Below, in pieces: positions 1 to 64,000 of a DNA stretch of 64,000 bases (positions are counted from its first letter, which is position 1; every line of letters starts with the position of its first letter). The stretch spans positions 1-64,000 of the forward strand of contig NZ_JAKLWS010000003.1 of the NCBI RefSeq assembly GCF_022012475.1, in the 5' to 3' direction. A program made the translations under genes and the position numbers. The notes beneath the pieces are model-generated. The model had not been told where the DNA came from and searched no databases. It saw only the letters and a list, made by a program, of their open reading frames with translations. Origin of the DNA: Rhodohalobacter sulfatireducens. GTDB taxonomy: Bacteria > Bacteroidota > Rhodothermia > Balneolales > Balneolaceae.

Positions 1-3000
1 ATCACCCGGCTGAAGTCTTCGGTGATCATTTCGACTTCTCCAACATTCTTATCTAAATCCAGTTCAATATCAACGTTGATTGGATCCTTTCCGGCGCGCA
101 TTCCGTGAAAGGCCAGGTTGCTGTACTCTTTAATAAGAGCATTGATATTGGTCGCTTCCATTTTGCCGGAGCCGCCGCGGCTGTGCTGGAGCATCGATTT
201 GACGATACCATCGGCGCGTGTGCCGTGTTTGTGGATGGTTTTGAGATTGGTTTCGATGTCGTTGAGGATTTCGAGGATCAAGCCGTGGTTCGTGGCCTCA
301 TCAGACACCCCTCGCCTTCGCTCCGCTTCGGCACTCCCCTCAAGGGGAGAGTTCTTCGGTCCCCTGTCCCCGGTCACACGTCGTACTTCATCCCTTGCTT
401 CTTCCACCAATTCAATACTCAAATCCGAAAAATTATTTACGAAGTTCAAAGGGTTCTTGATTTCGTGAGCGATGCCGGCGGTAAGCTGACCCAAACTCGC
501 CAGTTTTTCCTGCTGTACTAGCTGATCTTTTGCGGCTTCCAGCTCTTCGAAGGCTTCTTCTATTTTCTGTTTGGCCTGCTCGAGTTTGTTGAAATCTTCG
601 TACCTGTCGTAGGCTACTGAAAATGCGCTGGCCAACGACTGGCCAAGGTCCAGATGCTCCTGCGAAAGAGGCTCGGTATTACCAATGTACAGCATGCCAT
701 GTTTGAAAGGAAGGAAATGCAGATCCAGCGTTTTTGGGACGGACCCGGCGGAGTATTTCTTTTTGGATTGAATAAAACCGCCTTCAATCAGACTTTGAGA
801 CCAGTCTCTGAAATCTTGCTCATCCCAATGAACCGTGTAGATCTCCTTGTTTTTCCAGGATGACATAGAGTTTTCCACCAGTGGGAACTCCGTTAAGGGG
901 AGATGCAGAGCCGCAATAGGTTCACCCTGGGATGTACTTAAATAGGTGTGAGAAACTCCGTTTTCTTCATCGATAATAAATACCCCGCAGCGGATAAAAG
1001 GAATCTCGAGAGTTTTGAGTTCATCCCAGATGATGGGGGTGATTTGATTCAAATCCTCGGCACTTCGCATAGAGGCGATTTCGGCCCGGATACGATCAAG
1101 TGAAGACTGCCGGGCGGTTTCGAGAGCCAGTTTTTCGGCTTTTTGCAAATCCTTGAAACGAATATATGCTTGTTTAAATATCCGGGTAAACCGGACAAAC
1201 AGATCCTCCTGTTCTTCCGTAAGTTTTGTTCCCGTTACAAGAGTCATGTATCCATATTCAAAATTTCCACAGTAGAAATAGGTCGGATTCGGTAATTTGT
1301 TCGTGATTTCTTTCACTTCTTCCACGTCCACTGCTGGAGTAACAACGGCAATATGATTCGCCAGTTCTTGATCAGCGGCTTCCTGGCAAAAAAGTTCTAC
1401 CCGGTTTTTCCATTTATTATACCTTTCGTCCAGGATGGGGTCCCCCTTTAACGGGATAACAAATTTTTCTTGAGGGCTGCCGTCCAATCGGGTCATCCAG
1501 CAATGCTGGAGTTGAGTTTCTTCATCCATTTCCTGGTATCCACAAGTAATAAAATCAGTGATCCCCAATTTTCTCATTTCTTCATATAAAAGGGTTGCAA
1601 CATCTCCCAATTCATCGCTTTTTTGAATGCCCATTGAACGAGAACGGACTCTCTCCAAAGCCGCTTCTATTTTTGCTTCCCTGGCTTGATCTTCGGCTCG
1701 CTTAACGTCTAAGAAACGAGTATAGGCTTGCTCGAAAGTTTGGGCAATTCGCTTTAATGTTGGAAATACCTTTTCGGGAAAGGGGTCTGTATCGATAAAC
1801 TGGACAAAACCGTGCTTTGTGTTGGCATATTCAAAAAACACCTCATTCACACCGGTGATAGCCTTTTTAACTTGTTTTGGGAGATTTTTCATTCCAGTTT
1901 TTTCAAACAAGAAGTTGTTGAAGTCGAATTTCTCTTCATCCTTTAAATGAATACTCAGGAACTCCTCATCACTTTTCCAGAACTGCAAGGTTTTTCTTAT
2001 CAGTGCATGATGCTGATTATCAATGTCATATGGTTTTGGGTGTTCTTCATTCGAATAATCTGAATACCAGATCTGTTGGTTCTCATCTTCATCGATAACA
2101 ATCACCTTGCATCCCCAATTTGAAATTCCAAGTTTTTCAACCTCATTGTATATCACCTGGACTACTTCACTCAACTCATCACTGGATTGCATGCCCATAG
2201 ACCTGGATCGGATACGCTCGAGTGCCGCTTCTATCTGGGCTTCGCGGGCTTGTTCTTCGGCCTGTTTGATATCGTTGAAACGGGTCCAGGCTTGCTGGAA
2301 AACTTTTGCAAAGCGTTCAATCAGTGAAAAAGCCGCATCGTCCAGATATTCAACGGAAGCAACAAAAAAAGCACCGAAATCCTGGAAAGAGTTATACAAA
2401 TGTATTGGATCGGGTTCACGCATCCCCATTTCGACCTCTTCCGGAAGATTCCAAAGGCCCGTTTCACTAAATAGGTGGTCGTCCCAGCTGTTTTTTGCCT
2501 CACCCGATAATTCGTAATAGTGTTTTGATTTTCTTTCTTCCCAAAGTTTCCAGTAATCATTATACACCGGATTATCATTATCAGCTATATGAAAGCTCTC
2601 AGTACCACTCTCAGCTTCGGGATTTGCAGCCCACCAGGTTACAGATCGGCCTTCAGGATGATAGATCCAGATTACGACCCGCTCTAAATCTACTCGCAGT
2701 GATGTGAATTCCTCGAACATTTTGGCAAGCACTTCATTTATCTCTTCTGACTTCTGCATGCCCATCGACCGGGATCGGATTCGTTCAAGAGCTGCTTCGA
2801 TCTGTGCTTCGCGGGCTTGTTTTTCTGCTTTTTGGAGGTCGAGGAAACGGGTGTAGGCTTGTTCAAAGACTTTTCCTAAGCGCTTAAAAATATCCTGCTC
2901 ATCCTCGGTAAATTTGTCAAGATTGAATCTGCTTAATTGAAGGCAGGCTTCATTTAATAGTACGGTGCACCGCGTCCAACCGGGTGCATTGAGAATAATA

Positions 3001-5054
3001 TCCTTTCTCTCTTGTGGTATTCTTTTTAATTCTGTTTCATTAAATGCATACTTAAAATAAGACGCTATTTCTGATTTTGAGTAGGTACTACTAAAAAGAG
3101 GAAGATCCTTTTCAATGGCTTCGATGAGTTCCGAGTCGATTGGATGATCTGAAAGTGGAAAATGGAATTTTTCCAAGTAGGATTGACCCTCAACATGCAA
3201 CCAAATATTTATACTTGCATTTGGGTCAACCGAAATGTCTGTCCATATCTGAGAATTATGGACCTCGATTCCCATCTCTTTTAATTCACGGCCGATCTGC
3301 TGGACGACATTTATCAACTCCTCACTTTGTTGCATCCCCATCGATTGGGCTCTCACTCGTTCAAGAGCGGCTTCAATCTGGGCTTCCAGGGCCTGGGCTT
3401 CTGCTTTTTGCAGGTCGAGGAACCGGGCGTAGGTCTGCTCGAAAATCTTAGCAAAGCGCTGTAGCAACTTTAAGTTTTCTTCTCCTGTCTGTTCTACACC
3501 TTGATAGGTCAACATACCGTGAGAAAAATAGGCGTTATGGGTAAACCATTGTTTGATGTGGTTATCCCGGAATTGCCGAATGACATGCTCCCAACCATGG
3601 AGGGATGCTAGTTTTTGTAAAAATTTCTCAAAAATGGAACCACTATACTCATTAACGATGAGTAATTCATGTCGCTTCTCCGGCTTTGTTTCTCGCCAAC
3701 GTATGTATTCCTCATTCAAGGGAAAAATTTCGGTGAAGGGGAGACGCAACATCACTTGTTTACCGGTAAAACTGAAAGCTGTCTGCCAGACTTCCGCCGC
3801 TCCGGTAGCTTCATTAATTATGCATACCTCAATATCTATGTTGTCTTCGGCTATTACCAAATGCTTAAACTCCTGGTAAAGCATCGCCACTACCTCCTGG
3901 AGTTCTTCACTTTGATGCATAGCCATGGTGCGCGAACGTATGCGCTCCAGAGAGGCTTCAATCTGTGCTTCCCGGGTCTGCTCTTCAGCTTTTTGAAGGT
4001 CGAGGAAACGGGTGTAGGCTTGTCCAAAAACGCTTGTAAAACGTTTAAATAGATCTTTCTCTTCATGGTTAAACTCCTCGAGCCTATATCGGGCAAATTG
4101 CATCGAGCAGTTATTTTTTATCACAACACAATTTACCCATCCGGGGGCTTCTAAAATGAAATTCTTTCTTTCTTCCGGAATATCTTTGAAATCAGAGTGC
4201 TCGAATAACAGTTTGAAATAGGCGTTCTTTTCCGGCTTTGAATATTTTACTGTGAAAGAACCCAGATCATTCTCTAAGGTTTCATAAAATTTTGTAGTAA
4301 TTGGATGATCTATAAAGGGTATGTGAAATTTTTGAAGATATCGCTGCCCCTCAACAGAAACCCAATCATTCAATCCATCATGTGGATCGTCAGTGAAGTC
4401 AATTACGATCTGTGTAACATCAATATCAATTCCCAACTCCATGATCTCCTTTTTGAGTTGGCGAACCACTTCCACCAATTCTTCACTTTTATGCATCGCC
4501 ATTGATCGCGCCCTAACCCGTTCAAGGGCTGCCTCAATTTCCAACTCCCGGTTTTTATGCTCGAGCTCGGCAGTTCGCCGCTTCACCGCATCGCGAAGCT
4601 CGATATTCTCTTTGGTAATCTTTTCAATGGCGAGTGTTTCACCTTCGCCGACTCGCATATCGGGGAGTGACCCGTGCTGTTGTGCCATCTTCCATCCGTC
4701 CTCGGTTTCCCGGAGCATGGCAGAGCTTCGAAATTTTGAGTAAAAAGACCAATCGGTTTCCGAAAGCACATAGAGATCGCAAAACTCATTGATCAGCATC
4801 ACGTTGCCAATTGGTAACTCTGTAACCTCCCTGTTTCTCATTTCTACACTTCCAATCAGCTCTTCTTTTTGTGCTTTGATGAATTCTATACCTTCGGCCT
4901 TATTATGGCAATGTTCACTTTCGGACGTGCCGATCATCTCAAAGTTCTCGTCCAGCGTGGCCGCAAATGTATCAATATCCCCAACCAGGTAGCTGTCCCA
5001 GAACAAGTCGTATACCTTGCGGGCTTCTTCGATATGTTTAATGGGTTTTTTCAT
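1..5054 (-). CDS. Giant sensor histidine kinase: NTF2-like head, seven GAF-like repeats, HisKA core (3' end outside window)
   Basis: The frame stays open from the ATG at 5054 to the left edge, giving about 1,684 residues with no stop. Residues 1-125 look like an NTF2/SnoaL-like domain. Seven repeats follow, each opening with a helix of the type EAALERVRARSMAMHKSEEL, at about residues 170, 364, 558, 750, 938, 1129 and 1311. Each ends in a helix like QAYTRFLDLQKAE, so the period is about 190 residues. The repeats resemble GAF-type sensor modules joined by coiled coils. The HisKA box reads LTAGIAHEIKNPLNF with the phospho-accepting His near residue 1530, and the ATPase domain begins before the window ends. 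GAGGG lies a few bases upstream of the start. The gene lies 290 bp behind a receiver gene on the same strand, so they may be co-transcribed. An in-frame repeat insertion lies near residues 1557-1583. The family core is seen directly. The ligand is unknown. Confidence 0.88.
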   Translation of the reverse strand, partial: MKKPIKHIEEARKVYDLFWDSYLVGDIDTFAATLDENFEMIGTSESEHCHNKAEGIEFIKAQKEELIGSVEMRNREVTELPIGNVMLINEFCDLYVLSETDWSFYSKFRSSAMLRETEDGWKMAQQHGSLPDMRVGEGETLAIEKITKENIELRDAVKRRTAELEHKNRELEIEAALERVRARSMAMHKSEELVEVVRQLKKEIMELGIDIDVTQIVIDFTDDPHDGLNDWVSVEGQRYLQKFHIPFIDHPITTKFYETLENDLGSFTVKYSKPEKNAYFKLLFEHSDFKDIPEERKNFILEAPGWVNCVVIKNNCSMQFARYRLEEFNHEEKDLFKRFTSVFGQAYTRFLDLQKAEEQTREAQIEASLERIRSRTMAMHQSEELQEVVAMLYQEFKHLVIAEDNIDIEVCIINEATGAAEVWQTAFSFTGKQVMLRLPFTEIFPLNEEYIRWRETKPEKRHELLIVNEYSGSIFEKFLQKLASLHGWEHVIRQFRDNHIKQWFTHNAYFSHGMLTYQGVEQTGEENLKLLQRFAKIFEQTYARFLDLQKAEAQALEAQIEAALERVRAQSMGMQQSEELINVVQQIGRELKEMGIEVHNSQIWTDISVDPNASINIWLHVEGQSYLEKFHFPLSDHPIDSELIEAIEKDLPLFSSTYSKSEIASYFKYAFNETELKRIPQERKDIILNAPGWTRCTVLLNEACLQLSRFNLDKFTEDEQDIFKRLGKVFEQAYTRFLDLQKAEKQAREAQIEAALERIRSRSMGMQKSEEINEVLAKMFEEFTSLRVDLERVVIWIYHPEGRSVTWWAANPEAESGTESFHIADNDNPVYNDYWKLWEERKSKHYYELSGEAKNSWDDHLFSETGLWNLPEEVEMGMREPDPIHLYNSFQDFGAFFVASVEYLDDAAFSLIERFAKVFQQAWTRFNDIKQAEEQAREAQIEAALERIRSRSMGMQSSDELSEVVQVIYNEVEKLGISNWGCKVIVIDEDENQQIWYSDYSNEEHPKPYDIDNQHHALIRKTLQFWKSDEEFLSIHLKDEEKFDFNNFLFEKTGMKNLPKQVKKAITGVNEVFFEYANTKHGFVQFIDTDPFPEKVFPTLKRIAQTFEQAYTRFLDVKRAEDQAREAKIEAALERVRSRSMGIQKSDELGDVATLLYEEMRKLGITDFITCGYQEMDEETQLQHCWMTRLDGSPQEKFVIPLKGDPILDERYNKWKNRVELFCQEAADQELANHIAVVTPAVDVEEVKEITNKLPNPTYFYCGNFEYGYMTLVTGTKLTEEQEDLFVRFTRIFKQAYIRFKDLQKAEKLALETARQSSLDRIRAEIASMRSAEDLNQITPIIWDELKTLEIPFIRCGVFIIDEENGVSHTYLSTSQGEPIAALHLPLTEFPLVENSMSSWKNKEIYTVHWDEQDFRDWSQSLIEGGFIQSKKKYSAGSVPKTLDLHFLPFKHGMLYIGNTEPLSQEHLDLGQSLASAFSVAYDRYEDFNKLEQAKQKIEEAFEELEAAKDQLVQQEKLASLGQLTAGIAHEIKNPLNFVNNFSDLSIELVEEARDEVRRVTGDRGPKNSPLEGSAEAERRRGVSDEATNHGLILEILNDIETNLKTIHKHGTRADGIVKSMLQHSRGGSGKMEATNINALIKEYSNLAFHGMRAGKDPINVDIELDLDKNVGEVEMITEDFSRV
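305..351 (-). repeat. Dispersed palindromic repeat, in-frame inside the histidine kinase
   Basis: Read on the minus strand this contains CTCCCCTTGAGGGGAGT followed by a GA-rich stretch and GAGGGGTGT. The same two blocks occur in the intergenic copy at 47047-47089. Here the element is translated and adds about 25 residues between the HisKA His helix and the rest of the dimerisation helix. The two paralogous kinases in this window lack such a segment. The flanking bases up to about 385 (GACAGGGGACCG on the minus strand) may belong to the same insertion. Confidence 0.75.
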
Positions 5055-5277
5055 CGAAAATCCCTCTTGTTCGATCCTGGAAATAGTGCCACATGGTTCA
5101 TGTTGAACAGTCGAAGCACACCGGTCTGCTTGCAAAAAATTGATGGTAAAATGGAGTCCGGCAGTTTTCTCTTTTCAGTCGTCATTCCAATGGTTGAAGT
5201 ATTGGCAAATAGGGATACAGCTTCCGCTTGCTGCCAGGCGGAAAACACTGCTCCGCGATATACCTTTTATGTTAATT

Positions 5278-5300
5278 TTTTGCGTTTAAAGAACGCAAAA
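5278..5300. other. Small hairpin between receiver and giant kinase genes
   Basis: TTTTGCGTT, a 5-base loop TAAAG, then AACGCAAAA form a perfect 9-bp stem in the 290-bp gap downstream of the receiver gene. No T-run follows on the minus strand, so termination or mRNA processing is only a guess. I see nothing else in the gap. Confidence 0.35.
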
Positions 5301-5344
5301 CTTCAAACCCGTTTGGAAAGAAATCCCAGCTACTTTAAGCAGGA

Positions 5345-5728
5345 TCACTCATTATCTTCCAGAACGTCATGAAGTTCCTCACGTAAATTTTTAAAGTCGA
5401 TAGGCTTCGTGAAAAACTCTTTAGCCCCGATCTCTTTTGCTTTTTGGTAATTCTCTGTATCTCCATAAGCAGAAATCATACTGACATGAATATGCGGATA
5501 GTCTGATTTAACTCTCTCCAACAATTCAAAACCGGACATCCCCGGCATATTTATATCAGAAAAAATATAGACAATATCAGGCGGATTCGTACTCTTGATA
5601 ATCTCTAATGCCTCTTGACCTGAAAAGGCGAATACCAATTCTACTTTGCCGCTGCGAATTTCTCTTCGAAAACGCTGCCGAAACAGGGTTTCAACATCAT
5701 GTTCATCATCAACTACAAGAAACTTCAT
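5345..5728 (-). CDS. Stand-alone response-regulator receiver protein
   Basis: This 127-residue protein is a single receiver domain with no output domain. The acidic pair is Asp7-Asp8 (LVVDDEHD), the phospho-acceptor is Asp58 in IFSDINMPGMSGFELL, the switch residue is Ser86 in MISAYGD, and Lys108 lies in FFTKPIDF. It begins 10 bp after the stop of the large Ser/Thr-kinase/histidine-kinase gene, so the two are almost certainly one transcript and this is the likely phosphotransfer partner. CheY-like single receivers usually act by protein contact or as phosphate relays. The target is not visible here. The giant histidine kinase downstream could be a second donor. Confidence 0.93.
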   Translation of the reverse strand: MKFLVVDDEHDVETLFRQRFRREIRSGKVELVFAFSGQEALEIIKSTNPPDIVYIFSDINMPGMSGFELLERVKSDYPHIHVSMISAYGDTENYQKAKEIGAKEFFTKPIDFKNLREELHDVLEDNE

Positions 5729-5738
5729 ATCTATATGA

Positions 5739-8700
5739 CTATCTATTAATATTCAATTCAATTACAAATCGTGTGAATTCATTTTCTTCAGATTGAATGG
5801 TTAACATACCACCATGAGCTCTGATAATATCGTTGGTAATATAGAGCCCCAATCCGGTTCCCTCTGTTCCTTTTTTTGTTGTGAAAAAAGGTTGAAGAAT
5901 TTTCTTTCTCAGCTTTTTAGGTATTCCCGTGCCATTGTCTTCAACAATAATGTTTATCAAACTACCACTTCTGATGGTTCGTACAAATAATTTTGGTGAA
6001 TAACTTTCAGAAAGAGTCGATTTTAATTTTTCCCGCATCGCATCAAAGGCGTTGTTACACAGATTAACAACAACCCTGCTAAAATCTTCAGAAATTAAAG
6101 GAACTTCGCCAATGGAGGTGTCCAGCTCAAATTCAATGTCCACTTCAAATGGCCTGTCGCCGGCTCGCATACCATGGTAGGAAAGATTGACAAACTCCTT
6201 CAAAAGCGGGTTTATCTCTGTGGGTTCCATAATTACACCGCTTCCCCTTGAATGCTGAAGGAGTGATTTAATGATCACATCAGCCCTTGAGCCATGCCTG
6301 TGAACAGTCTCAAGGTTGGCCTCAATATCATTGAGTAAGTCTTTAAGCACTTGAGAGCTGTCTGCAGTCAATTCACTTTTTGCTTCATCTATCAGCTCGA
6401 TACTCAACTCCGAAAAATTATTTACAAAATTCAGTGGATTTTTAATCTCGTGGGCAATACCGGCCGTAAGTTGACCCAAAGACGCCAATTTTTCCTGTTG
6501 AATCAGCTGCTCCTGTGCCGACTTTAGATCTTCATAGGCTTTTTCAATTTCGCTGGTTCGTTCTTTTACCTTCTCTTCCAGGTTGCTGTACAGGTTTGCA
6601 TTCTCGATAGATATGGCAATTTGCCCACTTAACATATTGAGCAGTTCAACCCTGTCTTTAGTAAAAGCATTGGACGTTAAATTGTTTTCGAGATAGAGAA
6701 GTGCTTTAACCTTTCCCTGGTTTTTGATAAGTGTGCAGAGCAGAGACTTAACATTCGATTTTTTAATGTATTCATCTGCAGACCACTTTTCGTGAGATGA
6801 AGCGTCGGGGATAATCAGTTCTTCACCGGTACGAAGAGTATACAAGACAACGGACTGAGGCAGCTTGCCAAACTCCTTAATACTAACTCCGTCAAGGATT
6901 TTAATTTTTTTAATCGTGCCTTCTGCCACAACTTCAAGTTTATCATCGTTATTAACGATCAAGATAGCCCGTTGTGCTCCCGCATTTTCAATTACAATTT
7001 TCAACAAGGTTCTCAAAAGGTCATTCAGGCGGATTTCCCCCGACAGAGATGTACTTGCTTTTACAACTGTAGAAAGATCGAATATTCCCGATCGTTTTCC
7101 ACCGCTCCCGGAGCCGCTAGAGGATGATGAAGTGCCGTCTGTACTCAAAAACTCAAACTCCCCGAGAAGCATATTGGCTTTAGCTTCGGCTCCCCAAAAC
7201 GTGTAAGCCCGGTAAGCTTTATTCATAAATAACTCTCCTTGCACGTTCAGGTCATTGGCCATGCAAAATCGTGCGGCCAGTTCACTGACCATCGCAACAA
7301 CCTGGGCATACTTCTGCTCACTTGCGTGATGGATCGCTTTATCAAAAAGGGTCGTAGCTTCTGCAATGTTACCGTTCGCTGCAAGCAATCCGGCTTTTAC
7401 AGCCAGATACTTATGGAGATAATTTTCAGGGGCAGATTCAGACCATTTCTTGAGTTTTTTCAGGCTCTTTTTAGCACTCTTCAGAGCATCGGGTTTATTT
7501 TCCAGGAGTGAATGGTAGATAGCTGCAATGGATGCAAAAAACGTGGTAAACGTTAAATCCGGCAGGCCTGCCACGGCTTCTTCAAAAACTTTTGTTTTTT
7601 CGGCATGATGAAGTGCTTTATCCGATTCAAGTCGCAGAAGGTGCAGTAAAAGTTTATTGGAATGATAGAAATAAGCAGACGTTTTGTCGTTCATGCCTTC
7701 CAAATCTTTCAGCATCTTTTCTTCACCGCCATCGAAATGATCGGCTAAATTCACTCCGATTTCATCTTCACCTGTAAGATTTTGGATAACGTTTTGCAGA
7801 ATGGAAGTCCGGTTATACGCTGCTTGTTGTTTGAGCTGATCAAATGTTCGTTTGTAAGAATCTACCTTTTCCCCGAGCATCGAAAGCTCTTCTGATATAT
7901 AAAATTGCCATAGCAGGTAATAATAAGCCGCCCAAATTCCACCAACCAGATTTCCAACCTTTAAACCACTTTTGTATGATTCCAAAAGCGGATCTAAAGA
8001 GAGGCTGAGATGTTGCTTCCAGTGATTCAGAAAACAGTCGGTAACAAACAGAACTTTAACGCGGTACTCTTCGGAATCAAATTTGTCGACCAGTTCCAGG
8101 GCCATCTGCCCGAAACGGTATCCGCCGTCATAATCCCCCAAAACCGCACTCAGTGAGATACCGTAGGAACCATATCCGAAAGCTGAGTAGGGCATATTTC
8201 CGTATTTAACGGAGAGTTCAACCATCTTAAAAACGATAAGCGGAAACATATTACTTCCAGACATGTATGCAGGCGGCACAATCCTTTCAAGTATTGGTAG
8301 TGCCGCAGTCATATTCGGATCGGTCATCACCTCCAGTTGCATGAGGTCTTCAGGCTGCTTGCCCTTCAACAACCATTTTGTTTTCGTAAGCCCCATAAGA
8401 ATATGAAACATCTTTGGATTGCCGGGAAAATCAACACCCAGTTTTTCCAAAATATCGAGCCCGGCCTGTAAGCCTTCCGGCAACATGTTTTGGGATGTCA
8501 GGTGATCGATCCTCAACATGTAAACTTTCTTTTGTTCAGGTGGTGTTTTGGAATGCTCGATCACAGAATTTATCAACTGGTCCATTTTTGATGCCTCACC
8601 CATCAGGTAGGCTGCTTCAGCTCCTTTTTCTGAGAGTCGATGCATCAGTTCATAGTGCTCATCCCAGGCATTTTCCGGCATGAGACGCAATCCGTTTTCG

Positions 8701-10982
8701 ATCAGTTCGAGGGCTGTGCTGTGCGCTGATGACTCGACCGCTTTTGTTCCCGCATGCAGATTGAGCCTGGCAAGATGAATTTTTTCTTTCGGGTCTTCAA
8801 TCAAACGGAGGCCTGTATTCAACTGGAAGACAATATCAAAGATTTTTTCATTTCGTTTTTCGCCGGTGATATTTCGATCAAGCAACCGGCCGATTTGAAG
8901 ATGCACTTTCGTTTTTTCCTCGTCATGTATAAGCGAATAGAACGACTGTTGAATTCTGTCGTGGATAAAGCTAAACTCAATCTTTTGATTTGTAAGATCG
9001 GTGTCTGTTAAGACTAACCGGTAGTTATTGTCTTTTGGAAGAATCAGGCTTTCGTCAATGGCGGGATCAAGGAGTTGGATCGTTTTATCGAGGGGAATTT
9101 CAGCGATAAGCCTGAGCAGATTCGCATCAAAACTGTTTCCAATACAAGCTGCTAATTTGATGATTTCCTGGGTTTTCTCGGGCAGTCGCTTGATTTTAGA
9201 CATCATCAAGTCAACGATATTATCAGAAAGCTGCAACCGGTTAATGGCTTCTAAATCCCAGGTCCACTCATCCTCATTTGGATCAAATGTCAGCAGTTCC
9301 TCGCTGTGCAGAGCCATTAAAAACTGCTTTAAGAAAATTGGATTCCCGCCGGTTTTCTCATAAACAAACTCAGCCAGAGCTTGGATTGACTTTTCCTCAA
9401 CAAAAAGTGCATCGGAAATAAACTCAGAAACATCACTTAACTCCAGGTTCCTGAGTTTCAGAAAAGAGAGTGGTATGAACTCTTTTTTTAGATTATCGAT
9501 GAAAATCTGGAAAGGGTGTGTGCTGTCTACTTCATTATCCCTGTAAGCTCCAATGACAAAAAAGTGGTGATTCTCCTTATCCTCCAGCCACCGGCTTATG
9601 AGATCGAGCGACGCTGAATCAGCCCACTGTAAATCATCAATAAAAATCAGAAGAGGCGAATTTTCACGAGAGATAGCATTAATAAACTGCCCGATAACGT
9701 AATTAAATCGGTTTTGGGCTTCCTGTCCGCTCAGTTCGGGTACCTCAGGCTGCTGACCGATAATAATTTCTATTTCCGGAATCAGGTTTACGATTAACTG
9801 GCCGAGGCCTTCTGTGGAGTCAAGAATAATTTCTTTCCACTCCTCTAATTTTTCTTCCTTTTCCGTTAGAATAATTCGCACCCATTCCGTCAGAGCTTTC
9901 TGAATAGCATAGTAGGGAATGTTTCGCTGGTATTGGTCGAACTTTCCGGAGATAAAGATGGCACCCTTTTTGGCAATATCTTTCTGAATCTCTTTCACAA
10001 GTGCTGATTTTCCAACACCGGGTTCCCCGTGGATCAGTACCATCTGCGGCTGAATCTGTCCAATGTGAGACAGTGATGAACTCAACTGCTGCAGCTGCTG
10101 GTCGCGCCCGTACAATTTTTGAGGAAGGATAAACCTTTGGTGGGTATGCTTTGTACCGAGCTTAAAAGCTTTGTTTAAAATTCCCTCTTCAAAATATTCG
10201 AGACATAATTCAAGATCGGCCCGGAGTGAGTAGGCGGATTGATATCGATCATCTGCATTTTTTGAAAGCAGTTTCATCAGGATGTCCGATAATGCAGAGG
10301 GTATGGTCTCATCAATCTTCTCGGGACGCTGAGGATTCACTGCCATGTGGGCATGAATAATTTCGAGGGGATCATTTGAAATAAACGGGAGCTGCCCGGT
10401 GAGCATCTCATAAAAAACAACACCCAGTGAATAGAGATCGGATCTAAAATCAACAACCCGGTTCATCCGTCCGGTCTGTTCAGGTGAGATGTAGGGCAAG
10501 TGTCCCTGCAGCATTTCCGGACTGCCCTGGTGGTTTATAATCAGATCGCGACGCGAAGCGATGCCAAAATCTATCAGGTAAACATCATCCTGATTTGTGA
10601 GGAGTATGTTTTTTGTGTTGATGTCTTTGTGGATTATTCCCTCATCATGAACAAGTCCCACAATACGGCTCAACTTGATTGCAAGATCCAAAAACTCCTC
10701 AATTGAAAACGATCTCTTTGCTAAAAAGTCTGCGAAAGAATCGCCTTCAATATATTCAAAGACAAGGGCCTCCCTGTTGTTTATGCGGGTTTTGTCAATT
10801 AGTTTCCGTACCCCCTCTATCCTGCAATCCTTTAGGATATTATACTCGTTGTTGAGCATCATAATAGTTTCGGGGTCGGGAAAATCTGCTTTGTATGATT
10901 TAACTAAAACCTCTCCCCGTTCGGCGAAATCCGATTGTCTCCACAGGCGGAAATTTTCATTTTCGTATAAAATGGGAGGCAT
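5739..10982 (-). CDS. Ser/Thr protein kinase - AAA ATPase - GAF - histidine kinase fusion
   Basis: This is a 1,747-residue cytoplasmic fusion. Residues about 10-260 are a eukaryotic-type protein kinase: Lys28 in VLVKSYK, catalytic loop IIHKDINTKNILL near 117-128 (HKD instead of HRD) and IDFG at 137-140. Residues about 290-560 form an AAA/NACHT-like ATPase with P-loop GEPGVGKS (about 319-326) and Walker B LLIFIDDLQWAD. A long helical, TPR-like region follows. After a Ser/Gly-rich linker near 1281-1293 come a GAF domain (about 1300-1450), a coiled coil, the HisKA box GIAHEIKNPLNF (His near 1510) and a HATPase with VNLCNNAFDAM and GTGLGLYI. The order matches the known trifunctional kinase/ATPase/sensor-kinase family. 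No membrane segment is seen. It is followed at 10 bp by a receiver gene. Confidence 0.95.
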   Translation of the reverse strand: MPPILYENENFRLWRQSDFAERGEVLVKSYKADFPDPETIMMLNNEYNILKDCRIEGVRKLIDKTRINNREALVFEYIEGDSFADFLAKRSFSIEEFLDLAIKLSRIVGLVHDEGIIHKDINTKNILLTNQDDVYLIDFGIASRRDLIINHQGSPEMLQGHLPYISPEQTGRMNRVVDFRSDLYSLGVVFYEMLTGQLPFISNDPLEIIHAHMAVNPQRPEKIDETIPSALSDILMKLLSKNADDRYQSAYSLRADLELCLEYFEEGILNKAFKLGTKHTHQRFILPQKLYGRDQQLQQLSSSLSHIGQIQPQMVLIHGEPGVGKSALVKEIQKDIAKKGAIFISGKFDQYQRNIPYYAIQKALTEWVRIILTEKEEKLEEWKEIILDSTEGLGQLIVNLIPEIEIIIGQQPEVPELSGQEAQNRFNYVIGQFINAISRENSPLLIFIDDLQWADSASLDLISRWLEDKENHHFFVIGAYRDNEVDSTHPFQIFIDNLKKEFIPLSFLKLRNLELSDVSEFISDALFVEEKSIQALAEFVYEKTGGNPIFLKQFLMALHSEELLTFDPNEDEWTWDLEAINRLQLSDNIVDLMMSKIKRLPEKTQEIIKLAACIGNSFDANLLRLIAEIPLDKTIQLLDPAIDESLILPKDNNYRLVLTDTDLTNQKIEFSFIHDRIQQSFYSLIHDEEKTKVHLQIGRLLDRNITGEKRNEKIFDIVFQLNTGLRLIEDPKEKIHLARLNLHAGTKAVESSAHSTALELIENGLRLMPENAWDEHYELMHRLSEKGAEAAYLMGEASKMDQLINSVIEHSKTPPEQKKVYMLRIDHLTSQNMLPEGLQAGLDILEKLGVDFPGNPKMFHILMGLTKTKWLLKGKQPEDLMQLEVMTDPNMTAALPILERIVPPAYMSGSNMFPLIVFKMVELSVKYGNMPYSAFGYGSYGISLSAVLGDYDGGYRFGQMALELVDKFDSEEYRVKVLFVTDCFLNHWKQHLSLSLDPLLESYKSGLKVGNLVGGIWAAYYYLLWQFYISEELSMLGEKVDSYKRTFDQLKQQAAYNRTSILQNVIQNLTGEDEIGVNLADHFDGGEEKMLKDLEGMNDKTSAYFYHSNKLLLHLLRLESDKALHHAEKTKVFEEAVAGLPDLTFTTFFASIAAIYHSLLENKPDALKSAKKSLKKLKKWSESAPENYLHKYLAVKAGLLAANGNIAEATTLFDKAIHHASEQKYAQVVAMVSELAARFCMANDLNVQGELFMNKAYRAYTFWGAEAKANMLLGEFEFLSTDGTSSSSSGSGSGGKRSGIFDLSTVVKASTSLSGEIRLNDLLRTLLKIVIENAGAQRAILIVNNDDKLEVVAEGTIKKIKILDGVSIKEFGKLPQSVVLYTLRTGEELIIPDASSHEKWSADEYIKKSNVKSLLCTLIKNQGKVKALLYLENNLTSNAFTKDRVELLNMLSGQIAISIENANLYSNLEEKVKERTSEIEKAYEDLKSAQEQLIQQEKLASLGQLTAGIAHEIKNPLNFVNNFSELSIELIDEAKSELTADSSQVLKDLLNDIEANLETVHRHGSRADVIIKSLLQHSRGSGVIMEPTEINPLLKEFVNLSYHGMRAGDRPFEVDIEFELDTSIGEVPLISEDFSRVVVNLCNNAFDAMREKLKSTLSESYSPKLFVRTIRSGSLINIIVEDNGTGIPKKLRKKILQPFFTTKKGTEGTGLGLYITNDIIRAHGGMLTIQSEENEFTRFVIELNINR

Positions 10983-11044
10983 AAATAACTATATATTTTT
11001 TTGATTCGCTGCTTCTGTGATAAAATCAACAGTTGTTTAAGCTT

Positions 11045-11959
11045 TTATTGAATAAAAGGATAAACTGGTTTTCCATCATCAATGAAAGACATCAATTCAG
11101 GTGTATTGTTGATTTTTGAAGCAGTTTCATAAAGTTCATCGGCATGCGGGAGTATCAATACATCGTCCAGAAAGTGGACCTCCAATTCCCCAACAGAGTG
11201 TTTTCTGCCTAAAATGATATCCTGTTCCTCTTTGCTCAGGGGATAGCTGGAGGGATAGAAAAAGTGATCGTTCACAATAAAATTGACTGCAAAACCCCTT
11301 GGATTAGCCAAAAATTCCCCTAACCTTCCAAAGGCAAAATGTTCCGCTTCAACCATCGCCTGGGCGTATAAAAGGCGGTATAGTACCATGTTGATAAACA
11401 CCTGCTCAGGGTGAATCTCTTCGTGAGCAAGTTCCGCATATTTATGATAGCCCGAAATGATACTGCTGTTATGGGCTTTGTACCAGTGTTTCGAGCTGGG
11501 TTCTTCAATAAAGTCAAGCCAGTGTTGAACCTGGATTTCAAGATCAGTAAGATTTTCTTCTTCCCAACCTGCCAGGTGTATGAGGGCAGCCAGTTCCGAC
11601 CAGTATATAAACTGAAGGTTCACCTCGCTCCACCACGGACTGCCTGCAGGATTGCTGTTGGGTGGATGTAACACTCCTCGTTCCTCCCAGTGCAAAAACG
11701 CGAGTTCTGAATTGCCAAATCCAAATCTGCTGAAATGGCCGTGACCAAATTCATCGTAGAATAGTTCTCGTATCTGGTATCTTTCATGCGGTTTGTCTCT
11801 AATCATTTCAATACGATGCGACGCAAGAGACTTCAGTGAATCCACAGAAACCCCTGTTAAATCGCTTGGGTACAGCAATTCCGGAGCGATGGGCTCTTGT
11901 TCAGGCGAACAATAGTCCATGAAAAACCCAAGTGCGAGAAGTAGAATAATTTTTTTCAC
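11045..11959 (-). CDS. Probable exported protein of unknown function, partner of the FAD oxidoreductase
   Basis: I do not recognise this 304-residue protein. It starts with a short hydrophobic segment (KKIILLLALGFF) ending near a cysteine (MDYC), which is a poor lipobox, so it may be a lipoprotein or a Sec-exported protein. The mature part is rich in Trp, Tyr and His, with clusters such as FYDEFGHGHF, NSSIISGYHKYAELAHEE and EAEHFAFGRLGEF. It begins one base after the stop of the 754-residue FAD oxidoreductase gene, so the two are translationally linked and probably act together. No catalytic motif is evident. Confidence 0.75.
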   Translation of the reverse strand: MKKIILLLALGFFMDYCSPEQEPIAPELLYPSDLTGVSVDSLKSLASHRIEMIRDKPHERYQIRELFYDEFGHGHFSRFGFGNSELAFLHWEERGVLHPPNSNPAGSPWWSEVNLQFIYWSELAALIHLAGWEEENLTDLEIQVQHWLDFIEEPSSKHWYKAHNSSIISGYHKYAELAHEEIHPEQVFINMVLYRLLYAQAMVEAEHFAFGRLGEFLANPRGFAVNFIVNDHFFYPSSYPLSKEEQDIILGRKHSVGELEVHFLDDVLILPHADELYETASKINNTPELMSFIDDGKPVYPFIQ

Positions 11960-11960
11960 A

Positions 11961-14225
11961 TTAAAAAATCTCTTTGTTGATTTCTAAACCTTGTGATTCG
12001 CGGATGGCGTGTGCAGCCCGAAGGCCTGCGGTTACGGCCCCTTCCATATGGCCTACGTTAAATCCAAAATCGATCCAGTCGCCGGTTAAAAACATGTTGC
12101 TGAACCCGGACTCATCAGCTTTTTTTCGGTATTGATTACTGTCCGGAACTGCCAGGACATACCTGTCGGAAGGCTCGATATTGAGCAGGAAGAACTGCTG
12201 GTAAAATTTCTCAATCGGGGTCATATCCTCTTTTTCTTCAAAAGGTGCCAGGTATTCAAAATTGAATCCCTGCGGGTTTTCGCGGCTTGTAGTATCCGGC
12301 CATAACCATCCCCCGTTTGATAAGAGCCACTGCTCGGTAATTCCCATCATCCGTGCCTGTTGAGTTTTTGGGAACCAGTGGTTTGAGAATGGCTCAATTG
12401 GAGAAGCGTCCGGAATGGTGCCGCACCAGTAACTCAGGTGTCCCGGTTTGAGATGCTCGGGCCATTTTTCCATATCTAAAATGAGGCTCATGTCTGTCCA
12501 GGAATAGAGATAGTTGGCGTAAATCACGGAGTTGGGTTCATCACCTTCTGCCATTCCCCAGTCCTCAACCTTGAAGCCCATCTCCCTGAGGGTTGGTTTC
12601 ATCCAAAGCTGAACCTGTGCGGTTTGAGTTGTTTCAACCTTATCAACCATGTTTTTCCAATCTTCTCTCTTATCAACAATTTCGCTGCAGATATGCTTAA
12701 GAGCTGCGACTGATATACCCAGCAATACCTGGTCGAAATCTTCTCCTTTTTCGAGTGTAAACTCCCGATAATTTTCCCAGTCGGCCCAGGAGCTTTCGAG
12801 GTTAACTTCATTTTCCCGAAGTTTTTCAGCCTGTTTGGTATCAATCTGATCATACAGCGGCTCTGCAGGCCAGGAATTAAGCCCGTCTATTTTTCGGAAT
12901 GGATTGTACTCGGTTATACCATCCCGAAGTTTTACCTGTTCAGCCATCGATATTTTTTCAATTTTGCCGCTGTCTGAATGGTGAACTTGCTGAACCTTAT
13001 GGAAAAATTTGAATTTCACTCCGCGATGCATCAGTACCTGGGTAATGGGCGTGATGATGGTATCGGCCGTTCCAGCCCTCAATTTCCAAACCAGGCATCC
13101 TTTGTAATCAACGGAAAGTAAAACCATTCTCAGGCCGATGTCAGCTGCAAGCAGCCCGGTACCTCCTTTTAGCATGTTTGCGAAAGCGCCTGTATACATA
13201 AAGCGAACTAACGGACAATCGAGCACCAATTCAGAGGCTCCATGTTTTTTCAGCCAATCCAGGTAGTTGTATTTATTGATATTTTGATAGTCAAACTCTC
13301 CTGTTTCGGGATTGTAAACATCGTGGAGAATCCCCGTTAAGCTAACCTCCATCCACTCTATCACAGAGATCACTCTTCGAACCTGGTCGTGTTTTTCGAT
13401 AGCGTGAGAAAACATTTTTTCGAACCAGTGTGTAAATTTAGAAAAGTGATCAACGACCTTTTCCAGTTCTTCCAGCTCAATTTTTTTAGCATTTTCGCCG
13501 GTTGTTCTTTCAATTTGCTTATCTATGATTTCCACTGCCTTGTGCAGCATTTTTACTTCAAGGGGTACAACCGTTTTCCGAAAAAGCTTTTTAATTCTAT
13601 TCAAAATTCGGCCCCACCAGCTTTTTCTGGACTTGTGCACGGCTTTCGTATCACCAAACTTCTGATTTACATCCAAAAGATGTTCCATCAGCTCCTTTCT
13701 CAGATATCCTTCGCCTTTTTGGTATGGTTCGCCAATAACCATCTGCAGGGCGATTCCGAGCACTTTTCTGATCAATTCCAAAGGTGTTGATTTACCGGCT
13801 GTTCCCGGTTCCTGGTCGTTCATGGGAAAAATAATGGGCCAGTTGATCCATTTGTCATCCCTGTGAGACCATTCCGTAAACAATGAGGCGTTGTCTGGCA
13901 CGATAGCCTCCGACCATTTTTTGAGCGGGCTGTCCGGATTTAAATTATGCTCTTCCTGGATATGATACGCATCCTTTACCATTCTGAACGCATTGTCGTA
14001 CCAGCCCTGGAAAATATGGATACCTTTTTCTTCAACCCTGTTGTGTAATCCGCGCCCGGTAGCGGTTTTGCCACCTAACCTCCAACCCATTTGGTAAACC
14101 GTAATCTCGTAATGGTCATCCCATCCCGGATAGTCCGTTAATTCATATACAGAGGAGAGAGCACTGAGCCCCCCGCCGAGTACTGCTATTTTCTTTCTCT
14201 TTGAATCTTTTTCGGGTCCTTTCAT
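11961..14225 (-). CDS. FAD-dependent oxidoreductase, amine-oxidase/phytoene-desaturase-like
   Basis: This 754-residue protein opens with a dinucleotide-binding motif, KIAVLGGGLSALSSVYEL (about residues 12-29). A family signature MGWRLGGKTATGR then EEKGIHIFQGWYDN follows, like the substrate-loop region of phytoene desaturases and amine oxidases. The C-terminal FAD-closing segment is FLTGDWIDFGFNVGHMEGAVTAG. The middle (about 150-330) carries a lysine-rich helical insert, which makes it longer than usual desaturases. No signal peptide is seen, so it is probably cytoplasmic. It is followed immediately by the unknown exported protein. Substrate is unknown; carotenoid-like or amine oxidation are both open. 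Family assignment is firm, function is not. Confidence 0.85.
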   Translation of the reverse strand: MKGPEKDSKRKKIAVLGGGLSALSSVYELTDYPGWDDHYEITVYQMGWRLGGKTATGRGLHNRVEEKGIHIFQGWYDNAFRMVKDAYHIQEEHNLNPDSPLKKWSEAIVPDNASLFTEWSHRDDKWINWPIIFPMNDQEPGTAGKSTPLELIRKVLGIALQMVIGEPYQKGEGYLRKELMEHLLDVNQKFGDTKAVHKSRKSWWGRILNRIKKLFRKTVVPLEVKMLHKAVEIIDKQIERTTGENAKKIELEELEKVVDHFSKFTHWFEKMFSHAIEKHDQVRRVISVIEWMEVSLTGILHDVYNPETGEFDYQNINKYNYLDWLKKHGASELVLDCPLVRFMYTGAFANMLKGGTGLLAADIGLRMVLLSVDYKGCLVWKLRAGTADTIITPITQVLMHRGVKFKFFHKVQQVHHSDSGKIEKISMAEQVKLRDGITEYNPFRKIDGLNSWPAEPLYDQIDTKQAEKLRENEVNLESSWADWENYREFTLEKGEDFDQVLLGISVAALKHICSEIVDKREDWKNMVDKVETTQTAQVQLWMKPTLREMGFKVEDWGMAEGDEPNSVIYANYLYSWTDMSLILDMEKWPEHLKPGHLSYWCGTIPDASPIEPFSNHWFPKTQQARMMGITEQWLLSNGGWLWPDTTSRENPQGFNFEYLAPFEEKEDMTPIEKFYQQFFLLNIEPSDRYVLAVPDSNQYRKKADESGFSNMFLTGDWIDFGFNVGHMEGAVTAGLRAAHAIRESQGLEINKEIF

Positions 14226-14400
14226 ATGATCATTTGTTAGAGCAGCGGCATTGCATGCGCAGAGGTTAAACTACACCGCCGGAATTTATATCTTAAGTGT
14301 TGTTTTGGAAAAGCTTAAATCTTCAAGTCTTCCACACATATATACATCAATTATTTTTCTTTTTGAAACAAAATTCGATTGAATTTCCTCAAATATTAAT

Positions 14401-14430
14401 AAAAGCGGCCTAAGTAATTGGACCGCTTTT
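14401..14430 (-). terminator. Rho-independent terminator after the cysteine-rich lipoprotein gene
   Basis: AAAAGCGG(CC) and (GG)ACCGCTTTT form a strong stem around a loop of about 9 bases, 15 bp past the stop of the 14445 gene. T-rich sequence flanks both sides, so it may work in both directions. The remaining 170 bp up to 14225 hold no visible gene. Confidence 0.75.
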
Positions 14431-14444
14431 TCTTATTCAATTTC

Positions 14445-15014
14445 TTAAATACGGCTGTCTTTCCCGGTATTCACAAATCGAATGCACTGTCCCTGGTTTT
14501 TGAACCCGTACTCATCCCATTGGCCATTTTTGCAGTCAGCTTTGTTCTCGGGATTAAAATAGCAAGCAGTAGATCCCGGGCTAAAATTTGTACTACCTTC
14601 TGGACAAATAGAACATACGGCGGCGCCCGAAATGTTTGAGAATTTACCAATAGGACAAAGTTCAGCCTGAGCTGCACCTTCACTGCTTACAAAAGATCCG
14701 GGTTGGGCAACTTTGCATGCAGCTTGTCCAGTTTCATCCTGATACGTGCCTATTTCGCAAGGTAATGCTTGTGTAGCTCCTGCTTCAGGGACATATTTTC
14801 CAACAGGCGCGGGTTCACAAGGTGTGTTTCCTGTGGCACTATAATAACCGGGTTCACAAGGTGTTTCGACGTTTGCAGCAGTAGTTATCTGTGCCGATTG
14901 AATACCTTCGTTGGAGGTGCCGGCGATATCCTGGTTACAGCTTACAACGGTTACGCACAGCAGGAAAAGTGCAATCATACTCCCTGTTTTGGAGAATTTT
15001 ATTAAAGGTTTCAT
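14445..15014 (-). CDS. Cysteine-rich lipoprotein with ephrin-receptor-like (GCC2/GCC3) repeats
   Basis: The start is taken as the ATG at 15014 (189 residues); a TTG two codons upstream is possible. A signal peptide ends in a clear lipobox, VVSC. After a short linker come about four repeats of the kind PCEPGYYSATGNTPCEPAP, CEIGTYQDETGQAAC, CPIGKFSNISGAAVC and CPEGSTNFSPGSTAC. Their spacing matches the cysteine-rich GCC2/GCC3 or ephrin-receptor-like repeats better known from eukaryotic surface proteins. Disulfides would form after export, so a surface or periplasmic binding role is inferred. The linker shares the tetrapeptide GIQS with the lectin-like lipoprotein gene just upstream. Strong terminators follow both genes, so they are probably separate transcripts. 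Confidence 0.85.
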   Translation of the reverse strand: MKPLIKFSKTGSMIALFLLCVTVVSCNQDIAGTSNEGIQSAQITTAANVETPCEPGYYSATGNTPCEPAPVGKYVPEAGATQALPCEIGTYQDETGQAACKVAQPGSFVSSEGAAQAELCPIGKFSNISGAAVCSICPEGSTNFSPGSTACYFNPENKADCKNGQWDEYGFKNQGQCIRFVNTGKDSRI

Positions 15015-15176
15015 GAGCAATCTATTAGTTGAATGGGTGCAGGTGTCAGCTTAAGATCAAGATATCTGACAGAAATGTAGTTTTTAAATACGGTAATAAT
15101 GTCGCATACAAGAAGGAGAGAATCTTGTACTTATTGAGCAAATCTTTGGACTATTTAATCCATTGGGCGTTCAAAC

Positions 15177-15205
15177 AAAAAAGGAGGTGATTTGTTATCA
15201 CCTCC
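15177..15205 (-). terminator. Strong Rho-independent terminator after the lectin-like lipoprotein gene
   Basis: On the minus strand GGAGGTGAT, loop AACAA, ATCACCTCC form a perfect 9-bp stem followed by six T. It lies about 30 bp past the stop of the 15234 gene. Confidence 0.92.
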
Positions 15206-15233
15206 CGTTTCTTCAATTGATAAATTGATGAAC

Positions 15234-16325
15234 TTAATGTATCTGGAAGTTTCCTTTCCCAACGACTAATGAAGCTCCGAAAGCGGGTCCGAATACATCT
15301 TCGGTCGGCTGGAGTGTACAGAAGCTGGCAAGATTAAGATCTTCGCCTGTACCCGGATTAGACTCAGTTGCATAGAATCCAACCAGGTCATCATCAGCAT
15401 TTTTGCCTTGTCCGTTATCAACTATACGCCAGAGAAATGTGATGCCTGTTGGAATAATGGATTCATCCGATGATTGGGTAACCCGGGTACCGATCCAGGC
15501 ATTGTTGCCCCATACACTAAGGCAGGTTGATTCCATATGGAACGAAATTTTTGATCCGTCAGGATTTTGCAGGCTGCTTTGGGCCTGTCCTTTTACTACC
15601 AAATCACCGCCTTTTTGTGCATTAAATCCATAAATACGTTTTTGGATATCGCCATTACCTGTAACAACACGGATCACCTGTCCGCCCCCCGTAACCTTGG
15701 TTGGGCATTCGTATTCAACGACATATCCTTCAACAGCATAGAATGTTTCCCCATTATTTTCGAATGAGGTTGAATTTCCGTTCTGATCATTCCATCCTCC
15801 GTCTCCACCAGCGAATATTGTTGGAAGAAAATGAATGGAATTTTCATCAACAGCATTTGCATTGTTCGGTTCTCCTAAACGCCAGTTCGTATAGAAAAAT
15901 GTTTCGCCGGTTACCCACTCCCAGCCCCCTGCTGGTTCATCGGAACCGGATGCTTGAGAACCGCCCAGCCAGTAACCACCTTCTACAGCGTTCGGAAATG
16001 TATTAACGATCCAATCCTGTTCATTTTGTGAAGTTATCGTTGCCAGGTGAGCTTCGCATTTACCATAGCTAAGTTCTTGAGCAGCGACATTGGCATCATC
16101 CCAGGTAATACCAAGATCCTCTATTGCTGAGTAATAATTCCCGTTGTGCTCGTTGTAAACAAGACCTTCGGGTACACTTTTACCAAGAGCATCGACACCT
16201 AATTCCGATTGAATGCCATCGCCAGTATTCGTAGGCAGGGATGATTGGTCGCATGCTGCAACCAAAAGTAAAATTGGCAAAATCCATAAGACAGTATTTT
16301 TCAGACTTTTTAATTTGTTATTCAT
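15234..16325 (-). CDS. Lipoprotein with C-type lectin domain
   Basis: This 363-residue protein has a signal peptide ending in lipobox LLVAAC. Residues about 60-210 are a C-type lectin-like domain: YWLGGSQ, GGWEWVTGETFFYTNW, the sugar-type motif EPN in RLGEPNNAN, GGWNDQ (WND box) and a closing VEYEC. In animal lectins EPN goes with mannose-type ligands; whether that holds here is inference. The rest starts with TGGGQVIRV and resembles the all-beta Post-COAP type domain found in exported proteins, ending in Asp-rich loops that may bind Ca. The sequence GDGIQS after the lipobox recalls the neighbouring cysteine-rich lipoprotein. A surface carbohydrate- or particle-binding role is likely. Confidence 0.88.
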   Translation of the reverse strand: MNNKLKSLKNTVLWILPILLLVAACDQSSLPTNTGDGIQSELGVDALGKSVPEGLVYNEHNGNYYSAIEDLGITWDDANVAAQELSYGKCEAHLATITSQNEQDWIVNTFPNAVEGGYWLGGSQASGSDEPAGGWEWVTGETFFYTNWRLGEPNNANAVDENSIHFLPTIFAGGDGGWNDQNGNSTSFENNGETFYAVEGYVVEYECPTKVTGGGQVIRVVTGNGDIQKRIYGFNAQKGGDLVVKGQAQSSLQNPDGSKISFHMESTCLSVWGNNAWIGTRVTQSSDESIIPTGITFLWRIVDNGQGKNADDDLVGFYATESNPGTGEDLNLASFCTLQPTEDVFGPAFGASLVVGKGNFQIH

Positions 16326-16927
16326 GATCTTTTTTTTGCTTTGATTGGTTTATTCTTGATTATTCCAAACCTGGTAATATGCTTGCCCATACCAAGTAGA
16401 TGGTGATATTTTTAAACACCATTCCTTAATTTCGATTTATAGAGATCGAAATCTATCCTTCCCGATCGTTTAGTGATATTAATCGGTTGTCTAAAGTCAG
16501 TCCATTCTTTATCTGACTTCAAAATCAGCCGGCAACTCTGGAAAAGCTGTTTGCCTCAATAGATTTGAATCTTGGAGAGAAAGTAGACAGTACTTAAATA
16601 CTGAAAATTCTAAAGGCCTGGTTAGGATTTTCTGACCTAATATTAGGACTAATGAGTTAATTTTCTATCAAAAGTGTACTTTAAGATAATGGTCCAATCA
16701 ATTTTCTGATTAAGCAACTTCTGGATAAGTAATAGGATGAATTACTTAGAAAAGACTGAGTTTAAAATTATTTGATAAACGGTTTTGGTTCAGAATTTGA
16801 ATAGCTTTTTGTTGTCGCAGAAAGCCAAAACCTTACTTTCTCTGCGTTGACTGTATCGAATGATTTAAAAAGAACAATCGACCCTCAATCAACGTCGATT
16901 AGTGGTGGAAGATATATTTTCCAGACC
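16326..16927. other. Gene-free, AT-rich interval
   Basis: I see no convincing coding frame, repeat or RNA structure in these 600 bp. The end near 16326 should hold the promoter of the lectin-like lipoprotein gene, but I cannot point to boxes with confidence. Confidence 0.5.
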
Positions 16928-17149
16928 TCAATCATCAGCCAACTCTTTTATATCCAAAATGATATTGCTGATAAATGCTATACCGTAGTTCCTTGATTCA
17001 GATGCAGTATGATTCTCCAGCTCGTATGTGATAGTAGCTTCCTCAAAGTTATGCATCACCATTTCAATACCGGTGAGTTTCCAATCTTCTTCGTTATTCT
17101 TTGGGACCCACCATAAAAATCGTTTAAAATCTAATTGTGGCCGGCTTAT
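16928..17149 (-). pseudogene. Possible gene remnant or tiny reading frame
   Basis: A frame open for 73 codons on the minus strand encodes a protein-like sequence with segments RFLWWVPKNNEEDWKL and VMHNFEEATITYELENHT, ending ELADD then TGA. It overlaps the end of the flavoprotein gene in another frame and has no ATG until about 28 residues in. It could be the 3' end of a decayed gene or a short protein of about 45 residues. I do not recognise it. Confidence 0.25.
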
Positions 17150-18573
17150 TTATCCCTAACAAACCAGGAGGTGGTTTGGTTATTCAGTTTTGCAGATGCA
17201 GGGTTGTAAGCACTGTTTTGTTTTAAAAGCCTATCACTCCCTAATGCTGCTTTTGTTTGCTGATAGATTGTTGTCTCTTCCTCTTGTTGAAGTAAAAGAT
17301 TCGCACCAATTAACCCATAGGTCATCGTGCCTTTGGCCCCCACTCCAGACATACCGCCAAGAACAATAAAGTTCGGATCGGGCTGATTTTGATCATCCAG
17401 AATATTTGTTACAAAGGGCACTTCCGAAGTTGTGAGTGAATAGACACAGGAATAGCCATCAACATATTGCAAATCTTCATTTTGAACAGGAATATTCAGT
17501 TGCTGCAAATAATTCAGAGTTGCCCGGATTCCCCAGCTTTTCTCATCTTCATTCAGTTCCTTTTGCCATACCTGGTCCAAACTTTGAATCTCTTCTCGAA
17601 TTAGGTGACCACCAATTTTGATGATAGGTACACCGTCGGAGTCCTCTTTTTCAATCATCGAATACATCAAATCCGATGTAAAATCCGCAACAGGGTAAAA
17701 CTCCCTGATCTTCTGTTTTTGATTATTTGTAAGAGACTTGTACTTCTCCGGATCGATTTTCATAAAAACAAGGAATACGCGCTTTGGGGAGATCAGCTCA
17801 TCAAATTCCGGCGCAATATCCTTCAGTAGTTTGCCGGTATAGGGGCCTGCAGCTGAAACTACCTTTTTGCTGAGAATAGTCTGAGTTTCCCGGTTTTTCG
17901 TGTTTGTAATTTGAATCTCATAGAGACCTTCTTTCTTTTTTAAGCCGGTGACTTCATGGTTATACCTGATCTCATTTCCATGATACTCAATCCCTTTATG
18001 GAGTTTTTTAATTAGCTCTTTGGGATTGAGAGTGCCGGAGTATTGTTTAAATTCGCGCAATACGAGGGCTGAATCAGGAACAGACATCCCAAACTTCATT
18101 GATACTTCTTCGGCAGATGCCGCATATTCAAACGGATCACTCTGATTCTTGACGAGGTTATTAACTGTATTCTGAAAGGATCTATAATAGATGTAAGAAA
18201 CAGGAGAGGTTGAATAAATATCATCCATCTGATGATTATTCGCACTCTCTTTTTCATTCAGAAAATCAATGAGCTTTTCTGTTTCTGAAACAGTTCGATT
18301 ATGCAGGTAGGAAAAAATATCGTTTTCGGGCCCCAAACTCCGGGAAATCCGGGCCTCCCCAAAACTCGATCCGAAAGTGTAAACGGAGTCCTGCTGCTCA
18401 ATCAGTAAAACATTCTCTCCTTGATTTGAGAGATGCCATGCCGTTGAGCTTCCCATCAGCCCGCCGCCGATCACTACAATATCTTTCATATCTTTTTGCA
18501 TACAGGAGGTAAAAATAGCAGATATCAGGATAACTGCGAACCTAAATTTTCCTGAGAAATCAGTTTTATTCAT
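17146..18573 (-). CDS. Sarcosine/N-methyltryptophan oxidase-like FAD oxidoreductase, predicted lipoprotein
   Basis: I place the start at 18573, giving a lipoprotein signal FAVILISAIFTSC, although the frame extends to 18705. The Rossmann motif is DIVVIGGGLMGSSTAWHL, followed by EARISRS, typical of the DAO/MSOX family. Near the C terminus, YSCVYSLTTSEVPFV aligns with the family motif CxYTxTPD, whose Cys carries covalent FAD in monomeric sarcosine oxidase; this Cys is present. Such enzymes oxidise secondary N-methyl amines with release of H2O2. A membrane-anchored periplasmic form is unusual. A cytoplasmic start at the inner ATG 18489 is the alternative. It is the last gene of the minus-strand oxidative cluster. 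Confidence 0.85.
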   Translation of the reverse strand: MNKTDFSGKFRFAVILISAIFTSCMQKDMKDIVVIGGGLMGSSTAWHLSNQGENVLLIEQQDSVYTFGSSFGEARISRSLGPENDIFSYLHNRTVSETEKLIDFLNEKESANNHQMDDIYSTSPVSYIYYRSFQNTVNNLVKNQSDPFEYAASAEEVSMKFGMSVPDSALVLREFKQYSGTLNPKELIKKLHKGIEYHGNEIRYNHEVTGLKKKEGLYEIQITNTKNRETQTILSKKVVSAAGPYTGKLLKDIAPEFDELISPKRVFLVFMKIDPEKYKSLTNNQKQKIREFYPVADFTSDLMYSMIEKEDSDGVPIIKIGGHLIREEIQSLDQVWQKELNEDEKSWGIRATLNYLQQLNIPVQNEDLQYVDGYSCVYSLTTSEVPFVTNILDDQNQPDPNFIVLGGMSGVGAKGTMTYGLIGANLLLQQEEETTIYQQTKAALGSDRLLKQNSAYNPASAKLNNQTTSWFVRDK

Positions 18574-18832
18574 TCGGTGTTTTTTCGGCTCAACTAAAAA
18601 CATTGTCGTAAACCTGGTACGTAAATCGTCCCATTTCCCCTTTTGTAGTGCGAAACTATTTGAAGCAGCATTGCTTTCATTTATCGGGAAATTTAAACGC
18701 TTCAATGAATGGAGTATAAACTCTATGATGCCGGTGTTTAATAATTATGAAGAATGAAGCCACGCCGCAAAAGAAGCTGAATAAATAGTTGTTCTAAATA
18801 TTCAGCATCTTCAACGCGCATGAGTTTGCAGG

Positions 18833-19099
18833 TTATAATTCAACCTGCGTTGACATACTGATGGGTTCAATCACTGTATGAAGATCTTTAACTTCCTGAT
18901 TTTTCGGGTCGTTAATGATCGCTCCAAGTAATTCCAGGTCGGTAACTTCCAGGACTAAAGTCACTGAATTTGGGTCATCAGTATTCTGGAATGTTTTAAA
19001 ACCCGTAACTGCCGGGGCAAAGAGATTGACCCGATCCTGGTGACCTTTGAGCCATGTTTTGATGTTGCCTACTTTGTGTTGAACTACGATTGTTGCCAT
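18833..19099 (-). CDS. Small dimeric alpha/beta-barrel-like protein
   Basis: This protein of about 88 residues (91 if the ATG at 19108 is used) has a beta-alpha-beta pattern, ATIVVQHKVGNIKTWLKGH, VTGFKTFQNTDDPNSVTLVL, EVTDLELLGAIIND. It resembles ABM/cyclase-type ferredoxin-fold proteins that act as small oxygenases or stress proteins. No catalytic residue can be named. The start at 19099 puts the shared leader motif about 22 nt upstream, the same spacing as at its two sister genes. It is probably expressed with the oxidative cluster. Confidence 0.75.
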   Translation of the reverse strand: MATIVVQHKVGNIKTWLKGHQDRVNLFAPAVTGFKTFQNTDDPNSVTLVLEVTDLELLGAIINDPKNQEVKDLHTVIEPISMSTQVEL

Positions 19100-19121
19100 T
19101 TTTTCCATTTTAACTTTTTCT

Positions 19122-19149
19122 TGCCTACTCTTTGCGGTTTTCGGCTTTC
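19122..19149 (-). promoter_or_regulatory. Shared leader motif, copy A
   Basis: Sense strand blocks AAGCCGAAAA and AGAGTAGGCA are separated by about 7 nt. Both are also in copies B and C upstream of two other genes of this cluster. The 3' block ends about 22 nt before ATG 19099. Confidence 0.65.
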
Positions 19150-19252
19150 CCCGGTTATGCTAATTTGTTGAAACCAATTTCCTCCCGACCTTCAAAAAAC
19201 TCAAAGTGCCGGGGATATTATTGCTTTCAAAAAAAGAAGTTCAGTAAATGGA

Positions 19253-19843
19253 TTAATCGGTTTCCGGGTTAAGAATATCTACATTCATCGCTTCAATGAT
19301 CAGAGCCCTGTCGTAATACGTGTAATACCGGTCGATTAAAGAGTCTTCATTAAAGTGAAGAGCAAAATTCATCCTGAGATTTACAGTATTTCCGTTGTCA
19401 AAAGCCAATTCATTCGAGAAATAGGAAATCACAAAAACACCCGTCAATGCCGAGTAATTGAGAGCTTCACTATTTACGCGAATGGGCATTAGATCTGGTT
19501 GTGTAATTGTCATCGATTCAATTCCGGATGATGCTACCCAGTTCTTCCACCAGTTGACGACTTCTGTCTTTCCGTTTAAAACGGTTCTTGTTCCGGAATC
19601 TCCGTCAGGGAAGTAATACTCAACATCATCTGCAAGCAATGTGCCCCAGGCATCAATATCGAAATCGGACAGATGATTGAGTGCCTCCAACGAAAGATCG
19701 ACATATTCTTCCGATGCAATTTCATATCGTGAATTTTCAGCTGAGCTTGAAGGCTCCATGGTCTCACCCTCGCATCCCAGGACAGTTAGAATACAGGCTA
19801 TAGAAAGTATGGGTATTAGGTTGTTTTTCATTGTTTTTTTCAT
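19253..19843 (-). CDS. NTF2/SnoaL-like lipoprotein
   Basis: This 196-residue protein has a signal peptide with lipobox TVLGC. The mature part (about 40-185) has the cone-fold pattern of NTF2/SnoaL proteins: EYVDLSLEALNHLSDFDIDAWGTLLADDVEYYFPD, then an antiparallel sheet ending HFNEDSLIDRYYTYYDR. Family members include cyclases, isomerases and ligand-binding proteins, and no catalytic pair can be named with certainty. It lies between the small barrel protein and the O-methyltransferase gene on the same strand. Together with the lipoprotein at 23049 it gives the cluster two NTF2-like periplasmic proteins. Confidence 0.82.
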   Translation of the reverse strand: MKKTMKNNLIPILSIACILTVLGCEGETMEPSSSAENSRYEIASEEYVDLSLEALNHLSDFDIDAWGTLLADDVEYYFPDGDSGTRTVLNGKTEVVNWWKNWVASSGIESMTITQPDLMPIRVNSEALNYSALTGVFVISYFSNELAFDNGNTVNLRMNFALHFNEDSLIDRYYTYYDRALIIEAMNVDILNPETD

Positions 19844-19953
19844 TGTTGTGACCCCAGTTTTTAGTTGGTTAACATGTTTTTTTTGAATGATTGATACATA
19901 TGATTGTAGAAAGTGAGAGAGAATTGCTTACAAATCATGCCGGCTCGTTCTTG

Positions 19954-21024
19954 TTATTTGTAAGCAATAGCTGCGCTTGAAGGCCCGGCAAGCGGTAATA
20001 ATTCAACGGAACTGAAACCGGCTTTAGAGGTCCAGTGGTCGAAATCTGATAACGTGTAATCGAACCCGTTTTGAGTTTCGATCAGCATGTTTAAGCTCAT
20101 CGTCATCCCAAAAATATTACTGTTTCTCTCGTTGTCTATAATATTTTCGATGACAACGAAAGCTCCATTCTCAGGCAGTGCATCGTACGCTTTTTTGATG
20201 AGCACCTGCTTCTTATCCATTCCCCAGTCATGTAAAATATTGCCCATCACAATGACATCTGCTTTTGGGAAATCATCTACAAAAAAATCACCACTAATAG
20301 CTTTTACCCGGTCCGTAACCTTAAATTTTTGAATGTTCTCGTTTGCGATGGGTTCAACGGGCGGCAGGTCCAAACTGGTGCAAGACATATGCGGTTGATG
20401 AAGAGCTACCTGAATACTCAATGTTGCACCGGATCCGCCAATATCACAAAGGGTTTTGTACTCGGTAAAATCGAAACTATTGGCAAAGCCGACGAAATTT
20501 CCCATTTGAACACCGGTCATGGCATTAATAAACTCCTTGAGTCTACCATGATCACTGTAAATGGCTTCGAAAATATCATCCCCGTGTTTAGATTCGTTCT
20601 GAGCTTCACCGGTTTTTATCGCCAGGTCTAAATCAGCCCAAAAGCGAAATAACCGGTTATTTGCCATCTTTAGCATACCGCCGATGTAACTGTTTTTGTC
20701 TTCATCCAGGAAAACATTCGACTCAAGTGAATTACTGTAAATAGAATCCAGTCCAACGCCTTCACGATTAAGGAAACCGAGTGAGTGAAGCGTATCCAGA
20801 AAATCCATAGCATGGCGATCTGTACAGTTCCAATTCATTCGTTTTTTGATGTCATTGATTGATTGAGGTTTATGAACCAGGTGTGTAAAAAGACCTTCAT
20901 TTACAGCTGTTAGCAAAACTTTTGAAGTAAAAAAGCCCATACCGATCTTCATGATATGAGAGGGATCCGGTTGGTGTTCTGTTATTTCCATGGTGTTCGG
21001 GGTTAAGAAATTATGGCTTACCAT
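19954..21024 (-). CDS. SAM-dependent O-methyltransferase (methyltransferase family 2)
   Basis: This 356-residue protein (345 if the ATG at 20991 is used) has an N-terminal winged-helix dimerisation domain, MKIGMGFFTSKVLLTAVNEGLF. A class I methyltransferase domain follows, with the SAM motif LCDIGGSGATLS, the acidic SLDLP and IVMGNILHDW. His in HDW is the catalytic base in plant-type O-methyltransferases. Family members methylate hydroxyls of phenols, flavonoids or neurosporene. It has no signal peptide, so it acts in the cytoplasm. Next to a ring-cleavage-type dioxygenase and an epimerase it could modify an aromatic hydroxyl; this is inference. Confidence 0.9.
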   Translation of the reverse strand: MVSHNFLTPNTMEITEHQPDPSHIMKIGMGFFTSKVLLTAVNEGLFTHLVHKPQSINDIKKRMNWNCTDRHAMDFLDTLHSLGFLNREGVGLDSIYSNSLESNVFLDEDKNSYIGGMLKMANNRLFRFWADLDLAIKTGEAQNESKHGDDIFEAIYSDHGRLKEFINAMTGVQMGNFVGFANSFDFTEYKTLCDIGGSGATLSIQVALHQPHMSCTSLDLPPVEPIANENIQKFKVTDRVKAISGDFFVDDFPKADVIVMGNILHDWGMDKKQVLIKKAYDALPENGAFVVIENIIDNERNSNIFGMTMSLNMLIETQNGFDYTLSDFDHWTSKAGFSSVELLPLAGPSSAAIAYK

Positions 21025-21096
21025 GTCATTCTATGTGATGCTACAAATGACGAATCGCATCAGAAATTTTCCGGTGCAATTAAGAAGTAAGACCGT

Positions 21097-21987
21097 TTAT
21101 GCATCTTTGATATAAATGGAACTATGCTCATTAAAATCCATGTCAGTAAGCGTCATCCTCAGCTTTACTGAACCAGAGGGAAGAATTTCGAAATGTAAAT
21201 ACTGGTACATAGCATCAGGATTACCCGGATATTGGAATCTGTTGTTTCCCACATATTCAAACATTTCACCGTGCACTTCATTTTTCATCCAAAGCTTATT
21301 ATTGCTTTTAAAAAATTCTACGGCCGATTCGGGATTCTGCTCGTGAATGTATTCTCCGGTCAGTTTATCAATCGAAGAAGGCTCAATAGAGAGAGTTTTT
21401 GCCATATTGACCGGAAAATGAACCCGTGTGCTTCCATTGGAAAGCTCTTCAACATCAAGAACTCTTCCTTTTGCAGCTGCAGCCCATGGATCGGACTCAA
21501 TATGCTGATCTCCGGAAAAGTAGAGCTGTGTGACGAGGGGCTGGTACTCCTCCGTCGAAATCATCATATGAAAATGAGCGGGTCGAATAGTGCCGTCACC
21601 TACATCATAAGGAATCGGTAAAATGGTTTGGAAACTGTAACTACCGTCACTATTTGTGTAGGTAGTTCCCCTGTACCGGAAATCATCGGAACTGTTATCA
21701 TATACCCCGTAGCCGTCGCAGTGCCACAGTTCAACTTTGGCATTTCTGTAGGGTGTTTTGCAATCCTGGTGTCTTACAACTCCGCTAAGCTCGATCTGCC
21801 TCCCGGCTTCGCCCTCTATTAAAAGCGAATTTCGAACCGGACTGTCCGGCCTGTAAAATGGCCCCAGGATGTCTGAGGTTGTTTCACAATCTCCAACAAA
21901 TTTTTCGCCGTCGTATCGAATAAATCCAAATGTACTGACGGCTATGGCTGCAATCCCTGATTTTTTTAAAAAGTCTCGTCGCTTCAT
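21097..21987 (-). CDS. Intradiol ring-cleavage dioxygenase-like protein, Tat-type signal
   Basis: The 296-residue protein begins with a twin-arginine-like leader, KRRDFLKKSGIAAIAVS. The intradiol dioxygenase core is seen at WHCDGYGVYD (first Tyr ligand), GTTYTNSDGSYSF, ILPIPYDVG (second Tyr ligand, as in the GPYPW site of protocatechuate dioxygenase) and IRPAHFHMM (the two His ligands). All four Fe(III) ligands are therefore present. Known members split catechols or hydroxyquinols between the two hydroxyls. Export before or with the metal fits a Tat signal and suggests a periplasmic enzyme, less usual than the cytoplasmic catechol enzymes. The last ~100 residues have no motif I recognise. Confidence 0.88.
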   Translation of the reverse strand: MKRRDFLKKSGIAAIAVSTFGFIRYDGEKFVGDCETTSDILGPFYRPDSPVRNSLLIEGEAGRQIELSGVVRHQDCKTPYRNAKVELWHCDGYGVYDNSSDDFRYRGTTYTNSDGSYSFQTILPIPYDVGDGTIRPAHFHMMISTEEYQPLVTQLYFSGDQHIESDPWAAAAKGRVLDVEELSNGSTRVHFPVNMAKTLSIEPSSIDKLTGEYIHEQNPESAVEFFKSNNKLWMKNEVHGEMFEYVGNNRFQYPGNPDAMYQYLHFEILPSGSVKLRMTLTDMDFNEHSSIYIKDA

Positions 21988-22010
21988 ATGGGATTTATTT
22001 GTTTTAAGTG

Positions 22011-22955
22011 TTATTGATTGGAAGCATAATCTTTAAAGGATTCAGATGCCGGTTTAAAGGCTAGTGTCAAATCGCGCTCAGCATTATTGGCGCTGTAGAC
22101 AAATCGGGGCTTACCAAGGATATTCTCACTGTTGAGCATGTGTGAAATATCCGACACTTTCCAGCTCTCGTTACTCAGGTAGTACTGTTTTCCGTGAAGG
22201 CCGCTGATGGTTGCAGATTTATAAATTCCTTCAGCAACATCCCGAACATCCACAGTGGCAAATTCTACATCTTCATCAAAAAGCATTTGCACAAATGGGT
22301 TGGGTGCAATTTTGTTTTGAAACAGGTATTGCATACCCATGGAAGTCGAATCTTCGCGATTTGAAAGAGCCGGCCCAATTACGAAAACAGGATAAACACT
22401 CACGATTTCAGCATTTGACTCGGGGTAATCCTTCACAAACTTTTGTACAATTTGATCTGCGTAGTATTTAGCCTGTGCATAAGGATGTCCCTCTTCATTG
22501 AGATATGGTTTGTCTGATTCGGTATACATATCATCCGGAGAACGCCCAACAATCGGCATTGGGAAGTTGGTATTAAATGCGGCAACCGATGCAATAATCA
22601 CCACTTTTTTTACCGACATCGATTCTTGAACCGCCTTTAAAAAATTTTCAGTACCTCGAATGGTTGGCTCAAACAGATCTTTCGTCGGATCTTTAACATC
22701 CAATTGGAAAGGCGTACCTCCGTGGATAACGATCTCGCAATCTTCTACAAAGGGTTTGAGAGAGTCGATATCACGAACATCTACTTGGCAGATATCAAGT
22801 TTTTCGGCATTTTCGAGTTGCTCTAGGTGCGCATATTTTTTCTGTTTTGAAGCATCTCTGACGGATACTTTTACATGATATCCTTCTTTAAGAAATTTTT
22901 GGGTTACATAACTGCCGATGTAACCAGAACCACCAATAATACCTGCTGTTTTCAT
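22011..22955 (-). CDS. NAD-dependent epimerase/dehydratase (extended SDR)
   Basis: The 314-residue protein has the extended-SDR cofactor motif GIIGGSGYIGSYV at residues 5-17 and the catalytic YxxxK in HPYAQAKYYADQIV. VIHGGTPFQLD and VKKVVIIASVAAF are typical of dihydroflavonol-reductase-like members. It lacks a signal peptide. Members reduce ketones or aldehydes or epimerise nucleotide sugars. Given a neighbouring amine oxidase, reduction of a carbonyl product is plausible but inferred. It follows the 23049 gene, with a strong hairpin between them, and precedes the dioxygenase by about 20 bp, so the last two are likely co-transcribed. Confidence 0.9.
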   Translation of the reverse strand: MKTAGIIGGSGYIGSYVTQKFLKEGYHVKVSVRDASKQKKYAHLEQLENAEKLDICQVDVRDIDSLKPFVEDCEIVIHGGTPFQLDVKDPTKDLFEPTIRGTENFLKAVQESMSVKKVVIIASVAAFNTNFPMPIVGRSPDDMYTESDKPYLNEEGHPYAQAKYYADQIVQKFVKDYPESNAEIVSVYPVFVIGPALSNREDSTSMGMQYLFQNKIAPNPFVQMLFDEDVEFATVDVRDVAEGIYKSATISGLHGKQYYLSNESWKVSDISHMLNSENILGKPRFVYSANNAERDLTLAFKPASESFKDYASNQ

Positions 22956-22986
22956 AATTGTTTAGTAGTAGAGTTATTAATTGAGG

Positions 22987-23024
22987 TCTCGAAATGAAGA
23001 TCTCTAATAATCTTCATTTCGAGA
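22987..23024 (-). other. Perfect 15-bp inverted repeat
   Basis: TCTCGAAATGAAGAT and ATCTTCATTTCGAGA face each other across an 8-base loop, between the 23049 gene and the start of the epimerase gene. No T-run follows on the coding strand, so it may be an operator, an RNA stabilising hairpin or an attenuated terminator. Confidence 0.6.
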
Positions 23025-23048
23025 TTTTCAGATGATGAAATCTGAACC

Positions 23049-23534
23049 TTATTCCATCTCTGCGTCAGCCAACTGTTTGGTGTCAACGTACTGTTGGAAG
23101 CGAGTTACCATACCATCTTCAAACCACCAAATGTGAACATGTTGTGCATTGATTGTTTTTCCGGTTATTGCATGTTCTCCCTGGTATCTGCCAGTGGCAA
23201 TAACCATATCTTCACCGACTGCATAAAGGGTTTGGTCGGTCAGGTTAAATGTCTCCCATTCCTGTCCCAGCCGGCCAAAAATACCTTCCGCAACTGCCTG
23301 GGGTCCCACGTAAGGATTGCCATCCGCAAGTGAATTACTTTCAGCTTCATTCCAGACAATATCCGGTGAGAACTTTGCCAGGACAGCACCGCCATCGCCG
23401 GCGGCAAACGCATCGTACATTCCCTGCAGGATTTCTACATTTGGATTATTGTTTTGTACCTGACTGCACCCAACCAGAAACAGAGATGCTACGAGTGCAA
23501 TAGTTATTTTTTTGATTTTATACATGTTTTCCAA
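23049..23534 (-). CDS. NTF2/SnoaL-like lipoprotein
   Basis: The 161-residue protein (start possibly the next ATG, 23525) has lipobox FLVGC. The mature domain, NPNVEILQGMYDAFAAGDGGAVLAKFSPDIVWNEAES followed by VAEGIFGRLGQEWETF and VHIWWFEDGMVTRFQQYVDT, is a textbook SnoaL-like NTF2 fold. Such proteins can be polyketide cyclases, isomerases or binding proteins. The Trp/Asp/His pocket is suggestive but no mechanism is visible. It is in the same strand run as the secreted genes with the leader motif. Confidence 0.87.
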   Translation of the reverse strand: MENMYKIKKITIALVASLFLVGCSQVQNNNPNVEILQGMYDAFAAGDGGAVLAKFSPDIVWNEAESNSLADGNPYVGPQAVAEGIFGRLGQEWETFNLTDQTLYAVGEDMVIATGRYQGEHAITGKTINAQHVHIWWFEDGMVTRFQQYVDTKQLADAEME

Positions 23535-23585
23535 AGATTTATGAATGTTTTGAGTTGAAAAATCAGATTAAAAAGAGACCTTTAT

Positions 23586-24356
23586 TTATTCCGGCATCGG
23601 CCGGCTTAACTCTGTATCTTTTCGAAACATATACGACCATGTTACATCTACAGCTTCCCTGTAATCAGCCTGGAGTTCTTCTCTTCGATTGGATCCATGT
23701 TCATTTTCAACAACGGTCCAAACTCCATCCATTTCAACATCCATAGCAGCGAAGTTTGAAAAAGGGGTCACAACAAAATAATGGGGGGCTTTCGTGTTTC
23801 CTCCAACTGAACTGTACCAGTATCCTCTTGGTTCTCCCTCAGCTTCACGGATTGTGCTTTCAACTTCTTCAACTGTTTCTCTGAAAAGGGTACTATTATT
23901 AACCCTCCAGAAAAATACCGTTATCACATTATTCTCAACCAACTCGGGTTTGCTCAGTTCAGGAATGCTTCTGGCTAAATTAGCTTCAGATTTTTCAATA
24001 TTAGGCATGATTGAATTTTGAACAATAGATTGGCATTCTTGTCCTGCGGGATCGTTCTCATCCATTTCTGCCCAATTATTCATAAAGGATGATAGTATAT
24101 AGACGTTTCCTTCACCTTGTACTCTTCTCCACATATTCCAGGCCCAATCTCCATCATTTTCCATATAACAATTAATCCAATCTTTAACACCGGAACGAAA
24201 CTGACTGTTATGATTAGCTTTAATGGTTAATTCAGATAAGGATAATATCTGACTTTGAGCTTCTTCTTGTGCATATACGTTAGAAGAAGTGATCGTAAAA
24301 CAAAGAACAACTACAACAGCTCCCAGAGCTTTCTTTAATATTCTCATCGTTTTCAT
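23586..24356 (-). CDS. Secreted protein of unknown function, possible dimeric barrel
   Basis: The start is taken as ATG 24356; a longer frame to 24422 would run through the shared leader motif, which argues against it. The 256-residue product has a signal peptide ending SNVYAQ. The mature part contains DWINCYMENDGDWAWNMW, NVYILSSFMNNWAEMDENDPA and TKAPHYFVVTPFSNFAAMD, suggesting a repeated ferredoxin-like fold, but I do not recognise the family. Trp and Asn are frequent. It is in the periplasm or outside the cell and lies in the oxidative cluster between an NTF2-like lipoprotein and another secreted protein. Confidence 0.78.
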   Translation of the reverse strand: MKTMRILKKALGAVVVVLCFTITSSNVYAQEEAQSQILSLSELTIKANHNSQFRSGVKDWINCYMENDGDWAWNMWRRVQGEGNVYILSSFMNNWAEMDENDPAGQECQSIVQNSIMPNIEKSEANLARSIPELSKPELVENNVITVFFWRVNNSTLFRETVEEVESTIREAEGEPRGYWYSSVGGNTKAPHYFVVTPFSNFAAMDVEMDGVWTVVENEHGSNRREELQADYREAVDVTWSYMFRKDTELSRPMPE

Positions 24357-24376
24357 AATATGAAGTGTTTTATTGT

Positions 24377-24405
24377 TGCCTACTCTTTTTGGGATTTTCG
24401 GCTTC
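24377..24405 (-). promoter_or_regulatory. Shared leader motif, copy B
   Basis: Sense strand reads AAGCCGAAAA, then TCCCAAAA, then AGAGTAGGCA, ending about 20 nt before ATG 24356. It matches copy C at nearly every base. Confidence 0.7.
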
Positions 24406-24475
24406 TTCCATTTTGTAATCATCCTCTGTGTCGATTCACGTAGCCTAAATCAACTCATGGAATTTTTTGCAAAGG

Positions 24476-25123
24476 CTAATCCATTTCCATAGAATGAGCG
24501 GTTGTATGATGCTCGCAAGAAACGTTTGGATTGAAAGGATTGAACACGCCGTTCGGATTTTCACGATGCACCCAAACATGGCGGTCATAGTGTTCTTCAA
24601 ACATGTGTGCTTCATCGAGTTCGGTATCAGGATTATCTTTCATATGGTCGAATACCACTCCGTGAAATGTAGGTGGGGCGTCATTTCCATTAGCATGCCA
24701 TGCTTCAGCAAATACAAGGTTTTCAACAGCGACGAGCTCCATTGAGCCGTCCTCCTGAGGTTCGTATAACAAAATAGCTGGTTGACGAAAGTCAGTGTGA
24801 GTACCTGCTCCATCTACACGGGGTTCGGTAGCTGTAATCCCCAGCAGATCAGGTCGAAAATAGTGGATTCCCATTCCACCTTCTTCAGCAGGGCGTCCCA
24901 TCATCGTTGCCATTTCACACGTATTCATTGGGTCGGCGATATAACCTTCTTCCAACGCAACATTCACATCTTTGTATTTGTTAGTGGCCGTTCGTATCTC
25001 TTCAAGTGTCGGCTCATTCATTTTTTTCTGTTGTGCAAGGACTGTATTGGAGATCGGAACAAAAAGAAGAGCTGCAATGACAGACCACAGAACAGTACAC
25101 AAACATTTTTTTAATGTGTCCAT
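24476..25123 (-). CDS. Secreted protein of unknown function with His/Glu/Cys-rich sites
   Basis: The 215-residue protein has a Sec signal ending in VLAQQ. A conserved-looking core reads GYIADPMNTCEMATMMG, GGMGIHYFRPDLL and RQPAILLYEPQEDGSMELVAVE, then VVFDHMKDN and HYDRHVWVHRENPNGVFNPFNPNVSCEHH. This order (HYxxP, LLYEP, LHVWxxxxNPxG-type) matches a family of unknown function I have seen in Gram-negative bacteria. The paired Cys and many His suggest metal binding or a disulfide, which is inference. It carries leader motif C and follows the copper amine oxidase gene by about 90 bp. Confidence 0.8.
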   Translation of the reverse strand: MDTLKKCLCTVLWSVIAALLFVPISNTVLAQQKKMNEPTLEEIRTATNKYKDVNVALEEGYIADPMNTCEMATMMGRPAEEGGMGIHYFRPDLLGITATEPRVDGAGTHTDFRQPAILLYEPQEDGSMELVAVENLVFAEAWHANGNDAPPTFHGVVFDHMKDNPDTELDEAHMFEEHYDRHVWVHRENPNGVFNPFNPNVSCEHHTTAHSMEMD

Positions 25124-25147
25124 GATCGTTAATTAATTGAATTTAAG

Positions 25148-25178
25148 TGCCTACTCTGTTTTGGGATTTTCGGCTTTC
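25148..25178 (-). promoter_or_regulatory. Shared leader motif, copy C
   Basis: Sense strand has GAAAGCCGAAAATCCCAAAA then CAGAGTAGGCA, ending about 24 nt before ATG 25123. It lies between the copper amine oxidase stop and the next gene. Confidence 0.7.
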
Positions 25179-25210
25179 TCCTGGTAAAACAAACTGTAGT
25201 TTATTTGAAC

Positions 25211-27199
25211 CTATTTTTCAGGTAAGTCAAGTGCCGGGTTGCGATTAAAGAAATCAAATGGTCTCAACTCAAATGAGTGCCATAAAACAGGCATCACCGG
25301 CCAGTCTTCAGCTCTTACCATATGGTGCATTCCTATTGTATACCAAAGCACAATGTCATCGCTTTCTATAGATCGATTGGCGCTTGTCCACTCAGGCAGG
25401 CCTTTTTCGGGTAAGCTCAGTGTTGGAAAATCACCTACTGCAAATCGTTCATTTTCCTGGTATTGAGTAACCCAAAGATGATAATCGATAAACCCAACTC
25501 GCATTCTTGGATAATCATCTTCACTTAATAGTGTATTCGCAGTTTTTCCCGGCATCAACTGGTAACTGGTAGGATATCCAACATGATTTTTCCGGTCATT
25601 ACTAATTACCCGCCACAGGGCCGGTCGGTCGAGATTGATTTTTAACTTGGCTTCTGATTCAGTTTTAGGAATCATTGGCTGGGTAACCCATACACTCCGG
25701 CGGGGATGTTCTTCAGGTAGGATTTGTGTTCTCAGGCGGTCCATTTGAAAACTGTTTGTACTACCATCCACATCAAAATCAATTCGAAAACTGAAGTAGT
25801 GGTCATGGTTCACAGCCACAATATTTGGGTCAACAAATCGCCCATAGGCATCCCCGGCGGTTCCATTTAGAATTTCTGAGGAGGCATCTTTCTGATTTAC
25901 AGATTTTGCTTCGGCAATTCCGGTAGCTCCCACCTGGACACGCACAGACCCATCCTGCTGGAATATCCAGTCAAAAATGTAATCATAATTACCCAACACG
26001 GCTGCTGACCGCACAACCAGCTCTCGTTTTGAACGGCTTTCATGATTCAATCCGGTGCTGTAATGCCGCCATGATGGATCTCCGGGTTCTCTTTCAAAAA
26101 TGGCAATCATATTGGCGACAGGTGTAGGCCTTCCATGATCGTTAATTACCAATCCATCCGTATAGTGTGCATAATCTGGTGCATCTAGACCTCTCAGCAG
26201 GGGCTTGGTGAGGCCGCCGGCAGTATATTCCCCTGCATCAATAAAATTTCGTGGATACCAACCAAAAGCCGGATCCATATAAGGCACAAAAATTTCAGAC
26301 ATAAATCCTTCATAGAATACTTTTCTTTGATCAGCTCCATCTTGGTAGGTAACGGTCGAAAGAATCATTCCTACACGATGGTCGGGGCGTACGTGAAACT
26401 TCCATTTTTGCCATTCGACTACATAATCATTGATTGTAAATCCGGCTCCAAGCGGTTGGCTGATGTTGATAGGTCCGGGCACTTCCCGCGGCGTTCCAAT
26501 GGAAGCGGGGTCATAGTCGATATTTACATCCGGAATGGAAACGACTCCCTCATCAACCACGCGAAGGATCTCTTCCGTTTGCAAATCAACGACAACAGTA
26601 AGGCCACTGATTCCCCGTCCCCAGGTGTTGCGGGCAAATCTTGAATCTACAAAATGGCCGTGTGCAATCCGCCGTCCTGTATCTTCATCGGTTCCAAAAT
26701 AGCCGGGAGGACCAAAAAACCCTTCAATAAAGGTCAGGTCATTATACCCTCTCTTTTTCATGGCGGCAATAAATTCAGGATGCTCCTTTACCTTTCCAAG
26801 CATGCTCCCGAATTCTTCACCTAAAAACGTAGGTTGGATATCTGTAAGTTCTGTCCAGTTTTCAAGAACTTGTTGGGCAATATTGATTTCGGCACGGTAG
26901 GTCTTTTCGCCCTGGTGAACAATAGCAAAAGCTCTTCTTTGAAGATTATCGGTCCCATCCCAATTCCACACTTCATTTTTGTCCGGAAGTATTAGGTTGA
27001 TATGAGAAAACCTTGTGTCTTCGTCAAGATTATCTGTTTGATGCAGTACATCCAACACTACCCAGTATTCTTGCCAGGTTAAAGGATTCAGGGGATGTGT
27101 GATGCCTTGGCCTTTAACTGCTGTGGAATAAAGACTTACACAAAGGGTGAGCAGAATCGACAGAGAAATTAGTCCCCCGATTCTTATTCGATATTTCAT
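25211..27199 (-). CDS. Copper-containing primary amine oxidase, secreted
   Basis: The 662-residue protein has a Sec signal ending near VKGQ. The quinone-forming signature is NYDY, with Tyr405 the expected topaquinone precursor. The general-base Asp is Asp321 in FIDAGEYTAG. Copper ligands are His465 and His467 (NHDHYF) and probably His626 in MHHMVRAEDWPVMP, a hallmark segment of the family. The reaction is oxidative deamination of a primary amine to aldehyde, NH3 and H2O2. Length is near the usual 640-760. It is the first gene of the minus-strand cluster after a hybrid two-component regulator. The substrate, perhaps an aromatic amine, is inferred only from neighbours. Confidence 0.95.
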   Translation of the reverse strand: MKYRIRIGGLISLSILLTLCVSLYSTAVKGQGITHPLNPLTWQEYWVVLDVLHQTDNLDEDTRFSHINLILPDKNEVWNWDGTDNLQRRAFAIVHQGEKTYRAEINIAQQVLENWTELTDIQPTFLGEEFGSMLGKVKEHPEFIAAMKKRGYNDLTFIEGFFGPPGYFGTDEDTGRRIAHGHFVDSRFARNTWGRGISGLTVVVDLQTEEILRVVDEGVVSIPDVNIDYDPASIGTPREVPGPINISQPLGAGFTINDYVVEWQKWKFHVRPDHRVGMILSTVTYQDGADQRKVFYEGFMSEIFVPYMDPAFGWYPRNFIDAGEYTAGGLTKPLLRGLDAPDYAHYTDGLVINDHGRPTPVANMIAIFEREPGDPSWRHYSTGLNHESRSKRELVVRSAAVLGNYDYIFDWIFQQDGSVRVQVGATGIAEAKSVNQKDASSEILNGTAGDAYGRFVDPNIVAVNHDHYFSFRIDFDVDGSTNSFQMDRLRTQILPEEHPRRSVWVTQPMIPKTESEAKLKINLDRPALWRVISNDRKNHVGYPTSYQLMPGKTANTLLSEDDYPRMRVGFIDYHLWVTQYQENERFAVGDFPTLSLPEKGLPEWTSANRSIESDDIVLWYTIGMHHMVRAEDWPVMPVLWHSFELRPFDFFNRNPALDLPEK

Positions 27200-27339
27200 A
27201 AACGTTGGATTTTAGTGGATGTCCCGTTAAAAGCACCATTGTAGCTAGTGCTGAACCCGGAGATCATTTTACCGTTCAGAAATCCGAAAGTCTGGTACTT
27301 TTTGAGCTATTATTTGGATTTTCCGGTCAGGGGTGAGAA

Positions 27340-30300
27340 TTAAATCGATAACTTCCTGAAAGTAGATGGACTTTTGCCATACTGCTTTTTGAAAGCCCGG
27401 GAGAAATAAGCCTGGTCATTAAACCCAACTTCGTAACAGATCTCCGCAATGGTTTTATCTGTTTGATTGAGTAGTTCGGCAGATCGCTGTAACCGAATAG
27501 AGCGAATGAATGTACCCGCAGGCTGATCAATAAGTGCATTGAGTTTCCTGTTGAGCTGGGATGTACTCATATTCAAAGATTCTGCAAAGTGTTCAACACG
27601 GAAGTCATCATCACATATATGCGTTTCGATAATTTCAATAGCTTTTTTCAGAAATGTCTGATCAACGGAGCTTTTTGTTATGGTTGACGGCTTGAAATAA
27701 GTGGCGCGGCTAAACTGCTCTTTTAAATTTTTTCTTTGGTCAATGAGCGCTTTTACTCTTGTTTGCAACTCCTTTACATGGAATGGTTTAGTGAGATAGG
27801 CGTCGATACCAATTTCAAGGCCTTCAATTTTAGGGTCCAGGCCCGCTTTGGCAGTTAACATGATAATGGGTATATGACTTGTTTTTACGTCGCTTCGGAC
27901 CTTTTCGCTAAACTGGTAGCCGTCCAATTCAGGCATCATTAAATCGGTGATAATCAAATCGGGAATGGTTCTACGCGAAATAGCAATTCCCTCCTGGCCA
28001 TTGGCAGCTTCAAGAATTTTATAGTCTGCTTCTAGCTGCTCACGGATAAATGACCGCACCTCTGCATTGTCCTCTACAATGAGTATCATCTCGTCATGCT
28101 CAGAAAGAAGGGCATCGAAATCTGGAATTTCCAGTTTTGAGGAACCGGTTTCAGCAGATCTTCTTTTACTAATCATAACATCAGATTGGGCAGGAATAAG
28201 ATCATCTTCAAATGGAAGCTGAATAATAAATTCGGTTCCAACATCTACTTTGCTTTCCACTTCAAGTGTACCGTTGTGGAGTTTAACTAATTCATAAGCT
28301 AATGAGAGACCTATTCCCGTTCCTTCATACTTGCGAGTGTTAGATGTATCGACCTGGTAAAATCGATCGAAGATATGAATCAAACGATCTTCTGAAATTC
28401 CAATCCCGGAATCTCTGAGCACTATTTCAACAAATCCGGCATTTTTTAAACCAATGGATAGGTCAATTCGCCCACCTGCACCTGTGAATTTAAAAGCATT
28501 GGATAAAAGGTTGAAAAACACTTTCTCTAGTTTGTCTGCATCAAAACTAATTTTGATATCAGCTTGGACGGAGGAAAAATTGAGGCTTATATTTTTCGAT
28601 TCTGCCAACGATTCAAAGGAGTAGAGCAGATTCTTTAGAAATGATACAATGTTGAGGGGTTCTGCATCCAGCTGCATCTTTCCAGCCTCCAGTTTAGACA
28701 GGTCCAGGAGTTGATTAATCAGTTCAAGAAGGCGTTCAGCATTCCTGTTTACAGATTCCAGTTTTTGTTTCTCTTTTTGGCCTACTTCTGTTCCAATAAG
28801 GGTTTCTATCTGACCAATGATTAAAGTAAGTGGAGTTCTGAATTCGTGAGAAATATTGGCAAAGAAATGAGATTTCAGATGGTCTAGGTTGCGCAAAGTA
28901 TCGGTTTGAATGCGTTCTATCTCAAGCTGATTCTTCAGGTTAAACCTGTTCAACTCATACCGCCGGGCACCGTAAAGCAACGAAAGCATCAGGATTCCAT
29001 AAATTCCATACGCCCACCAGGTTTGCCACCAGGGCGAGGTCACAATTACAGCAAGGGCCAAACCATCTTCATTCCACACGCCGTCGTTATTTGAGCCTTT
29101 AACACGGAATGTATATTCGCCATGTGGAAGGTTTGTATAGGTGGCCGAGGCCAGGTTACCGGATGAGATCCATTCGTCGTTAAATCCGTCGAGTTTATAC
29201 GCATATTTGTTTTTTCCCGGTGCTGAATAATCCAGTGCGGCAAATCCAAACGTAATAACATCGTCACGATAGGAAAGGGTTAGCTTATCACTTTCAGATA
29301 CGGATGCCTCCAAAAGATCAGGATTGGATTTAAAGTAAATCATCTCATCACCGATCTTTAAACTTGTAAGTACAACCGGCGGTTCATGTGGGTTATCTTT
29401 TATTTCATCCGGATAGAAATAGTTGAGCCCCTGGATTCCTCCAAAGAATAACTCTCCGCTTTTGCTTCTGAAGTAGGCGCCGGTGTTGAATTCATTACTC
29501 TGGAGGCCATCAAAAACATCGTAATTTCGAAACGTTTCTGATTGCGGGTTAAATCGAGATAGGCCTTTGTTTGTACTGAGCCATAAATTTCCGGCTTCAT
29601 CAGGAAGTATTCCGTAGACGACTTCATTGGGGAGGCCGTCTTCTTCTGTAAAATGTTCGAATATTCCGGCTCTGTAATCAAACTTATTGAGTCCGCCTGA
29701 AGTGCCGATCCAGAGAGTTGTTTCGGGATGAACCGGATCTTCAAGAATAGATTTTATAAGATTGTTGCTCAGGCTGTTGGGTTGGTCGGGATTGTTTTGA
29801 AATGCAGTAAATGTTTCACCGGATGAATCAAAACGAATCAAGCCGTTAGCCGTGCCAATCCAAAATATGCCATCCAAGTCCTGGAAAATAACCGGGCGTG
29901 GGGAATTATTAGAGGGTCCTGATGAATTAAATCGATAATGTTTAAACGTGCCGGCCTCTCTGTCGATCATTTTACTGAAGTGGTTGCGTGTGGCAATCCA
30001 GAGGGTACTGTCCCGATCTTCAAAAACGGCATTGACTTCCGGGTAAAGTTGTCCGTCGATATTTTCAAGTGTATGGTTGTATAACCTCGATTCATTTGAA
30101 ACCGGGTCGTACCTGAACAGCCCCCTCGCAGAGGCCGTCCAAAGATATCCATCAGTAGCCTGGATCATGGAATAGGCATCGGTATTTCCAAAATCATCGG
30201 GGCGGTCGGAGATGGTTTCGAAACTTGTCAATTCCTCCGTTTCCCGGTTCCATCGATAGAGTACATCTGCACTGATCCAAACATCTCCGGAGTTATCTTC

Positions 30301-31458
30301 TAAAATGGAGCGTATACTAAATCCTGTAATCCTGGAGGATGAATCCGGTGTTCTAGTGAGAGTCGGAAAGCGATTCGCCTTGAAGTCAAGGATGTTAATT
30401 CCAAGCCCTGATGTCCCTGCCCACAGAATGCCGGTATCGTCAATTAAGAGGCTCGAAATAAGGTTATGGCTGATTGATTCTGGATTGAGTGGTTCGTGCC
30501 GGTAGTAGGTATACTGTTTCGTTGACGGATCAAAGCGCATCAATCCCCCTGCTGTACCCAGCCAGAGATGCCCTATTTCATCTTCTGCGATGCGATTCAC
30601 ACTCCCCCAACCGTACCGATGCACCTCATACATGTGTGGATAGAACTCATAATTGCCGGAGTTCCGGTCAAATTGTACCATTCCGCTTTGGGTTCCAATC
30701 CAAAAATCGTTCCCTTTTTTACTGAGATGTATTGAGCAGATCTTATAATCTCCGGATGTTCGGGGAGCTTCCGGGTGCTTGGTTTCAAAAATGGTTCGGG
30801 TGAACCGTTCACTGTCCGCATGGAATTTATTGATTCCGTTTTCAGTACCCACCCAAAGAGTTTCATTTTCATCAATTAAAAGATTTGAAACAATATTGCT
30901 GCTCAGGCTTAGTTCGTTATTCGGATCATTCAAGTATTGCTTGAAGGTGTATGAATTTTCGATGTTCTGATCAAAAATTACGTTGAGAAGGCCATCCCCA
31001 ATGGTTCCGATCCACATTGTTCCGTCTGACCCCTCAATGATTTCTGTGATTTCATTTGAGTTTATTTTCTCGCCGTTATCATTCAATAGCGATATTCGTT
31101 GAAAAACGTCCGATTCTCTGTGAAAAACATTGATCTCTCCCGACAAGGATCCTGTCCAGATGAGGCCGCGGCTGTCTTCATATAACTTCATTACAAACGC
31201 ATCAGAGATTGTAGTGGAATCGAAGGGATTGTGCTGATAGACGACAAAATTTCGACCGTCGTATCGGTTCAGCCCGTCTTTGGTACCAAACCACATAAAA
31301 CCTTGGCTGTCCTTAAGAATGGAATAAACGGCATTTTGAGAGAGTCCGTCATCAATGGTGAGGTGACGAAAAGCCGGTTGCTGGGCATACCCGTTTAACG
31401 CCTGCAAAAATAACAGGATACAGATGCCCTTTATTAAAGATATCAACAGCTTTTTCAT
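27340..31458 (-). CDS. Hybrid two-component system regulator (propeller sensor, histidine kinase, receiver, AraC)
   Basis: About 1,372 residues if the start is ATG 31458, which gives a clean signal peptide ending NGYAQQ. The periplasmic part holds two-component-regulator propellers, with repeats like GFMWFGTKDGLNRYD and LWIGTSGGLNKFD, then a Y_Y_Y domain. After a membrane helix (WWAYGIYGILMLSLLY) come HisKA with His near 876 in ANISHEFRTPLTL, and HATPase with LLSNAFKFT and GTGIGLSLAY. A receiver follows with the phospho Asp in LIITDLMMPELDGY, then a C-terminal AraC HTH (last 100 residues, ending AYFSRAFKKQYGKSPSTFRK). Such proteins usually sense carbohydrate at polysaccharide loci. Here the neighbour is the copper amine oxidase gene, so it likely controls that cluster; this is inference. 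Confidence 0.95.
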   Translation of the reverse strand: MKKLLISLIKGICILLFLQALNGYAQQPAFRHLTIDDGLSQNAVYSILKDSQGFMWFGTKDGLNRYDGRNFVVYQHNPFDSTTISDAFVMKLYEDSRGLIWTGSLSGEINVFHRESDVFQRISLLNDNGEKINSNEITEIIEGSDGTMWIGTIGDGLLNVIFDQNIENSYTFKQYLNDPNNELSLSSNIVSNLLIDENETLWVGTENGINKFHADSERFTRTIFETKHPEAPRTSGDYKICSIHLSKKGNDFWIGTQSGMVQFDRNSGNYEFYPHMYEVHRYGWGSVNRIAEDEIGHLWLGTAGGLMRFDPSTKQYTYYRHEPLNPESISHNLISSLLIDDTGILWAGTSGLGINILDFKANRFPTLTRTPDSSSRITGFSIRSILEDNSGDVWISADVLYRWNRETEELTSFETISDRPDDFGNTDAYSMIQATDGYLWTASARGLFRYDPVSNESRLYNHTLENIDGQLYPEVNAVFEDRDSTLWIATRNHFSKMIDREAGTFKHYRFNSSGPSNNSPRPVIFQDLDGIFWIGTANGLIRFDSSGETFTAFQNNPDQPNSLSNNLIKSILEDPVHPETTLWIGTSGGLNKFDYRAGIFEHFTEEDGLPNEVVYGILPDEAGNLWLSTNKGLSRFNPQSETFRNYDVFDGLQSNEFNTGAYFRSKSGELFFGGIQGLNYFYPDEIKDNPHEPPVVLTSLKIGDEMIYFKSNPDLLEASVSESDKLTLSYRDDVITFGFAALDYSAPGKNKYAYKLDGFNDEWISSGNLASATYTNLPHGEYTFRVKGSNNDGVWNEDGLALAVIVTSPWWQTWWAYGIYGILMLSLLYGARRYELNRFNLKNQLEIERIQTDTLRNLDHLKSHFFANISHEFRTPLTLIIGQIETLIGTEVGQKEKQKLESVNRNAERLLELINQLLDLSKLEAGKMQLDAEPLNIVSFLKNLLYSFESLAESKNISLNFSSVQADIKISFDADKLEKVFFNLLSNAFKFTGAGGRIDLSIGLKNAGFVEIVLRDSGIGISEDRLIHIFDRFYQVDTSNTRKYEGTGIGLSLAYELVKLHNGTLEVESKVDVGTEFIIQLPFEDDLIPAQSDVMISKRRSAETGSSKLEIPDFDALLSEHDEMILIVEDNAEVRSFIREQLEADYKILEAANGQEGIAISRRTIPDLIITDLMMPELDGYQFSEKVRSDVKTSHIPIIMLTAKAGLDPKIEGLEIGIDAYLTKPFHVKELQTRVKALIDQRKNLKEQFSRATYFKPSTITKSSVDQTFLKKAIEIIETHICDDDFRVEHFAESLNMSTSQLNRKLNALIDQPAGTFIRSIRLQRSAELLNQTDKTIAEICYEVGFNDQAYFSRAFKKQYGKSPSTFRKLSI

Positions 31459-31661
31459 TATTGAACCCAAAGACCCCAATCATCCATTGCAAAGGAAAAA
31501 GAACTGCAGGATATATTTCCCAATGTATATCAATGTTCTGCACATATTACTGAATCAGAAACATTAATATCAGCTTTTTTTGGGTTATGAGTTTTTTACT
31601 CTTGTCTTTTATCACCTTGGTTCGCAGTTACTAAAAATTCTTAGGGCTTTCTCTCCAATAA

Positions 31662-34600
31662 TTACTTCGAAAGCGTAATCGTAAAACAGGTTGATCCCGG
31701 TTCCGATTCGATATCAATCTGACCTCCGTGGGCATTGATAATATCGTTAGTGATAGATAATCCCAGCCCGGTTCCTTGGGTTCCTTTTTTCGTTGTAAAG
31801 AACGGCTGCAGGATTTTTGCCTTGAGGTCTTCAGGAATACCCGGGCCATTATCCTCAATATCTATCGAAACCTTTTTGCCTTTTTTAATGGTTCGAACCG
31901 TTAATTTTGGCAGGTATTCCTCTTGCCCGTCCAGATTTTTTACTTTTTCGTGCATCGCATCAAATGCATTGTTGCAGATATTCAGAATTACCCGGCTGAA
32001 ATCCTCTGCAATGACCGGAATTTCACCGACATTTTCGTTGAGGTCAAAATCAAGGTCCACATCATAGGAATTTTCGGTAGCCTTCATGCCATGGAAGGAG
32101 AGATTCGCGGCCTCCTTCACAAGTTTATTCAGATCAGTTGGTTCCATTTTTCCGGAGCCTGTTCGGCTGTGCATCAGCATCGATTGTACGATGGAATCAG
32201 CACGCTTCCCGTGTTCATTGATTTTACTCAAACTGCCGTGAATATCTTTTAAAATATATTCGAGTTCTTCTCGAGCTTCGCTTTGCTCTTTCAATTTTGC
32301 TACTTCGTCCTGTGCCTCCTCAACCATCTCTACACTGATCTCAGAGAAGTTATTCACGAAGTTCAACGGGTTCTTGATCTCATGAGCGATACCGGCTGTC
32401 AGTTGACCAAGTGATGCCAGTTTCTCCTGTTGGACGAGCTGATCCTGGGTGCGTCGTAAATTTTCATGAGCGGTTTCGAGTTTGCTGTGAGCTTTTTCAA
32501 GATCATGGTAGGCTTTTTCAATCTCTTTGGCCTGTGCCAGTTCACGTTCACGTGTCCGCTCGCGCTCTCTTCGGATGAGTCTTCGTCGCTGCACTCTGTC
32601 TACAATAAACATGCCGATTGCAAAAATCAGGAAATAAAAACCGTACGCTAACCATGTTCTGTACCATGGCGGGAGTACACGCAGAATTTTAATTTGGTCG
32701 TCGCCGTTACTCCAAATCCCATCACGGTTGCTGGCCATCAGTTTAAAATCGTATTCACCGGGCGGTAAGTTGGTATATGTAGCACTGCTGATGGTTCCTC
32801 CGCTCTTCCAGTCCGTATCAAAACCTTCCAGCATGTATCGGTACTGGTTTCGGTTTGGACTTGCAAAATGGAGAGCTGAAAATTCAATGGTAATGGTGGT
32901 AACCGAAGGCGGAATGGTAATCTGTTGAGCGGTTAAAAGAGGGCCCTCGATTGCAATACCTTCAGCCGGGTCAACCAGTGTTCCATCGAGGTAGAGATCA
33001 CGGAAGACCAAGTCTGGCGGGAAGGGATTGGGTCGGATATCCTGTGGATCAAACACATTCAACCCGCCGGCACCACCAAAATAGATCAGGCCGGATGACC
33101 CCAAATCACTGACGGTTGGGTTGAAGATATTGCCCTGCAGCCCGTGATCGTAACCAAAATGAGAAATCTCTTCAGTTATTGGGTTGAATTTTACAATACC
33201 GTCAATCGTTGAGAGCCAGACATTGCCTTGCTCGTCTGATTGAATGGATGATATTTCGCTGGTTGTCAGGTCTAAATTTTGCTCGGTGTAGAAAACAGAT
33301 AGTTGACCGTTTAAGGGATCGAATTTCCCAAATCCGGAATTTGTGCCGATCCAATATTCGCCCGAATCTGTTTCGTGGATCGACCGGTATTCCCCGATCT
33401 GGTCGATTAAGGGTGTTCCATCCGGAAGCTGCAATACAATGGGGATAACCTCCATATTCTCGTGATTCAGATATAACGGATGTTTTTGACCCTCTTTAAA
33501 GATCCAAATATTTTCATTGGAATCTTCGTAAAGAAATTGAGTTCGGTTTTTGTCAACAATGGCGGAATCCGGTAGTTCTACTTCGGTAATTTGTTCATTG
33601 CGAGGGTTGATCCAATGGATGTTATCGGTAGATGAGAGAAACCAAACACGGTCACTTCCGTCAGTTTCAATTGCTTGGATATTGTTATTGGGTAATGAGT
33701 TCGGGTCCTCCTGTTCGTGCTTAAATCGAGTGATGGTTGAGCTTCCCGGGCGTATACGGTTGAGCCCTCCAAATATAGTTGTTGAACTTCCGGTCCCGGC
33801 CCATATTGATCCATCCTGAGATTCAGCCAATGCCATTACATGCGGGTGACTTAATTGACTGGCAACGGTTCTGCCGTTGGGGGCATCAAAATAACTGGTG
33901 CCGTACCGGGCCACCACCGATCCATTTTGATTGAGCCGAAGTAAACTATTTCCGAGCATCCGTGTTCCTACCCAAAAAGTTCCGTCACCGGCTTCCAACA
34001 CAGATATTACATCGTTCGTGGGAAGCTGGTTGAAAATATTGTAGAGCTGAAATCCACCGCTGTAAAGATCAATCCGGCTGATTCCCGAGGCGTATCTTGC
34101 AATCCATAGAACCCCCTGGCGGTCGATATACATCCGGCTGTCTTCTCCTGAACGAACAGGTAGTATGGATGTGGGATCTTCCGGATTGTGCCGAAACTCG
34201 TCGGCCCGGCCGGTTTCAGGATTGATACGGCAAAGAACTTCTTGGTTTTTTACCCACAAAAGTCCCTCTTTATCGAAAAGTGCTTCCCGAAGATTATCGA
34301 GGCACGCGCGGTTACGAACAGGAAGTATTTCCCAATCCTGGCTTTCAACGGGTTTTCTTGCAATATGACTTTCGTTTACAAGCCATTCAGTGCCGTTTTC
34401 ATCCGAAAATACATGCATTCTGTAAGGGTGACTTCCTGATGGATTTAATCTGCGCGTAACATTTTCATAGGTATATTCGCCTGAGGTGTCACGTCGCCCA
34501 ATTAAAAGTTCGCCAGTTGGTGCCTGGTGGAAGTAGATCAGTTCTCCATTATTGTAAGCCTTAATTCGATAGGTACTCCCAATTTGCTGGCCCTCTTCGC

Positions 34601-35096
34601 GGGAAAATCGATCGGTGTCTGAATTCAATCGATACACAGAGCTGTCCGTTGCAGCCCAAACGTTCCCGCTGTTATCTATACTTACTTCAGTAAAGCGTTG
34701 TCCTGCGGGCAGCCCATCCGATGCCCTGTACTTTCGAAAGCCTTCAATTTCAGGATCATAGTAATCAAGACCCTGGTCGGTAATCGTTATCCAAACGCCC
34801 CCTCTGTTATCGGCTGCCAGGTATTGGGCATCGAGGCTGGAAATGGACAGAGAATCACCGGGATCAGGACGGAAGTGATTGAATGATTCTCCATCAAACC
34901 GGCTGACTCCATCCTGAGAACCGATCCAAATGAATCCATACTGGTCCTGTGTAATATCAACCACAGTGGTGGAGGCAAGTCCATCTGCTGGAGTCAGATG
35001 TTTGAATTGATAGGAATTTCCCTGTCCGAGCAAACTGGCAGGAATGATTAAAATTAAAGCCAGGGTAAGTAAAAAATGATTCTTCGTGCAATCCAT
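31662..35096 (-). CDS. Propeller-type sensor histidine kinase without receiver
   Basis: About 1,144 residues using ATG 35096, which gives a signal peptide ending SLLGQG; an upstream ATG at 35156 is less likely. The periplasmic part has two-component-regulator propellers (GFIWIGSQDGVSRFDG), followed by Y_Y_Y. A membrane helix LAYGFYFLIFAIGMFIV precedes a coiled coil. HisKA has GIAHEIKNPLNFVNNF with the His near residue 904. HATPase boxes include ILNICNNAFDAM and GTGLGLSITNDI. The kinase core is close to those of the giant kinase and the Ser/Thr-kinase fusion, not to the hybrid regulator next door. There is no receiver, so a partner elsewhere is needed; the stand-alone receiver at 5345 is one candidate. 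Confidence 0.93.
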   Translation of the reverse strand: MDCTKNHFLLTLALILIIPASLLGQGNSYQFKHLTPADGLASTTVVDITQDQYGFIWIGSQDGVSRFDGESFNHFRPDPGDSLSISSLDAQYLAADNRGGVWITITDQGLDYYDPEIEGFRKYRASDGLPAGQRFTEVSIDNSGNVWAATDSSVYRLNSDTDRFSREEGQQIGSTYRIKAYNNGELIYFHQAPTGELLIGRRDTSGEYTYENVTRRLNPSGSHPYRMHVFSDENGTEWLVNESHIARKPVESQDWEILPVRNRACLDNLREALFDKEGLLWVKNQEVLCRINPETGRADEFRHNPEDPTSILPVRSGEDSRMYIDRQGVLWIARYASGISRIDLYSGGFQLYNIFNQLPTNDVISVLEAGDGTFWVGTRMLGNSLLRLNQNGSVVARYGTSYFDAPNGRTVASQLSHPHVMALAESQDGSIWAGTGSSTTIFGGLNRIRPGSSTITRFKHEQEDPNSLPNNNIQAIETDGSDRVWFLSSTDNIHWINPRNEQITEVELPDSAIVDKNRTQFLYEDSNENIWIFKEGQKHPLYLNHENMEVIPIVLQLPDGTPLIDQIGEYRSIHETDSGEYWIGTNSGFGKFDPLNGQLSVFYTEQNLDLTTSEISSIQSDEQGNVWLSTIDGIVKFNPITEEISHFGYDHGLQGNIFNPTVSDLGSSGLIYFGGAGGLNVFDPQDIRPNPFPPDLVFRDLYLDGTLVDPAEGIAIEGPLLTAQQITIPPSVTTITIEFSALHFASPNRNQYRYMLEGFDTDWKSGGTISSATYTNLPPGEYDFKLMASNRDGIWSNGDDQIKILRVLPPWYRTWLAYGFYFLIFAIGMFIVDRVQRRRLIRRERERTRERELAQAKEIEKAYHDLEKAHSKLETAHENLRRTQDQLVQQEKLASLGQLTAGIAHEIKNPLNFVNNFSEISVEMVEEAQDEVAKLKEQSEAREELEYILKDIHGSLSKINEHGKRADSIVQSMLMHSRTGSGKMEPTDLNKLVKEAANLSFHGMKATENSYDVDLDFDLNENVGEIPVIAEDFSRVILNICNNAFDAMHEKVKNLDGQEEYLPKLTVRTIKKGKKVSIDIEDNGPGIPEDLKAKILQPFFTTKKGTQGTGLGLSITNDIINAHGGQIDIESEPGSTCFTITLSK

Positions 35097-35571
35097 AGTT
35101 AACTCATGAGTTTCAAAAATTGTAAAAACATTCAAACGAAGTGCCGAGAATTGCATTCATTTATCTCTCCGGGCACTTTTCTTCTGCACCAGGCTCTGCT
35201 GAATGTTGATGCAAAATGTTCGCATTTCATGAACGAAACAATGCTCAGTAATATGGTACTCAGCGTTGAATCGATTTGGGTTTGACGAAGTTAGAAACTG
35301 ACATCAATCCGAAAAACCAAAATTCCCAGATACAACATAAAACCTTGAAATGGCCAGCCTTAATTAAACAATTGAATTTAATAAAATCTTTCCCCTTGTT
35401 TGAATTGTGATATAAAAACTGAATTATGTACTAAGGTAAAGCCAAACAAAAATTTATTCGATATCCAAACTAAAAGAAAGCTAATTAATTCAAAATTATT
35501 TTAAATATTATTTATATAAATTATCTTTGATTAACCAAACATCTTAAAAACGAAATTTAACAGAGGTTAAC
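35097..35571. other. Divergent promoter region between kinase and STAS gene
   Basis: About 475 bp of AT-rich sequence separates two divergent transcripts. I see no coding frame. Promoters for both directions must lie here but no box is clear enough to mark. Confidence 0.5.
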
Positions 35572-35910
35572 ATGAAGACAAATGTAAGCGAAAAGTACGG
35601 TTGCGTAATCATTGAACTAAAAGGCAATGTTATGGGCGGCCCAAGTACAGAAGAATTCAGCGACCTCTTGCATTCACTTGTTGAAGAAGACAAAACGAAC
35701 GTAATCGTTGATCTGGGGAAAGTGAAATTCATGAACTCATCCGGTTTGGGAATGTTAATTGGTGGATTGACGACTATGAAAAAAGCGGGGGGAGACCTGA
35801 GAATCTGTCGCGCAGACAATAAAATTGAGAGTCTGTTGGTTGTTACTAAGCTCATTACTGTGTTTAAGCATTTCAAAACACTGGACGAAGCTGTAGAATC
35901 ATATAGCTGA
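35572..35910 (+). CDS. STAS-domain anti-sigma-factor antagonist-like protein
   Basis: This 112-residue protein is a single STAS domain. The family loop VKFMNSSGLGMLI carries the likely phosphorylated serine (Ser56 or Ser57). The partner-switch role (SpoIIAA/RsbV-like) is to bind and release an anti-sigma kinase. No RsbW-type kinase or phosphatase lies next to it, so its partner is elsewhere or it responds to a kinase of another type. AGAGG lies a few bases before ATG. A terminator follows, making this a single-gene unit. Confidence 0.9.
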   Translation: MKTNVSEKYGCVIIELKGNVMGGPSTEEFSDLLHSLVEEDKTNVIVDLGKVKFMNSSGLGMLIGGLTTMKKAGGDLRICRADNKIESLLVVTKLITVFKHFKTLDEAVESYS

Positions 35911-35927
35911 GATTCTTTTTAAAATTT

Positions 35928-35957
35928 CTCTGCCCATAATGTGGGCAGAGTTTATCT
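35928..35957 (+). terminator. Rho-independent terminator after the STAS gene
   Basis: CTCTGCCCA, loop TAATG, TGGGCAGAG, then TTTATCTTAT, starting 17 bp after the stop. Confidence 0.85.
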
Positions 35958-36066
35958 TATTTAATCCATTCTTTTCGTACTTTTACTAATATCGATGAGG
36001 GAATGAAAGGGTACTCATATTTGTATTTATTTATATAGAGAAAGTTGAATACAAATTTCTTAAAAC

Positions 36067-36576
36067 ATGAGTACTACAGTTTTAAACGAAAATAAATTAA
36101 AAGGCATGGAAGTAAATATTGGAATATCAAAAGAGCAAAGAAAAGAAATCGCTGATGGCCTGTCTAAAGTATTGGCAGACAGTTATATGTTATATTTGAA
36201 AACACATAACTATCACTGGAATGTAACAGGTGAACATTTCCATTCGCTTCACGAACAATTTGAAGAGCAATATACAGAACTTGCAGAAGCGATTGATGAA
36301 ATTGCAGAGCGTATTCGATCACTTGGTTACCGGGCGCCCGGCTCATTTCGAGAGTTCAAAGAGATCACCTCAATAGAGGAAGATACCGATCATGATATTA
36401 AAGCGATGGAGATGGTGCGACGGATTGCCGTAGACAATGAAACAGTACTAAGAACCGCCCGACAGGCTGTGCCCGCTTGTGATGAAGCCGGTGATGAAGC
36501 AAGTTTGGACCTATTAACTCAACGGCTGGATGTACACTCCAAAACAGCTTGGATGTTGCGCAGTCACCTGGAATAA
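36067..36576 (+). CDS. dps: Dps-type ferritin-like DNA-protection protein
   Basis: The 169-residue protein has the Dps ferroxidase residues when aligned to E. coli Dps: His50 in NYHWNVTG, His62 in LHEQFEEQY, Asp77 and Glu81 in AIDEIAERIR. Dps dodecamers oxidise Fe(II) with peroxide inside a shell and may coat DNA. It has a lysine-containing N terminus, which could support DNA binding. It has its own terminator. A peroxide-linked role fits the H2O2 made by the oxidases at 17-27 kb, but no regulatory link is visible. Confidence 0.94.
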   Translation: MSTTVLNENKLKGMEVNIGISKEQRKEIADGLSKVLADSYMLYLKTHNYHWNVTGEHFHSLHEQFEEQYTELAEAIDEIAERIRSLGYRAPGSFREFKEITSIEEDTDHDIKAMEMVRRIAVDNETVLRTARQAVPACDEAGDEASLDLLTQRLDVHSKTAWMLRSHLE

Positions 36577-36620
36577 GTTCAATTATTTTGAACAGATATT
36601 TTTTGAACTAAATTTTTTGG

Positions 36621-36660
36621 AACCGAAGCTGTTAAAATTAGTTTAACGGCTTCGGTTTTC
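36621..36660 (+). terminator. Rho-independent terminator after dps
   Basis: AACCGAAGCTGTTAAA and TTTAACGGCTTCGGTT pair over 16 positions (one G-T) around ATTAG, followed by TTCTTATTT. Confidence 0.88.
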
Positions 36661-36713
36661 TTATTTGGGAATATCATTTACCAATACTAACTAACCATAA
36701 AGGAGAAAGATAT

Positions 36714-37523
36714 ATGGAATCATTAGCTAACATAGATTTTATGGGGCTTGTAATTGAATACGGGCCCAGGCTTTTATTTGCAGTACTAACGCTTGTAATC
36801 GGTCTTTGGATCGTAAAAATTATTGCCAAGGGAGTTGAAAAAGGACTGGAAAGGGGCGAGACGGATGAAACGCTTAAAGGATTTTTAACCAGTATTGTTT
36901 CAGTTTTATTAAAGATATTGGTGTACATCACAGCCTTAGGGATGCTCGGTGTACAGATGACCTCCTTTATTGCCATTCTTGGTGCTGCTGGTTTGGCAGT
37001 TGGTTTGGCGCTCTCAGGTACACTCCAGAATTTTGCCGGGGGTGTGATGATACTTCTCTTCAAACCATTCAAAAAAGGTGATTTTATTGAAGCTCAAGGA
37101 TATTCAGGGACAGTCAATGAGATTCAAATCTTCATGACTATTCTGAAGACTCCCGACAACAAGACTATAATGATTCCAAATGGCCCTCTTTCAAGCGGTT
37201 CCCTGACTAATTACTCCACAGAACCAACACGCCGGGTCGACTGGACTGTAGGTATTGGATATGGTGATGACGTGGATAAAGCCTATGAGGTAATACAGAA
37301 TTTAATAGACGGGGATGATCGTATCCTGGATGAACCGGCACCTTTTATTGCGGTAAAAGAGTTGGCGGATAGTTCAGTAAATTTTACAGTTCGTGCGTGG
37401 GTTAATGCGTCTGATTACTGGGGAGTATTTTTCAGAATGAACGAAGAAGTGTATAAAACATTCGAGAAGGAAGGACTTAATATCCCGTATCCACAGACGG
37501 ATGTTCACATCATAAAGGATTAA
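36714..37523 (+). CDS. MscS-type small-conductance mechanosensitive channel, first copy
   Basis: The 269-residue protein has three N-terminal membrane helices (about 15-35, 60-80, 85-115). The pore helix reads AILGAAGLAVGLALSGTLQNFAGGVMILLFKPFKKGDFIE, here described by its ends: AAGLAVGLAL and FAGGVMILLF. A cytoplasmic beta domain follows with IMIPNGPLSSGSLTNYS. It releases solutes upon membrane tension. AAAGGAGAAAG precedes ATG. It sits in tandem with a second MscS gene, each with its own terminator of the same stem sequence. Confidence 0.93.
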   Translation: MESLANIDFMGLVIEYGPRLLFAVLTLVIGLWIVKIIAKGVEKGLERGETDETLKGFLTSIVSVLLKILVYITALGMLGVQMTSFIAILGAAGLAVGLALSGTLQNFAGGVMILLFKPFKKGDFIEAQGYSGTVNEIQIFMTILKTPDNKTIMIPNGPLSSGSLTNYSTEPTRRVDWTVGIGYGDDVDKAYEVIQNLIDGDDRILDEPAPFIAVKELADSSVNFTVRAWVNASDYWGVFFRMNEEVYKTFEKEGLNIPYPQTDVHIIKD

Positions 37524-37542
37524 AGGATTGCTTTTTAACTTC

Positions 37543-37575
37543 AAAGCCCTGCTCAACACCAGGGCTTTTTTTATT
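37543..37575 (+). terminator. Rho-independent terminator after first MscS gene
   Basis: AAAGCCCTG and CAGGGCTTT pair across an 8-base loop and are followed by TTTTATT. The stem recurs after the second MscS gene. Confidence 0.9.
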
Positions 37576-37721
37576 GGGCAGACAGGTACATTTTTTAGAT
37601 GACTTTTCATAAAATTTTTATGGTTCTGGGCGGTTGGGCTAAATCGCAATATGTGGAATAACAAATGACTTTCAATAACTCCGCAACACAAATTTTAATC
37701 TCTTAAAATTTATATATAGAT

Positions 37722-38546
37722 ATGGAAGAGACATTTAATCAATACTCAGAAAGTTTAATGCCACTCTTTGTAGAGTATGGACTCAGTATTATTGGGGCGG
37801 TGTTGATTCTGTTTATTGGATGGACCATTGCAGGATGGGCATCGAGAAAAACTGTAAAAAAAGCTACCGACTCAGAAAAGATCGATGAAACGCTGATACC
37901 TATTCTTGGGCAAACAGTCCGAATTCTTCTGCTTCTTGTAACCATACTCGCTGTACTCAATCAGTTTGGAGTAGAAACGGCCAGCATAATTGCAGTACTG
38001 GGTGCCTCTGCCCTTGCCATTGGCCTGGCACTGCAGGGAACCTTAAGTAATGTTGCGGCTGGAGCCATGTTGTTAATTCTTCGTCCCTTTAAAGTGGGTG
38101 ATGCCGTAAGCATTGGCGGAACAACCGGTATTGTTGATTCTATCGGGTTATTTACAACCGAAATGCACACGTTTGATAATATCGGGGTTTCGATGCCCAA
38201 CTCTCGTGTTTGGGGAAACGAAATTCAAAACTTGAATAAGTTTGATACCCGGCGTGTAGATATGGAGTTCGGAATCAGCTATGATGACGATATGGATAAA
38301 GCAATAAGTATAATCAAAGATATTCTTGATGCAGATGAACGAGTTCTGGATGAACCTGAACCTTTGTTAGCCATTGGGAACCTTGGTGATAGCTCCGTTA
38401 TAATCAGAGTTCGACCGTGGGCGGCTACCCCTGATGTTTGGCCCCTTCGATATGATATCATCAAAAAAGTAAAAGAAGAGTTCGACAATAACGATGTAAC
38501 ATTTCCATTTCCGCAAAGAGATGTTCACATGTTCAACCAAAATTAA
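37722..38546 (+). CDS. MscS-type mechanosensitive channel, second copy
   Basis: This 274-residue paralog of the upstream channel shares the layout: three N-terminal helices, a pore helix containing LGASALAIGLALQGTL and NVAAGAMLLILRPF, and a cytoplasmic domain with VSMPNSRVWGNEIQNL. The C terminus PFPQRDVHMF parallels PYPQTDVHII of the first copy. The two differ along their length, so the duplication is not recent. Such pairs may give graded tension thresholds; that is inference. It has its own terminator. Confidence 0.93.
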   Translation: MEETFNQYSESLMPLFVEYGLSIIGAVLILFIGWTIAGWASRKTVKKATDSEKIDETLIPILGQTVRILLLLVTILAVLNQFGVETASIIAVLGASALAIGLALQGTLSNVAAGAMLLILRPFKVGDAVSIGGTTGIVDSIGLFTTEMHTFDNIGVSMPNSRVWGNEIQNLNKFDTRRVDMEFGISYDDDMDKAISIIKDILDADERVLDEPEPLLAIGNLGDSSVIIRVRPWAATPDVWPLRYDIIKKVKEEFDNNDVTFPFPQRDVHMFNQN

Positions 38547-38564
38547 AATTAGCTGATAATTAGC

Positions 38565-38595
38565 AAGCCCTGGTAAAACAGGGCTTTTAAATTAT
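38565..38595 (+). terminator. Rho-independent terminator after second MscS gene
   Basis: AAGCCCTG, loop GTAAAA, CAGGGCTT, then TTAAATTA. The stem is the same as after the first MscS gene. Confidence 0.85.
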
Positions 38596-38676
38596 AAAGA
38601 ATATGGCGTTTACCTTGCTTCCAGTTTGAATCTTCGTTAAACTTCAAAGCTTACAGGAAGGCTTCGGGCCGTAATT

Positions 38677-40998
38677 TTGCAACCAAATGAAGTATCTGTT
38701 TTGACTGACACCAATTCAAATAACACCAGTAGTAACCATCTCTTCGAAAATAATTTTGCCTACGTAACCGAAGAGGGTGAGATTTTCCTTAAGAAAACCA
38801 AATTTTTTGACAAGAGAGTGCTTACCAAAGTAGATCCCGATTCTGTGGATGCCCAAATCAAAAAGCTGGAAGATGCTTTTTCCATAATCGAAGAAAAATT
38901 CGAAACACTATTCGAAGAAGCTTCCACGGAAACGAAAGAACAGGTTGATGAACTTGAGGAGAAATTGCAAAGCCTGAAGAAAGATGTAACCGAAGCAGAT
39001 GCCATTGGAGATTTTGAGGAATTGATCAGCAATGCTGATAAGAAACTTGCCAAAATGAAGAAATCAGTAACAGAAGTTGCCGAGAAGGAGAAACAATCTG
39101 AAACGGCAGAGGAAGAAGTTGAGCAACCATCCGTATCAAATGAGGCAGAGAAGACGGAGGATGGTGAGGTTACTGAGAATGAAAAGGCAGAGGAAAAGAA
39201 AACAGCTGCTGAAGAAGAATCTGCGGAAACAGATGATGAAGAAGAGTCGGACGAAATTGTAGTTGAAACGGAAGATGAAGAGTCTGAAGTTTCAGAAGAA
39301 TCCGACGAAGATGATATCGACGAAGAGGAAACAGCAGAAGATTATTACAAAGGATTAGCAGAGAAAGCAGAGACCCTTGCCGAAATGGGCGACTGGGCTT
39401 ACGCTTCCATGGAGTTCGATAATATTGATACGCAGTGGGAGGAAGGTCCCGATCCGGAAGGTGCCGACATCAAACCTTACCGGGAAAAAATTGATGAACT
39501 GCGGGAGCAATTCGAACAAAAGAAAAAAGATCACTACGAGGAACAGAAGAGGATCAAACAAGAGAATCTTGAGAAGAAAAAGGATCTGCTTGATCAGTTG
39601 AAGAAGATTGTGGATGAGGAAAAATGGACTCATACCCGTGAAGTCGGAAAAATTAAAGGAAAGTGGGATTCCATTAAGCCGATTCCTGCAGGTGAGCAGG
39701 AAAAGCTGGAAAAATCATTCCAAAAACATCTTGATACCTTTGATGAGCATAAGGTAGACCGGTTGGTTAAGAAGAAGCAGCAGGAGGAAGACAATCTTAC
39801 GGGTAAGCTGGTCACCCTTGAAAAGATGGAGAAGTTCCTGAACAGTGTAGATGAAGAAGCGGACTGGAAAGAACTGGACAAGAAGTTTTCAAAGTATGCA
39901 AAACAGTTCCGAAAAATCGGACGAGTCCCGGCTGATAAAAACCAACAGACTTGGGATCGATTTCACGAGACCCAGGACACATTCCACTCCATGCGGTTTA
40001 AGTACGATAAAAAATACCGCAAAAATATTGAGAAGTTTCTATCCAAGAAGAAGAAATTGATTGATGAAGCAGAGGCACTCCTTGATACCGACAATATTGC
40101 AAAGGCTGCCCGACAGGTGAACAAACTTCACCGGCGCTGGAAGAAGGTTGGGAATCTGCCTCAGAAAGATGAAAACGAGCTTTGGGATCGATTTAAAGCA
40201 GCAACCGACAAGTTCAATGATAAGAAGGGTGACAACATTGAAGTTCTCAGACAGCAGGAAGATGAGAACTATAAGCAGAAGTTGCAGTTGATCGAAAAGG
40301 CTGAAGATATTAAGGATTCTGAAGATTGGGAGAATACTCATAATGAGTATCAAAAATTGATGGACCAGTGGAAGAAAGTGGGTCCTGTTCCGAGAAAAAA
40401 ATCCAGCAAAATCTGGAAGAAGTTTAAAGGAGCGATGGACCATTTTTACGACCGGCGCCGGGATCATTTCAAAGAGGTGAAGGAGGAGCGAAAAGATAAC
40501 CTCAAAGAGAAAGAGGAAGTTCTTGAAAAACTAAAAGCGCTTAAAACACATGAGAACCCAATTGAAGCGGTAAATGAAGCAAAACCACTTCAGGAAGAGT
40601 TCAAAAAAGCGGGCTACGTTCCCATCAAACACAAGAACCGAATGTGGAAGGAGTACCGTGAAACCTGTGATGTTATTTACGATCGGTTCCGCGCTGCAAA
40701 ATCAGCTGCGCAGGTCGTTGGAAAAGAGAATGTTGATAACTTCTCTACCGACGATATCGCCGAGATTCGGGATAAGAAGAAAAAAGCTGATAAACTCAGA
40801 AAAGAGATCAAGAAATTGAGCAGCGAACTCATTCAGAAGAAAGAATCGCTCAGTTATTTCAAGCCTTCAAATAGCGGAAGTTCACTACTCGACGATGTGA
40901 AAAAGAAAATTGATGAAGCGGAAGAAGAAATAGCAGAGAAAGAAGACGAACTTCAAGAACTTGAGATTGAGATCGACAAGATTAAACGAGGAGCTTAA
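38677..40998 (+). CDS. DUF349 repeat coiled-coil protein, TTG start
   Basis: The frame has no ATG until residue 126, so a TTG start (38677, or 38698) is needed. AGGAAGG lies about 17 nt upstream of the first. The product, about 773 residues, has a coiled coil at about 50-130, a very acidic Glu/Asp region at about 130-225, and six DUF349-type helical repeats at about 225-690. A good one reads DWENTHNEYQKLMDQWKKVG then PVPRKKSSKIWKKF. A final coiled coil covers about 700-773. No signal peptide is seen. The molecular role of DUF349 proteins is poorly known. The stop codon overlaps that of the convergent membrane-protein gene. Confidence 0.88.
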   Translation: MQPNEVSVLTDTNSNNTSSNHLFENNFAYVTEEGEIFLKKTKFFDKRVLTKVDPDSVDAQIKKLEDAFSIIEEKFETLFEEASTETKEQVDELEEKLQSLKKDVTEADAIGDFEELISNADKKLAKMKKSVTEVAEKEKQSETAEEEVEQPSVSNEAEKTEDGEVTENEKAEEKKTAAEEESAETDDEEESDEIVVETEDEESEVSEESDEDDIDEEETAEDYYKGLAEKAETLAEMGDWAYASMEFDNIDTQWEEGPDPEGADIKPYREKIDELREQFEQKKKDHYEEQKRIKQENLEKKKDLLDQLKKIVDEEKWTHTREVGKIKGKWDSIKPIPAGEQEKLEKSFQKHLDTFDEHKVDRLVKKKQQEEDNLTGKLVTLEKMEKFLNSVDEEADWKELDKKFSKYAKQFRKIGRVPADKNQQTWDRFHETQDTFHSMRFKYDKKYRKNIEKFLSKKKKLIDEAEALLDTDNIAKAARQVNKLHRRWKKVGNLPQKDENELWDRFKAATDKFNDKKGDNIEVLRQQEDENYKQKLQLIEKAEDIKDSEDWENTHNEYQKLMDQWKKVGPVPRKKSSKIWKKFKGAMDHFYDRRRDHFKEVKEERKDNLKEKEEVLEKLKALKTHENPIEAVNEAKPLQEEFKKAGYVPIKHKNRMWKEYRETCDVIYDRFRAAKSAAQVVGKENVDNFSTDDIAEIRDKKKKADKLRKEIKKLSSELIQKKESLSYFKPSNSGSSLLDDVKKKIDEAEEEIAEKEDELQELEIEIDKIKRGA

Positions 40999-41393
40999 CG
41001 AATAGCTTCAGCATGAACGTCCTGCCTCCCATGCCCTGCATTACTTTTCTCAACAGGACTTAAGAAAGGCGCCATCAAAAGCAGCAGTACAATGATGAAA
41101 AGTGCAATTGCAAATGTACTTCTCTTCTTTGTATGGTGAAGATCACCTGAGCTGCCCTGGATTTTTATTTTTATCCATTTCCAATGCAAGATTACGTGAA
41201 TTGCCATCATAATGAGAAATGAAATTGCGATCCAAAAATGGATATTTCCCCAATCGTGTCGACCCATTCCCCAAACGGCATAACCTGATCCGGGAGGAAT
41301 TACGAGGAAAATTAAGAATCCTGTAGACAACAGGCACAGGAACAGGAAAAATGCGATGGAGTCCACGAAAAAGTTTACTGCAGGTTTCTTCAT
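40995..41393 (-). CDS. Small DUF4405-like membrane protein, possible haem binder
   Basis: This 132-residue protein has three membrane helices: SIAFFLFLCLLSTGFLIFLV, a central HFWIAISFLIMMAIHVILHW and FAIALFIIVLLLLMAPFL. His residues in MGRHDWGNIHFW and AIHVILHWKWIK sit at the helix ends as in cytochrome b561-like DUF4405 proteins, so haem binding is plausible. Its stop overlaps that of the DUF349 gene in a tail-to-tail layout. Role is inferred only from the family. Confidence 0.82.
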   Translation of the reverse strand: MKKPAVNFFVDSIAFFLFLCLLSTGFLIFLVIPPGSGYAVWGMGRHDWGNIHFWIAISFLIMMAIHVILHWKWIKIKIQGSSGDLHHTKKRSTFAIALFIIVLLLLMAPFLSPVEKSNAGHGRQDVHAEAIR

Positions 41394-41555
41394 ATCTCTC
41401 TCAATATTTGAAATAATTTATAAGTCTTTATCTAATAGACTATCAATCTGCTGTTAATATTGTATGAAGTGTGTAACATCAATTATGAAAAACCCTAAAA
41501 TGGCGAAGGTTGTATTGTCTTCGTAGACCTGCTGCTGCTTTAAGAAATGAGATGA

Positions 41556-42686
41556 TTACAAAGAACTTTTCACATCTTCATAGTAGTCTTCGTAAACGGT
41601 AACAATCTTGTCGATCTCAAATTTTTCAGCACGTTTCCTGGCGGCTTTCGACATTTTCTGCTGCAATTTTTCATCCGTTAAGATTTCAGTGGCGTGTTGT
41701 GCCATACAATCGATATCACCAAGTTCGCACAGGTATCCGGTCTCTCCATGAATATTCACTTCAGGTAATCCGCCAATGTTAGAACTGATAACCGGCACAC
41801 TGCAACTCATTGCTTCCAGTGCAGCCAGGCCAAAGGTTTCGCTTCCGGAGGGAATCATAAACAAGTCGGAGATTGAGAGTACTTCCTCAACCTGGTCCTG
41901 TTTTCCAAGAAATCGTACCTGGTCGCAGATACCGAGCTCGCGACACTTATTTTCAGCTTTAGTGCGTTCCGGGCCGTCACCAACCATCAGGAGTTTTGCT
42001 TTTACGCCGTTTTCTAACATTTTACTGAATGTGGAAACTACATCTGTCACACGTTTTACCTCCCTGAAATTAGAGACGTGAGTCACGATTTTTTCATCTT
42101 CCGGACAGATCGCTTTTTTGAAATGTTCTTTTTTTGATTTTTTGAATCGCTCCAGGTCAATAAAGTTTGGAATCACTTTAATATCCTTGTTGATGTCAAA
42201 CAGGCGATAGGTTTCTTCTTTTAGGTATTCCGAAACAGCCGTTACCCCATCACTTTGGTTGATGGAAAAGTCAACTACCTTCTTGTAGGTAGGGTCGGAG
42301 CCCACCAGCGTAATGTCAGTTCCGTGGAGCGTTGTGATGACAGGTACGTCTTTGGCTTCTTCTTTTAAAATCTGTTTGGCAAGATAGGCGCTCGTAGCAT
42401 GCGGAATGGCGTAGTGCACATGCAGAATATCGATGTTTTCAAATTGAATGAGTTGAACCATCATGTTGGCAAGAGCCAAATCATACGGTGGAAATTCAAA
42501 TAGCGGGTAAGTGCTTAAATCTACTTCGTGATAGGCGATATCTGTTCTGAATGAATCGAGACGGGCCGGTTTTGCATAACTGAGGATGTGTAGCTTATGC
42601 CCGCGATTGGCAAGTCCCTTGGCGAGCTCAGTAGCAACAACACCACTACCGCCAAATGTTGGGTAACAAACAATTCCAATGTTCAT
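41556..42686 (-). CDS. bshA: BshA, N-acetyl-alpha-D-glucosaminyl L-malate synthase
   Basis: The 376-residue GT-B glycosyltransferase begins MNIGIVCYPTFGGSGVVATE, the hallmark opening of BshA. It also has ILHVHYAIPHATSAYLA and VTTLHGTDITLVG in the acceptor side, and IPSGSETFGLAALEAMSC in the UDP-sugar site. It joins UDP-GlcNAc and L-malate in the first step of bacillithiol synthesis. Length is normal. No BshB or BshC is next to it; these would be elsewhere. It is transcribed alone, opposite to yebC. Confidence 0.95.
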   Translation of the reverse strand: MNIGIVCYPTFGGSGVVATELAKGLANRGHKLHILSYAKPARLDSFRTDIAYHEVDLSTYPLFEFPPYDLALANMMVQLIQFENIDILHVHYAIPHATSAYLAKQILKEEAKDVPVITTLHGTDITLVGSDPTYKKVVDFSINQSDGVTAVSEYLKEETYRLFDINKDIKVIPNFIDLERFKKSKKEHFKKAICPEDEKIVTHVSNFREVKRVTDVVSTFSKMLENGVKAKLLMVGDGPERTKAENKCRELGICDQVRFLGKQDQVEEVLSISDLFMIPSGSETFGLAALEAMSCSVPVISSNIGGLPEVNIHGETGYLCELGDIDCMAQHATEILTDEKLQQKMSKAARKRAEKFEIDKIVTVYEDYYEDVKSSL

Positions 42687-42959
42687 AGAAAAACGAAGTT
42701 TACTTGTTATGAGAATACATTCAACCGAACAATTAAATTTTATCCAGCACGATTATTCAGCCATTTAATGTATCAACAATTGTTGTGAAATACAGGCATG
42801 TAAACATAATTTTATATTTATATGATAAATGATCGGTGCGTTCGTTTCATCCATGTACAATAGAGGTGCGTTTCTTTAATTGCAGTATTAGGTGAAAATT
42901 CTCAATTCCGTTATATTTAAAACCGTTTTTCATTTAACTCTTTATTGATTCATATCATT

Positions 42960-43721
42960 ATGGCCGGACATTCGAAATGGGCGAATATTAAACACAAAAA
43001 GGCAAAGGAAGATGCCAAACGCTCGAAGATTTTTACAAAGCACATTCGCGAAATTACGGTAGCTGCACGCGAAGGTGGAGGTGATCCCGATACCAATCCG
43101 CGGCTTTCCCTGGCTATAGACAATGCTAAGGCAGATAATCTCCCGAAAGACAATATTGAGCGTGCCGTAAAAAAAGGTACCGGTGAGCTGGATGACGGTA
43201 CAGGAAACTACGAGGACGTAACCTACGAAGGATATGGACCGGGGGGCATTGCATATTTCATTGAGGCCACCAGCAATAATTTAAACCGAACTGTAGGCGA
43301 CATTCGTCACATATTTACAAAGCACGGCGGAAACCTGGGAACAGATGGATCGGTTGGATATATGTTTGATCAGAAAGGATCTATTAAAGTGAAAAATGAA
43401 GGCTTGGATGAAGAGGAGTTTATGTTGATTGCAATTGATGCCGGTGCAGAAGAGTTTGAGGCAGAAGAAGATTTTTTTGAAGTTATTACGTCTCGTGAAA
43501 CTCTTTTTGATGTACGTAAGAACCTCGAAGAGCAGGATGTGGAGATTGAATCAGCTGACTTGATTCGAATACCGGCTACCGAAGTAAAAGCCGATCCCGA
43601 TACAGCTCGAAAGAACTTAAAATTAATGGAGAAGTTTGATGATAATGATGATGTTTCAAACATCTTCACCAATATGAAAATGGATGATGAAACACTGGCA
43701 CTTGCAGAGGAAGAATCCTGA
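42960..43721 (+). CDS. yebC: YebC/PmpR family protein
   Basis: The start is placed at 42960 because the protein then opens AGHSKWANIKHKKAKEDAKR, as in nearly all YebC proteins; the frame extends 15 nt upstream. The 253 residues have three domains typical of the family, with GYGPGGIAYFIEATSNNLNRT at the centre, quoted only to show the conserved signature GPGG. These proteins act as transcription regulators or, as shown for some, in resolving ribosome stalls. It lies 36 bp before batC on the same strand. Confidence 0.95.
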   Translation: MAGHSKWANIKHKKAKEDAKRSKIFTKHIREITVAAREGGGDPDTNPRLSLAIDNAKADNLPKDNIERAVKKGTGELDDGTGNYEDVTYEGYGPGGIAYFIEATSNNLNRTVGDIRHIFTKHGGNLGTDGSVGYMFDQKGSIKVKNEGLDEEEFMLIAIDAGAEEFEAEEDFFEVITSRETLFDVRKNLEEQDVEIESADLIRIPATEVKADPDTARKNLKLMEKFDDNDDVSNIFTNMKMDDETLALAEEES

Positions 43722-43757
43722 TTTGAAATATACTCAAGAAGTTTCTTTATCGTTTAT

Positions 43758-44510
43758 ATGTCGGATCAAAAAATTGCCATGATGAGAACAACTTTATTTC
43801 TGATACTTTTTTTATTTCTTTCGGCGTCCTCCGTTGAAGATGCCCGAAGAGCAAATGATGCCTTTGAAAATGGAAACTACCAACAGGCTGTAGAGCTGTA
43901 TCAACAGGCGATTGAGGAGGATCCTGAGAACGCAAAGCTTTATTTTAACCTTGCATCAGCTCTGCACAAAGTTGGCAAGACGGAAGAAGCGATGCAGGTG
44001 TATGACCGGTTTGAAGATCTGTCGGAATCTGCTGAAGAACAATCGTATGCCAGTTACAACCAGGGCACAATGTTGACCGAACAGAACAAATACGATGAAG
44101 CGGTAGAATACTTTCGCGAAGCGTTGAAGAAGAATCCTAATGATTCCGATGCCCGCCACAATTACGAGCTGGCGCTCCAAAAGCAACAGCAGCAGGAGCA
44201 GCAACAGCAACAACAGGACCAGGAGTCCGGTCAGAACGATCAACAGCAAAATCAGGATCAGCAACAGCAGGACGGAAATAACAATGAGCAGCAAGATCAG
44301 AATCAAAATCAGCAACAACCTCAGGGCGGCCAGCAAGACCAGGAACAACAGGAAAACGAGCAGCGTCAGCCTCAACCACAGCCTACGGAGATGACACCCG
44401 AGGAGGCACAAAATATTTTAGACGCCTTAAAGCAGCTTGAACGGGAACTGCTTGAAAACATGAAAAAAGAATCGAGTGAAACACCCACTACAAATGAGAA
44501 GGATTGGTAG
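43758..44510 (+). CDS. batC: BatC-like TPR protein with Gln-rich tail
   Basis: The 250-residue protein has a membrane segment or signal (RTTLFLILFLFLSA) followed by about three TPRs (residues 25-135), such as GNYQQAVELYQQAIEEDPEN and NKYDEAVEYFREALKKNPND. Residues about 138-210 are almost only Gln, Glu, Asn and Asp. A short helix ends the protein. The layout and the place before a BatD-type gene identify it as BatC of the aerotolerance operon. The start could be the ATG at 43779. It overlaps batD. Confidence 0.85.
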   Translation: MSDQKIAMMRTTLFLILFLFLSASSVEDARRANDAFENGNYQQAVELYQQAIEEDPENAKLYFNLASALHKVGKTEEAMQVYDRFEDLSESAEEQSYASYNQGTMLTEQNKYDEAVEYFREALKKNPNDSDARHNYELALQKQQQQEQQQQQQDQESGQNDQQQNQDQQQQDGNNNEQQDQNQNQQQPQGGQQDQEQQENEQRQPQPQPTEMTPEEAQNILDALKQLERELLENMKKESSETPTTNEKDW

Positions 44511-46281
44511 TTCTCTTGCGGCCAGGTTCGGTATTCTGAGTCTCATTTTATTGTTGATTCCCTTCGGCAGGATTACCCTGGCTCAGCAGGATTTTCAGCT
44601 TGAAGCCACTGTTTCGGAAAATAAAATTTTTATCGGGGAACAGTTTAACCTGCGGGTTGAGGTAAGCGGTTCTTCCATGCGCGATGTCTCTCTGCCGGTT
44701 GTTCCGGATATTGAAGGTATCGGGTTGCTTTCCCAAATGCCTTCTCGAAGTTCAAGTATATCCATTGTAAACGGGCGAACAACCACATCAACTACGTACA
44801 GTTATGGCCTGATTGCACGTGAAAAAGGGTTTTTTACAATCCCTCCAGTCACTATAGAGATTGATGGACAGGAATACCGAACCGAATCGATCCAGGTTGA
44901 AGTGATTGAGAAGGGGCAACTTTCTTCAGACGGAAACAGGCAGTTGCCTGAGATATTCCTGGAAGTAGAGATTGATGAACAAAATCCGGTACCCGGACAG
45001 CAAATTGTTGCCAGTGTACAGCTCTTTTTTAAACAGGGAATAGAAGTGACCTCCTTTCAGCCCAATGCGGGGTGGCGAACCGACGGTTTTTGGAAGGAAG
45101 AGCTGCAAAATATTCGTCAACCCCAGGCAGAGTCAGTGATACTCGAGGGTGTTCGATTTCGTACGGCAACCCTTATTCGATATGCCCTTTTTCCTACACG
45201 AAGCGGAGAGTTAACACTTTCTGAATTTCCCTTGAATGTCGGTATCCGAACTCAATCAGCCAGAAACGATCCATTTGGAAGTTTTTTCGGATCGGCTGGA
45301 AGCCAGCGGCGGGTTACGCTCGAATCGGAGCCGATCACTATTGATGTAAGAGATATCCCTTCTGCTCCAAATGCTCTTTCTATGAATGCCGTAGGAGATC
45401 TTTCCATAGAACGAACTCTGGCAACGGATAATGTTATGGTAGGTGAGACACTGGAGCTTACCACGAGAGTAAATGGTGAAGGAAATATTCCGTTGGTTCG
45501 AAAGCCGGAATATAATTTCCCGGATAATCTTGAGCTGTATACACCGCAAGAAAGCAGCAATATTGAACGGAGGGGGCTTACCATTAGCGGAGAGAAGGTG
45601 TTTACTGAATTACTGGCACCCCGTGCGCCCGGAGATTACGAAATTCCAGCTGAAAGAATCGCCGTTTTTGATCCCGGAAGTGGTAATTATGATTTTGTAA
45701 ACCTTCCCGCACTCAGGTATACAGTTCATCCCGGTGGAAATGTGCAAAATGCCGTTTCATATTCCGATGGATCACAGATTCAGCCCGTAACCGGTTTAGC
45801 AGTCTGGCATGAGGCCACATCGGAATCGATATTTAGCCGTTTTTGGTTTTGGCTTCTTTTCATTATTCCGTTTGCAGGCTTGATTGTTGCGATTCGCAAA
45901 AAACGATTGTTGATGAAATTATCGACCGACAAGGAGTTTGCACGCGCTCATCGTGCGGCTGATTTGGCCCATGAACGCTTGGAGTATGCCCGGTCGATTG
46001 TGGATGAGGCTGCCCCGAAAGAGATCTATAACATTTTGCATAAAGCTTTGTTTGGTTATCTCACTGATAAGTTCCATCTGCCGGAGGCGGGACTTTCTGA
46101 CCAGGAGTTGATCCAAGAAGTCAGAAAGAGTGAAATCGAGGAGGCTCAACAGTCTCAGATCAAAAAGATGCTGGACAAATGTGCCACAATCAGTTTTGCA
46201 CCTTCCGGCGACAGAACAGATTACAGGAGTGATATAATCAGAACGGAAAAATTGATTTCAGAATTAAACGAACAGCTTTGA
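44494..46281 (+). CDS. batD: BatD family exported protein
   Basis: I use the ATG at 44494, giving a signal peptide MRRIGSSLAARFGILSLILL then RITLAQQ; ATG 44476 is possible. The periplasmic part has beta-sandwich domains, with EATVSENKIFIGEQFNLRVE and LEVEIDEQNPVPGQQIVASV, then a membrane helix FWFWLLFIIPFAGLIVAI (about residues 450-468) and a helical cytoplasmic tail. This is the BatD layout. Overlaps with batC and batE show one transcript. MoxR, BatA and BatB, its usual partners, are not in this cluster. Confidence 0.9.
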   Translation: MRRIGSSLAARFGILSLILLLIPFGRITLAQQDFQLEATVSENKIFIGEQFNLRVEVSGSSMRDVSLPVVPDIEGIGLLSQMPSRSSSISIVNGRTTTSTTYSYGLIAREKGFFTIPPVTIEIDGQEYRTESIQVEVIEKGQLSSDGNRQLPEIFLEVEIDEQNPVPGQQIVASVQLFFKQGIEVTSFQPNAGWRTDGFWKEELQNIRQPQAESVILEGVRFRTATLIRYALFPTRSGELTLSEFPLNVGIRTQSARNDPFGSFFGSAGSQRRVTLESEPITIDVRDIPSAPNALSMNAVGDLSIERTLATDNVMVGETLELTTRVNGEGNIPLVRKPEYNFPDNLELYTPQESSNIERRGLTISGEKVFTELLAPRAPGDYEIPAERIAVFDPGSGNYDFVNLPALRYTVHPGGNVQNAVSYSDGSQIQPVTGLAVWHEATSESIFSRFWFWLLFIIPFAGLIVAIRKKRLLMKLSTDKEFARAHRAADLAHERLEYARSIVDEAAPKEIYNILHKALFGYLTDKFHLPEAGLSDQELIQEVRKSEIEEAQQSQIKKMLDKCATISFAPSGDRTDYRSDIIRTEKLISELNEQL

Positions 46282-47042
46282 AGAGGTACATTTTTTTAAT
46301 TGCAGTTTTCTGTTTGTTAGTGCCGGGAAGTATGGCCTTTGCCCAACAGCCGCTCTTTGATGAAGCAAATTCCCTGTTAAGTGAGGGGAATTATCAACAG
46401 GCTGTTAATATGTATCAATCGATTGCCGATGACGGATATGAGTCCGGTGCATTATGGCAGAATCTGGGAGTTGCATACACCCGTTTGGACTCCCTGGGAA
46501 AGGCTAAATATTATTTTCTCAAAGCTGAGAAATTCAGTGAAACTGAACAGCAGGCCGAGACAGCACTCCAGTTTATCAACAATCAATTTCCAAGGCAATC
46601 GGCCGTTTTACCTGCTTTACCGTGGATTCGATTTATCAATTTTCTCTCAGAAAATATTGGTTTAAAAGCAATTGCGTTTGCAGCACTCTTCTTTTTATAC
46701 CTGGGTATTGCGTCTAAAATTGGAGCGTGGTTTCGGTTCGATTTCAAAAAAACTCTTAATTATGTTAGCTACGGTTCAATTATTTTTTCAGTCGTACTGC
46801 TGATATGCTCCATCGTTATCCAATACCAGCAAAACCGTTACTCAACCGGTGTGATGATCGATCGCGAAGCTCCCGTGTATCAGAGGCCTGAGGATAATTC
46901 AACAGTCATAAGCACAGCTTATGAAGGATACAAGATGCAGGTTGACAAAACCGAGAGTGAGAATCAACAGAGTTGGAAATATATTCGACTGGAAAATGGA
47001 ATGTACGGCTGGATCCGTGACGGACATATTATGACGTTTTGA
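46278..47042 (+). CDS. batE: BatE-like TPR and SH3 protein, TTG start
   Basis: The first residue is coded by TTG at 46278, which overlaps the batD stop; the signal peptide KRYIFLIAVFCLLVPGSMAFA begins directly there, so this start is well supported. TPRs follow at about 25-95, then two membrane helices near 130-150 and 160-185. The C-terminal SH3-like domain reads VYQRPEDNSTVISTAYEGYK and YIRLENGMYGWIRDGHI. The Bat layout and position support BatE. A dispersed repeat that can form a hairpin follows at once. Confidence 0.88.
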   Translation: MKRYIFLIAVFCLLVPGSMAFAQQPLFDEANSLLSEGNYQQAVNMYQSIADDGYESGALWQNLGVAYTRLDSLGKAKYYFLKAEKFSETEQQAETALQFINNQFPRQSAVLPALPWIRFINFLSENIGLKAIAFAALFFLYLGIASKIGAWFRFDFKKTLNYVSYGSIIFSVVLLICSIVIQYQQNRYSTGVMIDREAPVYQRPEDNSTVISTAYEGYKMQVDKTESENQQSWKYIRLENGMYGWIRDGHIMTF

Positions 47043-47046
47043 AATA

Positions 47047-47089
47047 TTCTCCCCTTTAGGGGAGTACGACTTTAGTCGGGAGGGGTGTA
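47047..47089 (+). repeat. Dispersed palindromic repeat, intergenic copy
   Basis: CTCCCCTTTAGGGGAGT, then ACGACTTTAGTCG, then GAGGGGTGT. It shares its end blocks with the copy inside the giant histidine kinase at 305-351. Placed 6 bp after batE, it could also help end the transcript. Confidence 0.75.
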
Positions 47090-47118
47090 AGAATTGATTT
47101 CAATCTCATCAAAAATGA

Positions 47119-49173
47119 TCACTCAACTACTTCAAACCGGATTTTTCTCTCCTTGTTTTGATTGGATTCCGTATCGAGAATGGAAACGACTAACTCGTAA
47201 AAACCGGGATTAAGATTCGCGGTTTCAATTTGCAGGTTCTCTCTTACAATGGTGGTTTCATTCGTGAAATTCAATGTGAGGACAAACTCACTTTGATCTC
47301 TGCGGATATTGCCCTGCTCATCAACGGGAAGAATTCTGTATGTCATTTCAAAATGGGTGAAACCGTCGGCCTGCCTCATCAAGTTATAGACTTCAAAATG
47401 TAATTGAAGTGTTTCACCAAATGGAATCAATCGGTTATTGGCGACTTTAAAATCAAACGGTTCCGTTGTTTCGCTGGGGTGATTGAATCCCAATATCAGA
47501 TCGGAGACTTCCAGGGTGTCGGGATAGCTGCTAAGAGGCTCTGGTTGACGATACTGCTGTTTGTTCCAGCCACGTAAAGCGGGAGGAAACGGGGTTTCAA
47601 AAAGTGATTGCGAATTTGGATTGTAGTTCATCAACTCTACTGATACCGATTGAAAAGTTTTACCGACATGATTCTGGTGGAAAACCGAAGTTGAAACCTG
47701 GTCTTCTGTTGGCCTCGTAATAATTAAGGGTGGTTGATCGGATCGATTTGCAGAAATTTCCCAGGATTCGTTATAAGCCTGGAGGTTATGAACCAATTCG
47801 TAATAGGTGTGTTGGTCAATCGCATTGTATTGCTGGCCGAGGTCACTCTGCAAAAGGTTCTGTCCCTCATTTCGATTGTAATCAATCAGGAAGGCTTCCT
47901 GGGCAGAACTTTCCACATAGGTTAATATTTCCGGATCCAGTGAATCACTCAAAAATCGGTATTGATAGACACTGAGAGGTATTTGCGGGATCAGGTCGGC
48001 ATAGGTTGATTTTTGTACGGGCGCTTTGTTTACCTGTTGATTGATGATTTGTTGACTCTCCGTTTGAAAGGCCAGATCCATACCCTGGAACGCCTGAATC
48101 CCCTGGTCAAGAATTCTTTTTTGAAGTTCATTCAAGCGCTGTGCAAAAAAATCATCCACCTGTGCAAGCTGTTCGTAGTACAAAAGTTGAAGAATGAGCG
48201 CGGGAGTGATACCGGCACGCGTAAAGTTTAGGGATTCCTCATCTTCCTCTTCATCAACATAAAAAGCGCGTTCGGGGATAAAATCTTCCAGGCTGGTTTG
48301 AAGGGCGAATTTGTCATTTCGAACATCAGTTCCAAAAAGAAAAATGATTGGTTGATTTTGTGGCTCAACAACCTGGTCATAAAACCAGATTTCATATTCG
48401 GGGTAGCGATGAAATTCATAAATGGCATCTTGCAGCCGTTGCATCACCTGGCGGTCAGCATCTTGTAAGTTCTCCGGTGTACGATTTTCATTTTGTCGAT
48501 CCGGTGCCAGTTGATTTTCAAGCCAGTTTCGAATATTAAAACTCTGCAGAGTAAGGATCCCATTTTTAGAACGGTCCGGTTCACCATAGCGAATATAAAT
48601 CAGTGCACGCTCGTCCGTACCATAAACTGTTTCTTCATTTTTGGTATAGCGATTCTGTGCTTCCGCAATGCGCTGCCAGTGTTCAATTAACCGTTCATTC
48701 GTAATATTTGCCGGAGTTGGATCGTGCTGAACCCAAAACCCTTTCATATCAATTCCAAGGTTTGGATTTTCATTATTCCACCAATTCAACCACTGGCGAG
48801 AAATTCCATCACCAATTACTGGTTTAAGCCGTTCTATTTCCTGACGAACGGCTACGTGACTTTCTATACCGTTGCCATCCGTCATTGCCCGGTAGTATAG
48901 CAGGGTGGCGGGTTCATAGTAGCTGCGCATATTATTTGCCGATACTACCCGAATAAACTCAATGCCAATACGGGAGTCCACAGAGGATGAGTTCTGGTAA
49001 GAATCGTACCAGATATCCAGCGCTTGGGAGGTGTTTCCACGGTTCAACTGCTCCAAACCCCGTTCATATGCTTGCTGTGCCTGCCCAAAAACAGGTGCAA
49101 CATTCAGAAACAGGAATGCCAAAAACAGTTGTATGGATATTCTTTTTTTAAATCTCAACATCAGGTTATACAA
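47119..49173 (-). CDS. GWxTD-domain exported protein
   Basis: The 684-residue protein has a signal peptide ending VFGQAQ (start possibly ATG 49161). A TPR-like stretch follows. The GWxTD region is seen as MKGFWVQHDPTPANITNERL, then VYGTDERALIYIRYGEPD, so here the GW is replaced by VY. The C-terminal 120 residues form a beta-sandwich with PFGETLQLHFEVYNL and NPGFYELVVSILD. These proteins are common in Bacteroidota and relatives; function is unknown. It is transcribed alone, opposite to dnaX. Confidence 0.85.
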   Translation of the reverse strand: MYNLMLRFKKRISIQLFLAFLFLNVAPVFGQAQQAYERGLEQLNRGNTSQALDIWYDSYQNSSSVDSRIGIEFIRVVSANNMRSYYEPATLLYYRAMTDGNGIESHVAVRQEIERLKPVIGDGISRQWLNWWNNENPNLGIDMKGFWVQHDPTPANITNERLIEHWQRIAEAQNRYTKNEETVYGTDERALIYIRYGEPDRSKNGILTLQSFNIRNWLENQLAPDRQNENRTPENLQDADRQVMQRLQDAIYEFHRYPEYEIWFYDQVVEPQNQPIIFLFGTDVRNDKFALQTSLEDFIPERAFYVDEEEDEESLNFTRAGITPALILQLLYYEQLAQVDDFFAQRLNELQKRILDQGIQAFQGMDLAFQTESQQIINQQVNKAPVQKSTYADLIPQIPLSVYQYRFLSDSLDPEILTYVESSAQEAFLIDYNRNEGQNLLQSDLGQQYNAIDQHTYYELVHNLQAYNESWEISANRSDQPPLIITRPTEDQVSTSVFHQNHVGKTFQSVSVELMNYNPNSQSLFETPFPPALRGWNKQQYRQPEPLSSYPDTLEVSDLILGFNHPSETTEPFDFKVANNRLIPFGETLQLHFEVYNLMRQADGFTHFEMTYRILPVDEQGNIRRDQSEFVLTLNFTNETTIVRENLQIETANLNPGFYELVVSILDTESNQNKERKIRFEVVE

Positions 49174-49317
49174 ATTAACGGATTCTTAAAAAAATACAAC
49201 GTACAAAATAGGGGTTTCTTTGAATCAAAAAGTCGTGGAAATGTTCAGAAAGAAATTTCATTTTTTGTACCTTGTATCAGTAGCTTCAAAATGGTCTTTT
49301 AGTATCCACTTTCTTCC

Positions 49318-51156
49318 ATGGCAGATAATTACAGAGTTTTAACGCGCACATACCGACCACAGACTTTTGATGATATCGTATCTCAGGAACATGTGAGCAG
49401 TACTCTGAAAAACGCGATCAAGCAGAACCGAATTTCGCATGCCTATATGTTCTGTGGCCCGAGAGGGGTTGGTAAAACCACAATGGCGCGTGTACTAGCG
49501 CGTACACTGAATGAGATTGATGCGTCTGTTGATGGTGAATCTCTAAGCCAAACGTTAAATGTAGTTGAAATTGACGCCGCCTCTAACAACAAGGTAGAGG
49601 ATGTTCATCACCTTCGCGAAGTAGTTCGAGTACCTCCTCAAAGCGGAAAATACAAGGTATTTATTATTGATGAGGTTCACATGCTCAGCAAATCGGCGTT
49701 TAATGCGCTGTTGAAAACACTGGAAGAGCCGCCGCCGCATGCGATCTTTATTTTTGCCACGACTGAACCACACAAAGTTCTTCCCACAATACTTTCACGC
49801 GTACAACGATTTGATTTCAAGCGCATTAGTGTTGATGAGATTGTTGAACAGCTTCGAAATGTGTGTAAAAATGAAGGAATTACTATAGATGATGAATCCC
49901 TTCACGTAATTGCCAAAAAAGCTGATGGTGCATTACGTGATGCTCTTGGATTGATGGACCAGGCGATTGCCTTTTGTGGAAATGAGATCACCTATTCGCA
50001 GATTACCCAGGCCCTGAACATTGTTGGGAATGATGAACTCTTTGAGTTTACCGACGCGGTCAGTAAACAAAATGCTGAGCAGGGATTGCTTTTGATCGAT
50101 CAACTGCTGAAGGATGGTGTGGATATTCTCGAATTTTTAGTATCGCTGACCTCACATTTTAGAAATTTGTACGTGGCGCATCAAAATGAGCAGATGCATT
50201 TGGTTGAAGCTACAGCGGAAACCAAACGGAGATACCAGGAAACGGCTCAACTATTTTCTGAGGATGATCTGTTGAGAATGCTTCACATGGTGAGTGATGC
50301 GCAAACGAAAATTCGTGATGTACAACAGCCGCGAGTTCATTTCGAAATCCTGATGCTGAAATTGGTTCACATGAGCCGGATCAAAAATCTCAAAACTCTC
50401 CTTGATGAAGCAGCTCAGTTAAAAAAAAAGGGCAGTAACAGGGTAGCTGCCAAGAATTCTGCTCAAAAAGAAAAATCGGGAGAAAAACCGAGTCTTAACG
50501 GTCATTTAAAAGAGGAGAACCCGGATAAAGGCCCGTCCCGTCCAAATCAACAGATGTCTGAAGAGATAGAACCGAAAGAGGAAGGCACCAATGAAAGTAA
50601 AGAGGTCTCTACTTTAGAAGATAAATCCCCAGTCGAGGCAGCTCAAACGGAGGTTACCGAAGAGGAGGACGAAGATCTTGATGAATTGTTGATGGGTAAG
50701 CCCAGTCTCGGATTTGCGAAAGGAATCAGTACAGCAAACGGTGTTAAGAAGAAAAAATCGGTTCAGAAAAAAGAGGTACAAAAGCGGGCACTCCGCGGTG
50801 TTGAAGATGTTGAGGAATGTTGGGATGAGTACCTGGAGTTACTGAAAAGCGAAGTTCAGTATTTATTATTCGAACAGATGAACCGTGTGCGTTTAAAAGA
50901 CTTGAAAGGATCGGAAGTGATCGTTTCGGCGAGTGATGAATTTTCTCGAAAACTGATTCATGAAAATCAACAGACGCTAACTGCATTGTTTAAAGAACAG
51001 AACGGTGTTTTTGTACGTTTTAAATGTGTTGTTGAGAGAGCTAAAAAGAAAAAATCTCAACAACTAAATCCGTACGAACGCTTCCGGGAATTACAGAAGA
51101 AAGATCCTCAACTGCGATCGATTGTAGAAATTTTTGGTGCTGAATTTGAGTATTAA
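49318..51156 (+). CDS. dnaX: DNA polymerase III subunit gamma/tau
   Basis: The 612-residue protein has the DnaX start NYRVLTRTYRPQTFDDIVSQ, P-loop GPRGVGKTTMARVLA (about 44-58), VEIDAASNNKVEDV, Walker B VFIIDEVHMLSKSAFNALLK and sensor LSRVQRF. It is the clamp-loader motor. Between P-loop and EIDAAS the usual four-Cys zinc module is missing: this stretch (LNEIDASVDGESLSQTLNV) has no Cys. Residues about 375-480 are a charged linker and the rest may bind polymerase. It leads a dnaX-ybaB-recR group, a common bacterial order, although 190 bp with a repeat separate it from ybaB. Confidence 0.94.
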   Translation: MADNYRVLTRTYRPQTFDDIVSQEHVSSTLKNAIKQNRISHAYMFCGPRGVGKTTMARVLARTLNEIDASVDGESLSQTLNVVEIDAASNNKVEDVHHLREVVRVPPQSGKYKVFIIDEVHMLSKSAFNALLKTLEEPPPHAIFIFATTEPHKVLPTILSRVQRFDFKRISVDEIVEQLRNVCKNEGITIDDESLHVIAKKADGALRDALGLMDQAIAFCGNEITYSQITQALNIVGNDELFEFTDAVSKQNAEQGLLLIDQLLKDGVDILEFLVSLTSHFRNLYVAHQNEQMHLVEATAETKRRYQETAQLFSEDDLLRMLHMVSDAQTKIRDVQQPRVHFEILMLKLVHMSRIKNLKTLLDEAAQLKKKGSNRVAAKNSAQKEKSGEKPSLNGHLKEENPDKGPSRPNQQMSEEIEPKEEGTNESKEVSTLEDKSPVEAAQTEVTEEEDEDLDELLMGKPSLGFAKGISTANGVKKKKSVQKKEVQKRALRGVEDVEECWDEYLELLKSEVQYLLFEQMNRVRLKDLKGSEVIVSASDEFSRKLIHENQQTLTALFKEQNGVFVRFKCVVERAKKKKSQQLNPYERFRELQKKDPQLRSIVEIFGAEFEY

Positions 51157-51171
51157 GACATAAGTTTTACG

Positions 51172-51273
51172 GTCATCCAGAACCTGTCTGACGAAGCTTT
51201 AGCACAGGCAGGCTTAATTCAGGATCTCCTGTCGTAATTAATGTTGGAGATTCTGAGTCGAGCTCAGAATGAC
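51172..51273. repeat. Dispersed palindromic repeat between dnaX and ybaB
   Basis: The element begins GTCATCCAGAA and ends CTCAGAATGAC, with inner blocks AGGATCTCC and GGAGATTCT facing each other. This pattern (GTCAT...AGGATCTCC...GGAGATTCTGA...AATGAC) is a frequent intergenic repeat type in Bacteroidota relatives. It has no coding frame. Confidence 0.65.
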
Positions 51274-51346
51274 AAATCGAAACGAATCATATTGGTGAGG
51301 ATTCCGTTTCACTAATTCAAACAGAAAATTAAAAAAACAGAATATT

Positions 51347-51694
51347 ATGAGTGATCAGAATATGGCCGATATGTTTGGAAAGATTTCCAACATGCAGGCA
51401 AAAATGAAGGAAGTACAAGACCGTTTGGGAGAACTGACTGTGGAAGCGGAAGCCGGCGGCGGTATGGTAAAAGTAACTGCTAACGGAAATCGCAAGATTG
51501 TAAGTATTGACCTTGATAAAGATGTAATTGACCCGGAAGACAAGGAGATGGTTGAAGATCTTGTTGTTGCGGGTGTAAATAAAGCATTAGAGAAAGCAGA
51601 AGATGCAGCAAAAGAAAAAATGCAGGAAGTGTATAAAGATATTCTCCCCGGCGGCGGTATTCCGGGCATGGATATGAGTAAGCTCGGCCTGTAA
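51347..51694 (+). CDS. ybaB: YbaB/EbfC family nucleoid-associated protein
   Basis: The 115-residue protein has the family layout: Met/Gln-rich helix (MFGKISNMQAKMKEVQDRLG), a beta-turn with EAGGGMVKVTANGNRKIVSI, and a C-terminal helix ending in ILPGGGIPGMDMSKLGL. YbaB dimers bind DNA. It is between dnaX and recR, the usual order, and likely co-transcribed with recR (40 bp gap). Confidence 0.95.
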   Translation: MSDQNMADMFGKISNMQAKMKEVQDRLGELTVEAEAGGGMVKVTANGNRKIVSIDLDKDVIDPEDKEMVEDLVVAGVNKALEKAEDAAKEKMQEVYKDILPGGGIPGMDMSKLGL

Positions 51695-51734
51695 TTTTTG
51701 CTCAATAATTAAAGTCTCCTTTATAGAACTCTAA

Positions 51735-52340
51735 ATGCAAATCACCTCTGAAGCTCTTGAACGGGCGATTGAAGAACTGGCTAAACTCCCCGGCACGGGT
51801 CGGAAATCAGCTCAGCGTATAGCTATCCATCTGTTAAAGCAAACAGATGAGCATGTTTCAAAATTGGCTGATGCTCTTATTCAACTCAAAAAATCTGTAA
51901 CACGCTGTTCTGTTTGCGGAACCATTACGGATACCGACCCCTGTTCAATTTGCAGTAATCACAAGCGGATGAATGGTGTAGTTTGTGTGGTTGAGGAGTT
52001 CCAGGATGTGTATATCATAGAAAAAACGAATGAGTTTCGAGGGCGATATCATGTGTTAGGCGGAACCATCTCTCCATTGGAAAACATTGGCCCCGATGAT
52101 ATTCGTATTAAAGAACTTCTGGATCGCATCGCCGATGAAGATGAGTCGATTGAAGAGGTGATTCTTGCTCTCAACCCCGATGCCGAAGGAGAAGCGACCT
52201 CCTACTACATCAATAAATTGTTAAAAAATTACGAGATAGAAATCACTCGAATTGCCTATGGGATACCGATGGGTACCGAACTTGAATTTATTGACGAAGC
52301 TACTCTCAGCCGTGCATTCGCCAGCCGAACATCTTTTTGA
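51735..52340 (+). CDS. recR: Recombination protein RecR
   Basis: The 201-residue protein has the N-terminal HhH region LAKLPGTGRKSAQRIAIHLL, the four-Cys zinc finger CSVCGTITDTDPCSICSN, a Toprim domain with VCVVEEFQDVYIIEKT and the Walker-like PDAEGEATSYYI. It works with RecO to load RecA at gaps. Length and all motifs are normal. Confidence 0.97.
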   Translation: MQITSEALERAIEELAKLPGTGRKSAQRIAIHLLKQTDEHVSKLADALIQLKKSVTRCSVCGTITDTDPCSICSNHKRMNGVVCVVEEFQDVYIIEKTNEFRGRYHVLGGTISPLENIGPDDIRIKELLDRIADEDESIEEVILALNPDAEGEATSYYINKLLKNYEIEITRIAYGIPMGTELEFIDEATLSRAFASRTSF

Positions 52341-52355
52341 CTAATTTAATATTTC

Positions 52356-54293
52356 ATGCTTTTTCTCTACAATCGATTTTCAACGAAGGTTCTCTATACT
52401 CTTTTATGCCTGATTATTACAGGATTTATTCGACCTGATCCATCTAACGCCCAAAGGGCCGGTTACTGGCAGCAGGAAGTCCACTACGAGATGGAGATCG
52501 ATATGGATGTGGAAATGAATCGGTTTGATGGAACGCAAAAACTAACTTATACCAATAACTCACCGGATACACTGAATCGGGTGTTTTATCACCTGTTTTT
52601 CAATGCGTTTCAGCCGAACAGTATGATGGATAAGCGCTCGCGGACCATCGCAGATCCCAGCAGTAGAATTTCTGATAAGATTGTTGGGTATGATAGCACT
52701 CAAATCGGGTATCAAAGAATTGATCACCTGAAACATAATGGTCAAGAGGTGGACTATACTGTTGAAGGAACCATCCTGGAAGTGCAATTGCATGAACCGA
52801 TTTTGCCCGGTGAAGAAGCTGTGTTTGAAATGGATTTTAATGCTCAGGTTCCTCTTCAAACTCGCCGTTCGGGAAGAGATAATGCCGAGGGTGTTCGTTT
52901 TTCTATGTCGCAGTGGTACCCAAAAATTGCAGCTTATGATGAAGATGGCTGGCACCCAAACCCATATGTGGCTCGAGAGTTCTATGCTCCCTTTGGTGTG
53001 TTTGATGTTACGATACACATTGACCGGGATTATGTAGTCGCGGCGGGATCCATTCTTCAAAATCCGGAAGAAGTAGGTTATGGTTATGAATCGAAAGGTA
53101 TGACGGTTAATCGGCCGAGTGGTGAGAAACTTACCTGGCAATTTCGGTCGGAAAATGTACACGATTTTATGTGGGCCGCCGATCCTGACTTCAAGCATAC
53201 AACAGCTCAAGTACCCGACGGTCCACTGCTTCGATTCTTTTATCAAACCGATCCGGTGGCTGAGAACGCTTCGGAAGAAAAAAACAAGGAGCTGGCTGAA
53301 CGATGGGAGAATTTACCGTGGTATACCGTGAAAGCATTTCAGTATATGAATAGAAACATCGGGCCATATCCTTATGATGAATATTCGGTGATTCAGGGCG
53401 GAGATGGCGGCATGGAATATATTATCGGAACTTTGATAACTGGAAATCGGAGTTTGCGAAGTTTGGTGGGGGTGACCATTCACGAGCTGGTTCATTCCTG
53501 GTTTCACGGGGTTCTGGCCAATAACGAGGTTTATGACTCGTGGATTGATGAGGGATTTACCAGCTACTTAGATGAGTTTGTAGAAAATGCGGTATTTGGA
53601 GAAACTGTTGAAAATCCAATGGCTTACAGGTACAGGAGCTATAAACAAATTGCCACAGCCGGGGGACTGGAGGAACCGATGCATATCCATTCAGATCACT
53701 ATGAAACAAATACGGCTTATTCGAGAGCCTCGTACACGAAAGGCGCGCTATTTCTGCATCAACTCGGTTATATTATTGGACAGGAGACGTTGAATAGAAG
53801 TCTCAAAACATTTTACAGGGCCTGGCAGTTTAAGCATCCCACTGGAAAAGATTTTATCCGGATAGCAGAGGAGGAAAGTGGAATGGTACTGGACTGGTAT
53901 TACGAATATTGGGTTACAACGACCAAAACTATCGATTACACCATTCAATCTGTAGATGCATCGGGTGAACAGACCGAAATCACACTTGAGCGAACAGATC
54001 TGATGCCAATGCCCATTGAAGTGGAAGTGACATCCACAGACAGCTCTTCAACCGTCTATTACATTCCACTTGAAATTATGTGGGGTGAAAAAGAAAATGA
54101 ATATTCAGAAAAAGAGTGGGTTCAGAAAGATGATTGGCAGTGGGTATTCCCTGAATATACATTGACGATTGATCAACCTAAGAGTGATATTCAAAAGATT
54201 GAGATCGATCCCACCCATCGCATGGCTGATATCAACAGGGAGAATAATGTATGGCAGGCTCCTCTCCCCGAAGTTGAAACTCAATCACCTTGA
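52356..54293 (+). CDS. M1-family zinc metallopeptidase, exported
   Basis: The 645-residue protein has a signal sequence ending PSNAQRA. The zinc site is His376-Glu377-x-x-His380 in VTIHELVHSWFHG with Glu399 in SWIDEGFTSYLDE, spaced 18 residues as in gluzincins. The exopeptidase motif GxMEN appears as GGDGGMEY. Aminopeptidase activity in the periplasm is likely. It starts 15 bp after recR, so it may be read through from that operon. Confidence 0.93.
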   Translation: MLFLYNRFSTKVLYTLLCLIITGFIRPDPSNAQRAGYWQQEVHYEMEIDMDVEMNRFDGTQKLTYTNNSPDTLNRVFYHLFFNAFQPNSMMDKRSRTIADPSSRISDKIVGYDSTQIGYQRIDHLKHNGQEVDYTVEGTILEVQLHEPILPGEEAVFEMDFNAQVPLQTRRSGRDNAEGVRFSMSQWYPKIAAYDEDGWHPNPYVAREFYAPFGVFDVTIHIDRDYVVAAGSILQNPEEVGYGYESKGMTVNRPSGEKLTWQFRSENVHDFMWAADPDFKHTTAQVPDGPLLRFFYQTDPVAENASEEKNKELAERWENLPWYTVKAFQYMNRNIGPYPYDEYSVIQGGDGGMEYIIGTLITGNRSLRSLVGVTIHELVHSWFHGVLANNEVYDSWIDEGFTSYLDEFVENAVFGETVENPMAYRYRSYKQIATAGGLEEPMHIHSDHYETNTAYSRASYTKGALFLHQLGYIIGQETLNRSLKTFYRAWQFKHPTGKDFIRIAEEESGMVLDWYYEYWVTTTKTIDYTIQSVDASGEQTEITLERTDLMPMPIEVEVTSTDSSSTVYYIPLEIMWGEKENEYSEKEWVQKDDWQWVFPEYTLTIDQPKSDIQKIEIDPTHRMADINRENNVWQAPLPEVETQSP

Positions 54294-54362
54294 AAGTTCT
54301 CAAAGAAATTCTCAGACAGACATCCTTAAAACTTTCACTTAACACCTAATAAATATAGGATC

Positions 54363-55214
54363 TTATTTTTTGAGTAGAGTTTTAAGTACGAAAAAGATGT
54401 TCTCCTTTCTCTCCATTAAGCGTCGTTTAAAGTAGGGGAACCACATTGTACCGAACGGAACATATATACGGGCGTTGAACCCATTTTTGGTGAGATTTTC
54501 CATGGTTTCCTGTCGCAGCCCGTACAGCATCTGGAATTCAAAGCGGTCTTTATTGATGTTGTTTTTGTCCGTGTAATTCTTCACGAAGTCAACCAGCTCC
54601 TCATCGTGTGTGGCAATTCGGGGAAAATCGGTTTTTTCGAGGAGTACTTTCGAGTAGTTTTTAAACGCCTCGCGTATATCAGCCATATCTTGCAATGCAA
54701 TCAGCTTTGGTTCTTTGTACGCTCCTTTGCATAACCGTATATCAGCTTCCAGATCGGTAAGTTCTTCTATATCCTCTTTTGTTCTGTGTAGGTACGCCTG
54801 AAGAACAATTCCCACATGTTTGCCATATTTTTCAAATGCATCTTTAAAAATATCGATTGTTCGCTGGGTATAATCCGAGCCTTCCATATCAATTCGAACA
54901 AACGAATTAAGTTCTTTTGCTAAATCGAGAAGTTTGAAGACGTTGTTTTTGCAATACTCCTCATCAATATCCATCCCTAACATGGTAAGCTTTATGGAGA
55001 TGGTGCTTTTTAACCCGGCATTATGAATTTCTTGCAGGAGTTGTCGATAGATCTCTACGGTGTCGTCAGCTGTGGTTTTCTTCTTGACATTTTCACCCAG
55101 CAGGTCGAGCGTTACCTTAATTCCCTTATCATTCAGATCTTTAATCTTGGGTATTGTCTCATCAAATGTTTTGCCCGCTACAAAGCGTCTCGCAAGAAAA
55201 AAAGGTAATTTCAT
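54363..55214 (-). CDS. Proline dehydrogenase
   Basis: The 283-residue protein is a minimal PutA-type PRODH barrel, beginning at the RRFVAGKTFDE motif. It carries VRIDMEGSDYTQRTIDIF and GIVLQAYLHRT, DIRLCKGAY, and the C-terminal substrate helix FGTMWFPYFKRRLMERKEN with the paired Arg residues that hold the proline carboxylate. It oxidises L-proline to pyrroline-5-carboxylate with FAD. No P5C dehydrogenase is adjacent. It converges on the M1 peptidase gene, which could supply proline from peptides; that link is only suggestive. Confidence 0.93.
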   Translation of the reverse strand: MKLPFFLARRFVAGKTFDETIPKIKDLNDKGIKVTLDLLGENVKKKTTADDTVEIYRQLLQEIHNAGLKSTISIKLTMLGMDIDEEYCKNNVFKLLDLAKELNSFVRIDMEGSDYTQRTIDIFKDAFEKYGKHVGIVLQAYLHRTKEDIEELTDLEADIRLCKGAYKEPKLIALQDMADIREAFKNYSKVLLEKTDFPRIATHDEELVDFVKNYTDKNNINKDRFEFQMLYGLRQETMENLTKNGFNARIYVPFGTMWFPYFKRRLMERKENIFFVLKTLLKK

Positions 55215-55423
55215 AACAGAAAAATACTATTAATATGGATTAAGATGAAAAGGATTGGATTCAATAATCGTTAAAGAAAACAGAAATTAAGCAGAGATTC
55301 ATTCAAAAAAGCGTAACCCTTTAATGCTTTCTCCGTACTAATTTCTTGTAGGGTGGAATGAACTATTCTAAAAAAGAAAATCTCATTTCACACATATCGG
55401 GTCAAGGAAAAAACATTAAAATT

Positions 55424-56356
55424 ATGATAGAAAAAACATATAAAGCAGTCGTTGCCTTTTTGGTATTGGTCCTATCTTTTGTCTGCTCGGCGAATGCCCA
55501 AAATAGTGACCGGGCTTATCGTATTGATACTTTTAACACCACTGATTCTCCATCTGTCATGATTGAGACATCGGGCGGTTCGATTGATGTTATCGGACAA
55601 AACTCAGGCGAAGTTCGGGTTGAGATGTATGTTCGCAGAAATGGCAGATACGTAGATCCATCAGATACGGATCTGTCGGATTTTGATATTGAGATAGACT
55701 CGAACGGAAATACCGTAGTTGCCAAAGCCGATCGACGTGGCAGAAGCGGTTGGAGCCTCTTCGGCGGCAGAAATATTTCGATCTCTTTTGTGGTATTTGC
55801 TCCTCAAGGTTCTGCGGTTACGGGAAATACCAGCGGAGGAAGTGTTTCGGCCGAATATATCATGAATTCAGTCAATCTGAGAACAAGTGGCGGTAGTGTG
55901 AATCTAAAAGATCTTTCCGGAGAAACTGATGCACGTACATCGGGTGGGAGTATAAATGTAGAAAATGTTTCCGGAACGTTGAGTGCCCGCACAAGCGGTG
56001 GATCCGTATCTGCCTATAACGTTGATGGCGTTGCTGATCTGCGCACGTCCGGCGGAAGCATCCGTCTTGAAAATATTTCTGCTAAAATGTCTGCTCGAAC
56101 AAGTGGCGGTAGTATCCGGGCAGATTTTTTATCCTTTTCGGATGATATTGAGCTGCAGACCAGTGGAGGAAGTATCCATATTGATATACAAAATGCATCA
56201 GATTTTGAATTGGATTTAAGTGGAAACCGGGTTAATACGGAACTCAGAAATTTTACCGGAGAGTTTGAGAGAGACCATATAGAAGGTAGAATTGGTAATG
56301 GCGGGCCAAAATTAACGGCTAGAACTTCCGGAGGATCTGTTAACCTGGATTACTAA
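55424..56356 (+). CDS. Secreted TSGGS-repeat protein (DUF4097-like beta-solenoid)
   Basis: I use ATG 55424, which gives a signal peptide ending SANAQ; the frame reaches 55358. The 310-residue product has nine TSGGS units about 18-20 residues apart, for example RTSGGSVNLKDLSGETDA and RTSGGSINVENVSGTLSA. This matches the right-handed beta-helix of DUF4097 family proteins. Asp and Ser turn residues stack down the solenoid. Its function is unknown; surface or periplasmic. A terminator follows. It precedes, but is not in, the ba3 oxidase operon. Confidence 0.87.
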   Translation: MIEKTYKAVVAFLVLVLSFVCSANAQNSDRAYRIDTFNTTDSPSVMIETSGGSIDVIGQNSGEVRVEMYVRRNGRYVDPSDTDLSDFDIEIDSNGNTVVAKADRRGRSGWSLFGGRNISISFVVFAPQGSAVTGNTSGGSVSAEYIMNSVNLRTSGGSVNLKDLSGETDARTSGGSINVENVSGTLSARTSGGSVSAYNVDGVADLRTSGGSIRLENISAKMSARTSGGSIRADFLSFSDDIELQTSGGSIHIDIQNASDFELDLSGNRVNTELRNFTGEFERDHIEGRIGNGGPKLTARTSGGSVNLDY

Positions 56357-56377
56357 ATATATCGCTCACAATGAGTT

Positions 56378-56413
56378 AAAAGTGCGCATCTAACGGTGTC
56401 GCACTTTTTTTAT
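56378..56413 (+). terminator. Rho-independent terminator after the TSGGS-repeat gene
   Basis: AAAAGTGCG and CGCACTTTT pair around a 13-base loop, followed by a T-run (TTTTATTTT). It separates the repeat gene from the oxidase operon. Confidence 0.88.
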
Positions 56414-56495
56414 TTTGGACACACTTGTCTTTTTACTTTTACATTTCTTTAAGTTTACATTAAGTTCTTTATTAACCAAAATAATCGGAGGATAA

Positions 56496-56630
56496 ATGGG
56501 GAACACAGACCAAAGCACCGAACAAGAAGATTTCCAGCCTAAAGGGGCTATCGCTTTTTTCCTGATTCTAATTGTGATGTATACTGTGATGTGGTTTTCA
56601 CTTTACTTTGAACTTTTAGGGAGGGGATAG
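56496..56630 (+). CDS. Cytochrome c oxidase subunit IIa-like peptide (ba3-type)
   Basis: This 44-residue protein begins MGNTDQSTEQEDFQPKG and has one membrane helix, AIAFFLILIVMYTVMWFSLYF, quoted by its parts AIAFFLILIV and MWFSLYF, ending ELLGRG. It is preceded by GGAGG, 5 nt before ATG. It closely resembles subunit IIa of ba3 oxidases, where a PKG-helix-RG peptide fills the place of a missing helix of subunit II. It lies 4 bp before subunit II. Confidence 0.85.
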   Translation: MGNTDQSTEQEDFQPKGAIAFFLILIVMYTVMWFSLYFELLGRG

Positions 56631-56634
56631 CAAA

Positions 56635-57111
56635 ATGGATAAATCAGAGAAAATGGCCTTAAGCCTTAGTGGAATGCTGTTAGTTTTGTTCTTTGGAGCA
56701 ATTATGTATGCAGCAGTTGTTGAAGATATCCAGGTTCCAACATGTATTACAGATATGGAACCGTTCACATCAGACACGCTGTTCCAAAGTGGCCCGGAAA
56801 CGTACGAGTTACAGATGGTTGCTCGGATGTGGGCATTTCAGCCATCAACAGTTCGCTTGCCCGTTGGCTCAACAGTAGATATGTATTTAACGTCTCAGGA
56901 CATTACCCACGGGTTTATGATTGAAAATAAGAACGTAAACCTGATGGCGGTGCCGGGTGCAGTAAACTATATTCAAGTTACCTTCGATGAACCGGGCGAA
57001 TACTTCTTTGCGTGCCATGAATTTTGTGGGGCAGCACATCACACTATGTCTGGACGGATTATTATTGAAGAAGAAGGAGTAGCAGGTAATCAAATGGGGG
57101 CATTACAATGA
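56635..57111 (+). CDS. ba3-type cytochrome c oxidase subunit II
   Basis: The 158-residue subunit has one N-terminal membrane helix (ALSLSGMLLVLFFGAIMYAA) and a CuA cupredoxin domain. CuA ligands are His92 (DITHGFMI), Cys127, Glu129, Cys131, His135 and Met138 in CHEFCGAAHHTM. It receives electrons from cytochrome c or a cupredoxin. The short length and single helix are as in ba3-type (B-family) oxidases. It overlaps subunit I by 4 bp. Confidence 0.95.
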   Translation: MDKSEKMALSLSGMLLVLFFGAIMYAAVVEDIQVPTCITDMEPFTSDTLFQSGPETYELQMVARMWAFQPSTVRLPVGSTVDMYLTSQDITHGFMIENKNVNLMAVPGAVNYIQVTFDEPGEYFFACHEFCGAAHHTMSGRIIIEEEGVAGNQMGALQ

Positions 57112-58799
57112 ATTTAGAGACATTTCAATTTTCAAAATCAGCTAAGAAGCTAAATTCACTACTCATTATTATCCCGATGGTACTGCTGTTTATCGGGGTA
57201 TATGGTGGCTTGATGCAGACTCTATTCCGAGCGGGAATCATCCAGAGTGATCCTTTTATGGGTGGAGATTATTACAAGGGATTAACTATTCACGGTGTTT
57301 TAAATGCAATTGTATTTACCACATTTTTTGCGGTAGCACTTGGCAATGCATTGATTCCGTATTCTCTGAAGATGAACCTGAATACGAAAGCTGCCTGGGC
57401 ATCGGGTATACTGATGCTGGTAGGATCAGTGATGGCAGGTGTTGTCATGCTAATGGGTGAGGCAACGGTATTATACACATTCTATCCGCCTTTGAAGGCA
57501 CATCCGCTGTTTTATGTGGGCCTGACCTTATTGGTTGTTGGTTCATGGGTGGCATTTTTCAACTGGATACCGATGTACCTGAAATGGCGTCGAGAGAATC
57601 CCGGCGAAAAAACCCCGCTAACAGTTGTGGGAATGTTCACCACGTTTATCGTATGGCTGATTGCCACGGCATCCGTTGCTGTTGAAATTTTGTTTATGCT
57701 TCTGCCATGGTCTCTTGGTTTGATAGATGAGGTAAATGTGATGCTTGCAAGGACATTATTTTGGTTTTTTGGTCACCCATTGGTGTACTTTTGGTTATTG
57801 CCGGCATATGTGATGTACTATTCATTCATGCCAAAACTTGCTGACGGTAAGCTCTATTCCGATATGGCCGGCCGACTGGTATTTATGATGTTTGTGGTAT
57901 TTTCCGTTCCGGTTGGTACACACCACCAATACATGGACCCGGCTATTGGATCGCAATGGAAGCTGATACATGGTATCTTTACGTTTGCTGTTGCGCTGCC
58001 AAGTTTAATTACAGCATTTACCCTGGCGGCTTCTCTTGAATATGCAGGACGACAACGCGGAGGTAAAGGATTGTTCGGATGGATTACGAAACTCCCCTAT
58101 TTCGACAAAGAAAAATGGTTTTTCTCATATCTCATTTCCGGATTGATCATTTTCATCTTTGGCGGGATTAGTGGAATTGTGAATGCATCCTATCAAATGA
58201 ACACGGCTGTCCATAATACAGCATGGGTTCCGGGACACTTTCACCTGACGGTTGCCGGTCCGGTATTGCTTGCTTTCTTAGGCGGCAGTATGTATTTAAT
58301 TCACCAGTTTATGGGTAAACCAGTGAAGATGAAAGGCTGGACATTATCCGTTCCGTATATCTATACAATTGGTGTCTCGATCTTTTCATGGGGCTTGATG
58401 CGAGGAGGCCTTTTGGGTATGCCGAGACGTACTAACACCGGGGCATCATATGCAAATCCGGAAAGTGTTTTATATCAACCCGACTGGATGCCATACATTG
58501 ATATTACGGTGATTGGCGGAATTATTATGTTCCTGGCAATTGTAATCTTTGTGGTTGCATTCTTTGCTACGGTATTTGCCCGAAGTGAGGTAACAGCCGA
58601 GGAACCCAAGGTTACATTCCCAATTACGGCTCCGTTGCATAACGAACCTTCACTATGGTTAAGAAATTTCAAACCATTTATAATAATTGCTATCATCTTA
58701 ATCGTACTTTCATATACACCTGTTATATATGATGTTTTACAGTCAACATACGACGGTTCACTACCCTATTCACCGAATAGTCCGGTACCGTTACGTTAA
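57108..58799 (+). CDS. ba3-type cytochrome c oxidase subunit I
   Basis: The 563-residue haem-copper oxidase has about 13 membrane helices. Metal ligands: His62 in GLTIHGVLNA (low-spin haem), His223 and Tyr227 in GHPLVYFW (CuB and the cross-linked Tyr), His272-His273 in THHQYMDP (CuB), His377 and His379 in GHFHLTVAG (haems). It reduces O2 to water and pumps protons. B-family type is inferred from the lack of the A-family glutamate region and from the small subunits next to it. Confidence 0.95.
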   Translation: MNLETFQFSKSAKKLNSLLIIIPMVLLFIGVYGGLMQTLFRAGIIQSDPFMGGDYYKGLTIHGVLNAIVFTTFFAVALGNALIPYSLKMNLNTKAAWASGILMLVGSVMAGVVMLMGEATVLYTFYPPLKAHPLFYVGLTLLVVGSWVAFFNWIPMYLKWRRENPGEKTPLTVVGMFTTFIVWLIATASVAVEILFMLLPWSLGLIDEVNVMLARTLFWFFGHPLVYFWLLPAYVMYYSFMPKLADGKLYSDMAGRLVFMMFVVFSVPVGTHHQYMDPAIGSQWKLIHGIFTFAVALPSLITAFTLAASLEYAGRQRGGKGLFGWITKLPYFDKEKWFFSYLISGLIIFIFGGISGIVNASYQMNTAVHNTAWVPGHFHLTVAGPVLLAFLGGSMYLIHQFMGKPVKMKGWTLSVPYIYTIGVSIFSWGLMRGGLLGMPRRTNTGASYANPESVLYQPDWMPYIDITVIGGIIMFLAIVIFVVAFFATVFARSEVTAEEPKVTFPITAPLHNEPSLWLRNFKPFIIIAIILIVLSYTPVIYDVLQSTYDGSLPYSPNSPVPLR

Positions 58800-58802
58800 A
58801 GA

Positions 58803-59432
58803 ATGATAAAGACAATTAGTCTGGCAATGTTTAAAAAGAAGTTTTTTTGGCAAATCATAATATTGCTGGGGATCACAGTTCTGTATCTGCAGAGCTGTGA
58901 TCGTTTGTCAGTAGAAAAAGACCTGGAGGGTGTAGAATATAATTTGGTTGATCAGGACAGCAGTAAGATTGCATTTCCTGAAGACTTTTCCGGAAAAGTA
59001 ATGCTCGTGGGGTATGTTTACACACACTGCCCGGATATCTGTCCCATGATTACCTACAATATGAGAGACGTACAACAGGAACTGGGGCAACACGAAGATT
59101 TCATGCTGGTGAGCGTTTCATTCGATCCGACACGAGATACGCCCACTGTTTTATCTAATTATGCCAACAGCTATAGTATCAACCAAAATAATTGGCGGTT
59201 GTTAACAGGTGATAAAGACGAGGTAGATTCACTCCTCGAAGAGCTTGAGATTGCAACCGTGAAGACTCCCACTCGATTTACGGAAGATAATACTCCTATC
59301 TACTTTATTGATCATACCGATCGAGTAAGTCTGATAGATCGGGAGGGTCGTGTGCGGAATTCGTATCTTGGGAGTGAATTAAGTTCTGAAGAAGTTATTC
59401 AGGATTTAGAAAAACTTTTAAATGAAACTTGA
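58803..59432 (+). CDS. SCO1/SenC copper chaperone lipoprotein
   Basis: This protein of 209 residues (201 if ATG 58827 is used) has a signal peptide with lipobox YLQSC. The copper site is Cys76-x3-Cys80 in THCPDICPM and His171 in FIDHTDRV. SFDPTRDTPTVL is typical. It delivers Cu to, or reduces, the CuA site of subunit II. It starts 3 bp after subunit I, so it is in the operon. Confidence 0.94.
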   Translation: MIKTISLAMFKKKFFWQIIILLGITVLYLQSCDRLSVEKDLEGVEYNLVDQDSSKIAFPEDFSGKVMLVGYVYTHCPDICPMITYNMRDVQQELGQHEDFMLVSVSFDPTRDTPTVLSNYANSYSINQNNWRLLTGDKDEVDSLLEELEIATVKTPTRFTEDNTPIYFIDHTDRVSLIDREGRVRNSYLGSELSSEEVIQDLEKLLNET

Positions 59433-59515
59433 AAAAACTTTCTCGTATGAATGTTGTATTTTTAATACTTGTTCAAAAGAGAAGAATTTTAACACAAAAC
59501 ATATAACACATTACA

Positions 59516-60088
59516 ATGAATAAATTACTTTTCAACTCTATTTTTGTAGCCCTGCTATTTGCGTTTACAGCCTGTGGTGGTGGCGGTGATACCGCTGAAG
59601 AAACAGCCAGCCAGGATGCTGAATCAGCAGAAGCAGTAGATGATGGTATACGAACGATCGATATCATCGGTACAGACGATATGAAATTTGTAGTAGAATC
59701 GGAAGGCGAGGGGCTGGTAACAGGAGGTACTGCCGGAGAATATATACTTCTTGAGGCAATTGAAGTTGCACCCGGCGAAGAGATTCGAATTAACCTGACT
59801 ACAGTAAGTAATCTGCCGCCTACTGCAATGTCTCACAACTGGACACTTGTAGAGATGGGAACCGATACTGATGCGTTTGCACGTGCTTCTATAACTGCCA
59901 GGGATAATGAGTACATCGCCCCTGACTTTGAAGACCAGGTGATTGTACACACCGCAATGCTTGGAGATGGTGAAACAGACTCAATAACATTTACTGCTCC
60001 TGAAGAGCCCGGTGATTATGATTATATCTGTACATTCCCGGGTCACTATGCCGGTGGAATGGTTGGTATTTTAAGAGTACAAGAATAA
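59516..60088 (+). CDS. Auracyanin/azurin-like blue copper lipoprotein
   Basis: The 190-residue protein has lipobox FTAC and a Glu/Ala/Asp-rich linker. The cupredoxin domain has type-1 copper ligands His107 (MSHNWTL), Cys172 and His177 (CTFPGH) and Met182 (AGGMVG). The spacing C-x4-H-x4-M is that of auracyanin. It probably donates electrons to the ba3 oxidase next to it, in place of or together with cytochrome c; this is inference from context. The 83-bp gap and the final terminator suit one operon. Confidence 0.93.
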   Translation: MNKLLFNSIFVALLFAFTACGGGGDTAEETASQDAESAEAVDDGIRTIDIIGTDDMKFVVESEGEGLVTGGTAGEYILLEAIEVAPGEEIRINLTTVSNLPPTAMSHNWTLVEMGTDTDAFARASITARDNEYIAPDFEDQVIVHTAMLGDGETDSITFTAPEEPGDYDYICTFPGHYAGGMVGILRVQE

Positions 60089-60117
60089 TTATAAAACCTT
60101 CAACTACTTTTAAAACG

Positions 60118-60147
60118 AAAGGCCATGTGTTAAACATGGCCTTTTTT
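60118..60147 (+). terminator. Rho-independent terminator after the ba3 oxidase operon
   Basis: AGGCCATGT, loop GTTAA, ACATGGCCT, then TTTTTATTTTT. Confidence 0.92.
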
Positions 60148-60167
60148 ATTTTTGATATCTGTAGTGA

Positions 60168-60593
60168 TTATTTAAACTCGATATACACCGGTTTTTTTGT
60201 TTGCGAGGCAACGGAAACTGCTTCACTATAGGTCTTTTGCTGGATTTCCTTAGATGATGACTTTGCTAATTCAATAGGTTCATTGTCACCTTCTACAGCT
60301 CCCATCCCGGATGCACATGTTACAGTTATTTCCATTGGTGAATAAAGACTAAATGTAATCGCTTGTGCAACCATATTAAGGAAGCTATGTCGGGTTTCGA
60401 CTTTGGCAACACCGTTAGAGCAGTGCTCAGTTGCGTCGACAATATCCGGCGGTACCAGCCCTGCAATAAACCCGGTGGCCCATTTTTTCTGGTAAACTTC
60501 ACTTGAGGCTTCAAGCCCGGTTGTTACCTGTGCGTGATAGCAGCCAGACATCAACATGGCGAGCGCGAAAAGAAATACAGACTTTTTAAACAT
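60168..60593 (-). CDS. Bor-family lipoprotein
   Basis: The 141-residue protein has a signal peptide with lipobox MSGC. The rest follows the Bor pattern: YQKKWATGFIAGLVPPDIVD, then ATEHCSNGVAKVETRHSFLN, then FSLYSPMEITVTC. In phage lambda Bor is an outer-membrane lipoprotein linked to serum resistance. Here no phage gene lies near, so it is a chromosomal homologue of unknown role. The C-terminal extension of about 40 residues beyond the Bor core is extra. Confidence 0.85.
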   Translation of the reverse strand: MFKKSVFLFALAMLMSGCYHAQVTTGLEASSEVYQKKWATGFIAGLVPPDIVDATEHCSNGVAKVETRHSFLNMVAQAITFSLYSPMEITVTCASGMGAVEGDNEPIELAKSSSKEIQQKTYSEAVSVASQTKKPVYIEFK

Positions 60594-60706
60594 AATATTA
60601 GGATGATTTTGTGATTGTTTTTTACATATTTGGTGAAGAGTGTATCTTCATTTTTAATATGCGTTAATTTAAAGTAAAAAGTCTCAAAAGGATTTAAGTA
60701 TAAGAG

Positions 60707-61174
60707 ATGAAAGAGCTGAATATTATAGAAGCCGATTTATCAAATGAAAAACATACGGATGCAATATTGCATGTAACTAATGAATATGCAAAACATCCAA
60801 TGGGATTGGGAAAACCTTTGCCCGAAGATATCCGGGAGAAATTAATTGATGAGATTCAAAATTTTCCGGTTTGGTTTAGTTTAATTGCATTCTATGATGA
60901 TCAACCGGCTGGAATTGTCAATTGTGTTTACAGTTTTTCTACATTCAATGCTGCCAAAGTCATAAATGTTCACGATTTAGCGGTATTAAAAAATTTTCGA
61001 AGTAAAGGCATTGGTGAGGCTCTGCTGGCTGCTGTTGAGAAAAAGGCTAAAGAGACGAATTGCTGTAAAATCACGTTAGAAGTTCGTGCAGACAATCGTG
61101 CAAAAAATCTGTATGAAAGAATGAATTTTGAATATGGAGAACCAAAAATGTTTTTTATGAGTAAATACCTGTAA
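60707..61174 (+). CDS. GNAT-family N-acetyltransferase
   Basis: The 155-residue protein has the acetyl-CoA motif VLKNFRSKGIGEALLAAVEK (R/Q-x-x-G-x-G/A) and the C-terminal LEVRADNRAKNLYERMNFEY. The substrate is unknown. It is a free-standing gene. Confidence 0.93.
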   Translation: MKELNIIEADLSNEKHTDAILHVTNEYAKHPMGLGKPLPEDIREKLIDEIQNFPVWFSLIAFYDDQPAGIVNCVYSFSTFNAAKVINVHDLAVLKNFRSKGIGEALLAAVEKKAKETNCCKITLEVRADNRAKNLYERMNFEYGEPKMFFMSKYL

Positions 61175-61300
61175 AGGTTGTTTTTATTGATAAAGCTTAA
61201 ATAATATTCAATAAGACAGAGCCGAGTAAAGTGATCATGCAACTACAGGATTCTAATTGCGTATTATTATCAACGTGCAAAAATTGAAAGTAAAGATGGG

Positions 61301-61993
61301 ATGAGTCAAAAAAGTAAAGATCGAAAGACAAATGTAAGGGATTCAGGAAATGATTCACTTTCAGATTTCCTGGCAAAACACGAACAAAACACGCCTCAGG
61401 CTGAAACGTCTTCTAATAACTTCACGAAAAATGTTCTTCTGGTATCAATTGTTGTTGTGCTCGGTCTCTATTTTGTACAAGATATCAGCAGAATTTCTCT
61501 AAACCCGATTAACTCTATTGTTAATACCATCAATTTTGATGGTTACAGTGAAGATCTGCTCAATAGCATGAATGAGATGATGGCCGATATGGGGTATACA
61601 GCTCTGACACATGAAGACTTAACGGAACTTCGGGATGAGGGAGTTACAGCCACATATATATCTAATATACGATCGCTGGGCTATACGGGCCTTACACTTG
61701 ATGAATCTGTTCGACTCGCCAATGCTGGCGTGTCATCCACGTTTATGGCGATGATGATTGAACTGGGATACGATCTGACAATCGATGAATTTATTGAACT
61801 CGAAAGGGCAGATGTTACAGCCTACTATACCAGCAATATCCACGATTTGGGATATACCGATGTTACTACAGATCAACTCATTAGAATGCAGAGAATAGGT
61901 GTAACGCCCGAGCTTATCCAAACACTGCAGGAAGAACGTGGAGAAGATATCCCTCTTGAGGAGATTATTCGATATCGTATCAGCAATCAGTAA
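61301..61993 (+). CDS. Membrane-anchored protein with four helical LGYTxLT...GVT repeats
   Basis: The 230-residue protein has one membrane helix, NVLLVSIVVVLGLYFVQ, at about 46-62, with a short polar N terminus. The outer part has about four repeats near 27 residues: GYTALTHEDLTELRDEGVTA, LGYTGLTLDESVRLANAGVS, LGYDLTIDEFIELERADVTA and LGYTDVTTDQLIRMQRIGVT. Similar repeats occur in the sensor tails of some BlaR1-like proteins and in secreted proteins of Bacteroidota and Acidobacteria. Repeat-mediated binding is likely, ligand unknown. Confidence 0.82.
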   Translation: MSQKSKDRKTNVRDSGNDSLSDFLAKHEQNTPQAETSSNNFTKNVLLVSIVVVLGLYFVQDISRISLNPINSIVNTINFDGYSEDLLNSMNEMMADMGYTALTHEDLTELRDEGVTATYISNIRSLGYTGLTLDESVRLANAGVSSTFMAMMIELGYDLTIDEFIELERADVTAYYTSNIHDLGYTDVTTDQLIRMQRIGVTPELIQTLQEERGEDIPLEEIIRYRISNQ

Positions 61994-62024
61994 GCCATTT
62001 CGGAATTATTCCGAAACGACTTAC
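61990..62024. terminator. Hairpin between convergent genes
   Basis: TTTCGGAA, loop TTA, TTCCGAAA form an 8-bp stem within an outer GTAAG/CTTAC pairing. It lies at the stop of the repeat-protein gene, in the gap to ppdK. No T-run follows, so it is a possible two-way terminator only. Confidence 0.45.
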
Positions 62025-62058
62025 GATCACTAATCATGTCTTACTCAGTAATATATCT

Positions 62059-64000
62059 TTAAACATTTAAAGCTGCCTGAGCTGCTGCCAGCCTCGCAAC
62101 AGGCACACGGAATGGTGAGCATGAAACGTAGTTCAATCCCTGTTGATAACAGAACGTTACACTGTGTGGCTCACCGCCATGTTCGCCGCAAATTCCCACT
62201 TTTAAGGCAGGTTTTTGTTCCCGACCTTTTTTCGTGGCCATCTCAACCAATTGTCCGACCCCTTCCGTATCAAGCACCTGGAACGGGTCTTCCTGAAGGA
62301 TGCCTTCTTTGAGATATTCTCCAAGAAATTTTCCGGCATCATCGCGGCTGTAACCGAATGTCATTTGAGTTAAGTCATTCGTACCAAAGGAGAAGAATTC
62401 AGCATCCTTAGCAATCTGGCCGGCCACAAGTGCAGCCCTTGGGATTTCAATCATCGTTCCCACTTTATAATCAATGGAATCCCCGAGCTCCTCAAATACA
62501 TCTTTAGCCGTACGGTCAATCACAAGTTTTTGACTCCTGAACTCTTGTGGTGTACCTACCAGGGGAATCATGATCTCGGGAAAGAGTGTGTATCCTTCAT
62601 TTTTCAGTTCAATTGCAGCTTCAAGAATAGCCCGCGTTTGCATTTGGGTAATTTCCGGATAGGTAATTCCAAGCCTGCAGCCTCGGTGCCCCAACATGGG
62701 ATTAAATTCCCGAAGTGAGCGAACTTTCTGAGCAAAAACACTCGGTTTTATACCCAATTCTTTCGCAACAATCTCGATATCTTCTTTTTCTTCAGGTAAA
62801 AATTCATGTAACGGAGGATCAAGCAGCCGAATCGTAACTGGAAGATTATCCATGGATTTAAATATCTCCTTGAAATCGGCTTTTTGATAAGGTAAAAGTG
62901 TTGCTAACGCATCTTTACGATTTTCAAAACTATCCGAAATAATCATTCTCCTGATTGCACGAATTCGGTCTTCGCCAAAAAACATATGCTCGGTTCGGCA
63001 AAGTCCAATACCCTCTGCTCCAAAATCTCTTGCTCGGCTCGCATCTTCCTTGGTATCTGCATTCGTACGAACGTTCATATCTCTAAACTGGTCTACCCAG
63101 CTCATGAAGGTCTTATAGTTTTCGTCCAATTCAGGTTTGATTACATCTTTACGCCCTTCAATAACAGTTCCGCGTGCCCCGTCAATGGAGATCCAGTCAC
63201 CTTCGTGAACCGTAATTTTGCCGTTTGTGAATGAAAGGTTTTCATAATCGATAATAATATCGCTACACCCGGCAACGCATGGTTTACCCCATCCGCGGGC
63301 AACAACGGCAGCGTGGCTGGTCATGCCGCCTCTGGAGGTCAGAATTCCCTCAGCAGCCGACATGCCACCTACATCTTCAGGGCTGGTTTCAATTCGAACT
63401 AGAATCACGGGATCGTCTTTTAAGGCAGCTTCTTCTGCTTTTTCTGAATCAAATACAACCTTTCCAACGGCCGCACCCGGTGATGCTGCAAGGCCTACCC
63501 CAATTACAGATTTCTCTTTTACGGTGTCAGCGTCAATTTGTGGGTGGAGTAATTGATCTAAGTGATTCGGCTCAACCAGGTTCTTTACAGCATGCCGTTC
63601 ATCAATTAAACCTTCAGCAACCATATCTGTTGCAATTTTAATTGCTGAATGTCCTGTACGTTTACCATTTCGAGTCTGGAGGATGTAAAGTGTACCTTTT
63701 TGAATGGTAAACTCAATGTCCTGCATATTTCCATAGTGCTTCTCCAGTTCCTTGCCCCAATCTAGTAGTTCATTGTATGCTTTGGGCATTACCTCCTTCA
63801 GTTCGGTTATATCCTTTGGAGTTCGAATACCTGCTACTACATCTTCACCCTGGGCATTCACGAGAAATTCACCATAGAGTTTATTTTCTCCGGTTGATGG
63901 ATTCCGAGTGAAGCAAACACCTGTTGCACAATCATCACCCATATTTCCATAAACCATCGCCTGCACATTAACGCCGGTTCCAAGCAGTCCGGTAATGTGA
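62059..64000 (-). CDS. ppdK: Pyruvate phosphate dikinase, C-terminal part (5' end outside window)
   Basis: The frame is open to the right edge; the first residues there, [20 protein letters not shown], fit the end of the N-terminal ATP-grasp domain. Further down are the phospho-His motif [21 protein letters not shown] (quoted in part as [14 protein letters not shown]), the PEP/pyruvate barrel with [12 protein letters not shown] and [10 protein letters not shown], and the C-terminal [13 protein letters not shown]. About 646 residues are seen, of the usual 870-900. It interconverts pyruvate, ATP and phosphate with PEP, AMP and PPi. The N-terminal nucleotide domain is not in view. Confidence 0.96.

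Follow-up and report, generated by a model that had tools for sequence, protein, structure and literature searches.

Here we describe three short leaders matching DUF805b RNA (RF02914) within a row of minus-strand genes in a 64 kb window (the whole stretch of DNA that was analysed), together with their relatives in other bacteria and in viruses (Table 1). The row lies downstream of a gene for a hybrid two-component regulator, and a copper amine oxidase gene directly precedes the first leader. Two conserved blocks, AAGCCGAAAA and AGAGTAGGCA, co-occur exactly three times in the window, all on the minus strand, and not once in 100 dinucleotide shuffles of the window, confirming the three shared leader motifs noted in a first-pass annotation of this DNA. 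The gaps between the blocks measure 6, 8 and 9 nt, not 7-11 nt as given there; the distance of about 20-24 nt to the start codon held, with 22, 20 and 24 nt between the motif end and the ATGs at 19099, 24356 and 25123, respectively. Copy 1 starts 27 nt past the copper amine oxidase stop codon, and copy 2 starts 64 nt past that of the gene behind copy 1.

The absence of the full motif elsewhere in the window was borne out by the pattern search and by a model built in this analysis, which was run on the window with filters off and gave 9.4 bits to the next best place. The genome-wide motif search proposed in the first-pass annotation confined the exact two-block pattern to these three copies in the whole 5.1 Mb genome. 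A supposed partial match near 18573 shrank to 9 nt (7.2 bits, E 2.4 with our own model) and was rejected, having neither helix and no GAGUA.

Table 1. Features of the gene row and its leaders, in minus-strand order
Feature	Coordinates	Strand	Two-block motif	Assignment or score
Hybrid two-component regulator (propeller, Y_Y_Y, kinase, receiver, AraC-type HTH), upstream of row	27340..31458	-
Copper amine oxidase gene	25211..27199	-		Pfam PF01179, E 1.5e-128
DUF805b RNA copy 1	25148..25183	-	25148-25176	RF02914 43.3 bits; own model 44.7 bits
Gene behind copy 1, 215-aa protein that by eye looks secreted	24476..25123	-		No Pfam or NCBIfam family
DUF805b RNA copy 2	24377..24411	-	24377-24404	RF02914 45.6 bits; own model 48.1 bits
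Gene behind copy 2, 256-aa protein, signal-like N-terminus by eye	23586..24356	-		No Pfam or NCBIfam family
SnoaL_2-like protein, next gene of row, without its own DUF805b	23049..23525	-		Pfam PF12680
DUF805b RNA copy 3	19122..19155	-	19122-19147	RF02914 35.6 bits; own model 38.0 bits
Gene behind copy 3, 88-aa protein	18833..19099	-		No Pfam or NCBIfam family

Family assignment and downstream genes

Rfam names all three copies DUF805b RNA at or above the gathering cut-off of 35.6 bits, which copy 3 equals exactly. The copies match positions 1-35 of the 35 model positions, carry the P1 hairpin with one of its four model pairs non-standard in each window copy, and stand in cis, 20-24 nt before the ATGs of genes with homologues. 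As judged from these matches, the three leaders are new members of an already catalogued family, which Rfam places in clan CL00115 with the type Cis-reg and the function unknown. The family is reportedly that of Weinberg et al. from 2017. The earlier remark that the motif is not a known riboswitch is formally right, Rfam giving the type Cis-reg only, but the family itself had been catalogued before. The sister family, DUF805 proper, was not reported when 17 pattern-found loci were scanned with Rfam, DUF805b alone being named, in 13 of the 17. With the Rfam model, the window's own genome yielded two further diverged copies above the cut-off (C116, C85) and one weak place (C47, 22.5 bits); five more places have E values of 0.17-0.84, and matches at such values also occur in 14 of 14 control genomes.

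The three proteins encoded behind the window copies have no mutual BLAST similarity (E up to 1), in agreement with their first description as unrelated, and each has homologues elsewhere behind the same element, these being sought only in loci fetched as element-bearing or around the element. A homologue 77% identical to the 215-aa protein has its own DUF805b (L019/L409). Homologues of the 256-aa protein with 36-46% identity follow the element within its own genome (L007) as well as in three relatives (L022; L034 and L037; L072 and L073), and another, in L412, stands without it; among PDB entries no credible relative of this protein was found (best E 0.00099, a designed propeller). Homologues 57-60% identical to the 88-aa protein follow the element in Maribacter arenosus (L228) and in Maribellus (L236), where the elements score 39.4 and 38.1 bits with our own model and, as do those of L194 and L209, fall below the Rfam cut-off. 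The starts at 19099 and 24356, which the motif had been claimed to fix, are supported by these comparisons: the first Met of the L236 homologue aligns with the Met at 19099, an alternative ATG at 19108 lying just 13 nt from the motif, and the homologues of the 24356 gene have their ATG 19-21 nt behind their copies. In Allomuricauda profundi (L191), a homologue of the SnoaL_2-like protein (51% identity) has a DUF805b copy, scoring 38.0 bits in Rfam.

Predicted pseudoknot structure

From its sequence variation, the DUF805b element is predicted to be an H-type pseudoknot with a first helix (P1) of 3-4 bp and a second (P2) of 3 bp, spanning 34-36 nt in the window. The two crossing helices covary across relatives, with compensatory changes in both. 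P2 is fully paired in 137 of 153 distinct copies, as against a mean of 63 and a maximum of 83 in 10,000 shuffles, and at least one of its pairs is broken in the other 16. Across 60 hand-picked rows, 93.5% of the P1 and P2 cells are paired (93.9% leaving out one mistyped row) versus 65.7% in shuffles, double-change cells number 108 versus 29.6, and the covariation score is 0.686 versus 0.156; each of these values was reached by 0 of 500 shuffles, and slid controls of the helix pairing gave at most 46.8% paired. Two of the five helix measures on these rows were not above shuffles, namely pairs changed on both sides (6 versus 4.8, a value reached in 72 of 500 shuffles) and further pair types (18 versus 18.6, reached in 377 of 500).

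All four kinds of Watson-Crick pair are present at two positions of P1, the other positions being mixed; its outer pair fails in 21 of 55 rows, and the full set of four pairs is formed in only 74 of 151 copies. The consensus fold, drawn by a method that cannot represent pseudoknots, has three P1 pairs only (-3.2 kcal/mol), and P1 alone is drawn in the structure line of the Rfam scan. The P2 pseudoknot comes from the present analysis, as do the bulged-G reading set out below, the position of copies behind genes of the same strand and the finding of copies in viruses.

The conserved loops are GAAA and GAGUA, and across copies the two conserved blocks lie 5 to 15 nt apart. GAGTA is present in 152 of 152 distinct hits, partly through selection, the hits having been found by the model; position 13 is G in 149 of them and A in 3. 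In the bulged-G, or loop E, module, AGUA stands opposite GAA beside a closing Watson-Crick pair. The element has the letters of this pattern, which hardly vary and leave covariation uninformative; going by them, the GAA and AGUA loop strands would continue P2 in the form of a bulged-G module of the loop E / sarcin-ricin type.

Distribution and placement

DUF805b copies occur in many Bacteroidota and in virus contigs, before very diverse genes. In the order of the window organism, 8 of 128 genomes have a copy above the cut-off, its own genome included; since most genomes of the order have none, any partner of the element would be general or be kept without copies. Among the matches listed, one genome has up to 15 at E up to 1e-4, with many unrelated targets, and a count by eye gave at least ten further clusters, each with two or three same-strand copies inside 4 kb. 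The wider sample of hits comprised, among the matches listed, 28 as new loci and 103 fetched in 100 stretches. Weak rows (L010-L014, L025, L029-L031, L033, L036) were kept out of a set of 163, and the removal of L026, L027 and L028, weak and without the GAAAA block, left 160.

Viral copies were sampled with a loose pattern that returned at least 120 stretches, 80 of which were searched; this sample gives no rate among viruses, and for places found with the pattern, part of P2 is fixed by the pattern itself. The genes behind viral copies include ParB-like ones. Flavobacterium phage NC_048835.1 has a copy of 51.9 bits between gp40 (ending at 12776) and gp41 (starting at 12836), 20 nt before the ATG of gp41, which is annotated as ParB-like. 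We take the host to be known for the named Flavobacterium phages alone. Two of three phage queries returned short partial matches only, and one of 42 plasmid records (Aureibacter tunicatorum) covers more than 80% of the query.

The 3' end of the element lies 17-25 nt before the ATG in 128 of 160 Rfam hits, and in 80 of 121, compared with 60 of 1210 random places; when the motif end was shifted by 10 nt either way, 7-9 of 160 fell at this distance. The element starts at most 60 nt behind the previous same-strand gene in 28 of 169 cellular copies (random, 68 of 1690) and in 26 of 57 viral copies (random, 146 of 1180). Placement in the same gaps would also be expected from an action on RNA processing or stability. 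Upstream of the knot, the only conserved feature is A-richness in the last few nucleotides, and no conserved element at a fixed upstream distance was found across copies. The spacer between element and ATG is 53% A and 5% G, and Shine-Dalgarno-like strings occur in 12 of 160 spacers, including those of close relatives and of the window's own genome (L006, L016-L018, L074). Complementary strands in the next 60 nt were not in excess (mean longest match 4.94 versus 4.86), and sequestration of the start region by an anti-element was rejected on this count; the search brought up no other strand with which the start region could pair, and so there is no sign of a classical switch.

Candidate modes of action

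We favour, at a probability of roughly 60%, the reading that the leaders are sense-strand DUF805b H-type pseudoknot RNAs, each before a single gene, which, about 20 nt before the ATG, act on translation of the cistron right behind. The initial interpretation as a 5'-UTR regulatory RNA is supported by the RF02914 match, the covariation in two helices and the narrow distances to the start codon, and the conservation appears better explained by structure than by the reading as an sRNA target. Start codons of Flavobacterium johnsoniae are reported to lie in a structure-poor window from -20 to +20 (PMC6847099). The ribosomes of this species make no use of Shine-Dalgarno pairing. The knot would abut such a window without covering it and could be recognised there by something common to its hosts, be it the ribosome, an RNA-binding protein of general function or a small molecule that they share; a recognised knot would then tune initiation gene by gene, on the cistron that immediately follows. 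The ribosome argument comes from Flavobacterium and may not fit the window organism, given the Shine-Dalgarno-like strings there.

We lean towards a mainly positive effect, because several unrelated viral genes use the element. The comparisons suggest that the element is set before single genes to control their translation, both by bacteria and by some of their viruses; it may act as an enhancer, a protein-bound switch, a riboswitch or an RNA stability element. A more elaborate version, which we offer tentatively and hold to be rather doubtful, is that of a portable RNA tag, a pseudoknot with a built-in bulged-G module, that would dock onto the initiating 30S subunit at its upstream edge and raise or gate single-cistron translation, including that of secreted peptides and RiPP precursors, in a phylum with little Shine-Dalgarno pairing, and that some of the phylum's viruses would have adopted to drive genes in their own operons. 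Bacteroidota use such pairing little, and an element so placed makes the tuning of initiation directly testable. DUF805b is an orphan RNA family, and the evidence narrows what it can be.

Translational control has to be weighed against a riboswitch aptamer, a small H-type pseudoknot that would bind a common signalling or stress metabolite and control many unrelated genes. The knot is compact, and the loop letters between its two short helices hardly vary; this would suit such a role, as would the many unrelated targets per genome, a feature of second-messenger riboswitches. The preQ1-I riboswitch is itself an H-type pseudoknot of about 35 nt near a gene start, and DUF805b resembles it in size and layout; this is a comparison of how the two might work, the Rfam scan of the window having given no preQ1-I match. 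In contrast to preQ1-I, DUF805b leaves about 20 nt between knot and ATG instead of reaching over a ribosome-binding site, and its downstream genes are diverse. No common pathway is apparent among the downstream families (25 of 38 and 25 of 47 Pfam families listed), the anti-element was not found, and ParB-like viral genes would be unusual targets, and we consider an aptamer unlikely. The same diversity sets DUF805b apart from translational leaders that ribosomal or RNA-binding proteins bind. These too are small structured RNAs placed immediately ahead of a cistron, in many cases within an operon, but the gene under their control is usually that of the binding protein.

A processing or stability site, at which the knot would protect the 3' cistron after upstream cleavage or be cut itself, giving that cistron its own mRNA level inside the operon, seems to us quite improbable. 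The element does often stand right behind an upstream gene, and a knot at a new 5' end would suit protection, but protection alone does not need the tightly kept distance to the ATG, and nothing beyond the A-richness is conserved upstream of the knot. The least probable alternative by far, and one we reject, is a DNA operator or alternative promoter at which a regulator would act, for instance the hybrid two-component system nearby. The operator mentioned in the first-pass annotation is contradicted by the compensatory changes in two helices, the variable block gap, the absence of a fixed upstream element, the short gaps behind same-strand genes and the very diverse genes that copies precede in Bacteroidota and virus contigs; because P2 covaries, the element is taken to be RNA. 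What speaks for an operator is the AraC-type regulator upstream of the row, whose homologues lie in two stretches of one other genome of the family (L412 and L413), both also with DUF805b copies. This regulator is a possible candidate for a transcriptional layer over the row.

Identity and distribution of the element

All three copies in the window were named DUF805b RNA (RF02914) by the Rfam scan, over the full 35-position model and with scores of 45.6, 43.3, and 35.6 bits at a cut-off of 35.6; the family is classed by Rfam as cis-regulatory and belongs to clan CL00115. The first-pass annotation had described these copies as a pair of conserved sequence blocks occurring three times, and this was borne out, as the two-block pair is found exactly three times in the window, always on the minus strand, and 100 shuffles of the window yielded none. 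Its statement that the full motif is absent elsewhere in the window also held, since an unfiltered search with the covariance model built here gave the three copies 38-48 bits and any other place less than 10 bits. The blocks are separated by 6, 8, and 9 nt, not by 7-11 nt as claimed, and the motif lies 22, 20, and 24 nt, respectively, from the ATG, in line with the proposed distance of about 20-24 nt. The exact two-block pattern was absent from the remainder of the genome, where that annotation had suggested a motif search.

DUF805b copies and other features discussed in the text
Feature	Contig	Positions	Strand	Associated gene or content	Rfam cut-off
Copy 1	window	25148-25183	minus	24476 gene (24476-25123)	
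Copy 2	window	24377-24411	minus	23586 gene (23586-24356)	
Copy 3	window	19122-19155	minus	88-aa gene (18833-19099)	
Fourth copy	C116			upstream of subtilase-like gene	passed
Fifth copy	C85			upstream of 23586-gene paralogue	passed
Gene row	window	27199 to 18833	one strand	copper amine oxidase, 24476 gene, 23586 gene, SnoaL-like, epimerase, dioxygenase, O-methyltransferase, second SnoaL-like, 88-aa gene	
Hybrid two-component regulator	window	27340-31458			
Cysteine-rich repeat protein and its neighbour	window	14445-15020, 15234-16325		neighbour with C-type-lectin-like stretch	

Five copies above the Rfam cut-off are present in this genome, compared with none in the 14 control genomes, where weak matches to the Rfam model appeared in 14/14 genomes at E up to 1 and in 2/14 at E up to 0.01. 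Including the genome of the window, such copies were found in 7 of 98 genomes of relatives, 8 of 128 across the order, and 75 of 394 across the phylum; in this last sample, one genome had as many as 15 matches at E up to 1e-4. An exact 18-base pattern matched at least 114 stretches in the species collection, and every title among the matches listed (80 titles) is one that we take to be Bacteroidota; the Rfam cut-off was reached by 13 of the 17 scanned loci found with this pattern. A likely plasmid copy was observed in Aureibacter tunicatorum (NZ_AP025307.1:133781-133814; 88.6% identity over 92% of the query).

Pseudoknot structure and covariation

The structure line printed by the Rfam scan contains a single hairpin, P1. 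In 160 oriented Rfam hits we observed a crossing helix, P2, in which the three loop letters preceding the conserved GAAAA pair with the three letters following GAGUA at the 3' end. P2 is fully paired in 137 of 153 distinct copies, as compared with a mean of 63 and a maximum of 83 when partners were permuted 10,000 times, and its types include GCC/GGC (65), TCC/GGA (37), CCC/GGG (10), ACC/GGT (9), GCT/GGC (5), GCT/AGC (4), CCT/AGG (2), and TCT/AGA (2). A homologue of the 24476 gene (77% identical) has ACC/GGT, versus GCC/GGC in the window. Viral P2 is paired in 58 of 59 copies (55/59 with a cruder parse) and its outer pair shows all four Watson-Crick types; most viral copies came from a pattern that fixes both inner P2 pairs. 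All four P1 pairs are formed in 74 of 151 distinct copies (mean 12 and maximum 24 in 5000 shuffles), the weak pair being the outermost one, and a consensus fold that allows no pseudoknots contained only the three inner P1 pairs.

Both helices were tested jointly in an alignment of 60 hand-picked rows, where 93.5% of their cells are paired (93.9% without one mistyped row) versus 65.7% in shuffles, and at most 46.8% when the helices were slid by 1-3 columns. Cells with a change on both sides number 108 versus 29.6 in shuffles; the numbers of pairs with a double change (6 vs 4.8) and of further pair types (18 vs 18.6) were no higher than in shuffles. Given the P2 pairing and the helix covariation, DUF805b is therefore best read as an H-type pseudoknot.

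Flanking P2 are the loop strands GAA and AGUA, which together with the closing C-G pair follow the sequence signature of a bulged-G (loop E, sarcin-ricin) fold; such a module is predicted beside P2. GAGTA is present in 152 of 152 distinct hits, and at position 13 there are 149 G and 3 A, an invariance that is partly built in because the selecting model rewards these letters and the anchor demands AAA after position 13.

Position relative to genes in cellular and viral genomes

Distances were measured between the end of the motif and the first ATG that opens at least 30 codons. Among Rfam hits, 128 of 160 have this ATG at 17-25 nt, as do 80 of 121 pattern hits; for random places within the pattern-hit loci the figure is 60 of 1210. 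The 18 nt downstream of the motif are A-rich and G-poor (53% A, 5% G), a Shine-Dalgarno-like string occurs in 12 of 160 spacers, including those of the subtilase-like gene of this genome and its relatives (L006, L016-L018, L074), and no excess of letters complementary to the start region, as for a switch, was detected. Upstream of the motif, 142 non-redundant copies showed no conservation at a fixed distance except A-richness of the last few nucleotides. The -7 element usual in this phylum was not clearly enriched among 280 copies (17 in the last 50 nt vs 4 to 17 in preceding bins). In some copies that lie 45-50 nt from the ATG (L232, L237; more loosely L176, L242), a AAAGTTTAGCTTTT-like stretch is seen by eye between knot and start, perhaps forming a second small hairpin.

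Many copies follow another gene closely. Counting ORFs of at least 100 aa and copies that have 700 nt or more of upstream sequence, 28 of 169 cellular copies start within 60 nt past a same-strand ORF, compared with 68 of 1690 random places; copy 1 starts 27 nt past the stop codon of the gene for copper amine oxidase. By eye, the matches listed for the phylum sample include at least ten more groupings of two or three same-strand copies within 4 kb. The presence of one copy per gene within a row points to an action on single cistrons. At G284:C45:33303-33482, two same-strand copies lie about 110 nt apart, with no ORF of 30 codons found behind the upstream one.

A loose pattern matched at least 120 stretches of virus contigs (IMG/VR), of which the 80 listed were examined. 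With a threshold of 24 bits, the model built here recognized 59 places, spread over 53 of these 80 pattern-selected stretches; in 49 cases an ATG follows at 15-26 nt. Among 25 whole viral records chosen for having a hit, all carry a copy above the Rfam cut-off, and at E up to 0.01 eight show more than one match (two or three). For viral copies with enough upstream sequence (ORFs of at least 60 aa), 26 of 57 start within 60 nt past a same-strand ORF versus 146 of 1180 random places, and 18 versus 43 within 20 nt. Nine of the 57 proteins behind viral copies matched one ParB-like PHROG family, and nine Pfam families were matched by one protein each. Flavobacterium phage vB_FspS_lillamy9-1 (NC_048835.1), whose host is Flavobacterium sp. 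LMO9, has a copy scoring 51.9 bits. It is located between gp40 and gp41 (annotated as ParB-like), which are 59 nt apart, and lies 20 nt before the gp41 start. Comparison of copies shows the identity, RNA nature, and position of the element.

Proposed action and downstream genes

Translation in Flavobacterium and other members of the Bacteroidia does without Shine-Dalgarno pairing (PMC6847099, PMC9976891). In F. johnsoniae, start codons lie in a region of lowered structure (-20 to +20), and structure within it tunes translation (PMC6847099); the 3' end of the pseudoknot falls right at the border of this region. The class of the window may differ from the Bacteroidia studied in these papers. Most likely, DUF805b is a translational element whose pseudoknot would work at the cistron level and be recognized by something general in these hosts; the action on translation, and its direction, are what we infer. 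Among the papers covered by the literature search, none gave an account of a DUF805b or DUF805 RNA motif or linked DUF805 to a riboswitch, three that combine DUF805 with motif, RNA, and Bacteroidetes appear unrelated, and RF02914 turned up in one machine-learning paper. The P2 pseudoknot and the viral copies may already be in print.

Grouping by shared words, a simple rule, sorts the 266 downstream proteins (at least 35 aa, ATG 9-70 nt downstream of the motif) into 218 clusters. Among the families listed at E up to 0.001 (the first 25 in three of four lists), the frequent ones are DUF6520 (7/110 and 6/108), bacteriocin-like leader proteins (11/110), a putative bacteriocin family (4/110), DUF2589 (3 and 2), PixA (3), TM2 (1 and 3), DUF805 (2 and 1), and subtilases (2 and 1), with no uniting pathway seen. 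A few RiPP precursors also appear in these lists, with class I lanthipeptides (two), the pinensin type (one), and the NHLP type (one).

Homologues carrying the element in other genomes were found for all three copy-bearing window genes and the SnoaL_2 gene. For the elements before the two 88-aa-gene homologues, our own model gives 39.4 and 38.1 bits, and both fall below the Rfam cut-off; a 23586-gene homologue in a stretch from another genome (L412) has no element. In Maribacter arenosus, roughly 1 kb separates the 88-aa-gene homologue from a gene fusing SnoaL-like and cupin-like parts. In four relatives (L021, L023, L069, L071), genes that by eye resemble the cupin-like part carry the element.

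The hybrid two-component regulator of the window, which may add a transcriptional layer, has homologues in L412 and L413 (70% over a part and 49%), in one genome of the family. Both stretches also hold DUF805b copies, before a sulfotransferase-like gene in L412 and, near the regulator homologue, before a 23586-like gene in L413. Elsewhere in the window, a cysteine-rich repeat protein adjoins a protein with a C-type-lectin-like stretch, a pair that by eye looks unusual for bacteria.
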